Source: Massariosphaeria phaeospora | Lineage: Eukaryota > Ascomycota > Dothideomycetes > Pleosporales | Length of the DNA stretch: 64,000 nt | Direction: 5' to 3' | NCBI GenBank assembly: GCA_011032825.1 | Contig: JAADJZ010000035.1 | Coordinates: 124,001 to 188,000 of the forward strand | Part shown: positions 1 through 64,000 of the stretch, in pieces | How the letters are laid out: the number at the start of each line of letters is the position of its first letter | Position numbering within the stretch: the first letter of the stretch is position 1 | Program-made: the position numbers and the translations under genes | The notes under the pieces: model-generated | Database searches by the model: none | What the model was told of the DNA's origin: nothing | Seen by the model: the letters and a program-made list of their open reading frames with translations, nothing else

Positions 1-679
1 GCAAGTAAAGGTGGGGTAGGCTGCAGAGTAGAAGTGTCTTTAGTGTAAAGGTGATGCGGAGCTATATGGGAAAGGACCAAAAAGGGGGTTTCAGAAACAA
101 GACCGACAGTGAGTGAAGCGGGAGAAAAAATCTGTGTCTTCATTAGTAAGGGCGTCTGGATCTCGCCTTCCTCTGACGGCACATGAGCTGTCAAGGACGC
201 TCGATGACGAGATATGGAATGTTTTCGCGGCATAACGAGCGCACCCGACTGGACTGGCAGCCACGACCAACGCGGCGAGGGCAAGCCCACCCGAGCCCCT
301 CGCGATCCCCCCTCCGAGCGAGCTGAGGCCACCCCATTGCAAAAGTCTGTAGAAGGAGACGTCAGCTTGATGCTTGATACCGGCATCTTTATCGCCACTA
401 TAGTATAGCAGAAAGCAGAGGATATGCAGTGAAAGTAAGAAAAGAAGCACAGTTGAGTGCACTAAGAAAAACGCAAGCGGAGTGTGAACATGCAACCTGC
501 TTTTCGAATTGGTATCCTAGCCGTTAATGTGATCATTCATGTCTCTTCCCGCAAACGCCCAACTCCACGGATAAAGATAGCCCCATGTCGTCTGCCATGA
601 TAGCAATGGTGAGCCTCGACAAGCTAATTAGCCCGCCTCAAGACGAGCCCAACCACACAGCTACCGGCACCGGCCACTT
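1..679. other. Flank with no supported gene
   Basis: No recognisable gene. A minus-strand frame at 91-495 has a hydrophobic, leucine-rich start but no family resemblance, and its remainder is low-complexity. This stretch is the 3' side of the RLP24 gene. Confidence 0.4.
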
Positions 680-1535
680 TTACTCGTCGACATCCATGGC
701 CTCGACGCCGCCGCCGACCTTCATCTTCAGCTTCCTCTTGCTCTTCAACTTGGGCACCTCCTCAGCCTCACTCTCGCCCTCGTCCAGCGCATCCACCGCA
801 ATCTCCTTCCTCCGGCGATCGACCTTGGCGCGGATCTGCTCGACATCGACCTCCATATCCTCGGCAGCCTTCTCGACGGCGTACCGCTCGGCCGGCGGCA
901 ACAGATGCTGATTCTCCTCGACGAGCTTGCGGTCGTCGGCGCGCTGTCGCTCCTTGTTGCCGCGCATACGCGCCTTGTAGAAGGCCCGCTCGCGGCGCTT
1001 GCGGATGTCGCCGACGCGGCTGATGGCCTTGAGCGTCGTCTGGATGAGCTCGCGGTTGTAGCGCACGGGCACGTTGCGGCGCTGCGCGAACTGCAGTGTC
1101 GAGTCGACGGTGAGCTCCTTACCGTGGGCATGGCGAAAGGCCTTGGTCCACCCGAGTTTGCGCGGGTTTCGCTTCATCTTGACTAGATTTGTCGTCAGTT
1201 CTGCTCCCCCACCGCTGTACGAGATTCGACGTATCCGTTCACGTCTCTACTGGGGCCCCACAATTCTTGTGACATTTGCTGCGACAAAATCGGAATGCCT
1301 GTAATAATACGATGTTAGAAAGTGTTTTGGTCTTTTTAGAAAAAGCGCCAAAGTCAAACTTCATACTTCTACACATAAGTCATAGGATTAGAAAAGGCTT
1401 ACCCTTGCGTCGTTCCGCACAAATGTAATTCCCTCTGGGCAGAATCGTTAGCAGTCGCGCGTATTCGCGCTCAAGGACAAGCTTACTTGACGGGTACACC
1501 GGCCGGCTGCAGAAATGGCAAACTTCTATGCGCAT
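680..1535 (-). CDS. RLP24: Ribosome biogenesis protein RLP24 (60S assembly)
   Basis: Four exons on the minus strand: 1535-1487, 1434-1403, 1298-1262 and 1182-680, giving 206 residues (yeast Rlp24 is 199). The two short 5' exons supply the zinc-binding half of the L24e fold: CHFC near the start and CRSKC later, joined in frame to the conserved MKRNPRK segment. The C-terminal half is the basic, coiled region typical of Rlp24, ending in an acidic tail. Known role: Rlp24 is a placeholder for ribosomal protein L24 on pre-60S particles, recruits the AAA ATPase Drg1/Afg2 in the cytoplasm, and is then exchanged for L24. The start is fixed by the MRIEVCHFC beginning that this family shares. It is divergent from PAM18, with 384 bp between the start codons. 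Confidence 0.93.
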
Positions 1536-1919
1536 AGTGACGGCGCTGCTCGAGGAGACTTAGAATGTGGTGTGGACGAAGATTGGAGTCCCCGCGGTTG
1601 CACTAGAAAGGATGCTCAAATCTCGCTGGCGCTGCTTGAGGAGCTTGGGATGGTGGTGTGTCGTGTGGACGAAGGTTGGGGTTGAGGTCCCCGCGGTTGT
1701 AGTCTAGGAAAAAGTTCGAAAAGTTCGCTTACATAAGGCAGCCCGTGCGTGATGCCTCCGCCCGCACCAGCCAATCAGCGCGCACGCAGCACCGCAGCAG
1801 CTCAACCTCAAGTTTTCTATATCAATATATCCGAACTCGACTCCTCCCCCGCGCATACACATCCCGACGCCGACGCCACATCTCCCCATAGCCTCCTGCA
1901 CCCTCCACTGCCCACCGCC
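1536..1919. promoter_or_regulatory. Divergent promoter between RLP24 and PAM18
   Basis: The 384 bp between the opposed start codons must hold both promoters. A near-repeat of about 80 bp is visible: 'cgctgctcgagga...' near 1540-1600 recurs as 'cgctgcttgagga...' near 1630-1690, each followed by a 'gtccccgcggttg' block. A TATA-like 'tatcaatatat' lies near 1818, about 100 bp before the PAM18 start. Confidence 0.45.
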
Positions 1920-2475
1920 ATGGTATCCGCCCTCGTCATGGTGCTCGGCCTCGGCGCCACCGCATTCTTCGTAACGCCCCCCCTCCCCCATTGAACCCAC
2001 CCTCTCAACCACCCAGCTAGCTAACGTCTACCACCGCAGGGCCGCGCAGCCCTCGTCGCGCTGCGGCGCTCTGGAGCCGGAGGCGCTGCTCTCGGTCGCG
2101 GCTATTATAAAGGCGGCTTTGAGCCGAAGATGACGCGCAAGGAAGCCGCGCTGATACTCGAGATGCCGTACGCGAGACCCCACTCTACATCCTTACTTAT
2201 CTCTCCGCTGTTCGGTTCAATTCCTTCCGCTCAGTTGAGTAGGGAGATTACCATTTGCAAACCTGCAAAGCGACTTTTGAATCAGCACCCAGCTAACGCA
2301 TACATTTGCCGCCCCCCCTAACAGCGAACGCGGCATCACCAAAGAACTGCTGCGCAAGAAGCACCGCCAGCTGATGCTGATGAACCACCCGGACCGCGGC
2401 GGGAGCCCGTATCTCGCGACAAAAGTGAATGAGGCGAAGGAGATGCTGGAGAAGGAAGTGAAGAGTGAAAGATGA
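1920..2475 (+). CDS. PAM18: Mitochondrial import motor J-protein PAM18/TIM14
   Basis: Three exons: 1920-1970, 2040-2167 and 2325-2475, giving 109 residues. The order matches the family: a short N-terminal segment with a membrane helix (LGLGATAFF), then the [10 protein letters not shown] motif, then a compact J domain with the HPD tripeptide in [20 protein letters not shown]. Known role: this inner-membrane protein stimulates the ATPase of mitochondrial Hsp70 at the TIM23 channel, with PAM16 as partner. The length fits the short filamentous-fungal and animal form; yeast Pam18 has an extra N-terminal domain. The reading frame closes perfectly across both introns. It shares its upstream region with RLP24. 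The 370 bp after its stop contain no gene. Confidence 0.93.
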
Positions 2476-2845
2476 GGCACGGAGCGATGCGAGGCGATGC
2501 GATGCGCGAGATATTTGAGAGTGAGGGGGATGAAGAAGACGAGGAAGAGGAGGAGGCGTGTATAAGATGTGTAGGATACTGGACGGGACTGAACTGGGCT
2601 GGACTTGAGTTTGCTGCATTACTGCATGGCGTTGGTTTGGGCTGGATTGGGGATCGAGACGGACGCGGGACACACTGCATGGCGCGCGACATGTGCTAAG
2701 GGCTTGTGTTGCTAGAAGAAGCACCATCTCCACTCGGGCACGATTGGGCGGTGGGGGCGGGGTTCTGGTGAAGGGTATGGGATAATGAAGACTACTTTGA
2801 AATGTACCATCAACTCCACACCTACCCCATCCTTCTACCCCCCCA

Positions 2846-4821
2846 TCAAACCCCCTCCTCCCCATTCAGCCTCACCCCCCTCTCCACCAACGCCTCCACC
2901 CACCCCCGAAACTCCTCCCTCATCTCAATCGGCAACACATGCCCCTGCCCCACCACAAACCTCTTCTCCACCTCGCCCTCCTCCCACACATCCGCCTCCC
3001 CCTCCACCCCCAACCAATTCTCGCGCCCCGTCCTCCCCAACCCCTTCTCCAGCCCGCGCCACAGCACCACCGCATGCGGAAACGTAATCATTCTATCTTC
3101 CGTACCATGCACGACCATGATACGGCGCTTGCCAACCGCGGCCGCCAGCGCAGCGAGCTCGGCCCCCGACTTGTAGTGCCAGCCCGCGGCCACGGCCTGC
3201 AGCAGGAAGCCGCCGCGGGGGAAGTACGCCGGGTGCGAGCGCTTCCAGAGCTCGTTGGCGGCGAAGCGGTCGCCGTTTGTGGGGAAGGGTTGCACGATGG
3301 GGGGAAGGGCGTCGGGGAGGGAGAGCCAGGTCGGGGTGTAGAGGTTGTGTTTTACGCTGGCGATTTGCGCGTCGAGGGGTTTGGGGAGGAAGAGGTTGGC
3401 GCGGTTGAAGAGGTTTTGGATGAAGCCCTGGGTCGGTACGTTAGTACGTGGGGTGTGGATCGGAGAATGGCGTGGGCAACAAAAGGTAAGATATGGGACA
3501 TGGTTGGGCGGATCTATGATACCGACAATGTTATGCTTTTCTTGGGGGATTGCAGATTGTATACGTGGGAGCGAGGAATAGGATGAACTGGAATTGGTAT
3601 ACTTACAGTAGTTCTAAAGACCCCTGCAGCAGTGGACACCAACGAGAGTGTGCAAACACGCTCCGGAATCAGCACTGCCTATTATCGGTCAGCTATGCGC
3701 ATCTTCTGGTCTTTTCTAAAGTTTCTTCATTGAAAGATATGCCGTGCCTGGGATCAAAAGTGCCAAGAGCGGAGTGCAAGCGAGCTCGAGGATGCGGCGG
3801 AGCGGAGCGGGGGGGAGTGCTGGAGATTACAGGACACTTGGCAGCCCTCTGGCAACGGTCCAAGACGAGTCTGATACTCTTGGCGTTCGGCCTCAGAAGG
3901 CTGCGTGAACGGAAGCATGTCGTCCGAGATTCAGCCACTCGGAAGTATCTCCGTCGATGATGATTGGACGGAGGGGTAACAGTACGAGACAGCCGACAGA
4001 ACTTACCAGCTCTTGGGCGATCATTCCTCCCATACTTATGCCAATGATGTGCAACTCGCGCTTGCCCGTCCAGCCGATGTGGTCGAGTATTTCTCGCACA
4101 TCCTTGGCCATTTCGGACGTCGAGTATCTGACGAGCGGCTTGTCCGAGTCGCCGATGCCGCGGTTGTCCAGTACTAGCGAGGAGTACAGGTCTGCTTTGG
4201 CATGGGCGAAGTCTTTCGTTTGGCGCTGCCAGGAATACTTCATGCCGCCAAGGCCCATGAGCCACTACATTGTTCTGTAAGCACTAGCAAGCGAAAACTC
4301 GAAGAGGAAGAGGGTGTATGAGCGAGAAATAGGTTGAATTGATAAGCAGCGAAGAGTTTAAGTCCGAAAATATAGGTGTGGTCGGCAGAGACGTGCAGCA
4401 AGCATCGTCGGCTAGCAAGATGAGACGACAAGACGAACAGCCTGAGACGGCCAATGCGACTGAAACGAAACAGAGGAAAGACGCAGGAACGACATTGGTG
4501 GAGCAGGCGGGCAAAATGCAAAAAAGCCCATTCCCAGCGCTTTGGTCGTGACAAATACAGCTGTGAGGTATGCCTTTCTGGAGTGCGATGCTGCGTCCCC
4601 TAATTTAGGAACAAGACAACGTTTGCATCACCTACCACGAGATGGCGAGGCCCGTGGCCGTGGACTTCGAAGGCAATGTTGATGGGGCCGCCTCTATCTT
4701 TGGCGACGGGCAGTGTCTCTTTGCGCTCGGGCTTGAGGTCCCAGATGGTGTGGTTGTATTCGGGGTGCTGGAGCAGCTCGTCCGCGGTCATCGGCCGGGA
4801 GTCGGCCATGGCAGCTGTCAT
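2846..4821 (-). CDS. Alpha/beta hydrolase-fold protein
   Basis: Four exons on the minus strand: 4821-4636, 4264-4007, 3678-3607 and 3427-2846, giving 365 residues; all junctions are in phase. The hydrolase core is clear: an oxyanion-side motif HLVWLMGLGG at about 60-69, DNRGIGDSD, the nucleophile elbow GISMGG (Ser about 139), a strand plus acid in HGTEDRMI (Asp about 283), and GQGHVLPIE (His about 335). These form a complete Ser-Asp-His triad. It belongs to the broad fungal esterase/lipase-like group related to bacterial MhpC-type hydrolases; the substrate cannot be read from the sequence. No signal peptide is visible, so it is probably cytosolic. An alternative start lies four codons in, at 4809. 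It is convergent with PAM18. Confidence 0.88.
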
Positions 4822-5845
4822 TCTTCAGTGCAGGGCTACTCGTGTGGTAGGGTGAGACGCTCTGCAATTGCAGACTGCAGTGTTATTGTTAACAGAGGGG
4901 TGCATGGCCAGGAGTGTGGTCAATATGGAAGTGGGCGACGCTGGCGAAGCGGAGGGATAGCGGAGCTGCGACACGGTGGCTCAGCCTGTACAATGGGCGT
5001 TGTGATTGGCTGCTCAGAGAATAGCTACAGTATGTACGAGGTATCGTGGCGCAAGCTGGTTTCAAATGTAGGAGGCATGGCTAAAGACAGCAACTTACTA
5101 TTTCGGAGCCAAGAGCCCGTAGAGCGCTTAGGCGATGCAGTCGGTGGTTATTTGCCGTCGGCGGCGAACACAGCAGCGGACGTATCTGGGAGAGCAGAGG
5201 TTGAGGTTGATATACGAGTAGAGTTGAGCGGCCTCGGTCCGCTGTCGTCAACGAAGGTTCTACCTTACAAGTAGTGGGCTGGCCGCCGCCTGTCGCACTC
5301 GTCGTCAGCGCAGACTATTACCTAGTTATTCACACTCGCCCGCGCGCTACGCCTCTTTGGGCTGACGTCGCTGGAGTTGGGTAGAAGCGCATGGTTTCTT
5401 GTCGGTACGCTAGACCACGGTAAATCTTCTCCAGCTTCCTCGGCCCATTGTTGCGAGCTGCGAGCTGCGAGCTGCGAACTGCGCCCCTCGCCGTGTTTCC
5501 GCCGCCGCAGTCACGACATCGTCACATTCAGGTGCCAGGCTTCGGGCATGCATGCGCTCCACAACGCGCGCATCCCACACCCGCTGCTGCCTCGACTCGC
5601 CAGTCGCCCGACGGCTTCCGGCTGCCGGCTGCCGGCCACGATTCGACCGCCCACCACTCTGCGACAGCCAGACGCGGCGCCCCTGCTGCCACCGACACAC
5701 CACCCGGCAGCGTTTCAGGTCGCCCAGCACCACGATTCGGCCCCTCCCAAGCCTGCACCAAATAACCACGACCTGCTCCGTGGCCCGCCGCGCCAGCGAC
5801 TGACCCCGACGACCCTCTCCCGCACCGCAATCCCCGATATTCGCC
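4822..5845. other. Intergenic region between divergent genes
   Basis: About 1 kb separating the hydrolase (minus) from the Zn2Cys6 factor (plus). No supported coding region. The part from 5450 to 5845 is CT/GC-rich, with an ACTG/AGCTG-type short repeat near 5452-5482, and looks like a long 5' leader for the downstream regulator. Confidence 0.4.
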
Positions 5846-8800
5846 ATGAACACCTCCCCCAACGGCGGCTTCTACCCCTCGGGCGCCGCGCTGATCAACC
5901 AGCCCCCGCGCATGTTTGGCAACCTCGACGCCAATGGCTCGCCCATCCCGCCAGCGCTGCCGGGCAACATGTTCGGCCAGGACGACATGGACGACGGCAT
6001 GGACCAGGGCGATCCCAAGAGACGGCGCATTGCGCGGGTACACCTCTCGAGCCACCAACAATGGACAGTGCCACCATGCTGACCGCATCCAGGCGTGCGA
6101 CATGTGTCGCAAAAAGAAGATCAAGTGCGATGGCAAGATGCCCTCGTGCACCCACTGCCTGAACTACAAGACCGAGTGCATCTTCACCCAGGTCGAGAAG
6201 AAGCGACAGCCGCCGAAGGGGTAGGCTGCGGTCCAAACGCCCATTGCTCGCGCTCACGGCTGACACGTACGCAGCGCAAAATACATCGAGGGCCTCGAGA
6301 ACCGCCTGGCCCGCATGGAGTCGCTGATGCGCCTGTCCGGCGTGCTCCCCGACGACGACGACGGCAGCACCGACCTCGCGACGCTGGAGAAGCGGTTGGC
6401 GGACAGAGCGGGCCAGGCCGGAACGCCCGGCAACCGCGCTTCAGAGGACAGAGGGGCACCGACAACAGCAACCACCAACACCCAGACCGCCCCCAGCACG
6501 GGCACCTCTGTCCAGCCCGCGCTGCCGAGCCCCCGCAGCGCAACGTCCTCGCCCGAACCGCCCGCGCGCTCTGCCGAAGACAAGGAGGAGGATGCGCTGG
6601 CCGAGATGATGTGCTCGCTAGTGACGAACAACTGCGGCGAGACGCGATATATCGGTAAGTCTGCCTAGGCTGTGACGGAATGTGTATTGACTGTGTCAGG
6701 ATCCTCTTCCGGCTTTTCCATCTTCTCCCCCAAAGGCATCCAGTGGGTCAATGAGAAGACCGGGGACGCCTCTTTCCAGGAGATGATCTCCACCGCCGCC
6801 ATCGAAGACAACAAGTGGATCCAGTGGCGGCCCGACGTCTTCCAGGATGTTTTCAAGCGCCGCGTGTACCGCCAGCTTCCCACAAAACACGAGGCGCTGT
6901 CCCTGCTGAAGGACTACTTTGAAAACTTTAATTGCATGTACCCGCTCTTCCACGAGCCAACCTTCATGCATCTAGTGGACAAGCACTACTCCAAAGACCC
7001 GTATGAGGGCTCAGGATGGTGGGCTAGCTTGAACGTTGCCCTAGCTTTTGCACACCGCCTGCGCGTCATGAGCAACCTCGTGCCGCAAGAGGAGGACGAG
7101 AAGGCGTGGCAGTACCTCAAGAACGCCATGTCTGTCCAGATCGAGCTTACAATGCGCAACACCGACCTACTCAGCGTCCAGGCACTCCTGGGAATCGTGC
7201 GTCGCATGCTCTGCTTCATAAACCTGGTTGGCTAACCATCCGTAGAGTCTCTTCCTGCTGGGTACCCCCAACCCCCAACCGACCTACTTCTTCGTGGCGG
7301 CCGCCATTCGTCTTTCTCACAGTATCGGGCTGCACAAAAAGGGCGCCGGCTTCAACCTGAACGCATCCGAAGTCGAGCAGCGAAAGCGGGTTTTTTGGAT
7401 TGCGTATATGCTCGACAGAGAGTGCGTATCAGCGACCCCTCTGCATGCGCATGCTGACCGTGTATAGCATATCACTTCGCTCCGGTCGGCCACCTGTGCA
7501 GGACGACGATGATATGAACGTCGAGCTTCCGAGCAATAACCCGCCAGACAACATCGGCAACATTCCGCTTGCGGATGGAAAGGGAAAGATGAACATATTC
7601 CGCCTGATGTGCACATTCTCAATTATCCAGAGCAAAGTGTACAAGCAATTATACTCGGTCAAAGCATCCAAGCAAACCGATGGCGAGCTTCTCAATGCCA
7701 TCGGCGAACTAGACGGGGAGCTTGAAGCGTGGAAAGACAGTATCCCACTGGACTTCCGGCCAGAGCACGACATCAAAGCGTCACATACCCCGCTCATCCT
7801 CCACGTTACGGTTCTGCATCTAGGCTACTACAACTGCCTCACTACAATCCACCGGATGAGCGTCCATCATGGCTACTGGACGAGTCGATTGTCGAACTTC
7901 GCCATCCAGGGTCTCAATGCCCGACCCCTGAATCCCAGAGTGTTCATGTCTGCCCAGCTTTGCGTGCAGGCTGCACGGGCCTCGATCCATCTGCTCAAAT
8001 ACATTCCGAAAGGCGACCCGTCTTGCGTATGGCTGGTCATATATTTCCCAGTTACCGCGCTTGTTACTTTGTTTGCCAACATCCTGCAAAACCCACAAGA
8101 TACCCGATCACGGTCCGACCTCAAGCTTATGAAGCTTGTCGTCAACTTCTTGAGCATGCTGAGCGAGGACGCTGGCAACGGCAGCGTGAAACGTATGCTG
8201 AGTGTCTGCGCCGAGTTCGAGCGCATAGCCACCATTGTCGTGGACAAGGCGGACCGAGAGCACTCGTCACGGAGAAAGAGGAAGCAGGGCGACAGCGAGC
8301 AGGACGCTGAGATCGAAGCCACCGCGAACGAGATCCTCAACCCCCACCGCCACCCGACATCGCCGCCACAAAGCGTGAACGCCGGCACCCCTAATCCCCC
8401 ATCCGACCAGATGATTTTCAATCCTGACTTCCAGGGCTTCAATGAGGTGAGATTTGTGACATTGTGGTTTAGACAAACACTAACTTGGCCAGCCCTTCCC
8501 CTTCTCGCCCAACTTCACACACGCCTCGCTCCAAAACACAAACATGCCGCAACAATACGGCTCGCCGTCCATCACCGCGCAGATGCTGCAGCAGCAACAC
8601 AGCCTGCCCATCACCACGGGCGCCGACGTACAGAGCGGTATCAACGGCGTCAACGCCATGGCCGGCATGGGCACCTTCGACCAGACGTTCAACAACGTGC
8701 CCCAGGACCTGTGGCGCATGCCCATGACGCTGGAGTGGGACTGGTCGGATATGACGGGCGTGCCGGGCTACGAAGACGGCATCAGCATGAACGGCGTGCT

Positions 8801-8870
8801 GCCGGACTTTTCGCAGGAGAATCATGGCACGAGTGGGCTGAATATGAACTCGATGAATGGCGGCCGGTAG
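5846..8870 (+). CDS. Zn(II)2Cys6 fungal transcription factor
   Basis: Seven exons: 5846-6037, 6093-6220, 6275-6654, 6700-7196, 7246-7421, 7468-8446 and 8493-8870, giving 909 residues with every junction in frame. The binuclear zinc cluster is at 66-93 with spacing C-X2-C-X6-C-X6-C-X2-C-X6-C ([11 protein letters not shown]...). A basic linker and a short coiled coil ([17 protein letters not shown]) for dimerisation follow. The fungal-specific middle homology region covers roughly 240-600, including [26 protein letters not shown] and [19 protein letters not shown]. The C-terminus is Gln/Asn/Met-rich and acidic, probably the activation region. It is nuclear by family. The target genes are not evident: no neighbouring metabolic cluster is present. 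A paralogous-type regulator lies at 20.1-22.0 kb but the two are not close in sequence. Confidence 0.9.
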
Positions 8871-9384
8871 GCGGGCTGGTTGGCTCGAGGCTCGGAATGC
8901 CCGGCTCACGCACCCGCTCTTGGAGGCCGATTGGCGCTCGGTAGCAATTGATTGCTCGACGTTCCCGGCGGGGTTCTTCTGCGGCGTTGGCACTCGGCGT
9001 CTCTTGTCGGCCCGGCCCCAACTCTAATCTCTACTCTGGCATCACTTAATCTTGAATGTGTATTCTGATCTGATATGATCTGATCTGATCTAGCCTGAAG
9101 AGGAGAGGAGCAGCAGCAAGGAAGTGGAGTCGCGGATTGTGTCGCGGTGTATGTCGTACCGCCAGGCTGGACCTGGACCCAGACCCTTGACTTGGACGTA
9201 GGAGGAGAAGCATAGTGTTGTAGTGAAGTGTATGGATGGTGTCTATGACGATGATGACGATGATGACGGCCACGGGGCATCCATGATGAGATGCATGATG
9301 AGATGCTGAGAGAGAGCGGGGGGGTTAAGAATATATTTTACGATGATATGATTGATTTGCGAAGGAGGGGGCGGATTTAATCTA

Positions 9385-9409
9385 GTTGTTGTTGTTGTTG
9401 TTGTTGTTG
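9385..9409. repeat. (TTG)n microsatellite
   Basis: About eight uninterrupted TTG/GTT triplets, directly before the 16-bp minisatellite. Confidence 0.9.
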
Positions 9410-9413
9410 ATTA

Positions 9414-9509
9414 GTGGTGATGGTGATTCGTGGTGATGGTGATTCGTGGTGATGGTGATTCGTGGTGATGGTGATTCGTGGTGATGGTGATTCGTGGTGA
9501 TGGTGATGG
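9414..9509. repeat. 16-bp minisatellite, about six copies
   Basis: Perfect or near-perfect head-to-tail copies of gtggtgatggtgattc, read directly from the sequence. It is non-coding and lies at the G/T-rich left edge of the array. Confidence 0.9.
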
Positions 9510-10448
9510 TGGTGTGCATGTGTGTTTTATGTGTGGTAGGTGGAATTACATTCCCATACTCGTCATCATTGATCCCTTTTTTTTCTTATCCTGTCCATCA
9601 TCGTCATTATCGACGTCTTCAACCTCATCGATAGTTGGCTTTGGCTTTTGTCACATTCGTGCTACGGACCCAGCGCGCGAGCCTCTCCGCAGTCCCAACA
9701 CATCGTACGCCCTTCGTTGATTTTATCTTTATCGAACCGGACGGACAGACAGACACACACTCCAACGACCGACCGACCGACTCTCATAGACACATCTTCT
9801 ATTGTGTTTTTGTTTTAGTTTTGGTTTTAGTTGGGCGCGGTGGGCGGAGTAGAGTGTGGGATCCTTGCGGAGGATAGTTAACTTGAGTTAAGTTGTTATG
9901 GAAGTTATACATATGAGTATATTCCGGTTATGTTTTATTGAGGGGGTTTTCGGAACGCGAAACGCGAAACACATAGATCGCGATGTGGCGGGCTTTTTAG
10001 CGTCTTTTCTCACATGTCACATGGGCTTTGCGCTTGGAGGGTTTAGAGGCGTGGTGGTGGTTGGCTGGATAGCTGGCGGGCTGGAGGGGGGATGAACGCA
10101 CACATATGGGTATTGCGACGCGTTTTTGTGGGTGTGTCGTGAGCGTGTGGATGAGTGGGTGAGCGGGTGGGTTCCAGGCGAGGAAGGAAAGGAACCGTCA
10201 TGTTTTTAAGCACAGTGGTATTTTGGTAGGACGGGACGAAGGGGCGAAGGACATTAGTGTTCTCGCCGAGCCATTTAGTGTTCGGCTACGCTACGCTGGA
10301 GGCGGGGTTGGGGTCGGGGTCGGGGTCGGCGCATGTATTTCGGGTGTGGTTTGTTGTGAAGGGACGAGCGGGGAGAAAGACATGCCGACGAGACGTGAAA
10401 GATTTTGATTGGGTTTGGAAGGACGCTTTACGGAGTTCGGCGCATGTC

Positions 10449-10496
10449 TTATATAGTTGCTGTCTTTACCAACACGACGAGGAAGAAAGAGAACAT
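10449..10496 (-). CDS. Mini-ORF, 15 residues, hydrophobic (array unit)
   Basis: Encodes MFSFFLVVLVKTATI. The TAA stop lies inside a TATATAAG sequence at 10449-10455. That box is followed, about 67 nt further along the minus strand, by another ATG at 10383 whose product starts MSFSPLVPSQQ and ends in a Thr-Pro repeat. Translation is unproven. Confidence 0.25.
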   Translation of the reverse strand: MFSFFLVVLVKTATI

Positions 10497-11064
10497 GTAT
10501 CCCTTGTCACATAGCTTTATTTCCGGAAAGAGCAGGTTCGGTAATCAGCGCAGGAAGCGCAGAACGACATTGAGGACTTCTGCGGGGAATTCTAGAACGC
10601 GGAGAGTCGGTGTGGCGTGTAGTGTAGAGCTTTGGTTTTTGGGACGAGGGGAAACGTCATATCAAGCGGGCTGAGATGTTTTGTTTGAGGGGTAGTGGTC
10701 GGGACGCGCTCAGGACATTTGTCTGTCTTCGAGGTTTTTTGTTTTGCTGGGATTTTGAAGATTAGGCAGGTAGGCGAGAACGCGGACATAGAGCGTTGTT
10801 GTTATGATTTTTAGACCGCATGGGAGTTGGTGTGTAAGGTTTTGGTTTTTGGGACGAGGGGAAAAGTCATAACAAACCGACTGAGAGGTTTTGTTTCATA
10901 GGGTGGATGGTTGGGAAGAGATTAGGACATAGGTCTGCCATTTAGGGTTTTTGTTGTGTTGGGATTTTGAGGATTAGACTGGGCGGCGGGAAGGACGTAG
11001 ATCGTTTTTGTCGTAATTCTTAGACTGCCAGGAAGTTGGTGTAGGGGTTTAGAGGACGAGGGGG

Positions 11065-11133
11065 TCATTTTAGCGTGCGGAACGGCTTTCTTTTGAGGCT
11101 TAGGTTGTTGATTACTGTCTTGCTCCGCTCCAT
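11065..11133 (-). CDS. Mini-ORF, 22 residues, MERSKT type (array unit)
   Basis: Begins MERSKTVINNLSLKRK. Sister units at 11341 (MKRSKTDYNQPP), 11544 (MKWSKTATNNLRLERK) and 11756 (MNQSKIVASY) keep the same start and basic pattern. The repeated protein-level similarity on this strand is why it is listed. Function is unknown. Confidence 0.25.
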   Translation of the reverse strand: MERSKTVINNLSLKRKPFRTLK

Positions 11134-11874
11134 GAATGTAGCTTGCCTTGTTTTTGCTTTTAGAGGATTATACTAGGCGGTTGGGCGCAGAGGAAGCACG
11201 AGACGACATGCCACGCTTGCTTGGGAGTTTTCAAACAATCATGAGCTGGTTTTCAGGGCTTTGGCGGTCATTTGACGACCAGGAACGGCTTTTGTTTTAA
11301 GGTGTGGGTGGTTGATTGTAATCGGTCTTGCTTCGCTTCATGTCCAGCACCGCCGGACATTTTCTTGGGGGGATTGTTATAGTAGGCGATTGGGCAGAGA
11401 GAGCGGGAGACAACATAAAACGCAGTCTCAAGTGTTTTTAAACAGTCATGAGCTGGTTTTCAGTTCTTTGCCGGTCATTCAACGAGGAGGTACGATCTTC
11501 CGTTCAAGGCGTAGGTTGTTGGTTGCGGTCTTGCTCCACTTCATGGAAGCGGAGGTTTTGCTTTTTCTATAGGGGGATTGTTATACTAGGCGGTTGGGTG
11601 CAGGAAGCGGGAGACAACATGCAGGGTTATCTCGAATGCTTTTAAACTGCGGGAGTTGGTGTGTAGCGTTTTAGAAGACGCAGAGGAACTCATCCATGTA
11701 CCCAGCTTTCGTTTTTCGATGGGCGTATAGCTAGCAACAATCTTGCTCTGGTTCATTGGCAGCCCCGATCCGCGGTTTCTTTGGGAGGATCAGACTAAGT
11801 GGGAGACGACATGGTGCGCAATCCGAAATGCTTTTAAACCGCGGGGTGTAGGGCTTTGGAGGACGAGGGGAAAG

Positions 11875-11940
11875 TCATATAAATAACATGACTTGGTTTT
11901 CGAGAGACTTATAGTTGCCAGCGAGTTTGTTTCGCTCCAT
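11875..11940 (-). CDS. Mini-ORF, 21 residues, MERNKL type (array unit)
   Basis: Begins MERNKLAGNYKSLENQVM and ends in a short hydrophobic tail. It links the MERSKT units to the left with the MERVGDRAAN units to the right. Confidence 0.25.
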   Translation of the reverse strand: MERNKLAGNYKSLENQVMLFI

Positions 11941-12718
11941 GAGCTCATCGTTCTAGTCTTTTTTTACGGGGGCGGCTTTGGATTGTGGTAGCTAGGGGGC
12001 GGGCCGGCAAGCCATAAGTTAAGGTGACAAGACCTTCATCACGGATTTCCGAGTCTATGTGCGGCGGCTAGCAGCGTCGACGGTTCCATGCCTTCGAAAT
12101 AGCAGCGTTTTCGGAGATGTGAAGTCTTGTTCGACGAGCTTTCATATTAGTGATATGAATATCGATTTGAAGTGCAGGCAGTGTGCGTTGGTTTTATGTA
12201 TCGGTCGGGGGAGAAGAGAAAACATGCGTTGATATCCAAGTGGTTTTGAGTTTAGGGGAAGTGATTGGCGGCGTCGTCGCTTCCATGCTAACGAGTTATC
12301 GGCGTTTTGAATGATTCGGATAGCTAAGTGAACCCACAGAGCAAGAGGAGGACATGCTGGAACATCAATTTGGATTCAAAGTATGCTGAACCTGTAGCGT
12401 ATTTTAGCGTTCATCGAAGGGCAGACATGCTTACGGCCAGTCGAAGTTTAGTATTGAAAGACTAAGTTGACGAAATCTTCGCATTCATGGAACCTCTGTG
12501 AGACTGTTCTTAAAGGACCTAGCATGCTGGTCGGGAGCGTCTCTGAGACATCGCCATGTAATAGTGAACGTTTTTCCGAGCGAAGGACATGGGTTCCAGC
12601 AGGGTGTTATTTTGGATTGAGGTGATGGTTGGAACTTGGCGGCGCATCTCCTACTCCCTTCATGTCGATGATGTCTGGCATTATTTAGAGCGGAGGAATA
12701 CATTCCTTGTAAGCTACA

Positions 12719-12847
12719 TTACTTTGAAGTGTAGTGAAGTTGTCGCGTTTGTTCGGCGTTCAGCGAAAGAAAAACCATGAGTTCCAACACGGGCTTATTT
12801 TGGTTTAAGGGGGGGTAGTTGGCAGTGCGATCTCCCACTCTCTCCAT
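12719..12847 (-). CDS. Mini-ORF, 42 residues, MERVGDR type (array unit)
   Basis: Begins MERVGDRTANYPPLNQNK, followed by LELMVFLSLNAEQTR. The next unit (13030) keeps PLNQN and LELMVF in the same order, so similarity runs across the whole ORF and not only at the start. Function is unknown. Confidence 0.3.
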   Translation of the reverse strand: MERVGDRTANYPPLNQNKPVLELMVFLSLNAEQTRQLHYTSK

Positions 12848-12943
12848 GTGAACCTGCTCAAGATTTATTTAGAGCGGAGGAATACATTCCTTCTAAGCCA
12901 CGTTGTTTTAAAGTGCAGTAAAGTTCTAGCGTTTTTCCGGCGT

Positions 12944-13030
12944 TCAGCGAAAGAAAACCATGAGTTCCAGAAAGAGCCGATTTTGGTTCAGGGGGAGATG
13001 GTTGGTAGCGCGGTTTCTGACTATCTCCAT
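12944..13030 (-). CDS. Mini-ORF, 28 residues, MEIVRNR type (array unit)
   Basis: Begins MEIVRNRATNHLPLNQNR and ends LELMVFFR-stop. It closely matches the 12847 unit. Confidence 0.3.
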   Translation of the reverse strand: MEIVRNRATNHLPLNQNRLFLELMVFFR

Positions 13031-13047
13031 GTGAACCTCGGCTTGAT

Positions 13048-13197
13048 TTAGAGCGGAGAAATAAATTCCATATCTGCGACATAATCCCAGAATGATGGGT
13101 TTTTCCGGCGTTCGACGAAAGAAAAACATGGATTCCAAGAAGGGCGGATTTCGTTTAAGGTTGGTTGGTTGGCAGCGCAATCTCCGACTCTGTCCAT
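13048..13197 (-). CDS. Mini-ORF, 49 residues, MDRVGDC type (array unit)
   Basis: Begins MDRVGDCAANQPTLNEIRPS. The first ten residues align with MCAGDRVVAN of the right block (17867), tying the two blocks into one family. Confidence 0.3.
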   Translation of the reverse strand: MDRVGDCAANQPTLNEIRPSWNPCFSFVERRKNPSFWDYVADMEFISPL

Positions 13198-13397
13198 GTG
13201 AAGATGTCTGGCGTTATTTAGAGTGGAGAAAGATGATTCTGGAATGTAGTGAATTTGTAGCGTTTTTACGGCGTTCGGAGAAAGTAAGTCATGGGTTCCC
13301 AACATGGTCCAATTTCGACTAGAGAGGTGATAGTATAGCGCGGTCTCCAACTTTCTCCATATAGGGGCGTTAGCGAAATTTAGAACAGATGAATCCA

Positions 13398-13550
13398 TTA
13401 CATATCCTGTACATTGGTTCGAAGTGCTCTCAAGTCACAACGTTCTTCAATGTTTTCGGCGTTCGGCGAGAGAGCAACATGAAAGACCACTCTGGAATAT
13501 TTGGTATTGAGGGGGTGGTGGTTGGCGGCGCCGTCTCCAAGATTCTCCAT
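13398..13550 (-). CDS. Mini-ORF, 50 residues, MENLGDG type (array unit)
   Basis: Begins MENLGDGAANHHPLNTKY and keeps the PLN and SPNAEN segments of its neighbours. The unit to its right (ATG 13745, MERFGARGPHH) reads through in frame into this one, giving a fused 115-residue frame at 13398-13745. Confidence 0.3.
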   Translation of the reverse strand: MENLGDGAANHHPLNTKYSRVVFHVALSPNAENIEERCDLRALRTNVQDM

Positions 13551-14514
13551 GCCATCTCTGCTGCCACGATTTAAAGCAGAGAGAGAAGAAGGGAAGATAT
13601 TTACTATTGCCAATGTCGATTTAGAGTGTCGTGGACTGAGTTTTGTGCTGCCCGACAAAGAAGAGACATAAATATCGGTGGAATAATGTTTGGTATCAAC
13701 GGGGAATAATTGGTGGTGCGGTCCACGAGCTCCGAATCTTTCCATTTCCTAGTAGTAGAAGTATTTCAGATTCCCGGTTCCGCGAAGGACATAAATTGCT
13801 TCCCTAAAAGGTTTTGTACTAGGTAGTCCGCTTGGCAGGAGGGTGGTTTTCATGAAGAGTTCGTCAAACGTATTTAGATGGATGGCGAGCTTGCCGGGAG
13901 CGGGAGAAGAGAGACAGGCCATGCCAGTGTTGACTCGAACTCTTTTAGTAGATCGTCAGGGTTTCCAGGGGAAGGACATGAAATACAGCATTGTGACATT
14001 TGGGTTTACAGGGCTGGCGGCGCAGTGTCTCCATGCGTAGGTCGTAGAATTATCTTGTAGCATTGAACTGTCGGGTGCGGAGGAAAAAAGACAGACCATA
14101 TTTCAGTCGAGACTTCTTCTTTTGTGATCCTTTGGGGCTTTTCAGGAAACCAAAAGACATCAGATTCAGCGGTCCAGTGTTTCAAGGGTTGTGGTTAATG
14201 ACTCGGTCTCTCCATCAGATTTTTGACTATCCTAAATTGGAGGTATGGAGTGTTCGGCGCGGAGGAACATTGCCGGAGTTGATAGAAACATTCAAATTTT
14301 CGATATCTCATGTTTGTTTTAGGAGAGAAGAGAGAACATGAGTGTAGAAATCCCATTTTAGCGGGCGGAGCGCGGACTTCCATGGCAAACACTTCGACCA
14401 TCTTATAGGAGTGAACTGTTGGGAGCGGAGGAAGACAGCATGCTACACTAGCAAGATCTGTTTCTCGTCCTGTTTTCGGGGGAAGAGAAAGCATAATCAC
14501 TACGAGAGAAAAGT

Positions 14515-15021
14515 TTAGATTTCCTGAGTGGCGTGATCTTTCCCACGATATTTTGGAGACCGGTTTGGACATTTGGCATGCCGGGAGCGGATGAGAAATG
14601 CGTTCCTGAGAAGTCTCTCTACAGAGAAAACACAACGCAGGCAGGCAACTCCCATAGTAAAGACTTCGGTAGTCTTTGAATGTTGAGACAGTATTTTTGA
14701 TATATGCTGTATGGTATAGTGGACGATGCTGACAAGACTACTCTTATATATTGCTGTCCTTGGCTTAGGTCGTAGTCGCGTGCATGCTCCTCTAATTGGT
14801 ACAATCGACATGTTCAGTGTTTGACGCAGTTTTTTCCGAAGAGATATCGACAAGAGCATTAGAAAACGACGCAACGGATTTTTCGAACTTTTGGAAACTC
14901 TTTCCGTCAGGGCCGTCTCTATATGTTGAAGCAACCGGGTTTTTACAGCATTGTAAACTCCTAATTGGATCTGAACAACATGCACGGATCCACAGGAGCA
15001 GTTGTAAGAGACAGGTGCCAA
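14515..15021 (-). CDS. Longest open frame in the array, 168 residues
   Basis: An uninterrupted minus frame starting MAPVSYNCSCGS at 15021. It contains two internal unit-type ATGs: 14808 (MSIVPIRG) and 14655 (MGVACLRCVFSVER). The latter has a TTATATA (TATATAA on minus) at 14744-14750, 89 nt upstream, exactly the spacing seen in the right block. The frame is probably fused repeat units and not a classical gene, but it is long for random sequence. Confidence 0.25.
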   Translation of the reverse strand: MAPVSYNCSCGSVHVVQIQLGVYNAVKTRLLQHIETALTERVSKSSKNPLRRFLMLLSISLRKKLRQTLNMSIVPIRGACTRLRPKPRTAIYKSSLVSIVHYTIQHISKILSQHSKTTEVFTMGVACLRCVFSVERLLRNAFLIRSRHAKCPNRSPKYRGKDHATQEI

Positions 15022-16459
15022 GTTTATAGAAGGCTAAGCAGCCTCTCAGTCTGATATCGAGTTTTGGAGTATGATGTTTCGTCGCGGGAAACACATGTAA
15101 CAGAAGTCTCGAGGTTTAGATATCCGAGTTCCAAATCGGCGCATTTGTTGTATATCGTTCTTCCAGCTGATTCGATAGGTCGTATGGTGTACTCCCATTA
15201 CGCCGAGACATGGAAAAATGGCCGCCAGGTTTTTATTGTCTGTTCAGATCCCCCCACGGATTGCGCTCCAGAATAGTAGTATTTAATCTCTCCATGAATT
15301 GCGGATACACTGAATTTTGTACAAGATCCAATCCAGCACATGACCGGTCTGGACTCCTAGTCCTATTCACACGCATGGTTTTCTCCATTATCCTTTTACT
15401 TTTGCCCAAAACATTTGAGCCGGAGAGCGATCGATTCGGCTTGTACGAGGTAAGGATTGTAGTAGAGGAGTCGGGATTAACAGGCCATTCGCACCATACC
15501 TCCACATGATTCTTTGTTTGGTTTTGATGCGGAGGATGTGAAAGGGCTGATTACCACGAGGATTTGGAGCTCTGCCGTCTTCGACATGGCCCAAATTCCA
15601 GGAATTTTCGATTCTTTTCTGGAGATGTTCTGAAACCAACTTTTCCACCTCGAGCCGACCCATTTCTTTGTCGCGCATATTGTTATAGCTGATCCACGAG
15701 AACTCTGGTAACATGTATAAAAGATCAAAGGTTTTCGCGAACTTAGGCGTCGAGCCTCATTTGTTTCCAGCGTGCGCGAGTGGTTCGTCCATTTATCTGA
15801 GAGAGCAAAAACTCGTCAGTTCCGGGCGAGCGAAAACCATGAAGTTGTTTTAGTCCATTTGCGTAGTTCTTTCAGGGGAATACTGGGTCGAGGAAATATC
15901 TGAGTCGTGATCCGTCGTTCTGTTTCCGTTGTTAAACCAAGAAGCGCATACACAGAATTTCTTAAGTATGCTTGGAAGAAGCCGTTACAGAAAGTAGGGA
16001 CCGGCCGCCAACCATCGTCATGTAGAGGATCTCTTGAAGCTTGTAGTTTTGGATAGAGAAGAATGTGGTCCGGGCTGCTGTTCAAGAGCTGGGGTGATCT
16101 CGTTCGATCGCGAAATACCGCGCGGTATTTTTGGGAGGTATAAGTGAAGAAACGAGGGAGACAAGAAGCAAAGATTTTATAGGAGTCATCTTGACGAACC
16201 ATGGTTCTGATAACGCGCTCAACGAAACAACCCACCGTGCCACCTAATCAGCTCGCGTTGAAACAAATGACGCTTGTCGCGATGGCTCGCACAACTAAAG
16301 CCACATGAACCTGAACTTTTCAACCAAACATTTTAATTATGTCTTCCTTGATTTGATGTGGTTTTTCGTGTTATCGCGATTCGGTGTCCTCGTTCTTCAA
16401 AGACTGGCTGTTTTCAGAGGAACTCGACTCCCATCTCGTGATCCATAGCTATATCGATT
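14751..16459 (-). repeat. Tandem array, central irregular part
   Basis: Unit boundaries are hard to see here. Recognisable traces on minus are a 20-residue ORF at 15233-15295 starting MERLNTTILERNP and an in-frame upstream MEKTMRVNRTRS at 15388. No conventional gene is visible. Confidence 0.4.
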
Positions 16460-17472
16460 TCACGATGCCGCGACGCTGAAATGTCGTAAGGAGACATGAG
16501 AAGGTTGTCGAGCAGGCGTCATGGATAGCAAGCCTGGGTTGAGCATGGTTTGTAATGCGACGTTCGGAGTGGACGGAAATAAATAAGAAGAGCCGGTGGT
16601 CGATTCCCGAGGTCCCCTTCCCTCATACATCGCCCTTTCCACACGACCGGTTTTAACTCTCACACAAACCCTCGTCGAACATGCCACGTAGGCATTGGAA
16701 CTCTTAGTTGCTATTCCTTCTCTAGCGCACATCTTCTCTGCTCGTCCAGGTTTTCGCCGAAATATCCTGCTTTCCAACGCACGCAAGAAACATGCGTCGT
16801 AGTTGAGCGGAACTTCAGTCACTGCTCGTTTTCCAGCGCACATCGATTGATAACTCATTGATTTTCAGACTCCGGATTATAGATGTATGTGTAGAAATGA
16901 AACAACATGGAGTAGAGGGGCGGGCTTATATACCCTCCAACCGGTCTACGGAGTACCCGTAATCACGCAAAATGATGACGGCAATCAACATGGGCGCCAC
17001 CATCGGAGTCGTACACGTTTTAAGGATATTTGTCACCTTCAAGCCATCGCGGCCGCCGCTCGCTCTTCACCGCACATAGGAATCTCGCGAATCGGATTTT
17101 ATTTACTACAGCCTCCGCGGCAATGTTATGGAGAGGAAGGGAAGAAGAGTTACAGGACGAGGGACTTATATACCCCAAGTCCTCAATTGAGTGCCTTGTC
17201 CATCGAAAAAATTACCAACTGACGAGGATGATAACGTTGATGATGATGGAGAACACTACCACCAAAGCCGCACGTCTCGCATGTCAACGATATTCATGAC
17301 CTTTGAAGACACTACGTAGTACGGCGGCCGCTCGTTCTCCACCGCACACGCATACGCCTTTAGGTAATTTTAGTTACCACAGTCGAAAATGCTGTAGTAT
17401 TAAGGTAAAGAAGAAGAAACGCAATAGGGACGCAAAAGGGGGGGCTTATATACCCCAGCATTCTACGAAATA

Positions 17473-17598
17473 CTACCAGATGGGCATGATGATGTTGGTC
17501 AGGATGCTGAATATTAAAGCCGCACGCACATCACGCATGCGCAGAACACCGTACAAATTTCCGCGGAAGCAGGAACCGCTTTTTCTCCGGCGGACCAT
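17473..17598 (-). CDS. Mini-ORF, 41 residues, basic head and hydrophobic tail
   Basis: Starts MVRRRKSGSCFRG and ends in a hydrophobic stretch, RAALIFSILTNIIMPIW. The box TTTATAAG at 17690 is 92 nt upstream of the ATG. The neighbouring unit near 17230-17290 carries the same tail in coding form (RAALVVVFSIIINV...) but shifted out of frame from its ATG by a small deletion. This looks like decay of a once-coding copy. Confidence 0.35.
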   Translation of the reverse strand: MVRRRKSGSCFRGNLYGVLRMRDVRAALIFSILTNIIMPIW

Positions 17599-17702
17599 TG
17601 ATTGTATGCCGTTGTGTTTTAGACACTACAGTCTTCACGGCAGTGTTATATCAAGGCAAGAAAAGAAAAACAAGAGAGTAAAGAGGAGCTTATAAACCCC
17701 CC

Positions 17703-17867
17703 TTACCACCTATTACGGTAGCATACGAGAAAGAGCAGGTTTTTCATTGCTAACAAATGGTGATGGTGGTGATAGCGATGAGCGCAACAGTGAAGAGATG
17801 CCGCATATTTCACCAATAATGCAGGAGTCCAGAATACATTAGCAACCACTCGATCTCCAGCGCACAT
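17703..17867 (-). CDS. Mini-ORF, 54 residues, MCAGDR type
   Basis: Starts MCAGDRVVANVFWTPALL and includes a five-His run. The TATATAAG box at 17958-17964 lies 91 nt upstream. The context before the ATG is AAA. A second hydrophobic mini-ORF overlaps it in another frame (17750-17806). Confidence 0.35.
   Translation of the reverse strand: MCAGDRVVANVFWTPALLVKYAASLHCCAHRYHHHHHLLAMKNLLFLVCYRNRW
17750..17806 (-). CDS. Mini-ORF, 18 residues, hydrophobic
   Basis: Encodes MRHLFTVALIAITTITIC, long enough for a single short membrane helix. It sits at the same place in the unit as the MSVILVV and MRDVRAAL peptides. Confidence 0.3.
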   Translation of the reverse strand: MRHLFTVALIAITTITIC

Positions 17868-18055
17868 TTTCTGGACTCTAGTTCTTTTTAGTCACTACAG
17901 CCTCTGCTGCAGTGTTAGTAAAGAAGAAAGGACAGCAAGAGAGCAAAATAAGGGGGCTTATATACCTTCTTTCTGCTCCCGGAACCGTAGCACACGTAGA
18001 AGAGCAGGATTAGTATCACCTGTAGAGAACCACGATGATGGTAGTGATTAACACA

Positions 18056-18136
18056 TCACCAAACAGAAACCACGCATTTCAGCAACGTCATAAATCTCTT
18101 AGACATTATGGCGACCGCTCGTTCACCAGCGCACAT
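18056..18136 (-). CDS. Mini-ORF, 26 residues, MCAGER type
   Basis: Starts MCAGERAVAIMSKRFMTL. It is preceded, 30-50 nt upstream, by the perfect palindrome at 18165-18182 and by a degraded box at about 18225 (89 nt). Confidence 0.35.
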   Translation of the reverse strand: MCAGERAVAIMSKRFMTLLKCVVSVW

Positions 18137-18164
18137 GGAAGAATCGGTACCCGATTTTTTCTAT

Positions 18165-18182
18165 CTACAGCTGCAGCTGTAG
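18165..18182. other. 18-nt perfect palindrome in array leader
   Basis: CTACAGCTGCAGCTGTAG. Weaker versions stand at the same place in other units, for example 17893-17914 and the CACTAC/GTAGTG pair at 23142-23171. It may be an RNA hairpin in the leader or a dimeric protein-binding site. Confidence 0.6.
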
Positions 18183-18295
18183 TCGTAAAGTAAAGAAGAA
18201 AGGAATGAAGGAGAAGAGAGCGACTTACGTACCCTCCTACCCTCTACTCCGTCGAGCACACGGGTCTTCTGCGGACGAGATGCATAGAAATATTA

Positions 18296-18355
18296 TCAAT
18301 AGAAGCTGACGATGATGATGACAGTTGTGGAAGCGACTACCAAAATTACAGACAT
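18296..18355 (-). CDS. Mini-ORF, 19 residues, hydrophobic
   Basis: Encodes MSVILVVASTTVIIIVSFY. The ATGTCTG start is shared with the units at 22322 (MSATLVFASVAS) and 22591 (MSAASLATPTVF). No TATA box is visible at the usual distance here. It is the last unit before the SDR gene. Confidence 0.3.
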   Translation of the reverse strand: MSVILVVASTTVIIIVSFY

Positions 18356-18676
18356 GTAAAATTACCAGCTGTTTTTTCAGGATGCGACAGTACACACACA
18401 AAGCTGCAAACCTGAATAAGAACGCAAACATGCTTCTTGCGGTAGAGTTTGAGGTCGAATCCGCGTAGTTCATGGGCCCAGAGATCCAGAATCCACAGAA
18501 CGTGAAATAAACCAAGAGGAGATCAGAAGTCCATGTGGCGCAAATCCCCATTGAAATTGACTAGCAGTTCAAAATAGTTCTTAACTTCCCGTTCCAACGT
18601 GGCCAAACTGTTTGATGATCCAACTCGAGCTCTGCAGCGCAATCATCGCGTATATCAAGAATCCTCATCTTCTAAA

Positions 18677-19685
18677 CTACACCGGCACACCGTGCAGTCC
18701 AACCGTCAGGACCAACGAGCTCTTGATTTCCTCAGCACGCTCCTTGAGATCCTCGACATCCCAGTTGACCCACACGAACTTTCCCTTGAGGAACTCCGCT
18801 TGCTGAGAAGCAAGCCAGATGAGGAAGTGAGCGGGGAGGTCGACTATCGATGACAGTTAGCTGATGCGGTAGAGACAAGACAGTTGAAGAAGACCCTTAG
18901 AAATGCATAGAGGTACGTGAAACCGCGCAACGAATGGACATTGACTTACTGTCATCGACGCCTATATCTTCAAGCTCCGTAGAGGCATTCATCTCGGTGT
19001 TGACGATACCGGGATGCACGTTAACGACATGCAGATTAGGGTTCTCGGCCTGCAGATAATCAAACATCTTGACGTTTGCCATCTTGCTCCCCGCGTAGGC
19101 CCAGCAATGAGGCACCAGTCTAACATGTGCAATGGCTGAGGCGATGTTGAAGACCTTGGCCTCGGGGGCGAGCAAGGGCAGCATCGCCTGGACAGCGTTG
19201 AAGGCGCCTCCCATGTTGAGGTCCAGACCGTTCCGGAATTCCTCGTAATCGTAGCCTGCGACAACACCGCTGGTTTGGAGGATGCCGGCGTTGTGGATGA
19301 AGATGTCAATGTGAGCATCGCCGGCCTTCTTGACAGCATTCGCAAATGCAACATCGACGGCAGCACGTTGGCTCAGATCGACGGCCTCGAAGACGACGGT
19401 GGTTGTCCCGTTGGGATTTGCCTTGCGGATCTCCTCAGCAGCCGCCTGCAGTTTGTCGATCCGGCGGCCGAAGATGGCGATGACTTTAGCTCCGGCCTGT
19501 GCGAAGGCAATGGCAGTGGCTTTACCGATGCCAGTGCCACCACCCGTAATGAACACGACACGGTCGGTGGCTCGCAGCTCAGGGAGGAGGGGCGATATCT
19601 GGGGATATGGCTTGCTGTGCCATGTCTTGGTGAAGGATTTGTGGTATTTGTCTCCTGGATAAAGCTCGGCGTTGCTGCCCATCAT
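18677..19685 (-). CDS. Short-chain dehydrogenase/reductase (SDR)
   Basis: Two exons on minus, 19685-18950 and 18843-18677, giving 300 residues. Classical SDR signatures are complete: cofactor motif TGGGTGIG at 47-54, NAG at 132-134, catalytic Ser about 183 (NIAS) and YAGSK with Tyr 197 and Lys 201. The second exon supplies the usual C-terminus (LPAHFLIWLAS... FVWVNWDVEDLKERA). It is an NAD(P)-dependent oxidoreductase of unknown substrate, of a type common in fungal secondary-metabolism or detoxification loci. No signal or membrane segment is seen. The gene stands inside the tandem array and has a TATATAAG box 130 nt upstream of its ATG. A Zn2Cys6 factor lies directly upstream on the same strand and may regulate it (inference). 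Confidence 0.9.
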
Positions 19686-19814
19686 TTCGAGACTGCAAAT
19701 GAATGTTGTTTAGAAAGAAAAAGTCTGTGGTCAGGAGTCGAAAATTGGTCAAGGCGAGTCGTTGTACAGCTTGATCAACAACAAAATCTTTGTTGGAGGT
19801 CGGCTGCAAGCAAC

Positions 19815-19821
19815 TTATATA
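19815..19821 (-). promoter_or_regulatory. TATA box of the SDR gene
   Basis: TATATAA on minus, followed by G. It is the same octamer as in the array boxes and lies 130 nt upstream of the SDR start. The hairpin element of the array is not evident here. Confidence 0.6.
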
Positions 19822-20137
19822 CACCTCCTGAACAGATTAGGCCTCCCAAGCGGGACCTAAGTTCCGCGGAAGACGTACTTAGAAATGGTAATTGACCGCA
19901 GAAATAGTCAGTCAGCTCGTAATTGTTGTGCTCCGAAGCCATTCCGCGGAACTCCGATTAGTCAGTCGCAGGTTCCGCATAGCTTTATTATTGCCAATCC
20001 TGTTTTCGAGTCAATTCTCAGACTTGTACAAGTGAATCAAAGTTTTCGTCCCAATGCCTTGGATAATCGAACCTATGACTGGTCGTACTTCGGAGGCTTT
20101 CCCAACCCCATCTCCCGCAAAACACACGAAGAACGAT

Positions 20138-22008
20138 CTACGTAAACGGATCGAGACTGCTGGCCATCAAGCTCGCTTCAGCGCGTCTCTGCTGAGCATA
20201 CCGGTGCATCTCAGTGCAGTTTTTGCGAAAAGAGCGAATTATTTCACTTCGGGTCTCTTCCGCGACTTGATCAAGCATTTTCAAACCTGTATCCACCAGT
20301 CCGTTGTCTAAGGACAATTGATCGTGTTGCGGTCTTTGCATGCTATTGAAAGTCAACAGCAGCATGGCTGTCATGTGAGCACAACCCGTCGTCCTATTAC
20401 TGTCTTAGCGTCACCGAGCGGAGATGGGTATCGATCGTACAAGCGAGTCACAAAGTACTAATATCGATACTTACCAGAAGTTCCATGTATTCTGAGGGGG
20501 TAACGCCCCAAGCAAAACCGTTAGTTGTCGCGCTTCATCCACCACTGCTTCCCATCGAGGTGGCAGTGCCGGCAGAATGCCTTCGATCGCGTACTTGCGT
20601 ATACCTTCCACCCAGTAGGTATTCCAGGCATTTGCCTGATATAGGAGAGTTTTGCACGCCAGGCTGGTAGAATGCAACACTGCAAGCAATTGAAGTACGA
20701 AGGGAGATACCGTGTCCGGGGCGAGGAAGACACTGAATTCAAACGGGATGGATGCCTTCCACGTCTCGAGGGCGCAAGCTAGGCTCTCCAGCGCACGGGA
20801 TCGCTCCTCAATGCTGCGTTTTTGGGAGCGCGTGGAGTACAGATAGTCGTACACGCCGCCTCCAATGACAGCCAGCTGGATGCGAGTCACAAAGTAGTTC
20901 ATCTCCACGGCTCCATCTGCGGTGACGATAATACCTGGGCCGACGCTAGTGTCACCAATGCACCCATCGTCGACTTGGTATGGAAAGACCTCGGGTGAAG
21001 GTAGTTCGAGGTCGACATCGTCGTCAAGCTGGACCGACGGCTGTTTTGAGCGCATGCTTAGGTCTTTGTCGAGGATATATGCCATCCAGAAGACGCACGC
21101 GCGCTGTCTCGCATCGACAGCGTCCAGATGTGCTGAGGCGGCGCGGTCATGCAGGCGGATCTTGTGGGCGAGACGGATTGTTGTAGCAATCAAGATTAGT
21201 GAAGGGGTGAGATCTGACGAGGCTTGAAGTAACAACACCATCCCCACCAGAACCTGAATGTTGAGCAGCTGAGTATCTCCCAGCACGATGGAGGAGAGCA
21301 CTGACTCCGCTTCGTTGAGATACTCGACCGAGAGGTTAGGATTGCCACTGCTCACCAGATCGTGGCGGTGTGCGAGAGCCAGAACTACATTGATCGCGGC
21401 CCATGCCACTGGATCGCGTCGTGGATATGGAACGTTGTAAAAGTTGTGAACCAGACGGAGAAGAGTACCATCATGAAACAGTGGTAGTGCCGCGTTGAAA
21501 GTCTTGAGAAAGATCTTGACAATAGGCAGGACATGTTCTAGAGGAGGAAGAGCCATGAATACATTATGCCTTGGACTTTGGACTGTATCCCCGCCGTCGC
21601 TTGCCGCTAAAGTTGTCTGCGATGCGGTATCGAAGGGGATTTCTTCTTGCTGCTGCACTTGGATGGTCTGGTGCTGAGTCCCGTTGTTTTGGTGACCGAC
21701 TTTTACAGTCCCACTAAGCTGCTCAACCAACTCTTCCAGGTTCCGCAATCGATCCTGGGTATCACTGGTGGTGGCATCGGTCTTTGCGCAGTTTTGTCGC
21801 TTCTTCGGTCTGGATTTTCGACTGGGTGCCGCATAGGTGCACTCCGTCACATACGTGATGCACTGTGAGCAACGAGGTCTCGCTCTGTCGCATTTGAATT
21901 TTCGCCGATAACAGAGATCACAGGACTTTGCATTTCTAGAGTCTTAGCCAAGCAGTGGTGACCAAGCGGCATCCATACCTTCCTGGGGGTCATCGAACCA
22001 CTCGTCAT
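20138..22008 (-). CDS. Zn(II)2Cys6 fungal transcription factor
   Basis: Three exons on minus: 22008-21979, 21925-20475 and 20393-20138, giving 578 residues. The zinc cluster at 12-39 has the spacing C-X2-C-X6-C-X6-C-X2-C-X6-C (CDLCYRRKFKC...). The tiny first exon encodes MTSGSMTPRK and joins directly to SCDLC. The acceptor after GCAAAG was chosen over the upstream TAG because only it keeps the frame. The fungal-specific regulatory domain follows (LFHDG, VLALAHR, IRLAHKIRLHDR, FWMAYILDKDLSMR) and a helical C-terminus. It is nuclear by family. It is the likely regulator of the adjacent SDR. Its start is 314 bp from the mini-ORF ATG at 22322, so a transcript begun at the array box at 22431 could run into this gene. 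Confidence 0.88.
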
Positions 22009-22516
22009 GACTCCAAGAATGTTGACTGAGTTGGAAGAGAAGTAAAACGGCCTTGGGCTCGCGACAACTGTTTCTCAAAGTATTTGGTTGCTAGAGCTTC
22101 CGCGGAAGCACGTCGGAACCGGTCGCTGACAAATGAGCTAACTGAAACTAGTAACGCTTCGCCATACCCTGCCTGGGTAGGTAACCACTCCCCGAACACT
22201 CTACCAAACACGTCATCAATCTTTCTTTCCGCAAACACAGATACGTGAATACCATCATCAACAGATGTCGATGATGATGAGAACAATGACGCCACGGAGG
22301 CGAACACTAGAGTCGCAGACATGTCAAAGATATTGGGCCACTTTTAGAGACACTACACTGCAACACAGCAGTGGCAGTAGAGTAAAGAAGAAGAAAGCGA
22401 GAGGATAAGAGAAAGAGGGCTTATATACTCACCTACCCTTCTCTCTACCCGTCCAACCGCTCAGCACACCAACAAAGCGCTCCGAGCGCTTTCTTTCTAT
22501 GAACACGCGAACATCA

Positions 22517-22591
22517 TCACCAACAGACATAGATGAGGATGACCATCACAACGATGAATACGGTAGGCGTCGCCAGCGAGGCCGCAGACAT
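22517..22591 (-). CDS. Mini-ORF, 24 residues, hydrophobic
   Basis: Starts MSAASLATPTVFIVVMVIL and ends with an aromatic/Cys tail before TGA. It is a plausible single membrane helix. The box at 22682-22688 is 91 nt upstream and the context before the ATG is AAC. Confidence 0.35.
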   Translation of the reverse strand: MSAASLATPTVFIVVMVILIYVCW

Positions 22592-22733
22592 GTTGAAGCT
22601 CGAAAGCTAATTTTAGACTACAACTCGTGCTACAGATAGGAAGTGCCGAAAGGAAACTGAGAAAGTGGGCGACAAGGGGGCTTATATACCCCCCGGGAAC
22701 CCAAAGAAACAATGGCAATCACCATCACCACTA

Positions 22734-22823
22734 TTACCAAAGCTGCCGCCTCCCCAAGCAAGCAGGCCACGTCCCCGAACTCCTTCTTTTATTCCAGTCG
22801 ATCTGCTCGATCTCCCCGCACAT
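22734..22823 (-). CDS. Mini-ORF, 29 residues, MCGEIEQ type
   Basis: Starts MCGEIEQIDWNKRRSSG. The box at 22922-22928 is 99 nt upstream. The unit at 23422 starts alike (MWAEIEQLVGS). Confidence 0.3.
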   Translation of the reverse strand: MCGEIEQIDWNKRRSSGTWPACLGRRQLW

Positions 22824-22921
22824 CGCGTGAACTGCTACAACTTTTTAGAGTTTGCAGCTTGTGCTGTAGATATGTAGTAAAGTAAAGAAAGGAAAGTAAC
22901 AGAATAGACAAGAAGAGGGGC

Positions 22922-22990
22922 TTATATACCCACCTCGCATTTACCCCGAATACACCAAGCAAGGATGATAGTCACTATTACTATTCCCAT
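22922..22990 (-). CDS. Mini-ORF, 22 residues, hydrophobic, stop inside next TATA box
   Basis: Starts MGIVIVTIILAWCIRGK. Its TAA stop is part of the TATATAAG box of the next unit, as at 10449. Confidence 0.25.
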   Translation of the reverse strand: MGIVIVTIILAWCIRGKCEVGI

Positions 22991-23259
22991 TCCCCTCTGC
23001 CTCCACCACTCCTCTCTGCCTCCACAGCGTCCCGCCCCTCGTGCAAACACACAACATCCCCAAACCCCATCCCCCTTTCTAGTCATCCACCCACTACTCG
23101 GTCTTCGCGCACATGGTAGCCTAGGCCGACCGTTTTTTATACACTACACCCCAACCGCTGCTGTGGTAGTGAAGTAAAGGAAAGAAGAAAAGAAGAAAGG
23201 GAGTGAAAAGAGAGGCTTGTATACCCGCCCACTCACCCGCCCACCGAGAACCCTAGCAT

Positions 23260-23316
23260 TCAACCGCACACCCTCCCAGAAACACAGCAAGCAACAATAA
23301 TAGTCACCATCACCAT
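23260..23316 (-). CDS. Mini-ORF, 18 residues, hydrophobic/Cys-rich
   Basis: Encodes MVMVTIIVACCVSGRVCG, at the same unit position as the other hydrophobic peptides (TIIVA versus TIILA in the neighbour at 22990). Confidence 0.25.
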   Translation of the reverse strand: MVMVTIIVACCVSGRVCG

Positions 23317-23530
23317 CACTACTACTACTCCCCTCCCACCCCACCCACCCAACGCCTCTACAAACACACAACATCCCCCTTTCTAGTCAACTACCTACCA
23401 ACTGCTCAATCTCCGCCCACATGGACGGGCACGTCTATACATTTTAGACACCCCACCACAGCCGCTACTGTACCAGTAAAGAAAAGAAGAAAGCAAGAGA
23501 GAAGCGCATTAGAAGAGGGGGCTTATATAC

Positions 23531-24159
23531 CCCAATCCACCCCCACCGGCAAACAAGCAGGCACCCAGCAAAAGACACAATCATCACATCATCACCCGCA
23601 CATGACCAACCCACACCCCCACACCAGCAAACTCCAAAAGAACCAAAATGATTTTAATACGACCTCTCCTTCCGCAAAAGCCATGAAATAATCGAGGCTT
23701 TAACTAAGCTAAAGCGTCGCAGCAGCAGCAGTAGCAGGAAGTAGGCATCCGGCATTCGAAACGCAACCCTCAAGAAGCCAGCCAAGTCAAACCAAGCCAA
23801 ACCAATAATCCTTTTTGTGAGATTCCCCATTTTTCACGCAAAACCCACCTTTCCCACTCCAATTCGGCGTTTGCTTTACTCGCACCAAAAAAAAAAAACG
23901 CCTGTCAAGACTCCAGAAAAAGAGAATCCGAAAGTCAAGTGATAAAAGGAAAGAAAAGAAAGAAAGAAGATCAAAAATTTCAGACGGGGTATATGCGTGC
24001 GTATCCAAGCCAAGCCGAGCCAAAACCGCTGGCCCGACACCCATCAATCAACCGCGCTGAGTGCTTTCCTCGTTTACCAACCACGCGAATCGTATCGAAT
24101 CGTACTGTATTGCGTCGATGCGCGACGATCGACGGCGACGGCGACGATCGACCAACCGA
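23531..24159. other. Gene-free flank after the array
   Basis: C/A-rich, with short purine tracts (poly-A near 23887, AAAGAAAGAAAG near 23950). No gene is visible. It is the 3' side of SPP1. Confidence 0.4.
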
Positions 24160-26574
24160 CTACTGCGCCACCATCTCCACCCACCCATCCCGGTTCCTCT
24201 CCTCCTTGACCCCGCCCGTGATCTCCGTAGCCATCGCGTCCTTGACGCCACGCCTGCGCGCGCGGTCCCGCACCGAGCGCTCCTCCTTCTCGCACTCTTT
24301 GATCCACTCGACAACTTCGAGCTCCTCAAAGCGGGCGTCTTGCAGGTTGCCCTTCTGCCACTGCGGGTGTTTGGGGCAGCGCTTCTTGAGGCACACTGTC
24401 TCCTTCTCTTCGTCGTTGCTGTCGTTGCCGTCGTCGCCGTTGGCCATGGCTGTGTCGGCGCCTTCCACTTCAGCAAGCGAGGCGAGCTGGTCGGGCGTTG
24501 GGGAGAGGGATGAGAATTTAAAGGCGGCGTGGCCGTGCTTGCTACGTCGCCAGGCGAGGAACTCGGCGTCTGACCAGGACAGGCGGGAGTCGTAGCCGCA
24601 GAACTCTTTGTACTTGATCTTCTCGCGCTCGGCAAAGCGAGCGGCTTGTTCGCGTACCAGAGACACAAACTTCTCCCGGTCCTTTAGGACTTCCAGCTTC
24701 TCCTTCAGATGTGATTTCTCCTTGAATAGCGCGTTGAGGCGTTCTTGCTCGGCCGCGGTGAAGGTAAGGTCTTCGACGGGCTCCGACCCTGATGTTCCAT
24801 TGGCGAGGCCGTTGCCAAAAGTCGCCTTCGTGGGCGACGCGGTCTGCGGCGGCGAGAGCACACCGGAACCCAACCGCTTGAACGCCTCTATGTCATTGGT
24901 GGCCTCGACGAGCGCCTTCAAATCTTTCGCTCGCAACACCCCGCCCAGCGGCGTAGGTTCGGCTTCGTCGTCGGATGCATTGCCCAGGTCCTCGCTGTCC
25001 TTAGTGCCCTTCTTCTTCGACTTCTTTCTGGCGCCGTTCAACTGCTTCGCGCCCGCGGTTCGCTGCAGCTGCTCGGCGAAGAACAGCTCCCCGCATTCCC
25101 GCGAGCAGTATTTACTCTCGTCGCCTTTGACCAAGCGTGCGGGCTTCCTGCAGCCGTACCGCCGGCACATGGGCTTCCAGGTTGTCTCTCCCCGGCCGTT
25201 CTCTTTGCAGTTGGGACAGATGAACTTGTCGATCAAGTCTTCGTCAGCCTGGTCCATGTCGACACACGAGCCGTGGAACCAGTCTTCGCAGCCGCCATCG
25301 CACCCAATCATCCACTTGTGGTTGTCCGGCTTCCTGCAGATGCAGTACAGCGAGTTGTCGTCGGACGACTCCGCCTCGTCCTCAGACGCGTGGACTTGGG
25401 ATGAGTGGTCGGGTGCGGGGGATGACCCTGCCACGGGCGTGCCACTGTGGGAGCTCTTCTTGCCGCCTCTGCCAGGGGCTGCCTTCGATGGGCGAGTCGG
25501 GGTGGCCGAGCGTGCACTCGAGTCAGCGTCCGGATCTAGTTTGCGCTTCTTGGGAGCCGGCTTCTTGGTTGTTGCGGTGCCTTTCTTTTTGACGGATGGG
25601 TTTGTTGCAGCAGGCCGCTTCTTGGAGTTTGGCAGCGTAGGAAGCTTCGAGTCGACAGGCGATGGCACGCTCTCGGCAATGCTAGCCCGCCGTTTTACGC
25701 GCAGACCCAGATCGCTCTGCTTTGCAATCTCAATCGCCTTGAGCGTCTCTGCATCCATGCTGTCCGCTGTAGGCGACCTTTGTCGCTCTGGGGCCGGCGC
25801 GGCTGCGGTCGAGGGCGTGGCTTCGCGCGGAGTGGCCGACGGCTCGTTCTTGATGAAGGGCAGCGGAGAGGGCAATTGCGGCTCGGCCTCTGGGGCCAGC
25901 GGGAGGCTTGTAGTGATGGGCTGCGGTGCGACATTGACTGGCTCTGGCTCTGGTTCGGGCGCAGGCTCGGGCTCGCGTATCTGCGTGGTTGTGGGTTCGT
26001 CGCGCACGAAGGCGGGCTCGCGCTGCTGGGTGCCGTCGTGTTCCGACTCGGCAGCGTCGCTGGAGCGCGATGGCGGCGGGACCATCTGCGACTCGTCCCT
26101 ACCGTGCGCTGGCGATGGTACTGCGGCCTGTGGCTCGTCGGTGGGCAGGTCGGTGGCCGCGCTGGCGAGAGCGTGGATGGGTGCCAAGACGGGCGCTGGG
26201 GAAGTGCGGGCTAGCAACGACAGCCGCCGCTTCTGCTCCTCGGGCGAGTTGGAGCCATGGTGATAGTGCTCCAGCGTCGGCGAGTGCGCCGCTTCGATGG
26301 GCGGCTCGGGCTCGACGGGCGTGGCGCCCACGCCAAAGCTGCTCGTCCGCCGGCGCGGCTGGAAGGCGGTGGGCGACGGCAGCTCGCGGGTAGGAGCAGT
26401 ATGAGCATATTGCTGGCCGCTGCCCAGCGTGGCGAGCGTCGTCAGGGCGTCGGCGGCTTCGTACGTCGTCGTCATCGGAGTCGGGGTCGGCGGATATGGC
26501 GCCATGTACTGCTCCTGCGCCGGGGCCTGCGCCGGCGTGGAGTCGTGGTTGAGCAGCGAGTTGATGCTGGCCAT
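24160..26574 (-). CDS. SPP1: PHD-finger protein, Set1/COMPASS subunit Spp1-like
   Basis: A single uninterrupted frame of 804 residues. The first 400 are Pro/Ala/Glu-rich and probably disordered. A PHD finger follows at about 407-458 (YCICRKPDNHKWMIGCD...WFHGSCVD...FICPNC), then a second Cys-rich motif at about 467-497 (CRRYGCRKPARL...YCSRECG) that is diagnostic of Spp1/CXXC1-type proteins. A Lys/Glu-rich coiled coil covers roughly 600-680, ending in a Cys-His-rich tail. Known role: Spp1 binds H3K4me2/3 through the PHD and supports H3K4 methylation by the Set1 complex in the nucleus. The start MASINSLLNHD was chosen as the first ATG after in-frame stops. An intron near the 5' end cannot be excluded. 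Confidence 0.88.
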   Translation of the reverse strand: MASINSLLNHDSTPAQAPAQEQYMAPYPPTPTPMTTTYEAADALTTLATLGSGQQYAHTAPTRELPSPTAFQPRRRTSSFGVGATPVEPEPPIEAAHSPTLEHYHHGSNSPEEQKRRLSLLARTSPAPVLAPIHALASAATDLPTDEPQAAVPSPAHGRDESQMVPPPSRSSDAAESEHDGTQQREPAFVRDEPTTTQIREPEPAPEPEPEPVNVAPQPITTSLPLAPEAEPQLPSPLPFIKNEPSATPREATPSTAAAPAPERQRSPTADSMDAETLKAIEIAKQSDLGLRVKRRASIAESVPSPVDSKLPTLPNSKKRPAATNPSVKKKGTATTKKPAPKKRKLDPDADSSARSATPTRPSKAAPGRGGKKSSHSGTPVAGSSPAPDHSSQVHASEDEAESSDDNSLYCICRKPDNHKWMIGCDGGCEDWFHGSCVDMDQADEDLIDKFICPNCKENGRGETTWKPMCRRYGCRKPARLVKGDESKYCSRECGELFFAEQLQRTAGAKQLNGARKKSKKKGTKDSEDLGNASDDEAEPTPLGGVLRAKDLKALVEATNDIEAFKRLGSGVLSPPQTASPTKATFGNGLANGTSGSEPVEDLTFTAAEQERLNALFKEKSHLKEKLEVLKDREKFVSLVREQAARFAEREKIKYKEFCGYDSRLSWSDAEFLAWRRSKHGHAAFKFSSLSPTPDQLASLAEVEGADTAMANGDDGNDSNDEEKETVCLKKRCPKHPQWQKGNLQDARFEELEVVEWIKECEKEERSVRDRARRRGVKDAMATEITGGVKEERNRDGWVEMVAQ

Positions 26575-27173
26575 GGTGGTGCGGGCGGCGGGCGGGTGTC
26601 TACGAGGCGGCGGCGGGCGAGTGCGTGGACATGGTAGAGATGCAGGCGGATGGACGGACTCGAGGCGACGGCGACAGTGGCGAGGGTGAGGGTGAGAGCG
26701 AGAGCGAGAGGCAGGTGAGAGAAGCGAGGAGGTGAAGGTGAGGGAGGCACACGGCGCCCGCAGCTGGCGGTGAAAAGGCGGCGGCCCGTTGGTCTGGAAA
26801 TCTCTCGGGCCCGCTTCCGGGCTGTTGCCGGCTTCGCTTTATTTACGCGTGCTGCTGCCCATAACCACTACCGCAGTCCTTACATACACGGAACCCTGAC
26901 TGTCATCTGCAGCACTATGGACCGCTGAGCAGCGCGACATGTTGCCATTTCAATTCACCCAATGCGCTCCTCGCTGGCTCATCTACGACTACGACGTCGC
27001 CGTTCTGGAGCACATGCGTCATAAATATTACCCGACCTTCGGCGCGTCCGCCACCCGGGTGAGACATTCGGCGCGACCGCCAACACCCGCTTCTTCTCAT
27101 CAGTCAACAATAACTAATTGTCGAGTGCCCGCCAGCTCGTCAGTTGCACACATGTTTATGTAGTATATTGGCG
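26575..27173. other. Intergenic region, SPP1 promoter side
   Basis: No gene is visible. GAGAGCGAGAGCGAGAG-type purine repeats near 26690-26720 lie just upstream of SPP1 and probably belong to its promoter or leader. Confidence 0.4.
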
Positions 27174-28168
27174 TTACTCGTCGTCATCATCATCGTCCCT
27201 CCGTCGCGGCCGGCCTGGCCTCCTCGCAGCTTGCACCGGCGCCGCATCCCCATTGACCGCCTGCGCTTCGCCTCCAATGCCCAAAGTGCGCTCAAGCCGC
27301 TGGTTCAAATCGTCGGTCCCGTCGTCCGTAGACACGGCCCTGACGAGGTTGGCCGCGCCTTCCTCGCCAACCTCGACCTTCCCGCGCGGGCCGACCATGT
27401 AGTCGATCAGCTCCTCACCGGACATGTCGTCCTTGATCTTCACAATATACCCTTCCTTCACCATCCGTGCCAGCAGCTTGTCTTTGCTGTCCACTGGCGT
27501 CGTCTGGTCAGCATTCAGCCGCTTCAAGTAGCGATCTAGCTTCGGTTCTGATAGCGTTCCGCCCGTAAGGTAGATCAGCGAAATGACCAGCGTGTACAGG
27601 CCGACGTAGGCGCTGTTGACATCCGGGTCTGCGTGCGACGACGGCTTGCGGTCCGGGCCGAGAATGTCTGGCGTGCGGTACTGCGGCGGGAGCACTGTCT
27701 GCAGAACCCACATGTTGCTGGATTTGTTCTGTGACTCGGAGCCAGCGGCCGCGCGCTTCTGGCGTATCGTGACCTTCTCGCGGTTTGGCAGCTCCACCAT
27801 CCTCATGCCGAAGATTTCCATGAGCTGGCTGTTCGCAGCGTCAAACACGTGCCGGAATGCGCGTGCGTGGGCTCCGAGCACTTTCTGGTTTACTTCCTGC
27901 CGCTTGATGGGTATGCGCGAGTATTCGCACGCCAAAGCATAGCGCACAAAGCCCTTGGTAAGCTGTGCCAGGCTACCGCTGCCGTTGTCGTGCTCGTCGT
28001 CGTCGTCGTCGTCCATGTCGACATCCTCGTCGGGGGTATCGTCTCGCCGTCGGTTGCGCGGCGTCTGTGTGGGGGTGGCTTCTTCGTCGGCGGGCTGCGG
28101 CAGGGTTAGCCGGCGTCGGGGTGTGCAAGGAAGAGTCTTACCGCCCGTCGTTTCCGTGAGGGAGGCAT
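27174..28168 (-). CDS. NSE3: SMC5/6 complex subunit NSE3 (MAGE domain)
   Basis: Two exons on minus, 28168-28142 and 28094-27174, giving 315 residues. The short first exon encodes MPPSRKRRA. An intron with a clean CTAAC branch point and GCAG acceptor removes a segment that would otherwise be read as a longer, unconvincing N-terminus starting at 28262. After an acidic linker, the MAGE homology domain begins near 60 (GFVRYALACEYSRIPIKRQ, LGAHARAFRHVFDAAN, IFGMRMVELP) and continues through its second winged helix (VISLIYLTGGTLSEPKLDRYL). Known role: Nse3 bridges Nse1 and Nse4, binds DNA, and is needed for SMC5/6 function in DNA repair. The tail is basic then acidic. Its start codon lies 218 bp from the divergent AIM18. 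Confidence 0.9.
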
Positions 28169-28386
28169 GGCGGACAGGCAATTGATGTGAGAGGGCCAGT
28201 CGTCGCAGGCTGTGGGCGGCTCCAGTTGCTGGTGAGGGGGAGACGCGACGCGGATCTATCAACTAGACGGGCTAGTCCACATGGGCCTTAGCGCTCCGAC
28301 ATGAGGAGCTTCACCTTCCCCGGCCCAGCGTCATCGTGGCTGTCCACGTCCATGTCCATGTACCTTTACTTCAGCTACCACCCGTA
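28169..28386. promoter_or_regulatory. Compact divergent promoter, NSE3 / AIM18
   Basis: Only 218 bp separate the two opposed start codons, so both promoters must overlap here. A repeated tgtccacgtccatgtccatg segment lies at about 28341-28360. Confidence 0.5.
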
Positions 28387-29757
28387 ATGTCTGCACGAAT
28401 CGCCTCCCGTCCCGCCGCTCTGCGCTGCCTCAAATCCCCCGTACCGCTGCGCCCGCAGCTCCGCCACCTGTCGCGCCAGGTACCCAGATCCGACGCCGAA
28501 GCTTTCATCCACAAAGGCACCAAGCGCCCGCTCCGGGACGTAGACAATGTCTCCCTCCACCGCACCCAAGCAATGCGATTGGCGGCCCAGAAACGGCGGC
28601 GGAACTGGCTGGCGTTCGGTGCTGCCCTCTCGATGATTGCGCCAATACTGCTGGTCCGCCTGTGGGATCTGCCCCCACCTGCGCAAGAGGAGAATCAAGA
28701 CGAAGCCACAGAAGACCAGGGCAGCAGAGGCATACTGGATCTGATCAGCCCACGGCCGACCAAGACGGACTCCCCGCGCGCAGTCGCAGACCAGTACCAA
28801 GGCAAGAAGGTGGTCGTTGCGGCCGGCGACAAGATCATCGCTGCCCCTCTGTCTGCCGAAAACCCAACCGCGTCGGATGCAGACGCCGTCGAGCTTGTCG
28901 AAACCGGCAGCTCCTACGTGCCCTACTTCCCGCGGACCATCAGCCTCCCGACCCCGTCGACTGGTCCCGAGTCGGTTGCGAGCGAAACAGAGTACACGTT
29001 GCTAGGACTGGGGATTCGCAAAGTCTCCTTCCTCCGGGTGCAGGTCTACGTCGTGGGTCTGTACGTGCGCACAGCGTCGCTCAGCACCCTGCAAAACCAC
29101 CTCATCAACACCGTCAACCCCACTGCATCCGCTCTAATCCCCGGCGAGAAAGACTCCCTCCGAGACTCGCTGCTCCACCCCGTCGACTCCGACAAGATCT
29201 GGGGAGACATTCTGAGTAAAAAAGGGCCAGAGGGCGTCGATCTGGCGCTGCGAGTCGTCCCATGCCGCGGCACCGACTTCAAGCACCTGCAGGACGGGTG
29301 GATGCGGGGCATCGCATCGCGCACCAACGAAGTGCTGCGCAGGCAGAACGACCTCGTCAGGCAAGAAGCCGCCGACCGGAACCAGATCAGGCTGCCCCAA
29401 CCCGTCGAGGTCTCCGAGTTCAGCGACGAGTCGTTCGGGCTCGCCATGAAGGACTTCAAAGGACTGTTCCAAGGCCGCGGCAAAGCCCCCAAGGGCAGCG
29501 TCATCCTCTTGACCAGGAATCGAGACGGCACGCTGGACGCACTATACCAACCGCTCATCAAGACGAACAAAGGGGAGCAGCTGGGCGAGCTGTCGCGGCT
29601 GGGTGGTGTCTGGGACGAGCGTGTGAGCAGGCTGGTATACCTGTTGTATCTCAGTGGGGTTCACCCGAGCTCCGAAGAGGCGCGGAAGAACATCGTCGAG
29701 GGGTGCATTGGCATTGTCGAGCGGCCCGTGGGGACGGTGGAGGGCATGGTGCAGTGA
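28387..29757 (+). CDS. AIM18: Mitochondrial chalcone-isomerase-fold protein AIM18
   Basis: A single exon, 456 residues from the second possible ATG. That start gives a textbook mitochondrial presequence (MSARIASRPAALRCLKS, rich in Arg, no acids). The longer frame from 28336 adds a His-Val repeat and is less likely. A hydrophobic segment near 75-90 (WLAFGAALSMIAPILLV) suggests inner-membrane anchoring. The chalcone-isomerase-like domain follows from about 195 (TLLGLGIRKVSFLRVQVYVVGLYV) to the C-terminus (GSVILLTRNRDGTL, RLVYLLYLSGVHPSSEEARKN). Known: fungal Aim18/Aim46 share this fold and lie in mitochondria; Aim18 has been reported to bind haem, and its biological role is unsettled. Confidence 0.87.
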   Translation: MSARIASRPAALRCLKSPVPLRPQLRHLSRQVPRSDAEAFIHKGTKRPLRDVDNVSLHRTQAMRLAAQKRRRNWLAFGAALSMIAPILLVRLWDLPPPAQEENQDEATEDQGSRGILDLISPRPTKTDSPRAVADQYQGKKVVVAAGDKIIAAPLSAENPTASDADAVELVETGSSYVPYFPRTISLPTPSTGPESVASETEYTLLGLGIRKVSFLRVQVYVVGLYVRTASLSTLQNHLINTVNPTASALIPGEKDSLRDSLLHPVDSDKIWGDILSKKGPEGVDLALRVVPCRGTDFKHLQDGWMRGIASRTNEVLRRQNDLVRQEAADRNQIRLPQPVEVSEFSDESFGLAMKDFKGLFQGRGKAPKGSVILLTRNRDGTLDALYQPLIKTNKGEQLGELSRLGGVWDERVSRLVYLLYLSGVHPSSEEARKNIVEGCIGIVERPVGTVEGMVQ

Positions 29758-30514
29758 AGACGTAGATCAGCGCCATAGGAATGGATGAATGTAACCTCGG
29801 TCTACTCATCCTTATAGGCAGGAATCATGTAGCGTACCCTCTTACGGAAACAGAATCTCTGGAACTAAAGCGATGAATCCGCGCGCCTCTAAAAGGATTA
29901 TCAAACGTAGCAATATAACTATAGGAAGCTACTACAACTATATACACAGCGTGAACTTGATCTTACAAGATGCAAGATGAAATATACGTAATAGATAGGT
30001 GGTGCTCTAGTAAAGCGTTATATCTAGCGTGTTAAGCCTTAGTTCTAGAGACTCTGTTTCTGCAAGAGCGTACTCTATCTACTCGTATCTACTTCTGCCT
30101 CTTCTCTTCTTTTCCTTTCTACATCTATTTTGTAGTTGCAGTTGCAGTTATATTTCTAATACAAGCGTTTGTTCAAAGGTCTTGGAGAGAGGAGTTGGCA
30201 CTTGGAAACAGAACCAACTCTGCTAAAGGAAATTGTAGAAGAGTGTGCAGGTCGTACAAGAACACCAACATGCTACCCGGCCTTGGTAATGCTGATGCTG
30301 ATGCTGATGCCATTTGGTCTGAGCCACAGCTCGCCTCGGCCCACGGATCGGTGACAGGTGTGAGATGCGGGCGCAGCCAAGGTTCCAGCCGGTGCTGCCT
30401 AGCGCAGACCCCCCACCACCACCTCATGTCATATCATATAAACCGCGAGTGCGATTCCTCTTTTTCCCATCCCAACATCCAACAGATTATCAGCCAGGGA
30501 GCTCCATCAACACA
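29758..30514. other. AT-richer intergenic stretch
   Basis: From 29830 to 30170 the sequence is clearly richer in TA steps than its neighbours (TATACAC, TATATCTAG), like a mutated repeat relic. No open frame is supported. The part near 30300 to 30514 is the promoter of the ankyrin gene and holds a CATATCATATAAA stretch near 30430. Confidence 0.35.
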
Positions 30515-32364
30515 ATGCTGCTCACTAAACTCCCCCTCGAGCTCGTCCAGGACATCATTGCACTCTCCGTCCAGGACCAGGAGATCTTCGACGTGGTCCG
30601 CATGCGAGAGGTCAATCGTGAGTCGAAGATTGTTATCCCCCGCAACCTGCACTTTTCCATACTGTTGCTGTAATATCCATAATAACCCCAAACCAAGATC
30701 TGTTCGACAGAGAAGTCATCCGCGCCTACTCGAGTTTAGACAATCACAAGGTGCCGGGGCGGTGGAAATGGTCACGGGTTCCAATTTCATATCGGCTCCG
30801 CTGGTCTCGCTCCGTCGTCGGGCGCAACCGCACCCAAGACGAAATCACTTCGTACATGCACGACACGGTCGACTACCTAGAGAAGATTTCCAAGGCCGCA
30901 GACCCGGACGACAGTGGCCTCGTCACGCGCGAGCAGTGGCTGAACGAGCTTTGCGAGATCATGGCGCCCTACGAAGCCGATTGCCAGTGCGGACGACCGG
31001 CGTTCCGACATCCGCAGAAATACAATCGGGAAAAGATCCGGGAAACGGCATTTCACGTCGCCATTTTGAAGAGGCGCACTGCGCTGGAGATCGCCATGAT
31101 AGAAGACGGCATGTGCGCGAGCAGCGGCTGTCCGTACATCCAAGTGCACCGCCGCGAGGTCGAATGGAAGCGGCGCAACGCGCTCGAGTGGGCAGTGCAG
31201 CAGGGCCTCGTCGACACGGTGCAGCGCCTCGTCGCCGACGACGAGACCAAACGCGCCTACACCATGTGGAACGAGGCGCTCCGCATTGCCGCGATGCGTG
31301 GCAACATGCCCATTCTCGACATCTTCCTACAGCCGAATTTCTTCTACACCTTCACCGAAGACTCGTTCCCCCACGCTATCGAAGACGCCGCCGCCCACCG
31401 CCAATGGCCCGCCGTGCACCGCCTCCTCGCACACCCAGCGTGCACCTTCAAGGCTGTCCTTCTGCTGACCGAAGCCGCCAAACAAGGCGACGTCGCCATC
31501 GTACAGGACCTGCTTGGCCGCGACCCGCCGGGCTACGGTCTCCACTGGGGAAACCGGCCGGAAGACTCCCTGGAAGCCGCGGCGGCGGGCAGCCACGGCA
31601 CCAGCCCCCAGGAAAACCGGTTGGAAGACGCCCTAGAAGCCGCGGCGGCAGGCGGCCACGTCGCCGTCTACCGCCTCCTGTTCGAGCGCGAAGTGCCCCA
31701 GCTGCTGGAGAACGAGGTGACTATCCGGGCCTTGAATCTCCACGCGGGCGGCAGCGTCGAGATCCTGAAGATGCACCGCGAGGCCGGGCTGTCCTACAAC
31801 GACGCGCACGAGCTGTTCTTCGACCGCGCGGTGCAAACCGGCAACATCGCCATGGCCGAGTACCTAGTCGCCACGTTCCCGGCCGACTTCGCGACGCCCG
31901 ACCCGGACCTCGCGCACGCGCTCGTCCTGCTCGCCCTTGCGCACGGCCAGCTCGCCATGGCGCAGTGGCTCGTTGCGCGCTCCGGCGGTGCCGAGGCGCT
32001 GACAGCGCGCGACGCCATCACGCTGATTGACGCCAACTTCGGCGCGACGGCTACGACGGGCACGACGCCGCTGATTGCGAGCATCGATGCCGGTAACGTG
32101 GACTTGGTGCGCTGGGTGCTGGCCACGTGCAAGGAGACGGGCGCTGGCGCGGGAGAGGAAGAGGACGGCGACGAGATGCGGCGCGTGGTGCGCGAGACCA
32201 AGTTTGGCTGGGAGGAGCGCGAGGCGAGGGTGCTGGCGCTGACGTACTTGGGCGAGAAGGTGCGCGAGGCGACGCAGTCGGCGATTTGGACGGTTGAGAA
32301 GATTGCGCCGCAGTGGAGGGTGGATAAGGCGTTGAAGGAGGTGCTGGGAGGGGGAGACGAGTAG
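30515..32364 (+). CDS. Ankyrin-repeat protein with F-box-like N-terminus
   Basis: Two exons, 30515-30617 and 30698-32364, giving 589 residues. The N-terminus MLLTKLPLELVQDIIAL resembles an F-box helix, and the first exon ends in the same phase as that of the second ankyrin gene at 41.7-43.2 kb. From about 190 onward the protein is built of degenerate ankyrin repeats (RNALEWAVQQGLVDTVQRLV, LEAAAAGGHVAVYRLLFERE, TPLIASIDAGNVDLVRWVL). A 63-bp direct duplication at about 31550-31675 repeats the segment E-D-(S/A)-LEAAAAG. Families like this are numerous in Dothideomycetes and are lineage-specific. A role as a ubiquitin-ligase adaptor is possible but unproven. No signal peptide or membrane helix is present. 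Confidence 0.8.
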
Positions 32365-34258
32365 GGGGGTGGGGGCTACGAGTAGTGGTTGAAAAGTTTG
32401 ATGCGATGTTGGGCTTGATGTTTTGATATTTTGAGGACTGACTCGAGGAAAGGAGGAGGGAGGTACGGTTGATTTGGGTAGGTAGGTAGTTTTGTGTCGC
32501 TTTAGTATCCATTGCATCTGTCTTATTGGCTCGCTTTCGCTTCGCTTTTCTCTCGTGCCCCCCTTTTTTTCCAAGTTCGTATTGGTCCATCATCTTCGAG
32601 GCGGCGGCGCCTGCTGGGGCAGTATTCGTGTGAGTGGTGCAACTTTGATGGACATTGTGCGTGTGCGTGTGTATATGTTTGTGTGAAGAGATCAGGAAAA
32701 CGAAGAAAAGAAGCGAGCGAAGATTCTATCTATACGAGTTATCTCATCTCATCTCACCCCAAGAAACCGTAGCTCTGTTCTGAAAGTAAGTGAAAATACG
32801 CTCCCACAAAACACAAAACACAAAACACAAAACACAAAACACAAAACACAAAACACAAAACACAAAACACAAAACACAAAACACAAAACAGACAAAACAG
32901 AGGGCTACCCACCTATCCATCCATTCACCTTCCTTAGCAATCAACCCCGTCTCCGCTATACGTTGTTCACGCAAACTTCCTCTGTTTGGTTCGCTCTTTT
33001 GCTTTTCTCTCCGCTTTTTTTCCTGAAAAAGAAGAAGAAAAACCTGAAAGCATATAAAGATATTGGAGACATGGGAGACAGATGAAGTAATAAATGAAGA
33101 TGGGAGATAAATGAATTGAGCTGAGCTGGACTGAGCTGGACTGAAATGAACTAAACGGGTCAAGATACTTTTTCTAGCGGATTAGATATGCTACTTAGCT
33201 GTCATGTATCTTCTATCTTCTATGTGTTGTTTGGCTACTCTACAAGTAGTTCATCCTACTACTTTCTATATTCATATATACGTACGTACATACATACATA
33301 CATATATATTAACATACCAAGTCCTCGAATTTCAATCCTATCTATCCCATTCTATTCTATTCTATTCCAATCCTACAAAAGCTAAAATCCGAAATTTCTG
33401 AAAATCCTCCCGTACCAGTTCAGCTCAGCTCAGCTCAACGTACCAGAGTTAGAGTCTACGAAACACAACCTAGCTTAACCTAACCTAATCTCTATTTCTA
33501 TTCCTAGTGCTATTCACATCTGCCTACCTACCTACCTTACTACTAGTGTAACAACGTATCTATCTATCTATTCTAAATAGATTCTTGCACAGCTACCAGC
33601 ACGATAAGAGTGTATTTCCCAAGACCAACTCGTACTCCGCTAATGTCCGTTTCTAATTAGCTTAGCTTAGTATAGTATGTCTTATCTTATCTTGGACACA
33701 GGGACAAACAAATAAACCTATCGAGCTGATCCGATACTCACTTTGGGCAAACGAAGGCGAGGATGAAGACGAAGACGAAGATGAGTGAACTGATAAGCGT
33801 AACATAAGATAGATAGATAAGGAGGGTATACTCTGGTAGGAACAAGGAGAGAGTTGGAGCGGGAGCGGGGGCGGGATTGAACGGGAGTGAAGTAAATAGA
33901 ACTGAACCGGAGTTTACATGCATACATACATATATCTACATACAGATAAAATGCCATCTCCCTCTCTATCTTACACACACATGCCAAAAGTGTTTATCAT
34001 ACAAGCAGCTACTAATATACAATCCCACCTCAACTTCAGCCGCTATCCAAGTCTCTCTTCCAACTCGACTTCAGCCGAATTCTCAACCCAGACACCGTCC
34101 TGTCGTCCACGCCTGCCTCCAAGTATGCAGAGGCGTCAGAAAGGCGGCAGATGCATTCAGTGTGCTGCATCTTTTCCGTCCCAGTTTCTCCAGTCGACAG
34201 CACATCCAACCTAGTCACCGGCTTTAATTACAACTACAACGACGACATTGAAGCAGTG
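32365..34258. other. Long gene-free stretch with simple repeats
   Basis: No gene. It holds a heptamer minisatellite (listed separately), CT-rich and A-rich tracts, GCTGAGCTGGACTGAGCTGG-like repeats near 33120, TACATACATACATATATAT near 33290, and runs of CTACCTACCTAC and CTATCTATCTA near 33520-33570. Confidence 0.5.
32805..32890. repeat. (CACAAAA)n heptamer repeat, about 12 copies
   Basis: Near-perfect head-to-tail heptamers, read directly. They lie in the 3' intergenic region after the ankyrin gene. Confidence 0.9.
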
Positions 34259-35500
34259 TCAGTCATCGATCCGCGTTTTCTTAGGCGGCGTTCTCGCGCG
34301 GCGTCTTGGCCCGGTCAGCACCCGCATCCCCTCCCCACTCCGGTCCAGGCGATCGCCCGCTATCTTGTTGTACAGCGCCTTGCCCAGCGCAACGTCCTCC
34401 TTGCGTTCCAGATACGACGACGTCAATGCCACATGGCGCCGGAAGACGAAGAGATCGCTGCTGAACATTTGCAAGTCCTGGCGCACTACCGCCATGGCGT
34501 GTACCAGCGCGTTGAGGCGAGCGCGCGCCTTTGGATCCGTCTTGTGGCGGCGCGAGTACTGGGGGTAGGCGCCGTTATTATCAGCGCGCGAGCTGGCTGG
34601 GCGGGTCAGGAACTCGAGAGACTGCAGCCGCGTGCGCAGCTGGGCTTGCGATTTCATGATGCCCATGTGGAGGGCTTCGGTGGGCCACATGCCGGGATAA
34701 GCGTCGTTGAGCTGGGCGAGCTGCTGGTATCGGGCGGCCAAAGCGGCTCGTCGGGCTTCTTGGAGGCGCATGGCTCGGGAGTCGTCGGCGAACGCCCGCG
34801 GCGACGATTTGAGACCCGGTGTCGATGTGTTGCGGAGATCCTCGAATTGTCTGCGTATGTCGCCGTTCAGCCGGTTGTACTGTGATGTTGTCTCCGCCCG
34901 GGCAGCCAAGTATTCGGCCGGCAAGGGGCTGTATCGCTGGACGGCTTCGCCTTTGAAATTATCGTTCTCGATGTGAGATAGTAGCAACGCCATTGAGCGG
35001 TTCAGTTCGTTGCTTTTGGCAGGCCACACTTGGAAGAATTGCAGCGAGCGCAAGAACAGCTTGGGTTTCCAACGCCTGAAGCTGTGCATCATGTACTCCA
35101 GGAGCGACGTGTCTTCGTAGTGCCGCCAGAAGGGCAACAGCCGTCGGTGCATGGCCAATTGGGCGCCGTAGTATTTCGAATGGAACTCCCACAGCCTCGC
35201 CTCATAGTCGTGGCTCGCTGCGGCATGTTGCTGCTCGGCATGTCGGAGTGCGGCCTCGTAGTGCTTTATTTCTCGCAGTTTGCTACGAAAGCCAACGGAT
35301 ACTTTTCCGAGATCCCAGGGCTTATCGTTCCATGTTATCAGGGTAATGTCAAACCGCGGATTCTTCGCTATACTCGTTGTTCGAGCCTCTTGTGGTGTCT
35401 CCATTGTTCCGCCTATTACGCGTCGGACGCGTGGGACTGCGGTACTAGTAGAGAACAGACGGGAAGGCCGCGTGCCCAATCTCAATTTATTAGCAGACAT
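34259..35500 (-). CDS. Protein of unknown function, probable mitochondrial presequence
   Basis: A single frame of 413 residues that I do not recognise. The first 30 residues (MSANKLRLGTRPSRLFSTST) are basic, Ser/Thr-rich and free of acids, like a mitochondrial targeting sequence. The body is helical and rich in Arg, Leu, Tyr and Trp (NDKPWDLGKVSVGFRSKLRE, WEFHSKYYGAQLAMHRRLLP, ALHMGIMKSQAQLRTRLQSL), with no membrane helix and no catalytic motif that I can name. The C-terminus is basic (RRRARTPPKKTR). The coding frame is uninterrupted, has strong amino-acid structure and is free of low complexity, so the gene is likely real. It is divergent from QCR8. Confidence 0.7.
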   Translation of the reverse strand: MSANKLRLGTRPSRLFSTSTAVPRVRRVIGGTMETPQEARTTSIAKNPRFDITLITWNDKPWDLGKVSVGFRSKLREIKHYEAALRHAEQQHAAASHDYEARLWEFHSKYYGAQLAMHRRLLPFWRHYEDTSLLEYMMHSFRRWKPKLFLRSLQFFQVWPAKSNELNRSMALLLSHIENDNFKGEAVQRYSPLPAEYLAARAETTSQYNRLNGDIRRQFEDLRNTSTPGLKSSPRAFADDSRAMRLQEARRAALAARYQQLAQLNDAYPGMWPTEALHMGIMKSQAQLRTRLQSLEFLTRPASSRADNNGAYPQYSRRHKTDPKARARLNALVHAMAVVRQDLQMFSSDLFVFRRHVALTSSYLERKEDVALGKALYNKIAGDRLDRSGEGMRVLTGPRRRARTPPKKTRIDD

Positions 35501-36002
35501 GTTACGGCGCTTCTATCTTCGTGTGTGTGCAGCGGTGGAGTATGGAGCCTCCTATGACAGCTTATAGCAGGATTGATAGAGACGGCGGCCGGAACTGCAA
35601 TGGCTTCGCGGTGTATGATGCTGGTTGGCGTGTTTGCCCGAAGCTGAGGTTGGGATTTACTTTCCTTGCGCTTAGCCGGATTTGGACTTCGCCACCTGGG
35701 TGCGGGTTCGACGCTGCTAACATGCAATAAACGAGTAAAGGGACAGGCATTTGGACATGCAAAAGCCTACAGATGATTCGATCGAATTCACATGTCACTT
35801 CTGTACTCGTTGTGCCATGCGTGTGACGTACAGCAGCAACGTGAGTTACAGCCTTGGCATCCAATCGCCGCTAACCCATCGCAGCCGCCGTAGGGCTGAA
35901 AACTTCGTGACGTGTGGGCTCCCGTTCCTCTTCAACCTCACTCCACACCACAACCCCCTCCCTCCGACTCCATCGACTGCGCTTGCACCACACACAGCTA
36001 CA
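35501..36002. other. Divergent intergenic region before QCR8
   Basis: 502 bp between opposed starts. No gene is visible. C-rich leader sequence lies just before the QCR8 ATG. Confidence 0.35.
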
Positions 36003-36493
36003 ATGGCAGGCGGAAACTCTACTGGCGGCCGCGTCAAGCACGGGTACGTCCCCCCTGTCGCCCTCTCCTCTCCCCGGTTGCCTCCCGGAGCCAGCTACCC
36101 GACCAGCACCATCAATTGCACCGTACACTACAGCGCCCGGCCCGCTAACACACCCGTAGCTATCACATCGGCGCATGGGGCAACCCGTACGAGGGCGGCG
36201 GCCAGCCCGGCAAAGGCACGACCGTCTACTCGATGAGCGCGAACCGACAGCGTCCGTTCGCCATGTTCTTCACCAAGGGCTCGTGGAACTTGGTGCGGCG
36301 GGCGCGCAACCAGGTGCTTTACGTTGTGCCGCCGTTTATTGCTGCCTACTCGGCCATGCAGTGGGCGATTGGAAGGTGCGTAGTGCGGTTGGGCACGCGG
36401 TAGACTGTGGGGCGGGATTTGCTGACTGGGTGCAGGAACGAGTATCTCAACTCCAAGCCGGGACGGGCAGAGTTCGCGGACCAGGAGGAGTAG
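36003..36493 (+). CDS. QCR8: Cytochrome bc1 complex subunit 8 (QCR8)
   Basis: Three exons, 36003-36043, 36160-36375 and 36436-36493, giving 104 residues, the usual size. Family features in order: a glycine-rich start (MAGGNSTGGRVKHGYHIGAW), a matrix-side segment ending in RPFAMFFTKGSWNLVRRARNQ, one membrane helix (VLYVVPPFIAAYSAMQWA) and the conserved tail RNEYLNSKPGRAEFAD. Known role: a small inner-membrane subunit of respiratory complex III, in contact with cytochrome b and Qcr7. All splice junctions keep the frame. Confidence 0.93.
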
Positions 36494-36899
36494 GATGCTG
36501 TACTGAGCGAAGGATGCTACGCGGACAACTGGGCGTGGAGGGGCGAAGGGGCAAAGTGCTGTGAGTGGAGGTTCGTTATCGATACCGTCCAATCTGCCTC
36601 GGCACATGCCTTGGCCGCCAACAACTACACTCCAGCAGCGCCCGTCGGTGTATCGGTTTTACGAGTCGTCTAGAATCCAACTGTACTATACTGAAGATAA
36701 TGGCTCGTGATCCTCTGCCGTTCGAAATCGCGTACTAAATAAACGCCGGTGTAGCCGCTTGTGTATTCGCTCTGGTTGTGTCTCCTAACAAACATAACTA
36801 ACTACAAAAATGCTGCAATTGTCTTGTCCCAGATGTACCCGTAACCGCAAGATATCCCAAGTCAACTTGACCTTGCACCCGAATCAGGACCCAGCCCGC

Positions 36900-37514
36900 T
36901 CACTCCGGCACGCAAACCCACTCTCCAATCCCCAATCCCTCGCACACCAACCTCCCTTTATTCCCTGCCAAAGCAACCAACTCGTCTACACCCAAACCAT
37001 GCGCTTCTGCGATTTTCCAGCACGAGTCCCCTTTTTGGACTTGAACCGCTGCAGCGCCATCGCCACACTGAACCTGTGCCGCCGTGTCGTCAGCCGAGCC
37101 GGAGTTGATAAACTTGAACATCAAGAACAGGAAGACTAGGACGAGGAGTGCGAACGGGAGCATCATGCGGATGGATTCGCGGTTGGCCGATTTGACGGCC
37201 GCGGTTTCGGTCGAGGAGGGTTGCGGGCGGGCTTGGCCGGCTGCGGGGGGTGGGTTAGCATGTGGGATGGAGAGGAGGGTGGGTAAGGGGGGTTGCTCAC
37301 CAGGCCAGAGCTTGCCGTATCGGTTCCCCTCTTCGCTTTCGTAGAACCGTCCCTCTGCGTCTTGGAACGTGTACGTCTGCGTATCGGCATCGTAGCCCAC
37401 GCGGTGCATGCCGTCAGGGAGACGCTGCTCGTCCTGCACGCATCTCGTTAGCACCGGGTCCGAGACGGAGGAGCAGGAGGCACGTACGCTGTCTTGGTCT
37501 GCCCAGCGACCCAT
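36900..37514 (-). CDS. Single-pass membrane protein with C-terminal LysM domain
   Basis: Three exons on minus: 37514-37488, 37433-37301 and 37240-36900, giving 166 residues. The start MGRWADQDS was chosen because splicing from it removes two segments that lack protein character. The N-terminal part (HRVGYDADTQTYTFQDAEGR) is a short polar module. A helix at about 90-110 (MMLPFALLVLVFLFLMFKF) spans a membrane. The last 45 residues form a LysM-type fold (VQVQKGDSCWKIAEAHGLGV... VCEGLGIGEWVCVPE) with two or three Cys. There is no signal peptide, so this is a type II membrane protein with LysM on the lumenal or outer side. LysM binds chitin or peptidoglycan-like GlcNAc polymers, but secreted LysM effectors look different. 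Function is unknown. Confidence 0.78.
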   Translation of the reverse strand: MGRWADQDSVRASCSSVSDPVLTRCVQDEQRLPDGMHRVGYDADTQTYTFQDAEGRFYESEEGNRYGKLWPGEQPPLPTLLSIPHANPPPAAGQARPQPSSTETAAVKSANRESIRMMLPFALLVLVFLFLMFKFINSGSADDTAAQVQCGDGAAAVQVQKGDSCWKIAEAHGLGVDELVALAGNKGRLVCEGLGIGEWVCVPE

Positions 37515-38331
37515 TTTGCTTTGGTTTGTGGTAGTAGAGACAAGAGGGTTAGTTGGCAGCGTGGCCGGTTGATCAAGAGAGATATGGTGTGAGCTGAGGT
37601 CGTTCAGGCGGGGGGGCTTATTGTTGTGAGGGGGCTGGTTGCTGGTGGAGGACCAGAAGCTGACTGCAGGCAATCTAGGTATCTGTCTTCAGATAGGAAG
37701 GCAGCCGAGGGGAACTTGGTAGATGGTGGGGGGCCAACTGTGCTTCCGGTGAAAGAAGGTCGGGGGTTGTTGTCACGATGTGACGCGCGACGCTTGTGGC
37801 TATGCAGATACCGGCTAGTGACGTCTGATTGGTTCAAACTACCCCGCTTCACATCACATCCACGTCTCACCTCACCTACGATGATTGCTTCCACCTACAA
37901 CGTCCGTTGGTCACCTTAATCACTTTGCGACCGACAGCGTAACAAGGCAGTAAGAAGATACCAAACTACTATCAGAAGCCCCTATACAAACCGATGACGA
38001 CGCGGGAACCATGCCCTCCGGTCGCCGCGATATCAACTCAACACAAATAGCGAAATTAGTTACATCATAAACAGCACATCTAGTAGCGGTAGAAGAGTAT
38101 AGAAGGTAGTTGCATCTAATCAACAAACCAAATCAAGACTCTGGACTTGGCCTTTAGGCAAGGTTCGATACGGGTTTCGCTTGGAACTACGCCGCACTGC
38201 GCCGCACCCACGTATCTACAACACCACAACACTTGCCTCTTCACCCTCATTTCTAATCATCATCTCCATTACATTGGTTCCCAATCTCCTGTTTGTCGCT
38301 TCAAAGATCTGCTATAAAATTTAGTCTCACC
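37515..38331. other. Divergent intergenic region
   Basis: About 0.8 kb between the LysM gene and the next plus gene. No supported frame. A CTATAAAA box at about 38311 lies 20 bp before the downstream ATG. Confidence 0.4.
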
Positions 38332-39508
38332 ATGGACTCGTCGTTCGACCCCCAGCTTAGCAGTAAATTCATCTCTGCGCCGGCCGAGATCCGTCGCGCC
38401 ATCTACGCCCATCTCATCCCTTCGCAAATCCATCTCTCCCTCGGCGAAAAGGGCCTTCTTCGTTTGGCACCCTGTGTACAGCATGACAACGACGGCGATG
38501 CCGACTGTATCAACCAGCGAACTAATGATGCCGGTCTTGTGGTATGGAGAGACGTGTATGCGAGAGGTCCCGATCCCGATCCCATACAGGCGCTCCGATT
38601 GCGGTCTTCGTGGGGTCCACACTGGCGATGCGAAGAGCAGATGCGGCGCGGCTGCTCGAGAGAAAGTGACCGTACCGTCATGTCGCTGCTTCTCGTGTGT
38701 AAACGGATGTATGTAGATTAATAACGGCGAAATCTAGTATAGCCCGCTAACATATTTGCTCCGCAGGTATACAGATATTATAGAAACGATGGTCGATCTT
38801 ACCGCAATACAAATCAACGACCTCGAAACGCTCAGCCTTTTAGCTCCAGAAGGCCGAGGTATGCTCGGATCCGAGCCATCATCTCCCACTTCCGTCCTTT
38901 CCACCTACCTTCTTCCTAATCTCAAATATCTACACATAACTCTACGACTCCCGTTCTCCATCTACGAAGCGCTCGAGCATGTTCCTGATTTTTCTTCCAC
39001 CAGCAACTCTGAACCATCACTCCTCTCCGCCTGGACAGATATTCGTCTCACCATAAACGAACACTTGCCCAAACTGCGCGAACTTCGGATCTGGCTAGAC
39101 CACGACGGCCTTGAATCATGGTCGCTCCTCAACGAGCGCGCCGTCTTATCTCCTCTTGCATCTCTAAGCAACAACCCGCGCTTGCAGGTATCCATCAATC
39201 TCCCAAAACTACATCCCAGATGGGAATCCGCGGAACGGCATTTCATCAACGATAGCAGTGCATTGCCACTAATCATACACCGACGGTACCGCCAGCGACA
39301 CCATGGCATCGTAAACCCTAGGGACGGCAGCCTGAGCATTGAGGAAAAGGGGGATTTTCCAGCTATGTACCCCCTTGGCAATGAAGAATGGATGGGGACT
39401 ATGGAGAAAGTAGAGGAGATGGAAAGAGATGAGTGGGCGGAGGGAAGGGACCCGACTCGTATAATTGATTCGTTCATGTCAGTCCATCACATTGATCCAC
39501 CTGCTTAG
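38332..39508 (+). CDS. F-box-like / DUF7730-like fungal protein
   Basis: Two exons, 38332-38708 and 38767-39508, giving 372 residues. The frame closes as KRM-YTD across the intron. The N-terminal part has the pattern seen in the many Dothideomycete proteins annotated as F-box-like or DUF7730: APAEIRRAIYAHLIP, a variable charged loop, and a LLLVCKRMY helix. The C-terminal half has scattered beta-strand-like segments (LPNLKYLHITLRLPF, LPKLRELRIWLDH). The name is from memory of the family. The F-box resemblance is limited to the first helix, so a role in protein turnover is only a guess. An upstream TTG start would add 13 residues and is not needed. Confidence 0.75.
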
Positions 39509-41700
39509 TTGTGCTCACTGCATATTTAGTGTTGGCGGAATGCAACAAATTTAACAGCCAGCTTCGAATAAATTGAGTTCGCTGAAATTGACGAAGGAAT
39601 TCGGAAGAAATGGTATAGGCTCTTTAAATGAGTAGTGTGCTTCTACCTAGGCAAGGCAATTAGGCTCGTAGAGAAGACTGTGCTGATCAAACTGCACACA
39701 CAGTAGGACCTATCACGTTCACGCACGTACTCTTTATATAGTACGCAGGCATTAGGCACAATATGCAACCTGCCATGCCATACTCGCGCTTCCGAAATGT
39801 GCCTGTAGTCATAAAAGGGCTTGCAGTAGGTATTCCATAACCAATAGCCTTTCTAGCAAGGTGTATGAGATTGTAGCACGAAGGTGGAAGGCAACTTCAC
39901 AGCCTCGTCTACGTCTACCCTACAGTGCGGTGGCCGAGCGCCGCTCCGACATTATACGCGCCGCCCTGGGCATGATGGTTCATCACTCTCAGTCTCCACC
40001 TTCATTTCAAACAGAAGAATCCCCTTCAGAGCTCGACACGCGGACGGCAATTCGCCCTTGAAAATCATCGAAATCCGGCCAGCGCCCGGTTTGCCTCTCC
40101 CGATACGCCATCGTCATGGATCTAGCTACCATTGTGGGTCTGAGCACTCTACTCTTCGTGTCCTTCGGGAAAGGCTGGACGCATTTCCAAGAATACAAAA
40201 AGAAGAAAAGAGGACAAGCTACGTGGAAACGAGCAAGCGGGGCGAAGGATATGTAATATCACCAAAACAGATATGCCTTTTCTGTCCATGTATTTTACTG
40301 AGATCAAGAGTTTACAATTGTATAAGACGGTAGCTCCCAGGTGTCTCAATGTAAGGTAACACTCCTGTCATGTCAAAGGCTCAACTTCTGCACAACGAGT
40401 TTTTTTCATTGCGCATATCTATTCTAATGAACTAGTCTCTGAAAACCCTGTAGGCAGTGAATAACTCGTCAACGGTAATTATTGGGATGCCCGGGGGCAC
40501 AGTGCCCAATTCGTTATCAAAGGTCCCGGTTCGAGTTCCGCGAGTCACGCGAGAGATGCTGATCCTGTTATGCTAGAACCTGAGGAAGGGCTTACTTATG
40601 CTGGTAGTTACTGCTATTCTGCACTACCCGAGCGAAAGAGCAGTTATGGTTGTCGAGTCTATGTGAGATGATGTGATGGAGTGACCTCGGAAGTGACACG
40701 ACGAGAAGTGGTTACGTCATCGAGCTAGAAGGCTGGGCAAATCTATGCAAAAACTTCTACTCCTTACCCACGAGCAAGAAGTTAATAACGTCGAAAAAGC
40801 AGGTGGCGAGAAACACCATTATACAACTCCGCCCGGCAACGTCTTGGTGTAGTGCCTTGGGCAACATCATCGCTGCAACAAGTATCTGAGTATAGTATTG
40901 ACAGTCTGGTGTTCGAGCTACTCACAAAGTCATAGCTAGCTATTCGGCGCGAGAGCGTGTAGTAGACCAACAGGAAGCTCAGATGCTGCTGGATCTGCAC
41001 ATATCAACCTTTGGTTCTGAGATTGCAGTTTTTCAGACGTCCTCGGAAAGTAGCAATGACTCGAAATCCTGGGCTCAGTCCGAAGCATTTTCCAGCGTGT
41101 ATTCCATCAATTTGTATCCCCTCAACTGAATCCATACTCTCATTTTATCTAATATCCTAGCACGAGCCTTTTCCGTTCTGCAAGCTGCTATTGCTAGTGC
41201 TAGCTTATCCTTCACGTGTCTTCTCTCTTTTCCTCTAATCCACTGTCCATATGTCTCTTCTCGTGCTATTCTATCCCTGTAGTACAGCTAGCTGCCTCCC
41301 GCGAAAACCAGGAAGATAAGTCATGGCCAGAGAAATGGTTCGGAAAGGTCGCGCATCGAAAACCGCGGCTCTCTGAGTGACGGCAAGCCAGTAACCCACG
41401 CGTCGCCATTCACAAAGGCGCCAAAGATGCCGCCGCGTGAGAAGCCGCGAGTTTTCGCGCCCCTTCTCCGCAGAGTCCGGCTTCATCTCTTTCTCGCCGA
41501 TTTGCACTCCCCATGGTGAACTTTATTTTCGAGCTGAGCAGAGGCTGGAAACGCGGACCATGCATGCGAGTTTCGAGCCATGGTAGTATTCCAAACTTCC
41601 ACAATTGCTACTGCCATCATCTTGACCGTTTCTCGGGTTTGCAGCTGCTCGAGGACACGGCAGTCATCGTTCAACGCCCGCGGAAATCCTCACGCAAGAC
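39509..41700. other. Gene-poor 2.2-kb stretch
   Basis: No conventional gene. One short ORF (listed) and a B-box-like ggttcgagttcc near 40528 that does not fold as a tRNA. The part between 39510 and 39860 is AT-rich. Confidence 0.45.
40116..40256 (+). CDS. Possible 46-residue membrane micropeptide
   Basis: Starts MDLATIVGLSTLLFVSFGK, one hydrophobic helix, followed by a strongly basic tail (EYKKKKRGQ, WKRASG). Short N-in or tail-anchored micropeptides look like this. There is no family match and no supporting neighbour, so it may be chance. Confidence 0.25.
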   Translation: MDLATIVGLSTLLFVSFGKGWTHFQEYKKKKRGQATWKRASGAKDM

Positions 41701-43161
41701 TCAACCCTTTTTGGCACCCTTACTCTTCAACCCGTCCAATCCATGTTCTTTCAACGCACGAAGGGTTGGAGCGCGAGAAACCTCATGCCGCGAGAACCTC
41801 CACTGCGCCTGTTTGAAGACGTAAACGTACGTTTCCGCCTTCATCTTCAGCGCCAACCAATCGTCGGAATAGAGACGCATAGCCAGCTCTTCCGTCATTC
41901 TCAGCATTGCCGGAATCAAGACTGCTCCACGTTCGAGAAGGTGCCGTACCATAACGATATTCCCGGTCCGTATCGCAATAGACAGTGGCTTCCAGTATGC
42001 CTGGTCCTTTTCGTATGGGTCGTAGTTGATGTCGGCGCCAAATGCCAGCAAGACGTCTACGACGGCCCGGCTGCCGTGCTTGGCTGCCGTGTAGCATATG
42101 TCGCTATCTCGGACGTACTGGCGATCGAGGAAGTTGCTTGTGAAGAGAAAACGGACGAAGTTTGCTTGGTTGTGCTTGCAGGCAGTCTTGAAGATCGTGC
42201 GCCAGGTATCTGTAGGGACTTTGTCTTTGGTTTGCAAAAGTTGCGTGAATATGTCGACGTTCCCAGTAGCAGCGCTCCGGAGCAGATATACGTTCACTTC
42301 CACTGAAGATGCCCACGGAAAACACCGACAGAAATAAGTGAACAGTTTCGCAAACCCCTCCGCGTTGTTCTGCTTGATGGCGTTCTGGATGCTAATGTCC
42401 AAGACATGCTCGGACAAGTTCCACTCACTGCCATCGTGCGCTGGCATGCGCTCGAGCAAGACATCGACAGTATCCCAGTGCCCATTGATGGTAGCAGGAA
42501 ATAAGGGTTGCGAAATATATCGCATGAGTTCTGCTGGAGTTTGCTCGCTGTCAAGCAGGCGCTGGACATGGGCCGTATCTCCAATCGCGGCCGCGAACGC
42601 CGGCCACGCCCTGTGTCGCATCCGTTTAAAGAGGGGCAACAAGGCAAGTTTAAGCTTGTCGGCAAACACATAGCGGTGTGGCGCATATTGCCAGCAAGCG
42701 CACCAGGACAAGATCTGCTCCATGTCGGCGCGAGGCACGCTTTCGAGGGGCGAGCCCGCACTGCCATCGTCGTTTAGCGGACCAAGGTGTTTGGCAGCCA
42801 TGGTACGGATTTTGTCGAAGAAGGCCGGATTGGCGCCGTTGAGGCGATACATGCGGCTCGTGAGGTAGCGCTTCAGGTATCGTTTGTGGCACAATATCTT
42901 GGTTTTTGCGTACCCGGCTTGGCTGAACCTGCTGGGCGATTTGAATGCGGTGGCGGGCTGGTTGGTCAGCACCTCGTGGGTGATGCAATCGGCGAAGATC
43001 CCTGAGGAACTTTGTAAGAGGCCATTGCACACATATGGGCATGGCTACTTACGACAAATCAGTCTACCACGCCGCCAGGCCTCCTCGATGCCGACCACGT
43101 CGACATAGTTTGAGATGAATTGCTCGAGGACCTCGGACGGTAGATTCGTGATGATGATCAT
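41701..43161 (-). CDS. Ankyrin-repeat protein with F-box-like N-terminus (second copy)
   Basis: Two exons on minus, 43161-43053 and 43001-41701, giving 469 residues. The short first exon encodes MIIITNLPSEVLEQFISNYV and ends after a Cys-Arg codon split in phase 1, the same architecture as the gene at 30.5 kb. Ankyrin-like repeats fill 120-420: AFAAAIGDTAHVQRLLD, FPATINGHWDTVDVLLERM, YTAAKHGSRAVVDVLLAFGA, SIAIRTGNIVMVRHLLERGA. The C-terminus is basic. Known: ankyrin arrays mediate protein contacts. The two genes are probably distant paralogues of a Dothideomycete family. The partner and process are unknown. Confidence 0.82.
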
Positions 43162-43531
43162 TATTCTGGACTAGATGTCTGAAGTCAACTGTCGAGTGCG
43201 TTGGTGTGAGGTTTTTCAGTCGAGATGATATATTCTGGAAGTGAAGGTAGCCTAAGGATGCATGCAGTGTGACTCAGGTATGCACGACTATCAACGCTTA
43301 CTTCTTCGAGCTTAGTCGAGCTGCAGCCTACACTGCAATCCAACGTATCACGTCATACTACTTGGACTGCTGTTGATGCTCTCGAATATCTGGTGCATTG
43401 TCGTCTGGATTGACTCGACAGGTTATGAGTTGGGTTTACGATCTGGACAAGCTTCTGGGTAGTCAAAGGACTCATACATGGGTAGAAGCACACCAACCAG
43501 TTGCTCGGAAATATACCATGCTTTGCGAGAA
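43162..43531. other. Intergenic region
   Basis: No gene. It lies between the ankyrin start and the end of the FAD oxidase. A GTTAGT right at the oxidase stop could be a splice donor to a further short exon, but the stop used gives the usual family ending. Confidence 0.35.
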
Positions 43532-45108
43532 CTAACCAAGCTTGAACCCGCCAGGGACCCCCTTCTGGAAAAGCCCCTCTGCGTCGTACTTATTGCTGAC
43601 ATCGCGCAGCTTCCCATGGAGCTCGTCGCCATACGACGTAATCGGATCCTGAAATCTGTACGCGTAGTTCATGTACTTGTACGGCACAGCAGTGCCCCGC
43701 GCCGCAGCATCCTCATCGATCTTCTGCAACACGCCTTTGAACGTCTGAATAACGAGATCGTCGTCGGTCTTGTTCTTCCACCAGTTCAAGAGCAAGATAG
43801 ACATGAGAGGCCCGTTTGCAGCGTCTAGGCCAAGGCTGTTGTCGCACTTTTTCAGCAGTGAGACGGGGTAGGCTTGCAGGGTGAAGGCGCAGGTGAAACC
43901 GTCGAGGTCGACGAGTGGCTGGAATGCAGCGGTGAAGATGTTAGAGGCGGCGATGAGAGTGGCGGCGTCGGCTTTGACGGTTGTGTTCATGTACGCACAC
44001 CTACAGTAAGATTAGGGCTCGTAAAAACCACGAAATTGATAGCATAAGCGCGTACCTGACGCAATCCGACGACTGCTTCGCTTGCTCATTCGCGGCGTCC
44101 TTCAGCGTCAACATGCGCATCGAGTTCATGGCATCGATCTGGGGTTGGACGCTAACGAAGGGTTCCAACACCGCTGGCTTCTCGACTTCGCGCGTGTAGT
44201 AGAGCTGGTTCATGCAAAAGTGGCCCCCGAGCGCTTTGAAGAGACCACTGTACCCCTGAGACACCATAATGTGCGTCTCCTCACTGGCATCAGGCTTATT
44301 CAATTCGTCGCAATAGGCCTGGACCTGGGCGGAAAAGGCGGAAGGGAAGTAAAAGACGGCACCGCCCCAGAAAGGCCCTTGCTTGAAGGTCCTGAGGTCG
44401 AAACGCGTGACGATGCCGAAGTTGTTGCCGCCACCGCGCAGCGCCCTGAATAGGTCGGGATTTTCGTTGCTGTTTGCGTTGACAGTCTCACCGCTAGAAA
44501 GGACGATTTCGTAGTTGACGACGGTATCACAGATGAAGCCCTCTCGCGAGGAAAAGAAGGAAAGTCCACCTAAGAGCAATCACGTGTGAGCGAGACTGAG
44601 AACCAAGCGGAAGTACAGAGAAGTAGACAGGAATATAGAGCAAGAAAATGGCAATACCTGCTAATGCGAGTCCTCCGATACCCCCTAGAGCAGACCGGCT
44701 TCCGCTCACTCCAAGCCCTTGTTCGTGCAGTTTCTCGTATATTGGGCCCCAACGCTCACCGGCTCCAAGCGAGACGACGCCGTCCTTGAGCTCAATTCCA
44801 GTGAGGAAACGCAAGTCGAGAGTGATACCATTGCCGGCGATATTCGAGCAACCAGGTACGGGTTGCTGGCCAGCCCCACGGATAGCGAACGAGACGTCGC
44901 CAGTGAGCGCAAACGGTTTGATTGTCTGCACAAACTTGACGACTTCATCTTTGCTTTTCGGTAGAAAGATCGCGGCAGGTACGAGCTCGCTTTGCAGCAA
45001 AGAAAGATAAGAGTTGTTTAACTTGTCGAATTCTTCGGTGCCGCCAACGGCGAGTTGATCGGCCGGGAAGACTTCCTTCAACGCTTCGATGGCTTTGGAA
45101 GCAGCCAT
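43532..45108 (-). CDS. FAD-linked oxidoreductase (BBE / 6-hydroxynicotine-oxidase-like)
   Basis: Three exons on minus, 45108-44658, 44569-44056 and 44000-43532, giving 477 residues. The FAD-binding PCMH-type domain is in the first half: PAAIFLPKSKDEVVKFVQ, IRGAGQQPVPGCSNI, VSLGAGERWGPIYEKL, GLGVSGSRSALGGIGGLALAGGLSFFSSREG, then FRALRGGGNNFGIVTRFDL. The substrate half ends with YMNYAYRFQDP and PGGFKL. The position where many relatives carry a FAD-linking His (GGH) reads GAGQQP, so the flavin is probably not bound through that His. There is no signal peptide, unlike many secreted members. The substrate is unknown; such enzymes occur in secondary metabolism and detoxification. No biosynthetic neighbours are present. 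Confidence 0.87.
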
Positions 45109-47362
45109 GTTGAGAAGAATTAGAATGTCAAAGTAAGCAGAAGATCAGAGCATACGACAGACATTTCACGCAGTGCTGCGTGGAGTGAGGGGTGATATAA
45201 TGTATCGTGCGAGAAGCGAAGCGAAGAGACGGTGAAGAGCACTGCCTCGACGCGATAGCTTATACTTGTTGGAGGTTAACTTCCGTCTGGAGCGACACAG
45301 TGGATACTGCGTGACTTACACTGATCCGCACGTACGCAGTAGCGTTGACTTACTATAGACACCAAGAGTACAATAACCAAGCCCTTCCGCAATCCGTTAG
45401 CCCTTGAGAAAGTCCATCGAACTGTGAGATCTTTTGCGCATCTTGTCAATCATGTAACGGAGTCTTTGCGCCATTGCCGTGATTGGTCCTTGTACCCTTT
45501 GTAGCAAAACTGTCTGCTAGACAGTAGCACAGTGCACAGTACATATGAGGTTCGCCGACGAAGCGGGGTGATAGATATGCAAGTTCGCTGCGGGCCGTTT
45601 AGACAAACAGACCGTGCCCAAACTAGCTGCGACAACTATTGCGCAAGCGAAGCGACCAATAGGGCCTTGATCGTTCCGTCTCCGAAGTTGAAAGAAGACA
45701 GACGAAGTACCTAGAGGCGGTGCGGTAGGTGCAACGTCTGCCTAGACGTTAAGATTTCCCCGCTTACCCCTTCCAGCCTAGCAGTACCGGTAGTATATAT
45801 AGTAGGACTGTTAAACCTGCACCTCTCCCCGCAGAGCAGTTTTCGCGAGCGTTTAACCCGCACCTCTACTCTCTATACCGTGAATCAATACTCCGTACCT
45901 TTATAGAGATTCGGTCCGAACAGAAGTCTGTCTCCTACTACCTACATACATTCGTCTTTCCCTAGAAAGAGCGAAGAGCAGTACGCATTCATAAACTCGT
46001 AAGCAAGTAAAGATTTAACAAGAGAGCACATCGCAAGGACAACAATAATAATTGTCGTTGTTAAGATGCACTTATCTCTTCCCTATTACTACTAACCCGC
46101 AAACCCCACCCTTCAAATTCAATCTTCTTGCATCAATGTCAATTCTTTCCCAGAAGCGCTCCGTATCATCCCTCCCTCCCTTCCAAGCCGCACCGTCAAA
46201 AATCTCCACAACCTCTCCAACCCAACACACCGCTACATACATACTCCGTACCCTATCGACGATCGCACCCATCAGCCGTCTCCCGCGCCACCCGCGCCAA
46301 TCAATCAACCACCCCACCCGTCCCCCCCAACCCCGTGCGACGATCCCCATCCAACCCAACGTTTGATCGTCACGTCCATAATCAACGAGCCGCTCCTCCG
46401 TGTAACTTTTGGGCATGTTGGAGGGGCAATCGGGCGGATGTATATATATATATGCCATGCCATGCGCTCCGTCTAGACTTAAATCTCAGTTTACCTCTCC
46501 TTGTTCTTTTTCTACTAAAATATTTTCTTTCCGTGCCTGATCTGATGATGGGACGGACTAACGGTCCCGCGTGCCTGCAATGATGGATACTGGAATTGAT
46601 GGGGTTACTGACGGCATGTTGCTGTTATTTCATGGCGCTGGTTAGTTGAGGTTGGTTTTTCTCCAGCTCTGTTCGCTTCCCGTGTTTCTTCCGTCTCTCG
46701 TTCCTTCGAAACTCCTCACCGTCTATGAGTGCTCAGCTTCTTTTACTCTTGTCCCTATACTATGTTATCGGACGCACTGTTTCCCTATGTTCCAACAAAT
46801 CTCACTCGCAACCCACAACCTAACCACACCACACCGTGCGATTTAAGAATGCCTCAAAATCAAAGCATTTAATAATAATTTCCTACAGTCACATCCCTCA
46901 CAAATTCCATCCATCCCACCCGTGGACCCCTCCCAGTCTGCAGCCGAATATACACAATGCCCAGACGGACAGGGCTCACCAAACCCACACATGCCCCTAA
47001 TGTGGCTGAAACCCCCAAAAACCCCCATATAAAGTCATCCATTCCATCGAGCTTGACGTTCATGTAGATGACGGTAGGCGTTCCAAAGTCAATAGATTGC
47101 GAAGGGAAAATTCCGGTAAATGGTGCTATAATTGTTATGTGGTAGGCTCTCGACGCGAGACTTCAAAAGATCTACCTGGTCGGATCTGCAGCTTCAACCT
47201 CAAGGACACAGCTGGTGCTAGTCCTCTCATAGGTGCTGCAGAAACGGACCGGATAGAGTCTGCGGAGATAGATTGCTGATGGGTTGTGTTACAGGCCGGA
47301 TAGTGTCGAAGAAAAAGAACTTAGGAAAGATCGAGTAAAAGCAGGGCATTAAAACCGTCGGA
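45109..47362. other. Gene-free 2.2-kb stretch
   Basis: No supported gene. 45730-46050 is AT-rich with TA steps and looks like a decayed repeat. A TATATATATATATG run is near 46440. Frames at 46072-46583 are low-complexity shadows of a C-rich strand. Confidence 0.45.
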
Positions 47363-48786
47363 CTACTCCTCCATTCTGCCGAAGAAGGCGTCGTCATCCT
47401 CGTCCGCCAAACTGTCGTCCTCCATGTCGATGTCTTTGTCTTTGCTTTCATGGTGGTAACGATAGCTGGATCCACGGAGGCTTGATTGCTGAGCAACGAC
47501 TGCGGTGCTGCCTGATATGGTGCGGGCGTTGTTGAACTCCAGAAATTTCGCAGGTAGCGGGGGAACCGGGGGCACGTCCGGTGGCAGAGTGACGGGACCT
47601 GACTTGGGCGTGCCGTAGGAGCAACTAAGCAAGCCGACGGCTGCAGCAAGGTCTGCCTGGTCGTTCTCTTCATCGTAATAGGAGCCAGCAACTGAAGTAC
47701 CCGAGGTGGTGGGTCGGTCAGACACATTGCTCCACTGGCGATAGTGGCCGCTGTGGCCGTTGTCAGAAAAGACGGCGGACTGGTACGAATGGCTGTAGGC
47801 AGAGCTGTTAGTGGAATAGCGCTTGGACGAGCGCATGCCATAGTGCGAGCGTGGGAAGGATCCAACAGCGTGATCGTCCACTTGCGGGGGCGGGGTAGTG
47901 TCGGTCGAGCTAAGCCCGTCGCGCAAATCAGACGATCCCGAGGCCGGCGGGGACGCCGAGGAGTGATCGCTGTCGCGCGGCGTCTCGTTCTCTTGGTTCA
48001 TGGTGACGAGCACCGAGGCGGCCTCGAGCAGCTGCACCTGCTGATGCTTGGAGATGAGCAACTTGGACGTGTACTGCCATTCCGGGGTGTGCTCCCAACT
48101 AGATGACGGTCAACTCAGAACGCGCAATGAACGGCCGCGCCGTGGAACATGTGGAGCGAGGGAAGGGCATTCGTCTCGAGGCATGAACGTATGTGGGAGT
48201 AGGGCGGTGGACGGAGGGCTACTAACAGGTGTTTGGTCAGACAACTGCTGTGCTTGTACCCTTTCCCACATGTTTCACATCTCAATTCGCTACCACTTGC
48301 ACGCTTGCCGTCACCTTTGATCAAGCGGGCGCCCTCGCTGGCACGACGTATTCTCGCTTTGGAGTTGCCTTTCTCGTGCTCAGGCATCGAGCCCAGCGGA
48401 GGGCCATCGCTGACGGCAACTTCATTCTTGGCAGCCACATAGCTCCCCGGGCCAAACGCGGAACCATCGCTCGGCACGCTGCTGGCCATGAACGGGTGTG
48501 GATGGAGGCTGGGCCCGCGGAACGCCGAGGCAGGCTTCGACGGGCGACGAGCACTGCTGCTGCTGCCGCTGCCATCGAGCGGGGCGCCGGACATGCCTTT
48601 GGCGGCCGCAGCCATGGCGGCAATGTTGCTGGCAGCCGTCGAGCTCATGCTCTTCCTACGTGTTACGCGGTGTGCCGGATTCAACGAGCCGGCCGACAGC
48701 GACGACGAGTGCGGGCGAGACTTGGGAAGCGAGCCGACCGTGTTCGATGAGTGCCGATGCTGGCTGGTAGGGCGGGCTGTGAGCAT
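47363..48786 (-). CDS. C2H2 zinc-finger transcription factor
   Basis: Two exons on minus, 48786-48227 and 48098-47363, giving 431 residues. The first half is Ser/Ala-rich with basic patches. One C2H2 finger is formed across the splice site: LRCETCGKGYKHSSCLTKH in exon 1 and LWEHTPEWQYTSKLL in exon 2, so C-X2-C-X12-H-X3-H has its two His on different exons. After the finger, SKHQQVQLLEAASVLVTMN is a strongly conserved-looking helix. The tail is Ser/Asp-rich and ends acidic (EDDSLADEDDDAFFGRMEE). It belongs to a fungal family with a single finger; I cannot name the orthologue. An upstream exon ATGACTGTCCTCAAG at 48874 with a GC-AG intron could add five codons. Nuclear by family. Confidence 0.82.
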
Positions 48787-51700
48787 TTCCTGCAGCAGAG
48801 CGAGTCAGCGATGGCAATTGGCAGCGGGCGGGACAATTGCGTGAAAGGAAAGTGCGTGCCTTGAGGACAGTCATGCTGCTAGAATACTCCTTCAGCCTCT
48901 AAAATTGGTGTCTTGTCTTTGTTCTCGTGGCAGCGCGCAGTCGATCACCCAGTCGGACCAAGAACGTGCACAGCCCCGAGTGGCCGGACACTTTGCTGGA
49001 GCGCGGAGGGGAAGCGAGGCAGGCACGTCGGGATCCGAGCGGGCAGCGGCGAGGGCGAGGAGGGCGTCGGCGTGTCGAGAGAGAGAGGAGAGCGAGGTAA
49101 GTGTGGGTGTGAGTAGAGAGGGCGGCGTGGTCTTTCAAAAATAATAATTGCACAATGGCGTGGAATGCAGTGCGGTGGACCTGGACGACACCTGGACCCC
49201 ACCGACAGCCGTGCCTCTCGATATTGCGTTACACGCCGGCCAGGGTGTTTCGGATGCAGGCGCCTGCACAGCAGCTCGATCCGTGGCGGGCGCAAGTGTT
49301 TCGGCGGAGATGAGGCGCTGGCAGGAGAGGCATACAGCGTGAGTTGTGGACAGTGAATAATGCCAGGCAGCGAACAGAGGCCCGGGGCTGGCCTGGAAAT
49401 ATTTATTGCGGACCTGGCACGCGGCGGCTGCGGAGGGCATCAGATGGCTGCTGGCGCAGGTCATTCGGCCGCCTTTCTCGCGCAGCACCCGCTAGCTCCA
49501 ACGTGTGCCCTGAACTGGACTGATAGGGCAGCCCGCCGCCGGCTGCTGCCATGTAGAATTGTTGACGTGCTCTCCCTGCCGTGGTGGCTGATGATATTGC
49601 GCAAACCGACGGGCGGGGCTCGCCGGGCTGCCTCCTTGGCGCCCTCGCACGCACGCCTCCCTCTCGTTGCGAGTCTGCGAACGACAGCGACGCGAACAGC
49701 TGGCCTCGTCATCATGCTCAGGAACAACAACACCCTTTGTGCAGGTTCCTGGCGACCCTCAGCCCAGCCGACGGCGCTAGAGCTGGGCCCTCGACCCTCC
49801 GGCGCCCATTGATTCGATCTGTGCCTCGATAGCCTCCGCGCTGCACTGGTGCTGCTTTGGGACGCCAGGCCCATCCTGCGTCTGCCATATTCCCCGCTTG
49901 GGCCTCCACCAGCCACTCCTCCATGCGGCTGCTCATGAATCCAGCGTGAGCGAGCCGTGTGGAGAAGTATCTACTGCTAGTATCCTCTGCACCCCACCGA
50001 TCGCTGCTCTGGCCGCTCTCCCACGGCCCAGGCCGAACGACTGCTCTGTGCTGCATCGTCGACTTTTTTGCGCAGCCAGCATACGATGCCGTCTGCGGAT
50101 ACGGCATACCGTGGCTGCGGCTTTTCAATCACCCCAATGCCCTGTTGATAAGAGACCTGCGGCTGGCCGCCATCGCGATCGGCCCCATGCTGCGCGTGCA
50201 TGTTGATGGCGCTATCTCAAGCCACCTCCTCATTCTGTGCGGCGTGGGGTCGCCGGGGGATGCTGGTCGTGGACGAACTACGCTGCCAACCTGCCAGCGA
50301 CGTGAGAATGCCGCTCCCCGTGTCTTCATGCAGGTCATGGCAGGATCGGCGGGCCTCGACACACATGGACGACGATCCGTTCGAGGCCTTCGGGCACGAG
50401 CAACCACGCTGAACCGTGGCGGGCCGCCCGGAAGCACTCAACAACTGCAAACACGGCGTGGAACGAGTCTGCGGTTCACCAAAAAAGTGCCGTAGAGTGC
50501 TCCAATAACAGCGCTGCGCCAACTGCCTCTCATTGCGGGGAAGCATGACCTAGCACCGTCTTGTGCAAGTCCTGATGCCATGTCCTCCATCCTCTAGGAT
50601 GCAGGTGCTCGTGAGGGGTTTCACTGTGCGTTGATTGCCTTCCGACTACCACCACTTCGGAAAAGGTTGGCCGCAAAGCTTGACATCATGCTCAGCAGAA
50701 GGACAAGTACTCCGTCGTGAGCTGTTTCGCTGAGTACTCTGTAGCGAGGGTATAGCGTGGTAAGCTGGGCATCAGCTGCCATGTCTTGCTAACTACTAGC
50801 AATTGGTGTGTCGCGCCGGCAATTGCAGCACCGTGGCTAACAGCCCTGCACGTTCCTGAGGCCAGTGTGCTTGGCCTGCTTCCTCGTGGACAATTCCTTG
50901 GTTCCGACATGCGCGTGAGGTCTTTTGCGATCGACCATTGGGACTTGTTTCGTGCGGGTACACGTGAGATCCCTAGCTTTCCAAGACTTCTCCGGGGTGA
51001 ATCCATGTCGTCGTAATTAGGACTATCTGTTACAATAGAAGTGGGCCATCGTTAGGGAAGCGTATTCGTGTACAGTAGAATTTGGTCCATGTTATTTTTC
51101 GACTATCAGCGCACGGTCCGGGGGAAATGGCGCATAGTCTGGATTTGGGTCTGATTTCGCATGCTCAGCTATCCAGCCATGCCAGGAGGCTTCCAGAGGC
51201 GTCTCTATGAGCTTTGATTGGATCATTCAATAAATCTGGGTTCATAATATCCAGCCTGTGCGCTGGTGGTTGAAAAGAGCTACACACTTGTCTCTACGGT
51301 AGTCTGGTAGAAGGCTATCAGACGATTCGGTGACGCCTCGTAGACTACCCAGAAGGTCCTATTAATTCAATCTCCCCGTTTGCTAGTTGCTCTCCTGTTG
51401 GCAACGCTCAAAATCGCAAAGATGCAACTACGAGAGCTTTGGCATGTAGTCTCTAGGCGTCCATAGGCTGGGATATTAGTCAGACCCACGAGGGCTGGAG
51501 ATGGCGATGTCGCCGCGCATTTTGATCGAAAATTAGGGAAACGGTGGAAGCGGAATTTGAGCTGAGCTCATGCGTGTAGAAAGATATCGTCGACGACGAT
51601 GTAAAAAAGGAAATCTCCTCGCGCACGAGACAAGAGAGCGCAAGAACTCAAAGGCATGAGAAGCGACTTGAGAGTTAACTTTTGCGTGTATTGGAGCAGG

Positions 51701-52024
51701 AGAATTATTCAGTGAAATTGAAGGTTTCTCGGGGACGGAAAAAAAAGAAGGGTCGAGTATCGATAAGGGCTAGTGGTGCTAAGCCACATCACGTGATCAT
51801 CAGCCCCATTCGGACCTCGGGAGGGATCGTCATCGCGGCCGTCTGCCTGCAACAACACAAACACCTGGGCACCGTCCATCGATTCTACACCTCTACTAGC
51901 ACCGAGCACCCGTCTGCAGCTGCACAGGAGACCATCGAACACTCGACTGGGCCGTATCCCCCACTCTCGCGACTCCCGCCACCGCGACTCCTTCCACTCC
52001 GACATCCTCAGTTACACCCTCACA
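48787..52024. other. Long intergenic region (3.2 kb)
   Basis: No gene I can support. 49140-50560 is GC-rich with several overlapping open frames on both strands, none resembling a protein family. It is more likely the extended promoter or leader of the C2H2 factor. 50570-52000 has ordinary composition. A CATCACGTGATCATC element at about 51786-51800 contains a CACGTG E-box, 225 bp before the Rab gene. Confidence 0.45.
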
Positions 52025-52903
52025 ATGGCGGACAATTCTTCACAGCCGAAGCCGAGTAGCAGCGTCAAGCTTGTGCTTCTAGGAGAGGCGGCAGTCGGGA
52101 AGGTAGGAGTATACGCTTAACCTGCGACGCTGGACTGGTAGCTCACCATCTGCAGTCCTCGCTCGTCATGCGGTTTGTGAACAACGACTTCCAGGAGAAC
52201 AAGGAGCCAACGATAGGCGGTACGTCCCCAACTTCATCAGTATCTAACTTCTTCGGAACTGTTAACTTCTGCTTTACTATACAGAGACAGGATGCTAACA
52301 GGAGTAACAATAGCTGCCTTTCTGACCCAGAAATGCAACCTCCCGACCCGAACCATCAAGTTTGAAATCTGGGATACTGCTGGCCAGGAACGCTTCGCCT
52401 CTCTCGCCCCGATGTACTACCGCAATGCTCAAGCCGCACTCGTCGTCTATGATATAACAAAACCGTCGTCGCTCACAAAAGCCCAGCACTGGGTGGCCGA
52501 ACTCCATCGTCAAGCCTCGCCGGGCATCGTCATAGCGCTTGTGGGTAACAAAGCCGATCTAGCTAGCGCACCTGGAGAAGAGAGTGCTGAGGACGCGGAC
52601 GCGGCGCCGGCTGCAGAGGGCGAGGTCCCTGAGGATGATGAATCTACCGATGCGAGGCGAGTGCCATCCAAGACTGCCAAGTCGTATGCGGACGAGGAGA
52701 GCCTGCTGTTCTTCGAGACCAGTGCCAAGACTGGCCAGAATGTGGCAGAGGTTTTCACAGCTATTGCGAACGCGATCCCGGAGACGAGCCTGAAGGGACC
52801 GAGGGGTGCCGGCGGCCAGACGAATCTAGGAAGGCAAGAGGAGGCGCGGGTAAATCTGGGCAGTGCGCGGGTTGAGGGTGCCAAAGAGGGATGCGCGTGC
52901 TGA
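52025..52903 (+). CDS. Rab5-family small GTPase (Vps21/Ypt5-like)
   Basis: Three exons, 52025-52102, 52156-52219 and 52314-52903, giving 243 residues. All nucleotide-binding motifs are present: P-loop GEAAVGKSS (20-28, split by intron 1), effector region EPTIGAAFLTQ, DTAGQE at 68-73, NKAD, and ETSAKT. The last intron has an ideal TGCTAAC branch point 20 nt before its acceptor. An acidic insert of about 35 residues after NKADLA is a feature of filamentous-fungal Rab5 proteins. The C-terminus KEGCAC is a double-geranylgeranyl signal. Known role: early-endosome fusion and vacuolar sorting on endosomal membranes. Fungi usually have two Rab5 forms; which one this is cannot be decided here. Confidence 0.9.
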
Positions 52904-53827
52904 GGAAATATCAATGATCTTAGTTTTGGGTAGAAGGATGGGCCAAGCAGACCATTCTGCCAACGGACAATTAGGGCGTATGGCTCTCAGTAGGATATGT
53001 TTCTTCAACAACAAATATCATGGAGCGATGCTTCTGTTTGACATGTGTCTTCCTCCGCAATAGTGAGATAGTTCACTCTTGCTGACACCGGTTCATGTGA
53101 GTTGCCAGCCACTCATCCTGCAATGTTGACTAACACTCGAAGAACAAGTGCATATAATTATAGGTCCTATTACGAATACTTGGAAACTAATGGGCAGGGG
53201 CATCGTGCGCCGTTGAGGATCGAAGGATTGCAACTGCCCTCACACTCGACTTACTGCTTTCGGGATCGGAGACGAATGCGAATATCTTGGCAGCCCTATC
53301 TACCGTTTCCTTGATTGCGACCAGCTTGGCAACATTTCAGGGGCGTCGTTTCTTGAAGTTCTTCTAAAACAACCGACACGGTAACATATGTCTTGAGGTC
53401 AATCCATCTAGGCTGCCGCCACTACGGAAATTGGTAGGCGGATGCGAAATTGACTTGGCAGCATCGTCGTTTGTATAAGTACGTACCCAACAAAGAAACG
53501 AACCTAGGGCTATGTTATCTTATCAACTCAAGTTGACGACACTGTTCTTCATACTACTTTGAACTAATATAGGAAATACAAAAGTCTTCCGGTGAGGCTG
53601 ATTCCGTCTTGCGCCACGCGCTCTTGGTCTTTGGCCGCAGCCTCGCTTGGCCCGGCACGACTCGACACGACACGACGCGTCCGTACAAATTATACGAGTA
53701 CCTTTCCGGTGGTGTGTAGGACGAGTTTCTGGTTAAACAGGGTCGCTCCTGTCACCGCTTGCATTGAAGCATTCTCCCTTCTTGAACGCTGTTTTCCGCT
53801 TTGAGAGCTTTGTTTGGAGTGGAGAAA
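52904..53827. other. Intergenic region
   Basis: 0.9 kb without a gene I can support. GACTCGACACGACACGACGCG repeats near 53660 lie upstream of the membrane-protein gene. Confidence 0.4.
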
Positions 53828-54879
53828 CATGGCTTTCAGTACTGGTGAGTTCATATGTTCGCCTAGAACATGCCGTGGTCTAACGAGTATTATAGACACA
53901 TGCCACACGCTGGCCTCAATCACCCCAAACGCTACTACACTGTCGACAATCCGAGCATGTCAGGAAGCCGCCAACACAACTTACTGCTATCCGCCCAACG
54001 GCACCCGGATATGTGCACCCATAGAAGAAGTGCCCTGTAAATAAACCCCTCTTCTAACCCCTCAGACCGAAACTGAACTTCGCTCACGTATTCTTAGTCT
54101 ATTGGCCCCCGACATTCTACCACTCTGACGCCAAAATCGCCATCGAGTACTCTCTTACCTCCAATACCATCTTCTTCAACGACAACACCGGAAACGGGAC
54201 GCAGAACTACACGCCTTACATGTACGATGATCACGCTGTGGATATTCCCGGTAAAGAGAACGAGAAGCTGATAAGCATGTACTTTCTCGAACGCCGATTC
54301 GGCGACGACGCCGAGCCGTTCAATCTCAAGACACACGCTGGGCCTGAGATCATCCTTGTTAAGACCGCGGAGTTTCCGTCGGCGACGAGCATGAATGGGG
54401 TTTCTGCGTCCGCCACAACTACCGCTACAGCTACGAGTTATTCGATCCGGAGGGACGATGACAATGATTCGGATTCGGACAACGACGATGATGACGACGA
54501 CGACGACGATGATGATGATGATAATGATGATGATGATGACGGGCCGAGACTAAAGCCAGGCCAGATTGCGGGCATTGTGCTAGGTGTGCTGTTTGGTGTA
54601 TTGGCCATCCTTATATTGTCTTGGCGTTGCTGTGGCCCTGCGGCGAGGAACAGGAGACGCAAGGAGGACCAGGTGCGGACGGAGGAGGATGGGGTGAGTG
54701 CTGCGCAGCAGGCGGGTGTTATTCTGACGGAGGTACGGGCTGTCAGGACGGATGGCGGTGGTGTAGTTGCGGAACAGCCCGGTATAGTGGCTGCTCCTGT
54801 AGAGAGGAAGGAGAATACGCGGGCAAAGGGTGTGTTGCCGCTGGATTTGCAGGAGGCTCCACCGAAGTATACGCTTTGA
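53828..54879 (+). CDS. Single-pass membrane protein with poly-Asp juxtamembrane tract
   Basis: Three exons, 53828-53843, 53896-54036 and 54098-54879, giving 312 residues. I recognise no family. The N-terminal half has several Cys (CHTL, CQEAANTTYCYPPNG, CAPIEE) and N-glycosylation-type sites (NAT, NTT, NGT, NYT), which suggests an extracellular or lumenal position. A Ser/Thr/Ala linker is followed by about 30 acidic residues, mostly Asp, then one helix (AGIVLGVLFGVLAILIL) and a basic cytosolic stop-transfer (RRCC..RNRRRKED). There is no cleavable signal peptide after the 5-codon first exon, so either the single helix directs insertion or a further 5' exon is missed. The general plan resembles fungal surface sensors, but the ligand is unknown. 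Confidence 0.72.
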
Positions 54880-56283
54880 AGGTAGATGTTCTCATCGACG
54901 GTGTAGCTGGAGAAGCTCAAAGCTTTTCGCTTTTCTCGGAGAATGTACTACGAACACGACTGACACGATTGTTAGCATGTCTCATTGTTTATTGAAACGC
55001 GGATTACAAAACCTGAAGTTGGGCAGAGAGACAGACAGTTGTGTCTTGTTGGATTTCGATGATCTTGACGAGGGGCATTCACCGGTCGGTATCTGCAGGC
55101 TGGTTCAGCCCCAAAATCCTGCATTGTGGCTGGAGTTTAGGCTCAAGGCAGGCTTGGGTGGTAGGTAAGGTCGGGCTGAGTGGTCCACGACATGCAGGCT
55201 CACCTCAGCGATCAGGTCTGGGGTAGTTGAGTTGAGGAAGGCGCGAGTTCTGAAGCTACCATGCAGATAATCTGCCCGCACAGAACACTCATCAAGGGCA
55301 TCGAGGATACTACACATGGCGAAACAGTGCCCATAACAAGGCCCTGGGCGAGATTGCGGGTTCCTGTTCTGGATCCTAGCAAGACTCTATGCTGGGAGTC
55401 AGCAAGCTTCCAGTTCCCGATTCCAGGCCCTGATTTATGTCCATGTTTCAGTCACCTTTCCCTGAATTCGCCTGCTTGCTGAGCGTATGTACTACTCCAA
55501 CGTATCTATTTTGGCGTTGTAACAGTTGTTCCGGTTCTGATATTTTACACTAAGAATGTCTCATGGAACTGCTAGAATCTTTTCCTGTATTTGAACTTGT
55601 CACTGTCCCAGGCCTTCCGTTAACATCGACAACGTCGTCAGCCGCCGCTTCATAAGTGCTGCCCAACGGCCTAACCGGCTTGTAACCACCTCTCCAAGCG
55701 CCGGTTTACTATTTACGCAATATACCTCCGTTCGCTGGGCACCGATGCTAGCATGCGAAGCCTTCGCCGAAAGAAGAGCTCTTCTTCCATATCACCACGT
55801 CACTCGCTATTGCATACCCATTCATACTAAAATGGTCAAAAGCAGGCTGTCAATAAACGTGGTTCTGGTGACCGGCCGCACCATATTGGCCCTCGGCGAT
55901 CTTGTATGCATTCTGCGATAGGCGCGAATGGTCATTTCAAGAGGAGAGGTGGTGTGATAATACATGATGGCTGGCAACGAAGGAAGGAGCACTCCAGCGT
56001 CGGAATATGATGGTCACAATAGGCAAGTAACACACTGAAGCATATGCCCTCATTGTCGGGCTTGTACCGCTGGACAAAAAGGTCTGATATTGCTAATTCA
56101 ATCAGAGTCAATAATATAGCACACGTTCCCAAATGTCTGGCGATCTGTTTCAAAGCGCTGCTACCAGCCAACTTCGCGATTCCCTCGATCCCCCACATGC
56201 CCCTTTCCAGGCGCCGAAATCGTTACACACAAATAAGAAGAAAATCGTCAGGCGTAGAGGGTGTACTAAGAGGGTGTACTAGA
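54880..56283. other. Intergenic region (1.4 kb)
   Basis: No gene or notable repeat seen. It ends at a small direct repeat, 'gagggtgtactaa', occurring twice at about 56258-56282. Confidence 0.4.
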
Positions 56284-58003
56284 TCAATCAGTGCGTAGCT
56301 GTGCCCCGCTCCCCGCATTGGTGCTGCTTCGCTTGCGCTTGTTCGACTGCTTCGCTTCTGCGAGTGTCTCTATCGAGCTATCGGATTCCTCAAAGATACC
56401 CAATATGTTGGCGCTTTCGTTGGGGGTAGTCTGAGACTCTTGGCTCATGGTGTAGGCTTCTGTTTCCGACGCTGCTGTCACAAAGCTTAGCGCCGGGCTC
56501 GTCCCTTCATCGTTGTCATTTGTTGGGGCCTCAACCTCCGTAAGAGCCGCTCTCTCATTCGCCTGCCTGATAAGGTTGTCCCTCTGCTCTTTTGCCCAAT
56601 CTCGACCATTTCTTAATGCTGTTGCACCTTGTCGGCACGCATCGGGATTGCCAGTCACTCCCCAAGTGTTGATTTGAGTCATGTGATACTCTGGACAGCC
56701 CCCAGGGCTGCTTGGTTGCGTGACATGGCTGGTGTACATCTTAAGTGTGCCTCCGTGGTAGATTGATGAAATGGCATAAGCAGAGCCATATTCCGGTTCA
56801 CCTTGTCCATACGATTGCAGACTTGCTATACCTCGTGCGCCTAATGCCCCGTCGTAACACGCTTGTCGTCCAGCCACTGCTAGTGATCCATCAGGCCCTT
56901 TGGCGGCGAGAAAGAAATTTGGTACCATGGGCAGGTCATGCTGTGTTGAAGGAATAATGTGGCCACCAAGTTCGGTGCGGACATGTCTGCTAAGCTGTTC
57001 CGGCCGAGCGCCATAGTAGACATCTGGATTGCCAGGCTTAAGCGTGCCGTCCGTTAATGGTTCTAGGTTAGTGAAAGGTATTCCGCCTGAGCGGCATTTG
57101 GCATCTTCGATTCTGCCCTCAAGCAAGGGAATCACCAATTCTGAGACTTGCTTCTCTTTTGAGGCGTCTGTATCCGCCTGCACAAATCTTTCGTAGTCCT
57201 CCTCGTCAAACTTAGACGGCGAGAGAGAAGGTCGAGGCTGCGCCAAGACTTCATTGATGTCCCTCCAATTTGTTGGCTTCGTTGGTACACTGCCATCCGA
57301 ATGTCTGTATCCATGTGGATAGACGTTATGGTCAACAAGGTGTTGTTGGAAGTCACGGTCATAGACCCCAGTGCTTTTTGTCCTCGTTGTCTTCGTAGTA
57401 GGTCTAGAGCTTGCGGAAGCAGAATCTCGTTGTCGGCTTCGAGTACTCGAACGGCCCGCGCTCATGGTGTGCTTCGTGATGTGGGTAGGTTCGGGGAACT
57501 GAAGCAGACTGTCAGCATCGCAAGGAAACGGTATAGCATTGTCATCTCACGCTTCTCAGGTCTGACAATTCTGGGCCGCCGTGTTTGGAGAATGCTTTCC
57601 AGGCCTTCAGGATCCTTGGGTCGTGGCTGTGGAGATAGTTGGCTCCCCCTCGTTCACTTGCGATGCTTGACTGCTTTTGCAGAGTCCGTGACGTGCTTGG
57701 AACAGCTTGGGTATTTCTCCTGTCAAGTTCTCTCAGTGCTCTCTTCGTGAGCGATTTCTTGGATAGATTGTCCCAGAACGCCGCTGGAGTTTCGCTGGGC
57801 GGGCTAGCTTTGCTTCTCTTAGTCGGGGGCGATGCTTCGGTTTGTTGGCCTATATGTTGCTCCGAACGAGCTCGCTTGCGTTGGCGAAAGAGACTTGGTT
57901 CGAGCATACAGTTGTTTTCGAAAACCGAATCGTTGATCTGTTGAACGCGTGGAGGTGCCTCAGTAGGTGGATAGCGGCGCGTTTTTGTCGAAACGGGCGT
58001 CAT
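56284..58003 (-). CDS. DUF7924-type fungal protein
   Basis: Two exons on minus, 58003-57551 and 57498-56284, giving 555 residues with an in-phase junction (DLRS-FPEP). It matches a large, fungus-specific accessory family: the N-terminal block FWDNLSKKSLTKRALRELDRRN, then YDRDFQQHLVDHNVYPHGY, QPRPSLSPSKFDEEDYERF, and the strongly conserved core PNFFLAAKGPDGSLAVAGRQ / CYDGALGARGIASLQSYG / YHGGTLKMYTSH. The last block has an HGGTLK-type beta strand reminiscent of nuclease-like folds, but no catalytic centre is proven. The C-terminus is disordered and basic (KQSNKRKR), suggesting nuclear location. Such genes expand by duplication in plant-associated and extremotolerant Dothideomycetes. The family name is from memory. 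Its neighbours are remnants of NLR-like and kinase genes, so this is an accessory island. Confidence 0.82.
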
Positions 58004-58484
58004 GACACCTTGCCGGCCGTGGTATTAGCACTACCATCCTTTTGGGGTAGCTAGATGCGTTGCCCGCGCTCGGCGGCAAGTGAGGCACAGCTAAAGTCAA
58101 GGGTGCAGACGGTCATGAAGGGTGGAACGAAGAGCTGCGCATTGACGATTTTCTCCATCCAATCGGCGGGAGTGACAGCCGGGGGAACGCAAGAGAATAG
58201 CTCCGCCACAAAGCGCGCGCTTCAGGATCTCGCTACGCAAGCTCGCGCTACGAGGGGGAGGGGTTAGGCCCCCATCTGAAATTGCGTCGCAGCCCGTTTG
58301 ATGACCGAGGAGGACTGCATAAGCACCAGGATGAACATAGCTCACGAGCACTTGGAGCGACCGCCTACGTTGCAACTAGGTTATCAAATCCCAGCTGCGG
58401 CATGCAAAACCATCACATATTCCTTGAATATTGATTGTGAGATACAGAACCACCCCAAAGTCGATCACGCCACAAGGGCTCGAA
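58004..58484. other. Intergenic region
   Basis: No gene seen between the DUF7924 gene and the NLR/TPR remnant. Confidence 0.35.
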
Positions 58485-60151
58485 CTACATACGACTACGA
58501 GGCCGCTCAAGTTGTAGATAGTCTAACCAATGTCGCATGCCAGCAATCCAGTATCGTGTTCCTCCTGGCTGCGCTAACTGCTCAAGATAAGCGGCCTCCT
58601 TCAAGGATGCCTCCACCCACACACCATTGCCCAAGCGCCTCAGAATGTCACCAATTGATAGGACAATTATTCGAGTCGTGCGGCCTTTGGTGGGGTGAAA
58701 CTTTGCTATTTCCGTCATTGCTGCGCTCCAGTGGGATAATGCTTCCTCGTTGTTTGCCTTGACATGGTGTATTTTTGCTAGGACAATGTGTGTGCGCAAC
58801 TTCTCAGATCTTAAAAGATTAGGACGGGACTTGATCTCAAGGCCAAGCTGCTCTGCCTCTGCGAAGTGTCCCTGGGCGAATAAAGCTTCTGCAAGACAAA
58901 GTTGTAAAGGTGTCTGGCTAGAGCAGGCAGAACTCCGATCCCGTCTCGTGATTTCTGCTCGAAGATGGTGCTCCGCAGAGATCGGATCGTCGAGCTCTCG
59001 GAGCGTGTCAGCAAGATCACAGGTAAGATCGCGAAGGTCTTCATCAAAAGAGAGCGACCCTCTCTCTTCCGCTTGATCTCGCGACCGTTTGAGATGCGCC
59101 GACGATTCCGCAAACTCGCCTTGGTATCGCAAAAATCTCCCAAGCAACATGCCGATGCGAAACTGTACCACTTGCTCCATTGGACATGGGTCATTCAAGG
59201 TACGCCACTGCTCCAGCGCCTTCCTAGCGCCAGGTATGTCTTCAACTTGAGCACAATTCAAAGAATGCTGAATGGTAGCTAGACCCGTTGCGGAATGTGT
59301 TCTCTTGTCCACGAAGTTCGAAAGCTCGCCACCACTCATATTGCTGAATTCAGTAACAACTTGAAATGCATTTCCGGCGATCCGAGCCAGGAGACGGTGA
59401 TGCGAGAGTGGAGATATGGTTCATCCAAGTCACGCGCAATGACTTCCGCTTGTCCAATCGCGAAGCGCTTCCACGCCATATTGGGGAACCGAGACGCCTC
59501 AACGAGTGTCAGCGCGAGGTCGGATCGGGTATGCGCTGGCAGATCTTCAAAGCAATCCTGAAAGGTATGAAGGGTCTGTTTGAGGTGTGGCAGGAAGGAG
59601 TTGATGTTGGGGATCCTGTACCAGTGTTAGAACTCAAAGAAGGATCTCACGCCGAGCTTCACTTACGGAGCCTCTATGAACTTCCAAGAGATGGCTCTGT
59701 AAGCGACCACTAGGGCCTGGAGCTTCCAAAAAGCGAGGCATTCTTGAGGTAGGTTGTCGCGAACGCAGCTCACAGCATCTTCGTTTATAGAGTAGGAGCC
59801 TGAGTCTGAAAAGACAGACCTTGACGCTTCTAACTCGTGAAAGGCCCTTGCTAGCCTCGAAGTGTCCGACAGCAGCCCGATAAATTCTGGATCAAGACCG
59901 ACGCGAGTTGCGTCTAATTCTTCGACCTCGCCAGCTGATGTCCAGCGTTTCCGCGGCATCGTCCCCCGGAACAACAAGTCAAGGGTGAATTCATGACGAG
60001 TCGAGAAAAAGGACAAGATAAGCAATAGAAGTTTAGCGTCTTCTAAATGAAACTCGCTTGAGCCAAGAATAGCCTCTGCGACAGCGCTTAAGGACGGAGC
60101 CTTCCACGTATTCTGTGGTTTGGAGATGTGCTGGGCTTCAGAAAGAAACAT
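58485..60151 (-). pseudogene. NLR-like protein remnant: winged-helix plus TPR, N-terminus missing, frame broken
   Basis: Visible parts on minus: exon 60151-59667, then from 59615 onward in frame (IPNINSFLPHLKQTLHTFQD, LVEASRFPNMAWKRFAIGQA, LDEPYLHSRIT), after which that frame ends at a stop near 59336. A different frame picks up around 59400 with ARIAGNAFQVVTEFSNMSGG and continues to 58485 with TPR-like repeats (RIGMLLGRFLRYQGEFAESS, DLADTLRELDDPISAEHHLR, AEALFAQGHFAEAEQLGLEI). From memory of this fungal family, the segment between SRI and RIAG is partly deleted here, with loss of frame; a very small intron is the alternative. The start (LLLILSFFS, EFTLDLLFRG) corresponds to the region after a nucleotide-binding domain, which is absent. 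Intact relatives are STAND/NLR-type sensors. Confidence 0.65.
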
Positions 60152-60230
60152 CTTCCTTACGCCGGGTTTACTCAGCTACGCAAGCGAACCTGATCACTCG
60201 CTATAATTTACGTGCTTACTGATTCCTCAG

Positions 60231-61188
60231 TGCCAACAACCAAAAGTTCATACTAAAGTATGTTCACGAGGTCAATCTTACGGACCTTCAAGACATAAAC
60301 AATAGGCTACGGGGTAGCGCTAACCATGTCCGCCTCGTCAAAGACGCCATCCTCGAGAATTCCCTATTCGTTTTCCAGTACTTCGACGATCATCTCCTCC
60401 GTCTCGCTCAGAAGGACTTGCCTATCGCAGTGACAAAACAGATCCTGAAAGATGCACTTTGTGGTATTGCGGAACTCCACGATCAGGATATTGTTCACAC
60501 AGGTAGCTTCCACCCTTCCGCGGAGCAATGAGCAGTGACTTATTTTGGGCAGATATTAAGGCGGACAATGTTTTGGTCGATTGGAAAGAGAACGAGGACG
60601 GAGTTATTATCGAGCGAGTCCAGCTTGCGGATCTTGAGGATGCCGCGCATATACCTCCTGGATCACATATGATTGGTAAACAGGCAGGTAACTGGATGTG
60701 GAGGAGTCCTGAAGCACACGCCCGAGGACCGGTGAATAAGCCGTCTGATATTTTCTCTTTCGCCCTTGTTGTAAGTTTCTACGCGCATAAACTCTTGGCT
60801 TTGGAGGTTGTTGCTCACTATTGTGATCACGTAGTGCATTTACGCAGTGCATAAGCGCGTTATCTTTGCCGTTGGGGAAGAGGAGCTGGGCGAAGGCGTG
60901 GAGCCCTTGGCTGTGGTAATCGAACGCCAGATTTCGTACTTTGCAGATGAGGACGGACTGAGGGGGTTCCTGAAGCACCTTGGCGACAATGCTTGGGTTC
61001 CCATTTTCGAAGTAACTCGGGATGGTTTCAACAAAGACAACCCGCGCAGACCATTCTCCCTTTGGAAGGGCGTCGACGAAGACTTTAAGAAGCTTATTTG
61101 TGCCATGACAAACTTTGATCCGGAGAAGAGAATTACGGCACGCGAGGCATTGGCACATGCCTGGTTTGAAGGTGTTCGAGTTGGCTAG
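60231..61188 (+). pseudogene. Protein kinase remnant, N-lobe start missing
   Basis: Three exon-like segments, 60231-60502, 60553-60770 and 60835-61188, join in frame with good splice sites. They cover a kinase domain from beta3 (QKFILKYV, with the likely ATP-site Lys) through the catalytic loop VHTDIKADN, the metal site written LADLED in place of DFG, the SPEAHARGPVNKPSDIFSF segment and the C-lobe (FDPEKRITAREALAHAWF). HTD replaces HRD. No glycine loop or start codon is found upstream: only about 80 bp separate it from the opposed NLR-like remnant. It is probably a truncated copy. A spliced distant 5' exon is possible but would have to cross the other gene. Confidence 0.65.
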
Positions 61189-61542
61189 AGCAAGAAAAAT
61201 ATCTCTTGAACGCAGAGCGGTGCACCCACACACTAACCGTTCACCCCCCGCCCCGCACGATGCGTCACCACGTCGGAGAAATCCGCCGAGTCCGACTAAG
61301 GTATCGCCGCAAAGTGGTGAGCAGTCGCTCGGAGTAAATCGCCGCACCCGCCAGAATGCAGCAAGCTTGGAAGCGGGCTGTTGCGTCGTCAGTGGCTATC
61401 GGCTAGCGTGCCGAGGGCCGAGACCGCTTTAAGCTGATAAGGCGAGAACCCCAGGCTTGAGCCTCCGCCCTCCTCCCGTCCCCCACCCACCACGCCGCCC
61501 CCGGTGCCCCCCAACTCCACGACTCTACGCCCTCACAACCCG
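61189..61542. other. Promoter region of the antiporter
   Basis: 354 bp without a gene. CGCCG/CACCACG-type C-rich leader sequence lies just before the ATG. A frame that opens upstream at 61504 uses GTG and is not needed. Confidence 0.4.
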
Positions 61543-63834
61543 ATGGGAGAACCTGACGACCCTTCTTTACCACGCAGTATCAAGTCTGCCGCGAAAGCAC
61601 TAGGCTTGAGACACGCCCACCTCCGCCAGCCCGTCCTCCCCACGACCGAGCCCGCCCTCACCGCCGCCGGCACCTCGGACAGCGCATTTGACGAGAAGCC
61701 CACCCGCAATCATGCCAGCAACCACCACATCACCACCGAGCGCGATAATGGCGCCGAGAAGACTTCGCCAACCTCCGCTGGCCCGCCTGCGTCCCCGGTC
61801 GATACTCCGGCTGCGGGCCCGCCAGATTCCGCCGTGAAGCCGAAGCCGCCCATGCCCGCGCGCATGAAGGCAGGCACTATTCGATTTCTCAACCACACCA
61901 AAGATGCCCTCTTCTACAGCTGGATCAACGTGCTCTTGGTCTTTGTCCCCATCGGCATTGCCTCCAAACTTGCCCACCTCAGCCCGGAGATTATCTTTGC
62001 CATGAATGCGGTTGCTATCGTGCCCTTGGCTGGTCTGCTCGCGCATGCCACCGAGGCCGTTGCAGCACGGCTTGGCGACGCTCTTGGAGCGCTGCTCAAC
62101 GTATCCTTTGGCAACGCCGTGGAGCTTATCCTGTTCATCATCCTGCTCGCCGACGATCAGATCGAGGTCGTGCAAGCAGCGTTGCTGGGCTCCATCCTCG
62201 CCAACCTGCTCCTCATCATGGGCATGGCATTCGTGCTTGGCGGACTGAGGTACCAAGAGCAGGTCTACAACAGCACCATCACCCAGATGAGCGCCTGCAT
62301 GCTCAGCTTGGCGGTTATGAGCCTCTTGCTCCCGACCGCTTTCCACGCAGCCTTCCGCGACAACGACACTGCTGACCAGAAGACTCTGTACGTAAGCCGC
62401 GGTACGAGTGTGGTCCTGCTGCTGGTCTATGCATTGTATCTAGTGTTCCAGCTCAAGAGCCACAGATACTTGTATGCCAGCACTCCGCAGCACATCATCG
62501 ACGAGGAATCCCACCCGGGTGTCCTGGCCGACATGCTCAACTCGAGCTCTTCCGACTCATCGTCAGAATCAAGCAGCAGCAGTGATAGTGACAGTTCAAA
62601 TGGCTCCCACACCACTGCCAAGAGGATAAAGCGGGCCTTCCGGAACCGCAGGCGCCGCAAGTCGAGCATCAGCTCCAAGGACACTGCTTCCGCGCCCTCG
62701 GTTACAAACTCGCCCTTTGCGGAGCACCAGCGGAGTTACTTCGAGGCGCAGAGGAATGGTGCCGATGATGAGATCGCCGTTCATACAGTCTCTCACTCGA
62801 GATCTGCATCTTTCATGAACACAGTCACCAGTGGAGATGAGGCCGACACCGAAGGCTGGGTATTTGCACCTGTTGTCCGCGACTTCGAGGCCGGTTCCTT
62901 CGCCTCCCTGCCGAAGACTAAGCGGGAGAAGCGAAGTTTGAAGTCCAAGAAGAAGCACCAAAAACACGGTAGCAAGGACTCGGATGAGAACCGTCCACGG
63001 CCAGCGTCTGACGTTGCCGAGACCAACACCAAGGTTGTTTTCGCGGACGAGGTGCAGCATGTTAATGGCGCTCCAGTACCTAAACGGCTGATGTCCGGGC
63101 TTCCGTCTTTGCTCGCTAACAATGTCTTCACCACTCCACAAAACCCTTCCCCTGCGTCCCATCCCGCTATCACGAATCTGCGCATTGCTGGCCCAAGGAC
63201 TCTTCGTCGTACAGCGTCCATGCCAGAAAACTTTAGCCGTTTCCATGCTCAGCCAAATGCGAGTAACCGTCCCGCTCCTGTCCAACCTGCCTCTCAAGCA
63301 TCTGTCATCGCTCAAGATATCGAAGACCCGGTCATGTCTCGTACAGCCGCTGTGGTCATGCTGATTATCAGCACCGCCTTGGTCGCCGTTTGCGCCGACT
63401 TCCTAAGTGAATCGATCGAACCCATGGTTGAAAGCACTCCCATCAGCCAGGCCTTCATTGGTCTGATCATCGTGCCCATTGTTGGCAACGCAGCCGAGCA
63501 CGTCACAGCTGTAACCGTGGCCGCCAAGAACAAAATGGACCTATCAATCGGCATTGCAGTTGGCTCGTCGATCCAAATTGCCATCTTCATCACGCCCCTG
63601 ATGGTGATTCTCGGCTGGATCATGCAGAAAGACATGTCTCTCTACTTCAACATCTTCGAAACGGTCGCGCTGTTCGTCACCTGTTTCGTCGTCAATTTCC
63701 TGGTCTTGGACGGTAGGAGCAATTACCTGGAGGGTAGCTTGCTCATTGCAGCATACGTCATCATCGCACTGAGCGCTTTCTTCTACCCGGACAAGTGCGA
63801 TGCTTCGGCGATTGGTGGCAATGAGGGGTGCTAG
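61543..63834 (+). CDS. Vacuolar Ca2+/H+ antiporter (CAX / Vcx1 type)
   Basis: A single exon, 763 residues from the ATG at 61543. It has a disordered N-terminus of about 100 residues, then the first exchanger repeat (INVLLVFVPIGIASKLAHLS, HATEAVAARLGDALGALLNV, FGNAVELILFIILL) and the second (IVGNAAEHVTAVTVAAKNKM, GIAVGSSIQIAIFITPLMVI). The paired GNAVE and GNAAEH motifs hold the conserved acidic ion-binding residues. Between the halves lies an unusually long cytosolic loop of about 280 residues with a Ser/Asp run and basic KRIKRAFRNRRRRK segments. Yeast Vcx1 is 411 residues, so this form is nearly twice as long. Known role: proton-driven Ca2+ loading of the vacuole. The loop is the likely regulatory target. 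Confidence 0.9.
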   Translation: MGEPDDPSLPRSIKSAAKALGLRHAHLRQPVLPTTEPALTAAGTSDSAFDEKPTRNHASNHHITTERDNGAEKTSPTSAGPPASPVDTPAAGPPDSAVKPKPPMPARMKAGTIRFLNHTKDALFYSWINVLLVFVPIGIASKLAHLSPEIIFAMNAVAIVPLAGLLAHATEAVAARLGDALGALLNVSFGNAVELILFIILLADDQIEVVQAALLGSILANLLLIMGMAFVLGGLRYQEQVYNSTITQMSACMLSLAVMSLLLPTAFHAAFRDNDTADQKTLYVSRGTSVVLLLVYALYLVFQLKSHRYLYASTPQHIIDEESHPGVLADMLNSSSSDSSSESSSSSDSDSSNGSHTTAKRIKRAFRNRRRRKSSISSKDTASAPSVTNSPFAEHQRSYFEAQRNGADDEIAVHTVSHSRSASFMNTVTSGDEADTEGWVFAPVVRDFEAGSFASLPKTKREKRSLKSKKKHQKHGSKDSDENRPRPASDVAETNTKVVFADEVQHVNGAPVPKRLMSGLPSLLANNVFTTPQNPSPASHPAITNLRIAGPRTLRRTASMPENFSRFHAQPNASNRPAPVQPASQASVIAQDIEDPVMSRTAAVVMLIISTALVAVCADFLSESIEPMVESTPISQAFIGLIIVPIVGNAAEHVTAVTVAAKNKMDLSIGIAVGSSIQIAIFITPLMVILGWIMQKDMSLYFNIFETVALFVTCFVVNFLVLDGRSNYLEGSLLIAAYVIIALSAFFYPDKCDASAIGGNEGC

Positions 63835-63945
63835 GCCTGGCCTCCACCCCAATGAACGAATTATGATGAGATGGATATGGCGGATGAGAATTCTGGTATC
63901 GGGTGGAGGATCATGGACGAGTAGGTCGTACTCATGGTATCACGG

Positions 63946-63972
63946 TCTCTCTCTCTCTCTCTCTCTCTCTCT
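63946..63972. repeat. (CT)n dinucleotide repeat
   Basis: About 13 CT units in the 3' region of the antiporter gene. Confidence 0.9.
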
Positions 63973-64000
63973 TGGTTCGTCTTACGGTCGTTATCGAAAC

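Follow-up and report, generated by a model that had tools for sequence, protein, structure and literature searches.

The minus strand of the window (the whole 64,000-nucleotide stretch of Massariosphaeria phaeospora DNA analysed here) carries eleven units at 16.83–18.24 and 22.31–23.53 kb, each with a TATA box, a pyrimidine tract, CTAAAA and an ATG. An earlier note had claimed eleven minus-strand pairs of TATA box and ATG, all of which we found, and had placed a pyrimidine tract and CTAAAA between the two, which are likewise seen in the eleven units. The units fall into two clusters, delimited by matches to a model (R1) built from the cluster B units, and are labelled below by the positions of TATA box/ATG.

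10000..16650, minus strand, array C: a run of 68 AAA-N17..20-ATG cassettes lacking promoter units, on the strand of cluster A and downstream of it
16829..18238, minus strand, cluster A: six tandem promoter units (R1 matches)
16829..16938, minus strand, promoter unit 16926/16843, the final one ahead of array C (R1)
17064..17177, minus strand, promoter unit 17166/17077 (R1)
17335..17457, minus strand, promoter unit 17446/17353, without AAA-N17..20-ATG at the first position (R1)
17584..17703, minus strand, promoter unit 17690/17598, box TTTATAAG (R1)
17853..17969, minus strand, promoter unit 17958/17867 (R1)
18122..18238, minus strand, promoter unit 18225/18136, box TACGTAAG (R1)
22314..23534, minus strand, cluster B: five tandem promoter units (R1 matches)
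22314..22434, minus strand, promoter unit 22431/22322, TATATAAG at 22427–22420 (R1)
22583..22694, minus strand, promoter unit 22682/22591 (R1)
22809..22935, minus strand, promoter unit 22922/22823 (R1)
23101..23229, minus strand, promoter unit 23217/23114, box TATACAAG (R1)
23409..23534, minus strand, promoter unit 23523/23422, from the TATA box to just 3' of the ATG (R1)

A profile of the eleven units recovered the same eleven in a search of the window (E values of 4e-50 to 1e-25), a partly circular result, and its next-best match was a weak piece at 18353–18286 (E = 0.006). The TATA motif alone, with up to three mismatches, occurred within chance (13 sites against 8.6 expected; 8 of 100 shuffles reached 13). 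Non-circular support for the units comes from the recurrence of a strict pattern on 10 contigs (below) and from the excess of AAA-N18..20-ATG on the minus strand of clusters A and B, where it occurs 29 times against 2.3 in dinucleotide shuffles (z = 14.4; plus strand, 6 against 2.6, z = 2.0). Two units need comment. In 22431/22322 the unit is present as described, but its box starts at 22427, making the TATA-to-ATG distance 105 rather than 109 nt; in 17446/17353 the alignment puts ATGTGCG at a position where this unit has GTG, and its ATG is found 4 nt upstream of there. A GATGAT/ATCATC box often precedes the promoter-like unit. The inverted repeat reported in the leader is genuine in many units but modest: the mean folding z of the 45 nt upstream of CTAAAA was –1.17 for the window's nine usable units and –0.76 for 93 units.

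The constant TATA-to-ATG distance noted earlier holds for one of its two parts. The stretch from TATA to CTAAAA is the looser (mean 73.3, s.d. 9.7), whereas CTAAAA and ATG are rigidly spaced (mean 18.56, s.d. 1.01, in 99 of 130 pooled units with an allowed range of 15–23). Among 72 units with an exact CTAAAA, 55 have an ATG at offset 18–20, with free letters in between, and ten of the window's eleven units have AAA 17–20 nt 5' of an ATG (the exception is 17446). The rigid element of the units is thus CTAAAA-N18/19-ATG, with free spacer letters. Scanning triplet pairs at gaps of 6–59 in an unbiased way placed AAA-N19-ATG first in array C (52 against 6.4) and, independently, in three pooled promoter arrays from elsewhere in the genome, L048, L049 and L050 (100 against 15.7).

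This cassette is strongly strand-biased. In array C, 107 pairs were counted where shuffles gave 10.8 (z = 25.3), with three on the other strand and cassette densities of 10.2 per kb (minus) and 0.75 per kb (plus). At 22.2–23.6 kb, over cluster B, there are six cassettes on the minus strand and none on the plus strand; cluster A has 5.7 per kb on the minus strand, yet 3.4 per kb on the plus strand. Elsewhere, the excess reached z = 19.6 (L048), 21.4 (L049), 20.4 (L050), 13.5 (L084) and 10.0 (L085), and z was –1.3 to 2.3 on the opposite strands of the arrays tested. The cassettes come after promoters having the same direction. Neither the 11-unit profile nor R1 detected a promoter unit in array C. 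The window from 24.2 to 64 kb had no pair excess (17 against 23.5 and 15 against 22.8), so the ordinary genes there apparently do without the pair.

Across the 42-Mb M. phaeospora genome, the strict pattern matched 16 sites, spread over 10 contigs, and its reversed control none; a looser one gave 171 matches (control, 2), some of which pair a single TATA with two ATG ends. The looser pattern recovered nine of the 27 units of L048 (among the matches listed) and two of the window's eleven; with recovery this low, a figure of about 500 promoter units genome-wide is an extrapolation only. The 15 strict-pattern loci outside the window represent 12 separate places, because some overlap, and 14 of them contain at least four TATA-like sites (L009 has one). 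Six of the 30 looser-pattern loci listed (L018, L019, L032, L033, L041 and L042) have 0–2 such sites, which indicates that not all matches are arrays. L085, like array C, contains cassettes and no TATA units, contig C34 has one-strand cassette runs without TATA boxes, and eight neighbouring pairs in L084 follow a period of 37–41 nt. Copies are more alike within arrays than between them; outside the boxes, copies from different arrays are close to random DNA. BLAST of a window unit pair and of part of array C against the genome returned self-matches only, suggesting that the arrays diverge or arise separately. Tandem promoter-like units occur in the window and at many further sites of the genome, among them arrays on C8, C12, C13, C34 and C45.

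Conservation along the unit is uneven, with the boxes kept, in line with the constraint on promoter and leader proposed in the earlier note. The uniform divergence that the note gave as the mark of a neutral satellite is not what we see: in gapped alignments of close pairs, identity was lowest in the spacer (0.555), nearly the same at TATA –80..–60 (0.56), and 0.86–0.93 in the boxes. Among the 17 pairs whose flanks are most similar, ungapped spacer identity was 0.27–0.32 and that of the segment upstream of TATA was 0.32; the spacer is thus demonstrably free, which is not the same as replaced. Active spacer replacement was rejected, given this equally low upstream segment and the likeness retained by adjacent spacers of array C, which indicates that spacers are not replaced wholesale.

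When three spacers were compared with the genome at up to two mismatches, none had a second perfect match; places with two mismatches numbered 0, 1 and 2, compared with 1, 0 and 4 when the spacers were reversed. A BLAST of joined spacers returned zero matches, their own sequence included, and is hence uninformative. Counts of the first letter at the spacer start (n = 344; A 109, C 95, T 78, G 62) give no sign of a 5' U bias there, and 13-mers in common with the other loci examined were found for 10 of 344 spacers against 21 of 344 control segments. In 93 units, spacers paired no better with their own unit than with swapped ones (downstream, –11.37 and –11.37; upstream, –7.26 and –7.36), unlike a miRNA-like hairpin precursor. 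A search of Rfam 15 with 9.5–24.2 kb of the window and with L048, L049, L050, L084 and L085 found no family at gathering score; sub-threshold scores included mir-885 (22.9 bits of 66, window) and sR5 (21.3 of 40, L085). U6 snRNA contains a hairpin, CTAAAA and CATGG in a similar order, but was set aside given the 24 nt between its elements and the lack of an Rfam match. A spliceosomal reading of the opposite strand was also dropped, as the box there is often not AG (judged by eye).

If the units were mini-genes, as the earlier note supposed, a short peptide would begin at each ATG. ATG is indeed the commonest triplet 17–20 nt after CTAAAA (95 of 130 units), and open reading frames are slightly longer in frame 0 (median 21 codons, against 15.5 and 17 in the other frames). 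The third codon position is also the most variable in two small sets, array C type a (0.41, 0.32 and 0.48 for positions 1, 2 and 3; 12 pairs) and the window's four pairs, in which it ties with the second. Across all 64 within-array pairs (512 sites for each position), however, difference rates were 0.309, 0.311 and 0.250, without a third-position excess; position –3 has no purine preference (A 0.21, C 0.21, G 0.26 and T 0.32 in 99 units), and reading frames run from one codon to more than 60. Many window units have a hydrophobic frame near their end, but the weak test behind it gave P = 0.047 with a block chosen by eye, and the GATGAT/ATCATC box that precedes the next TATA falls at the same place and explains the run better. 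By these measures there is no sign of protein coding downstream of the ATG, and mini-genes are extremely unlikely.

What these arrays share can be stated with high confidence at the level of DNA sequence: tandem promoter-like units and one-strand cassettes with common boxes and a common distance, apparently non-coding. The promoter-like unit consists of GGTATATAAGCCCC, a pyrimidine tract, CTAAAA, 18–19 free nucleotides and ATG; the cassettes have in common the two boxes and their distance, and AAA-N18/19-ATG recurs on one strand behind many promoters and, in array C and at C34, in runs that have no TATA box. Such a cassette could act in DNA as a core promoter, with CTAAAA as initiator and ATG as a downstream element at fixed distance, in dense runs of start sites with or without TATA. 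The switch from pyrimidines to A at CTAAAA, about 73 nt past TATA, resembles a start site; a two-point contact would need just such a strict distance while leaving the letters free, and the 22 nt from AAA to ATG are about two helical turns. The box in array C is only weakly initiator-like, however, with any letter before AAA and no pyrimidine-only tract, and the ordinary genes at 24.2–64 kb seemingly do not use the pair. We regard this core-promoter reading as possible, although on balance we doubt it. A selfish or neutral satellite, in which units multiply by tandem duplication and their boxes persist by descent or by promoting duplication, of no use to the cell, would fit degenerate tandem copies that are most alike within arrays, and the BLAST searches that found no second copy of the unit pair or of array C. 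Conservation concentrated in short boxes and their distance among otherwise dissimilar arrays is not expected from neutral drift, and a satellite is unlikely. Less likely still are polyadenylation or termination modules, in which an A-rich hexamer would be followed by a cleavage site 18–19 nt later and the promoters would give very short RNAs. Poly(A) sites combine a hexamer-to-site distance and downstream G-rich letters, which the spacing and the G-rich letters past the ATG of the promoter units resemble; the letters 3' of the ATG in array C are C/T-rich instead, the common box is ATG rather than CA, and poly(A) sites do not require so strict a spacing.

Our tentative preference, held at somewhat short of an even chance, is for non-coding arrays transcribed in one direction, with a ruler-like cassette that would act at the RNA level. 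It draws on the fixed spacing with free letters, the triplet-pair scan, the strand bias, the agreement in direction between promoters and cassettes, the TATA-less array C and L085, the genome-wide spread and the lack of a coding signal. Transcripts would start at the promoter units and run through the cassettes, each of which would be read in RNA by a machine measuring about 22 nt from AAA to ATG; the 18–19 free nucleotides would serve as a payload (a short RNA) or purely as a ruler. A rigid two-box signal, repeated many times along one strand after TATA promoters, would need such a measuring machine, and we know of none that fits such a signal with free letters between the boxes. Weighing against an RNA-level reading are the three spacers without a second match, the absence of a 5' U bias at the spacer start, the fewer shared 13-mers, the lack of own-unit pairing, the likeness of neighbouring spacers in array C and the plus-strand density of cluster A. 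A narrower form, which we consider rather doubtful, is a nuclear guide-like array system: hundreds or more cassettes would be cut between AAA and AUG into RNAs of about 18–22 nt, free to change in sequence and made from promoter-led tandem arrays scattered genome-wide. The arrays themselves may be small-RNA or promoter arrays of a novel type. Under the RNA-level reading, if true, this fungus would possess arrays of short RNAs free in sequence; under the DNA-level one, a strict downstream core-promoter element arranged in dense arrays.

To our knowledge, no known system resembles these fungal arrays, and the earlier remark that no such family had been described agrees with the literature searched (titles and abstract openings, with few subscription papers), in which we found none. 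Partial likenesses exist. The Inr–DPE core promoters of animals have two short boxes of which the spacing matters and the spacer does not, and strict spacing with a free spacer between two short boxes is also what we found here; the boxes and distance differ, the fungal units have a strict TATA-like extension (GGTATATAAGCCCC), and cassettes continue without TATA boxes. Box C/D guide RNAs carry guide segments of limited length flanked by conserved boxes; the fungal cassettes have AAA and ATG as their boxes, and none of the Rfam families reached gathering score in the stretches searched. Some satellites reportedly have a TATA box in their tandem repeats, as here, but in our arrays copies from different arrays are nearly random outside the boxes while the box distance is kept. 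CRISPR arrays share the repeat–spacer layout behind a leader, a near-constant spacer length and free spacer letters, as well as a regular period such as that of L084, in contrast to the fungal nuclear location, degenerate repeats and three spacers without a second perfect genomic match found here. Nematode type-I piRNA (21U-RNA) loci with the Ruby motif form clusters of very many tiny non-coding units, each with its own promoter, in which a fixed promoter motif precedes a sequence-free short RNA (PMC6436959). They resemble our arrays as clusters of tiny promoter-led non-coding units, and differ in organism and motif; the units here are tandem duplicates, and their free segment lies between two boxes and has no 5' U bias at its start.

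Outside this genome, the pattern TATATAAGCCCCN{32,60}CTAAAAN{14,24}ATG gave six single matches in viral contigs and 26 single matches in bacterial and archaeal genomes, against about 37 expected by chance (a uniform-letter estimate). Model R1, run on 11 of the 32 viral and prokaryotic loci, produced five weak matches, the best with E = 0.005 (L055); a gap scan of L055, the only such locus scanned, had no clear peak at 17–19. TATA-like counts in the 32 loci were 0–6 per strand and highest in the AT-rich L069.

The earlier note had described eleven tandem promoter–leader–mini-ORF units, and all of these were found, on the minus strand and in two clusters: cluster B (22.3–23.5 kb) and cluster A (16.8–18.2 kb). 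The window corresponds to C29:124001-188000 of the genome assembly (42.08 Mb, 51 contigs) of Massariosphaeria phaeospora, a Pleosporales fungus. The clusters flank two genes that lie, like them, on the minus strand:

18897-19709, minus strand, short-chain dehydrogenase frame, between clusters A and B
20471-22008, minus strand, Zn2Cys6 transcription factor (PF00172 and PF04082), directly downstream of cluster B

The first exon of the factor, from 22008, and a short intron were read by eye. The minus-strand order is a PHD-finger gene, cluster B, the factor, the dehydrogenase, cluster A and array C (16.65–10.0 kb), a run of cassettes (AAA, 17–20 free nucleotides and ATG) without promoter units. 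A 16-bp minisatellite (TGATTCGTGGTGATGG, 6.2 copies, 9408-9507) lies just to the left of array C, and plus-strand GC skew is strong (0.21 to 0.44 per kb) over 9000-14000, which takes in the left portion of the array. A clean tandem repeat, (CACAAAA) × 12.3, occupies 32805-32890.

Units of this kind recur across the genome. The pattern GGTATATAAGCCCCN{30,60}CTAAAA matched 16 places on 10 contigs, one inside the window (reversed control, 0), and the 15 loci outside the window, some of which overlap, represent 12 separate places. Of these 15 loci, 14 have four or more TATA-like sites with pyrimidine tracts, almost all of them on a single strand; the other, L009, has one. The looser TATATAAGN{40,70}CTAAAAN{10,35}ATG gave 171 genome matches versus 2 in the control, and CTAAAAN{17,18}CATGG alone gave 120 versus 20. 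Longer stretches contained 27 units in L048 (one strand scanned), 18 in L049 and 20 in L050; both strands of the latter two were scanned, with no units on the opposite strand. In BLAST searches against the genome, neither a pair of window units nor a segment of array C matched anything but itself, so the arrays are akin by architecture more than by sequence. Inside a gap of the L049 array (contig C13), the opposite strand carries an open frame (2290-2826 of L049) with no Pfam match; we take it to resemble a piece of a hAT transposase, and it is perhaps an insertion into the array.

Unit anatomy was derived from a pooled set of 130 units from 12 loci (duplicates removed), the TATA filter of which excludes the window unit at 18225 (TACGTAAG). 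The 99 anchored units (at most one mismatch in CTAAAA) share at least GGTATATAAGCCCC, a pyrimidine tract, CTAAAA and an ATG whose next letter is usually G or T. The fixed TATA-to-ATG distance claimed previously holds in its second part only: CTAAAA to ATG is rigid (18.56 nt, s.d. 1.01, taken within the allowed range 15–23), whereas TATA to CTAAAA varies (73.3 nt, s.d. 9.7). With exact CTAAAA (n = 72 units), the ATG offset was 18 in 21, 19 in 29 and 20 in 5, and [AT]CTAAAA was followed by ATG at +18/+19 in 49 of 71. The intervening spacer carries ≤0.09 bits per position apart from its margins, where the first and the last letter each reach 0.20 and the penultimate 0.11. Of 130 units, 76 have TGATG or CATCA between −80 and −20 relative to TATA; the corresponding counts are 30 of 129 for +100 to +160 and 4 of 130 for +10 to +70.

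In 17 pairs picked for alike flanks (0.75, 0.73), ungapped spacer identity was 0.27 to 0.32, and the stretch upstream of TATA was equally low (0.32). Gapped alignment of 79 pairs placed the spacer lowest among 16 segments (0.555), compared with 0.677 immediately upstream, 0.736 immediately past the ATG and 0.64 farther on. Two stretches upstream of TATA reached 0.617 and 0.667 (P = 0.007 and 1e-8 against the spacer, values that are optimistic because the compared pairs have units in common), and TATA −80..−60 stood at 0.56, practically equal to the spacer. Judged by these alignments, the spacer is free in its letters and perhaps fast-changing, yet replacement is unsupported given these similarly low upstream stretches.

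The AAA–ATG spacing extends beyond the first ATG, where 182 AAAA gave 100 pairs with ATG 17–20 nt after AAAA (about 18 expected). Array C has 68 cassettes on its minus strand (10.2 per kb) versus 0.75 per kb on the plus strand; density outside the arrays is 0.33–1.0 per kb. Against dinucleotide shuffles, the AAA-N18..20-ATG excess reached z = 25.3 in array C and 14.4 in clusters A and B, with cassette z values of 19.6, 21.4, 20.4, 13.5 and 10.0 in L048, L049, L050, L084 and L085, respectively; opposite strands of the arrays gave −1.3 to 2.3, and the control region (24.2–64 kb) showed no excess (−1.3 and −1.4). An unbiased scan of triplet pairs at gaps of 6–59 returned AAA-19-ATG as the top pair in array C (52 versus 6.4) and, separately, in L048, L049 and L050 combined (100 versus 15.7); different pairs topped the control region, A- and CA-rich repeats leading. 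Cassettes come after promoters pointing the same way. The cassette run of L085 (contig C34) has zero TATA-like sites on both strands, so array C is not the sole promoterless array. In L084 (4340-7640 of the locus, on contig C45), the cassette period is 37–41 nt in eight neighbouring pairs; a common block of about 20 nt (for example, ATGGCTTGGGGAGACTAAAA) lies between two free segments. AAA-N18..20-ATG is mildly raised on the plus strand of window 1-9000 (11 versus 5.0, z = 2.5), and the plus strand across cluster A (16650-18350, opposite to the promoters) has 3.4 cassettes per kb, the top of 13 stretches compared.

The proposed mini-ORF is not supported by a codon-position test. When 64 pairs from within arrays, each matching at 60% or more of 24 nt, were compared, differences at positions 1, 2 and 3 numbered 158, 159 and 128 of 512 each, giving no sign of a conserved frame opened by the ATG. 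Small sets diverge, with rates at the three positions of 0.19, 0.38 and 0.38 (the window's 4 pairs), 0.41, 0.32 and 0.48 (six type-a copies of array C) and 0.43, 0.38 and 0.34 (six type-b copies). Position −3 of the ATG was without bias in the 99 anchored units, pairing of spacers with their own unit was not found, and an Rfam search of window 9.5–24.2 kb and of L048, L049, L050, L084 and L085 returned no family at its threshold.

A strict distance with free letters points to two points contacted together, or to a length cut. We tentatively favour a reading at the RNA level, given that one strand is kept, same-direction promoters lie ahead and kilobase runs lack TATA boxes. Transcription would start at the promoter units and run on through the cassettes, each of which would be measured in RNA from AAA to AUG; the spacer letters may be the payload, although three spacers tested against the genome had no second perfect match and no 5′ U bias of spacers was seen. 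Close behind, and likewise tentative, comes a reading at the DNA level in which the two boxes would form a core promoter; Inr–DPE promoters are the nearest known system in spacing logic. The nearest in concept are nematode piRNA loci (PMC6436959). A literature search for such arrays listed nothing comparable, and a full fit is established for none of piRNA loci, Inr–DPE promoters or CRISPR arrays. The last of these are nearest in form, the layout of L084 being the most CRISPR-like among the arrays here.
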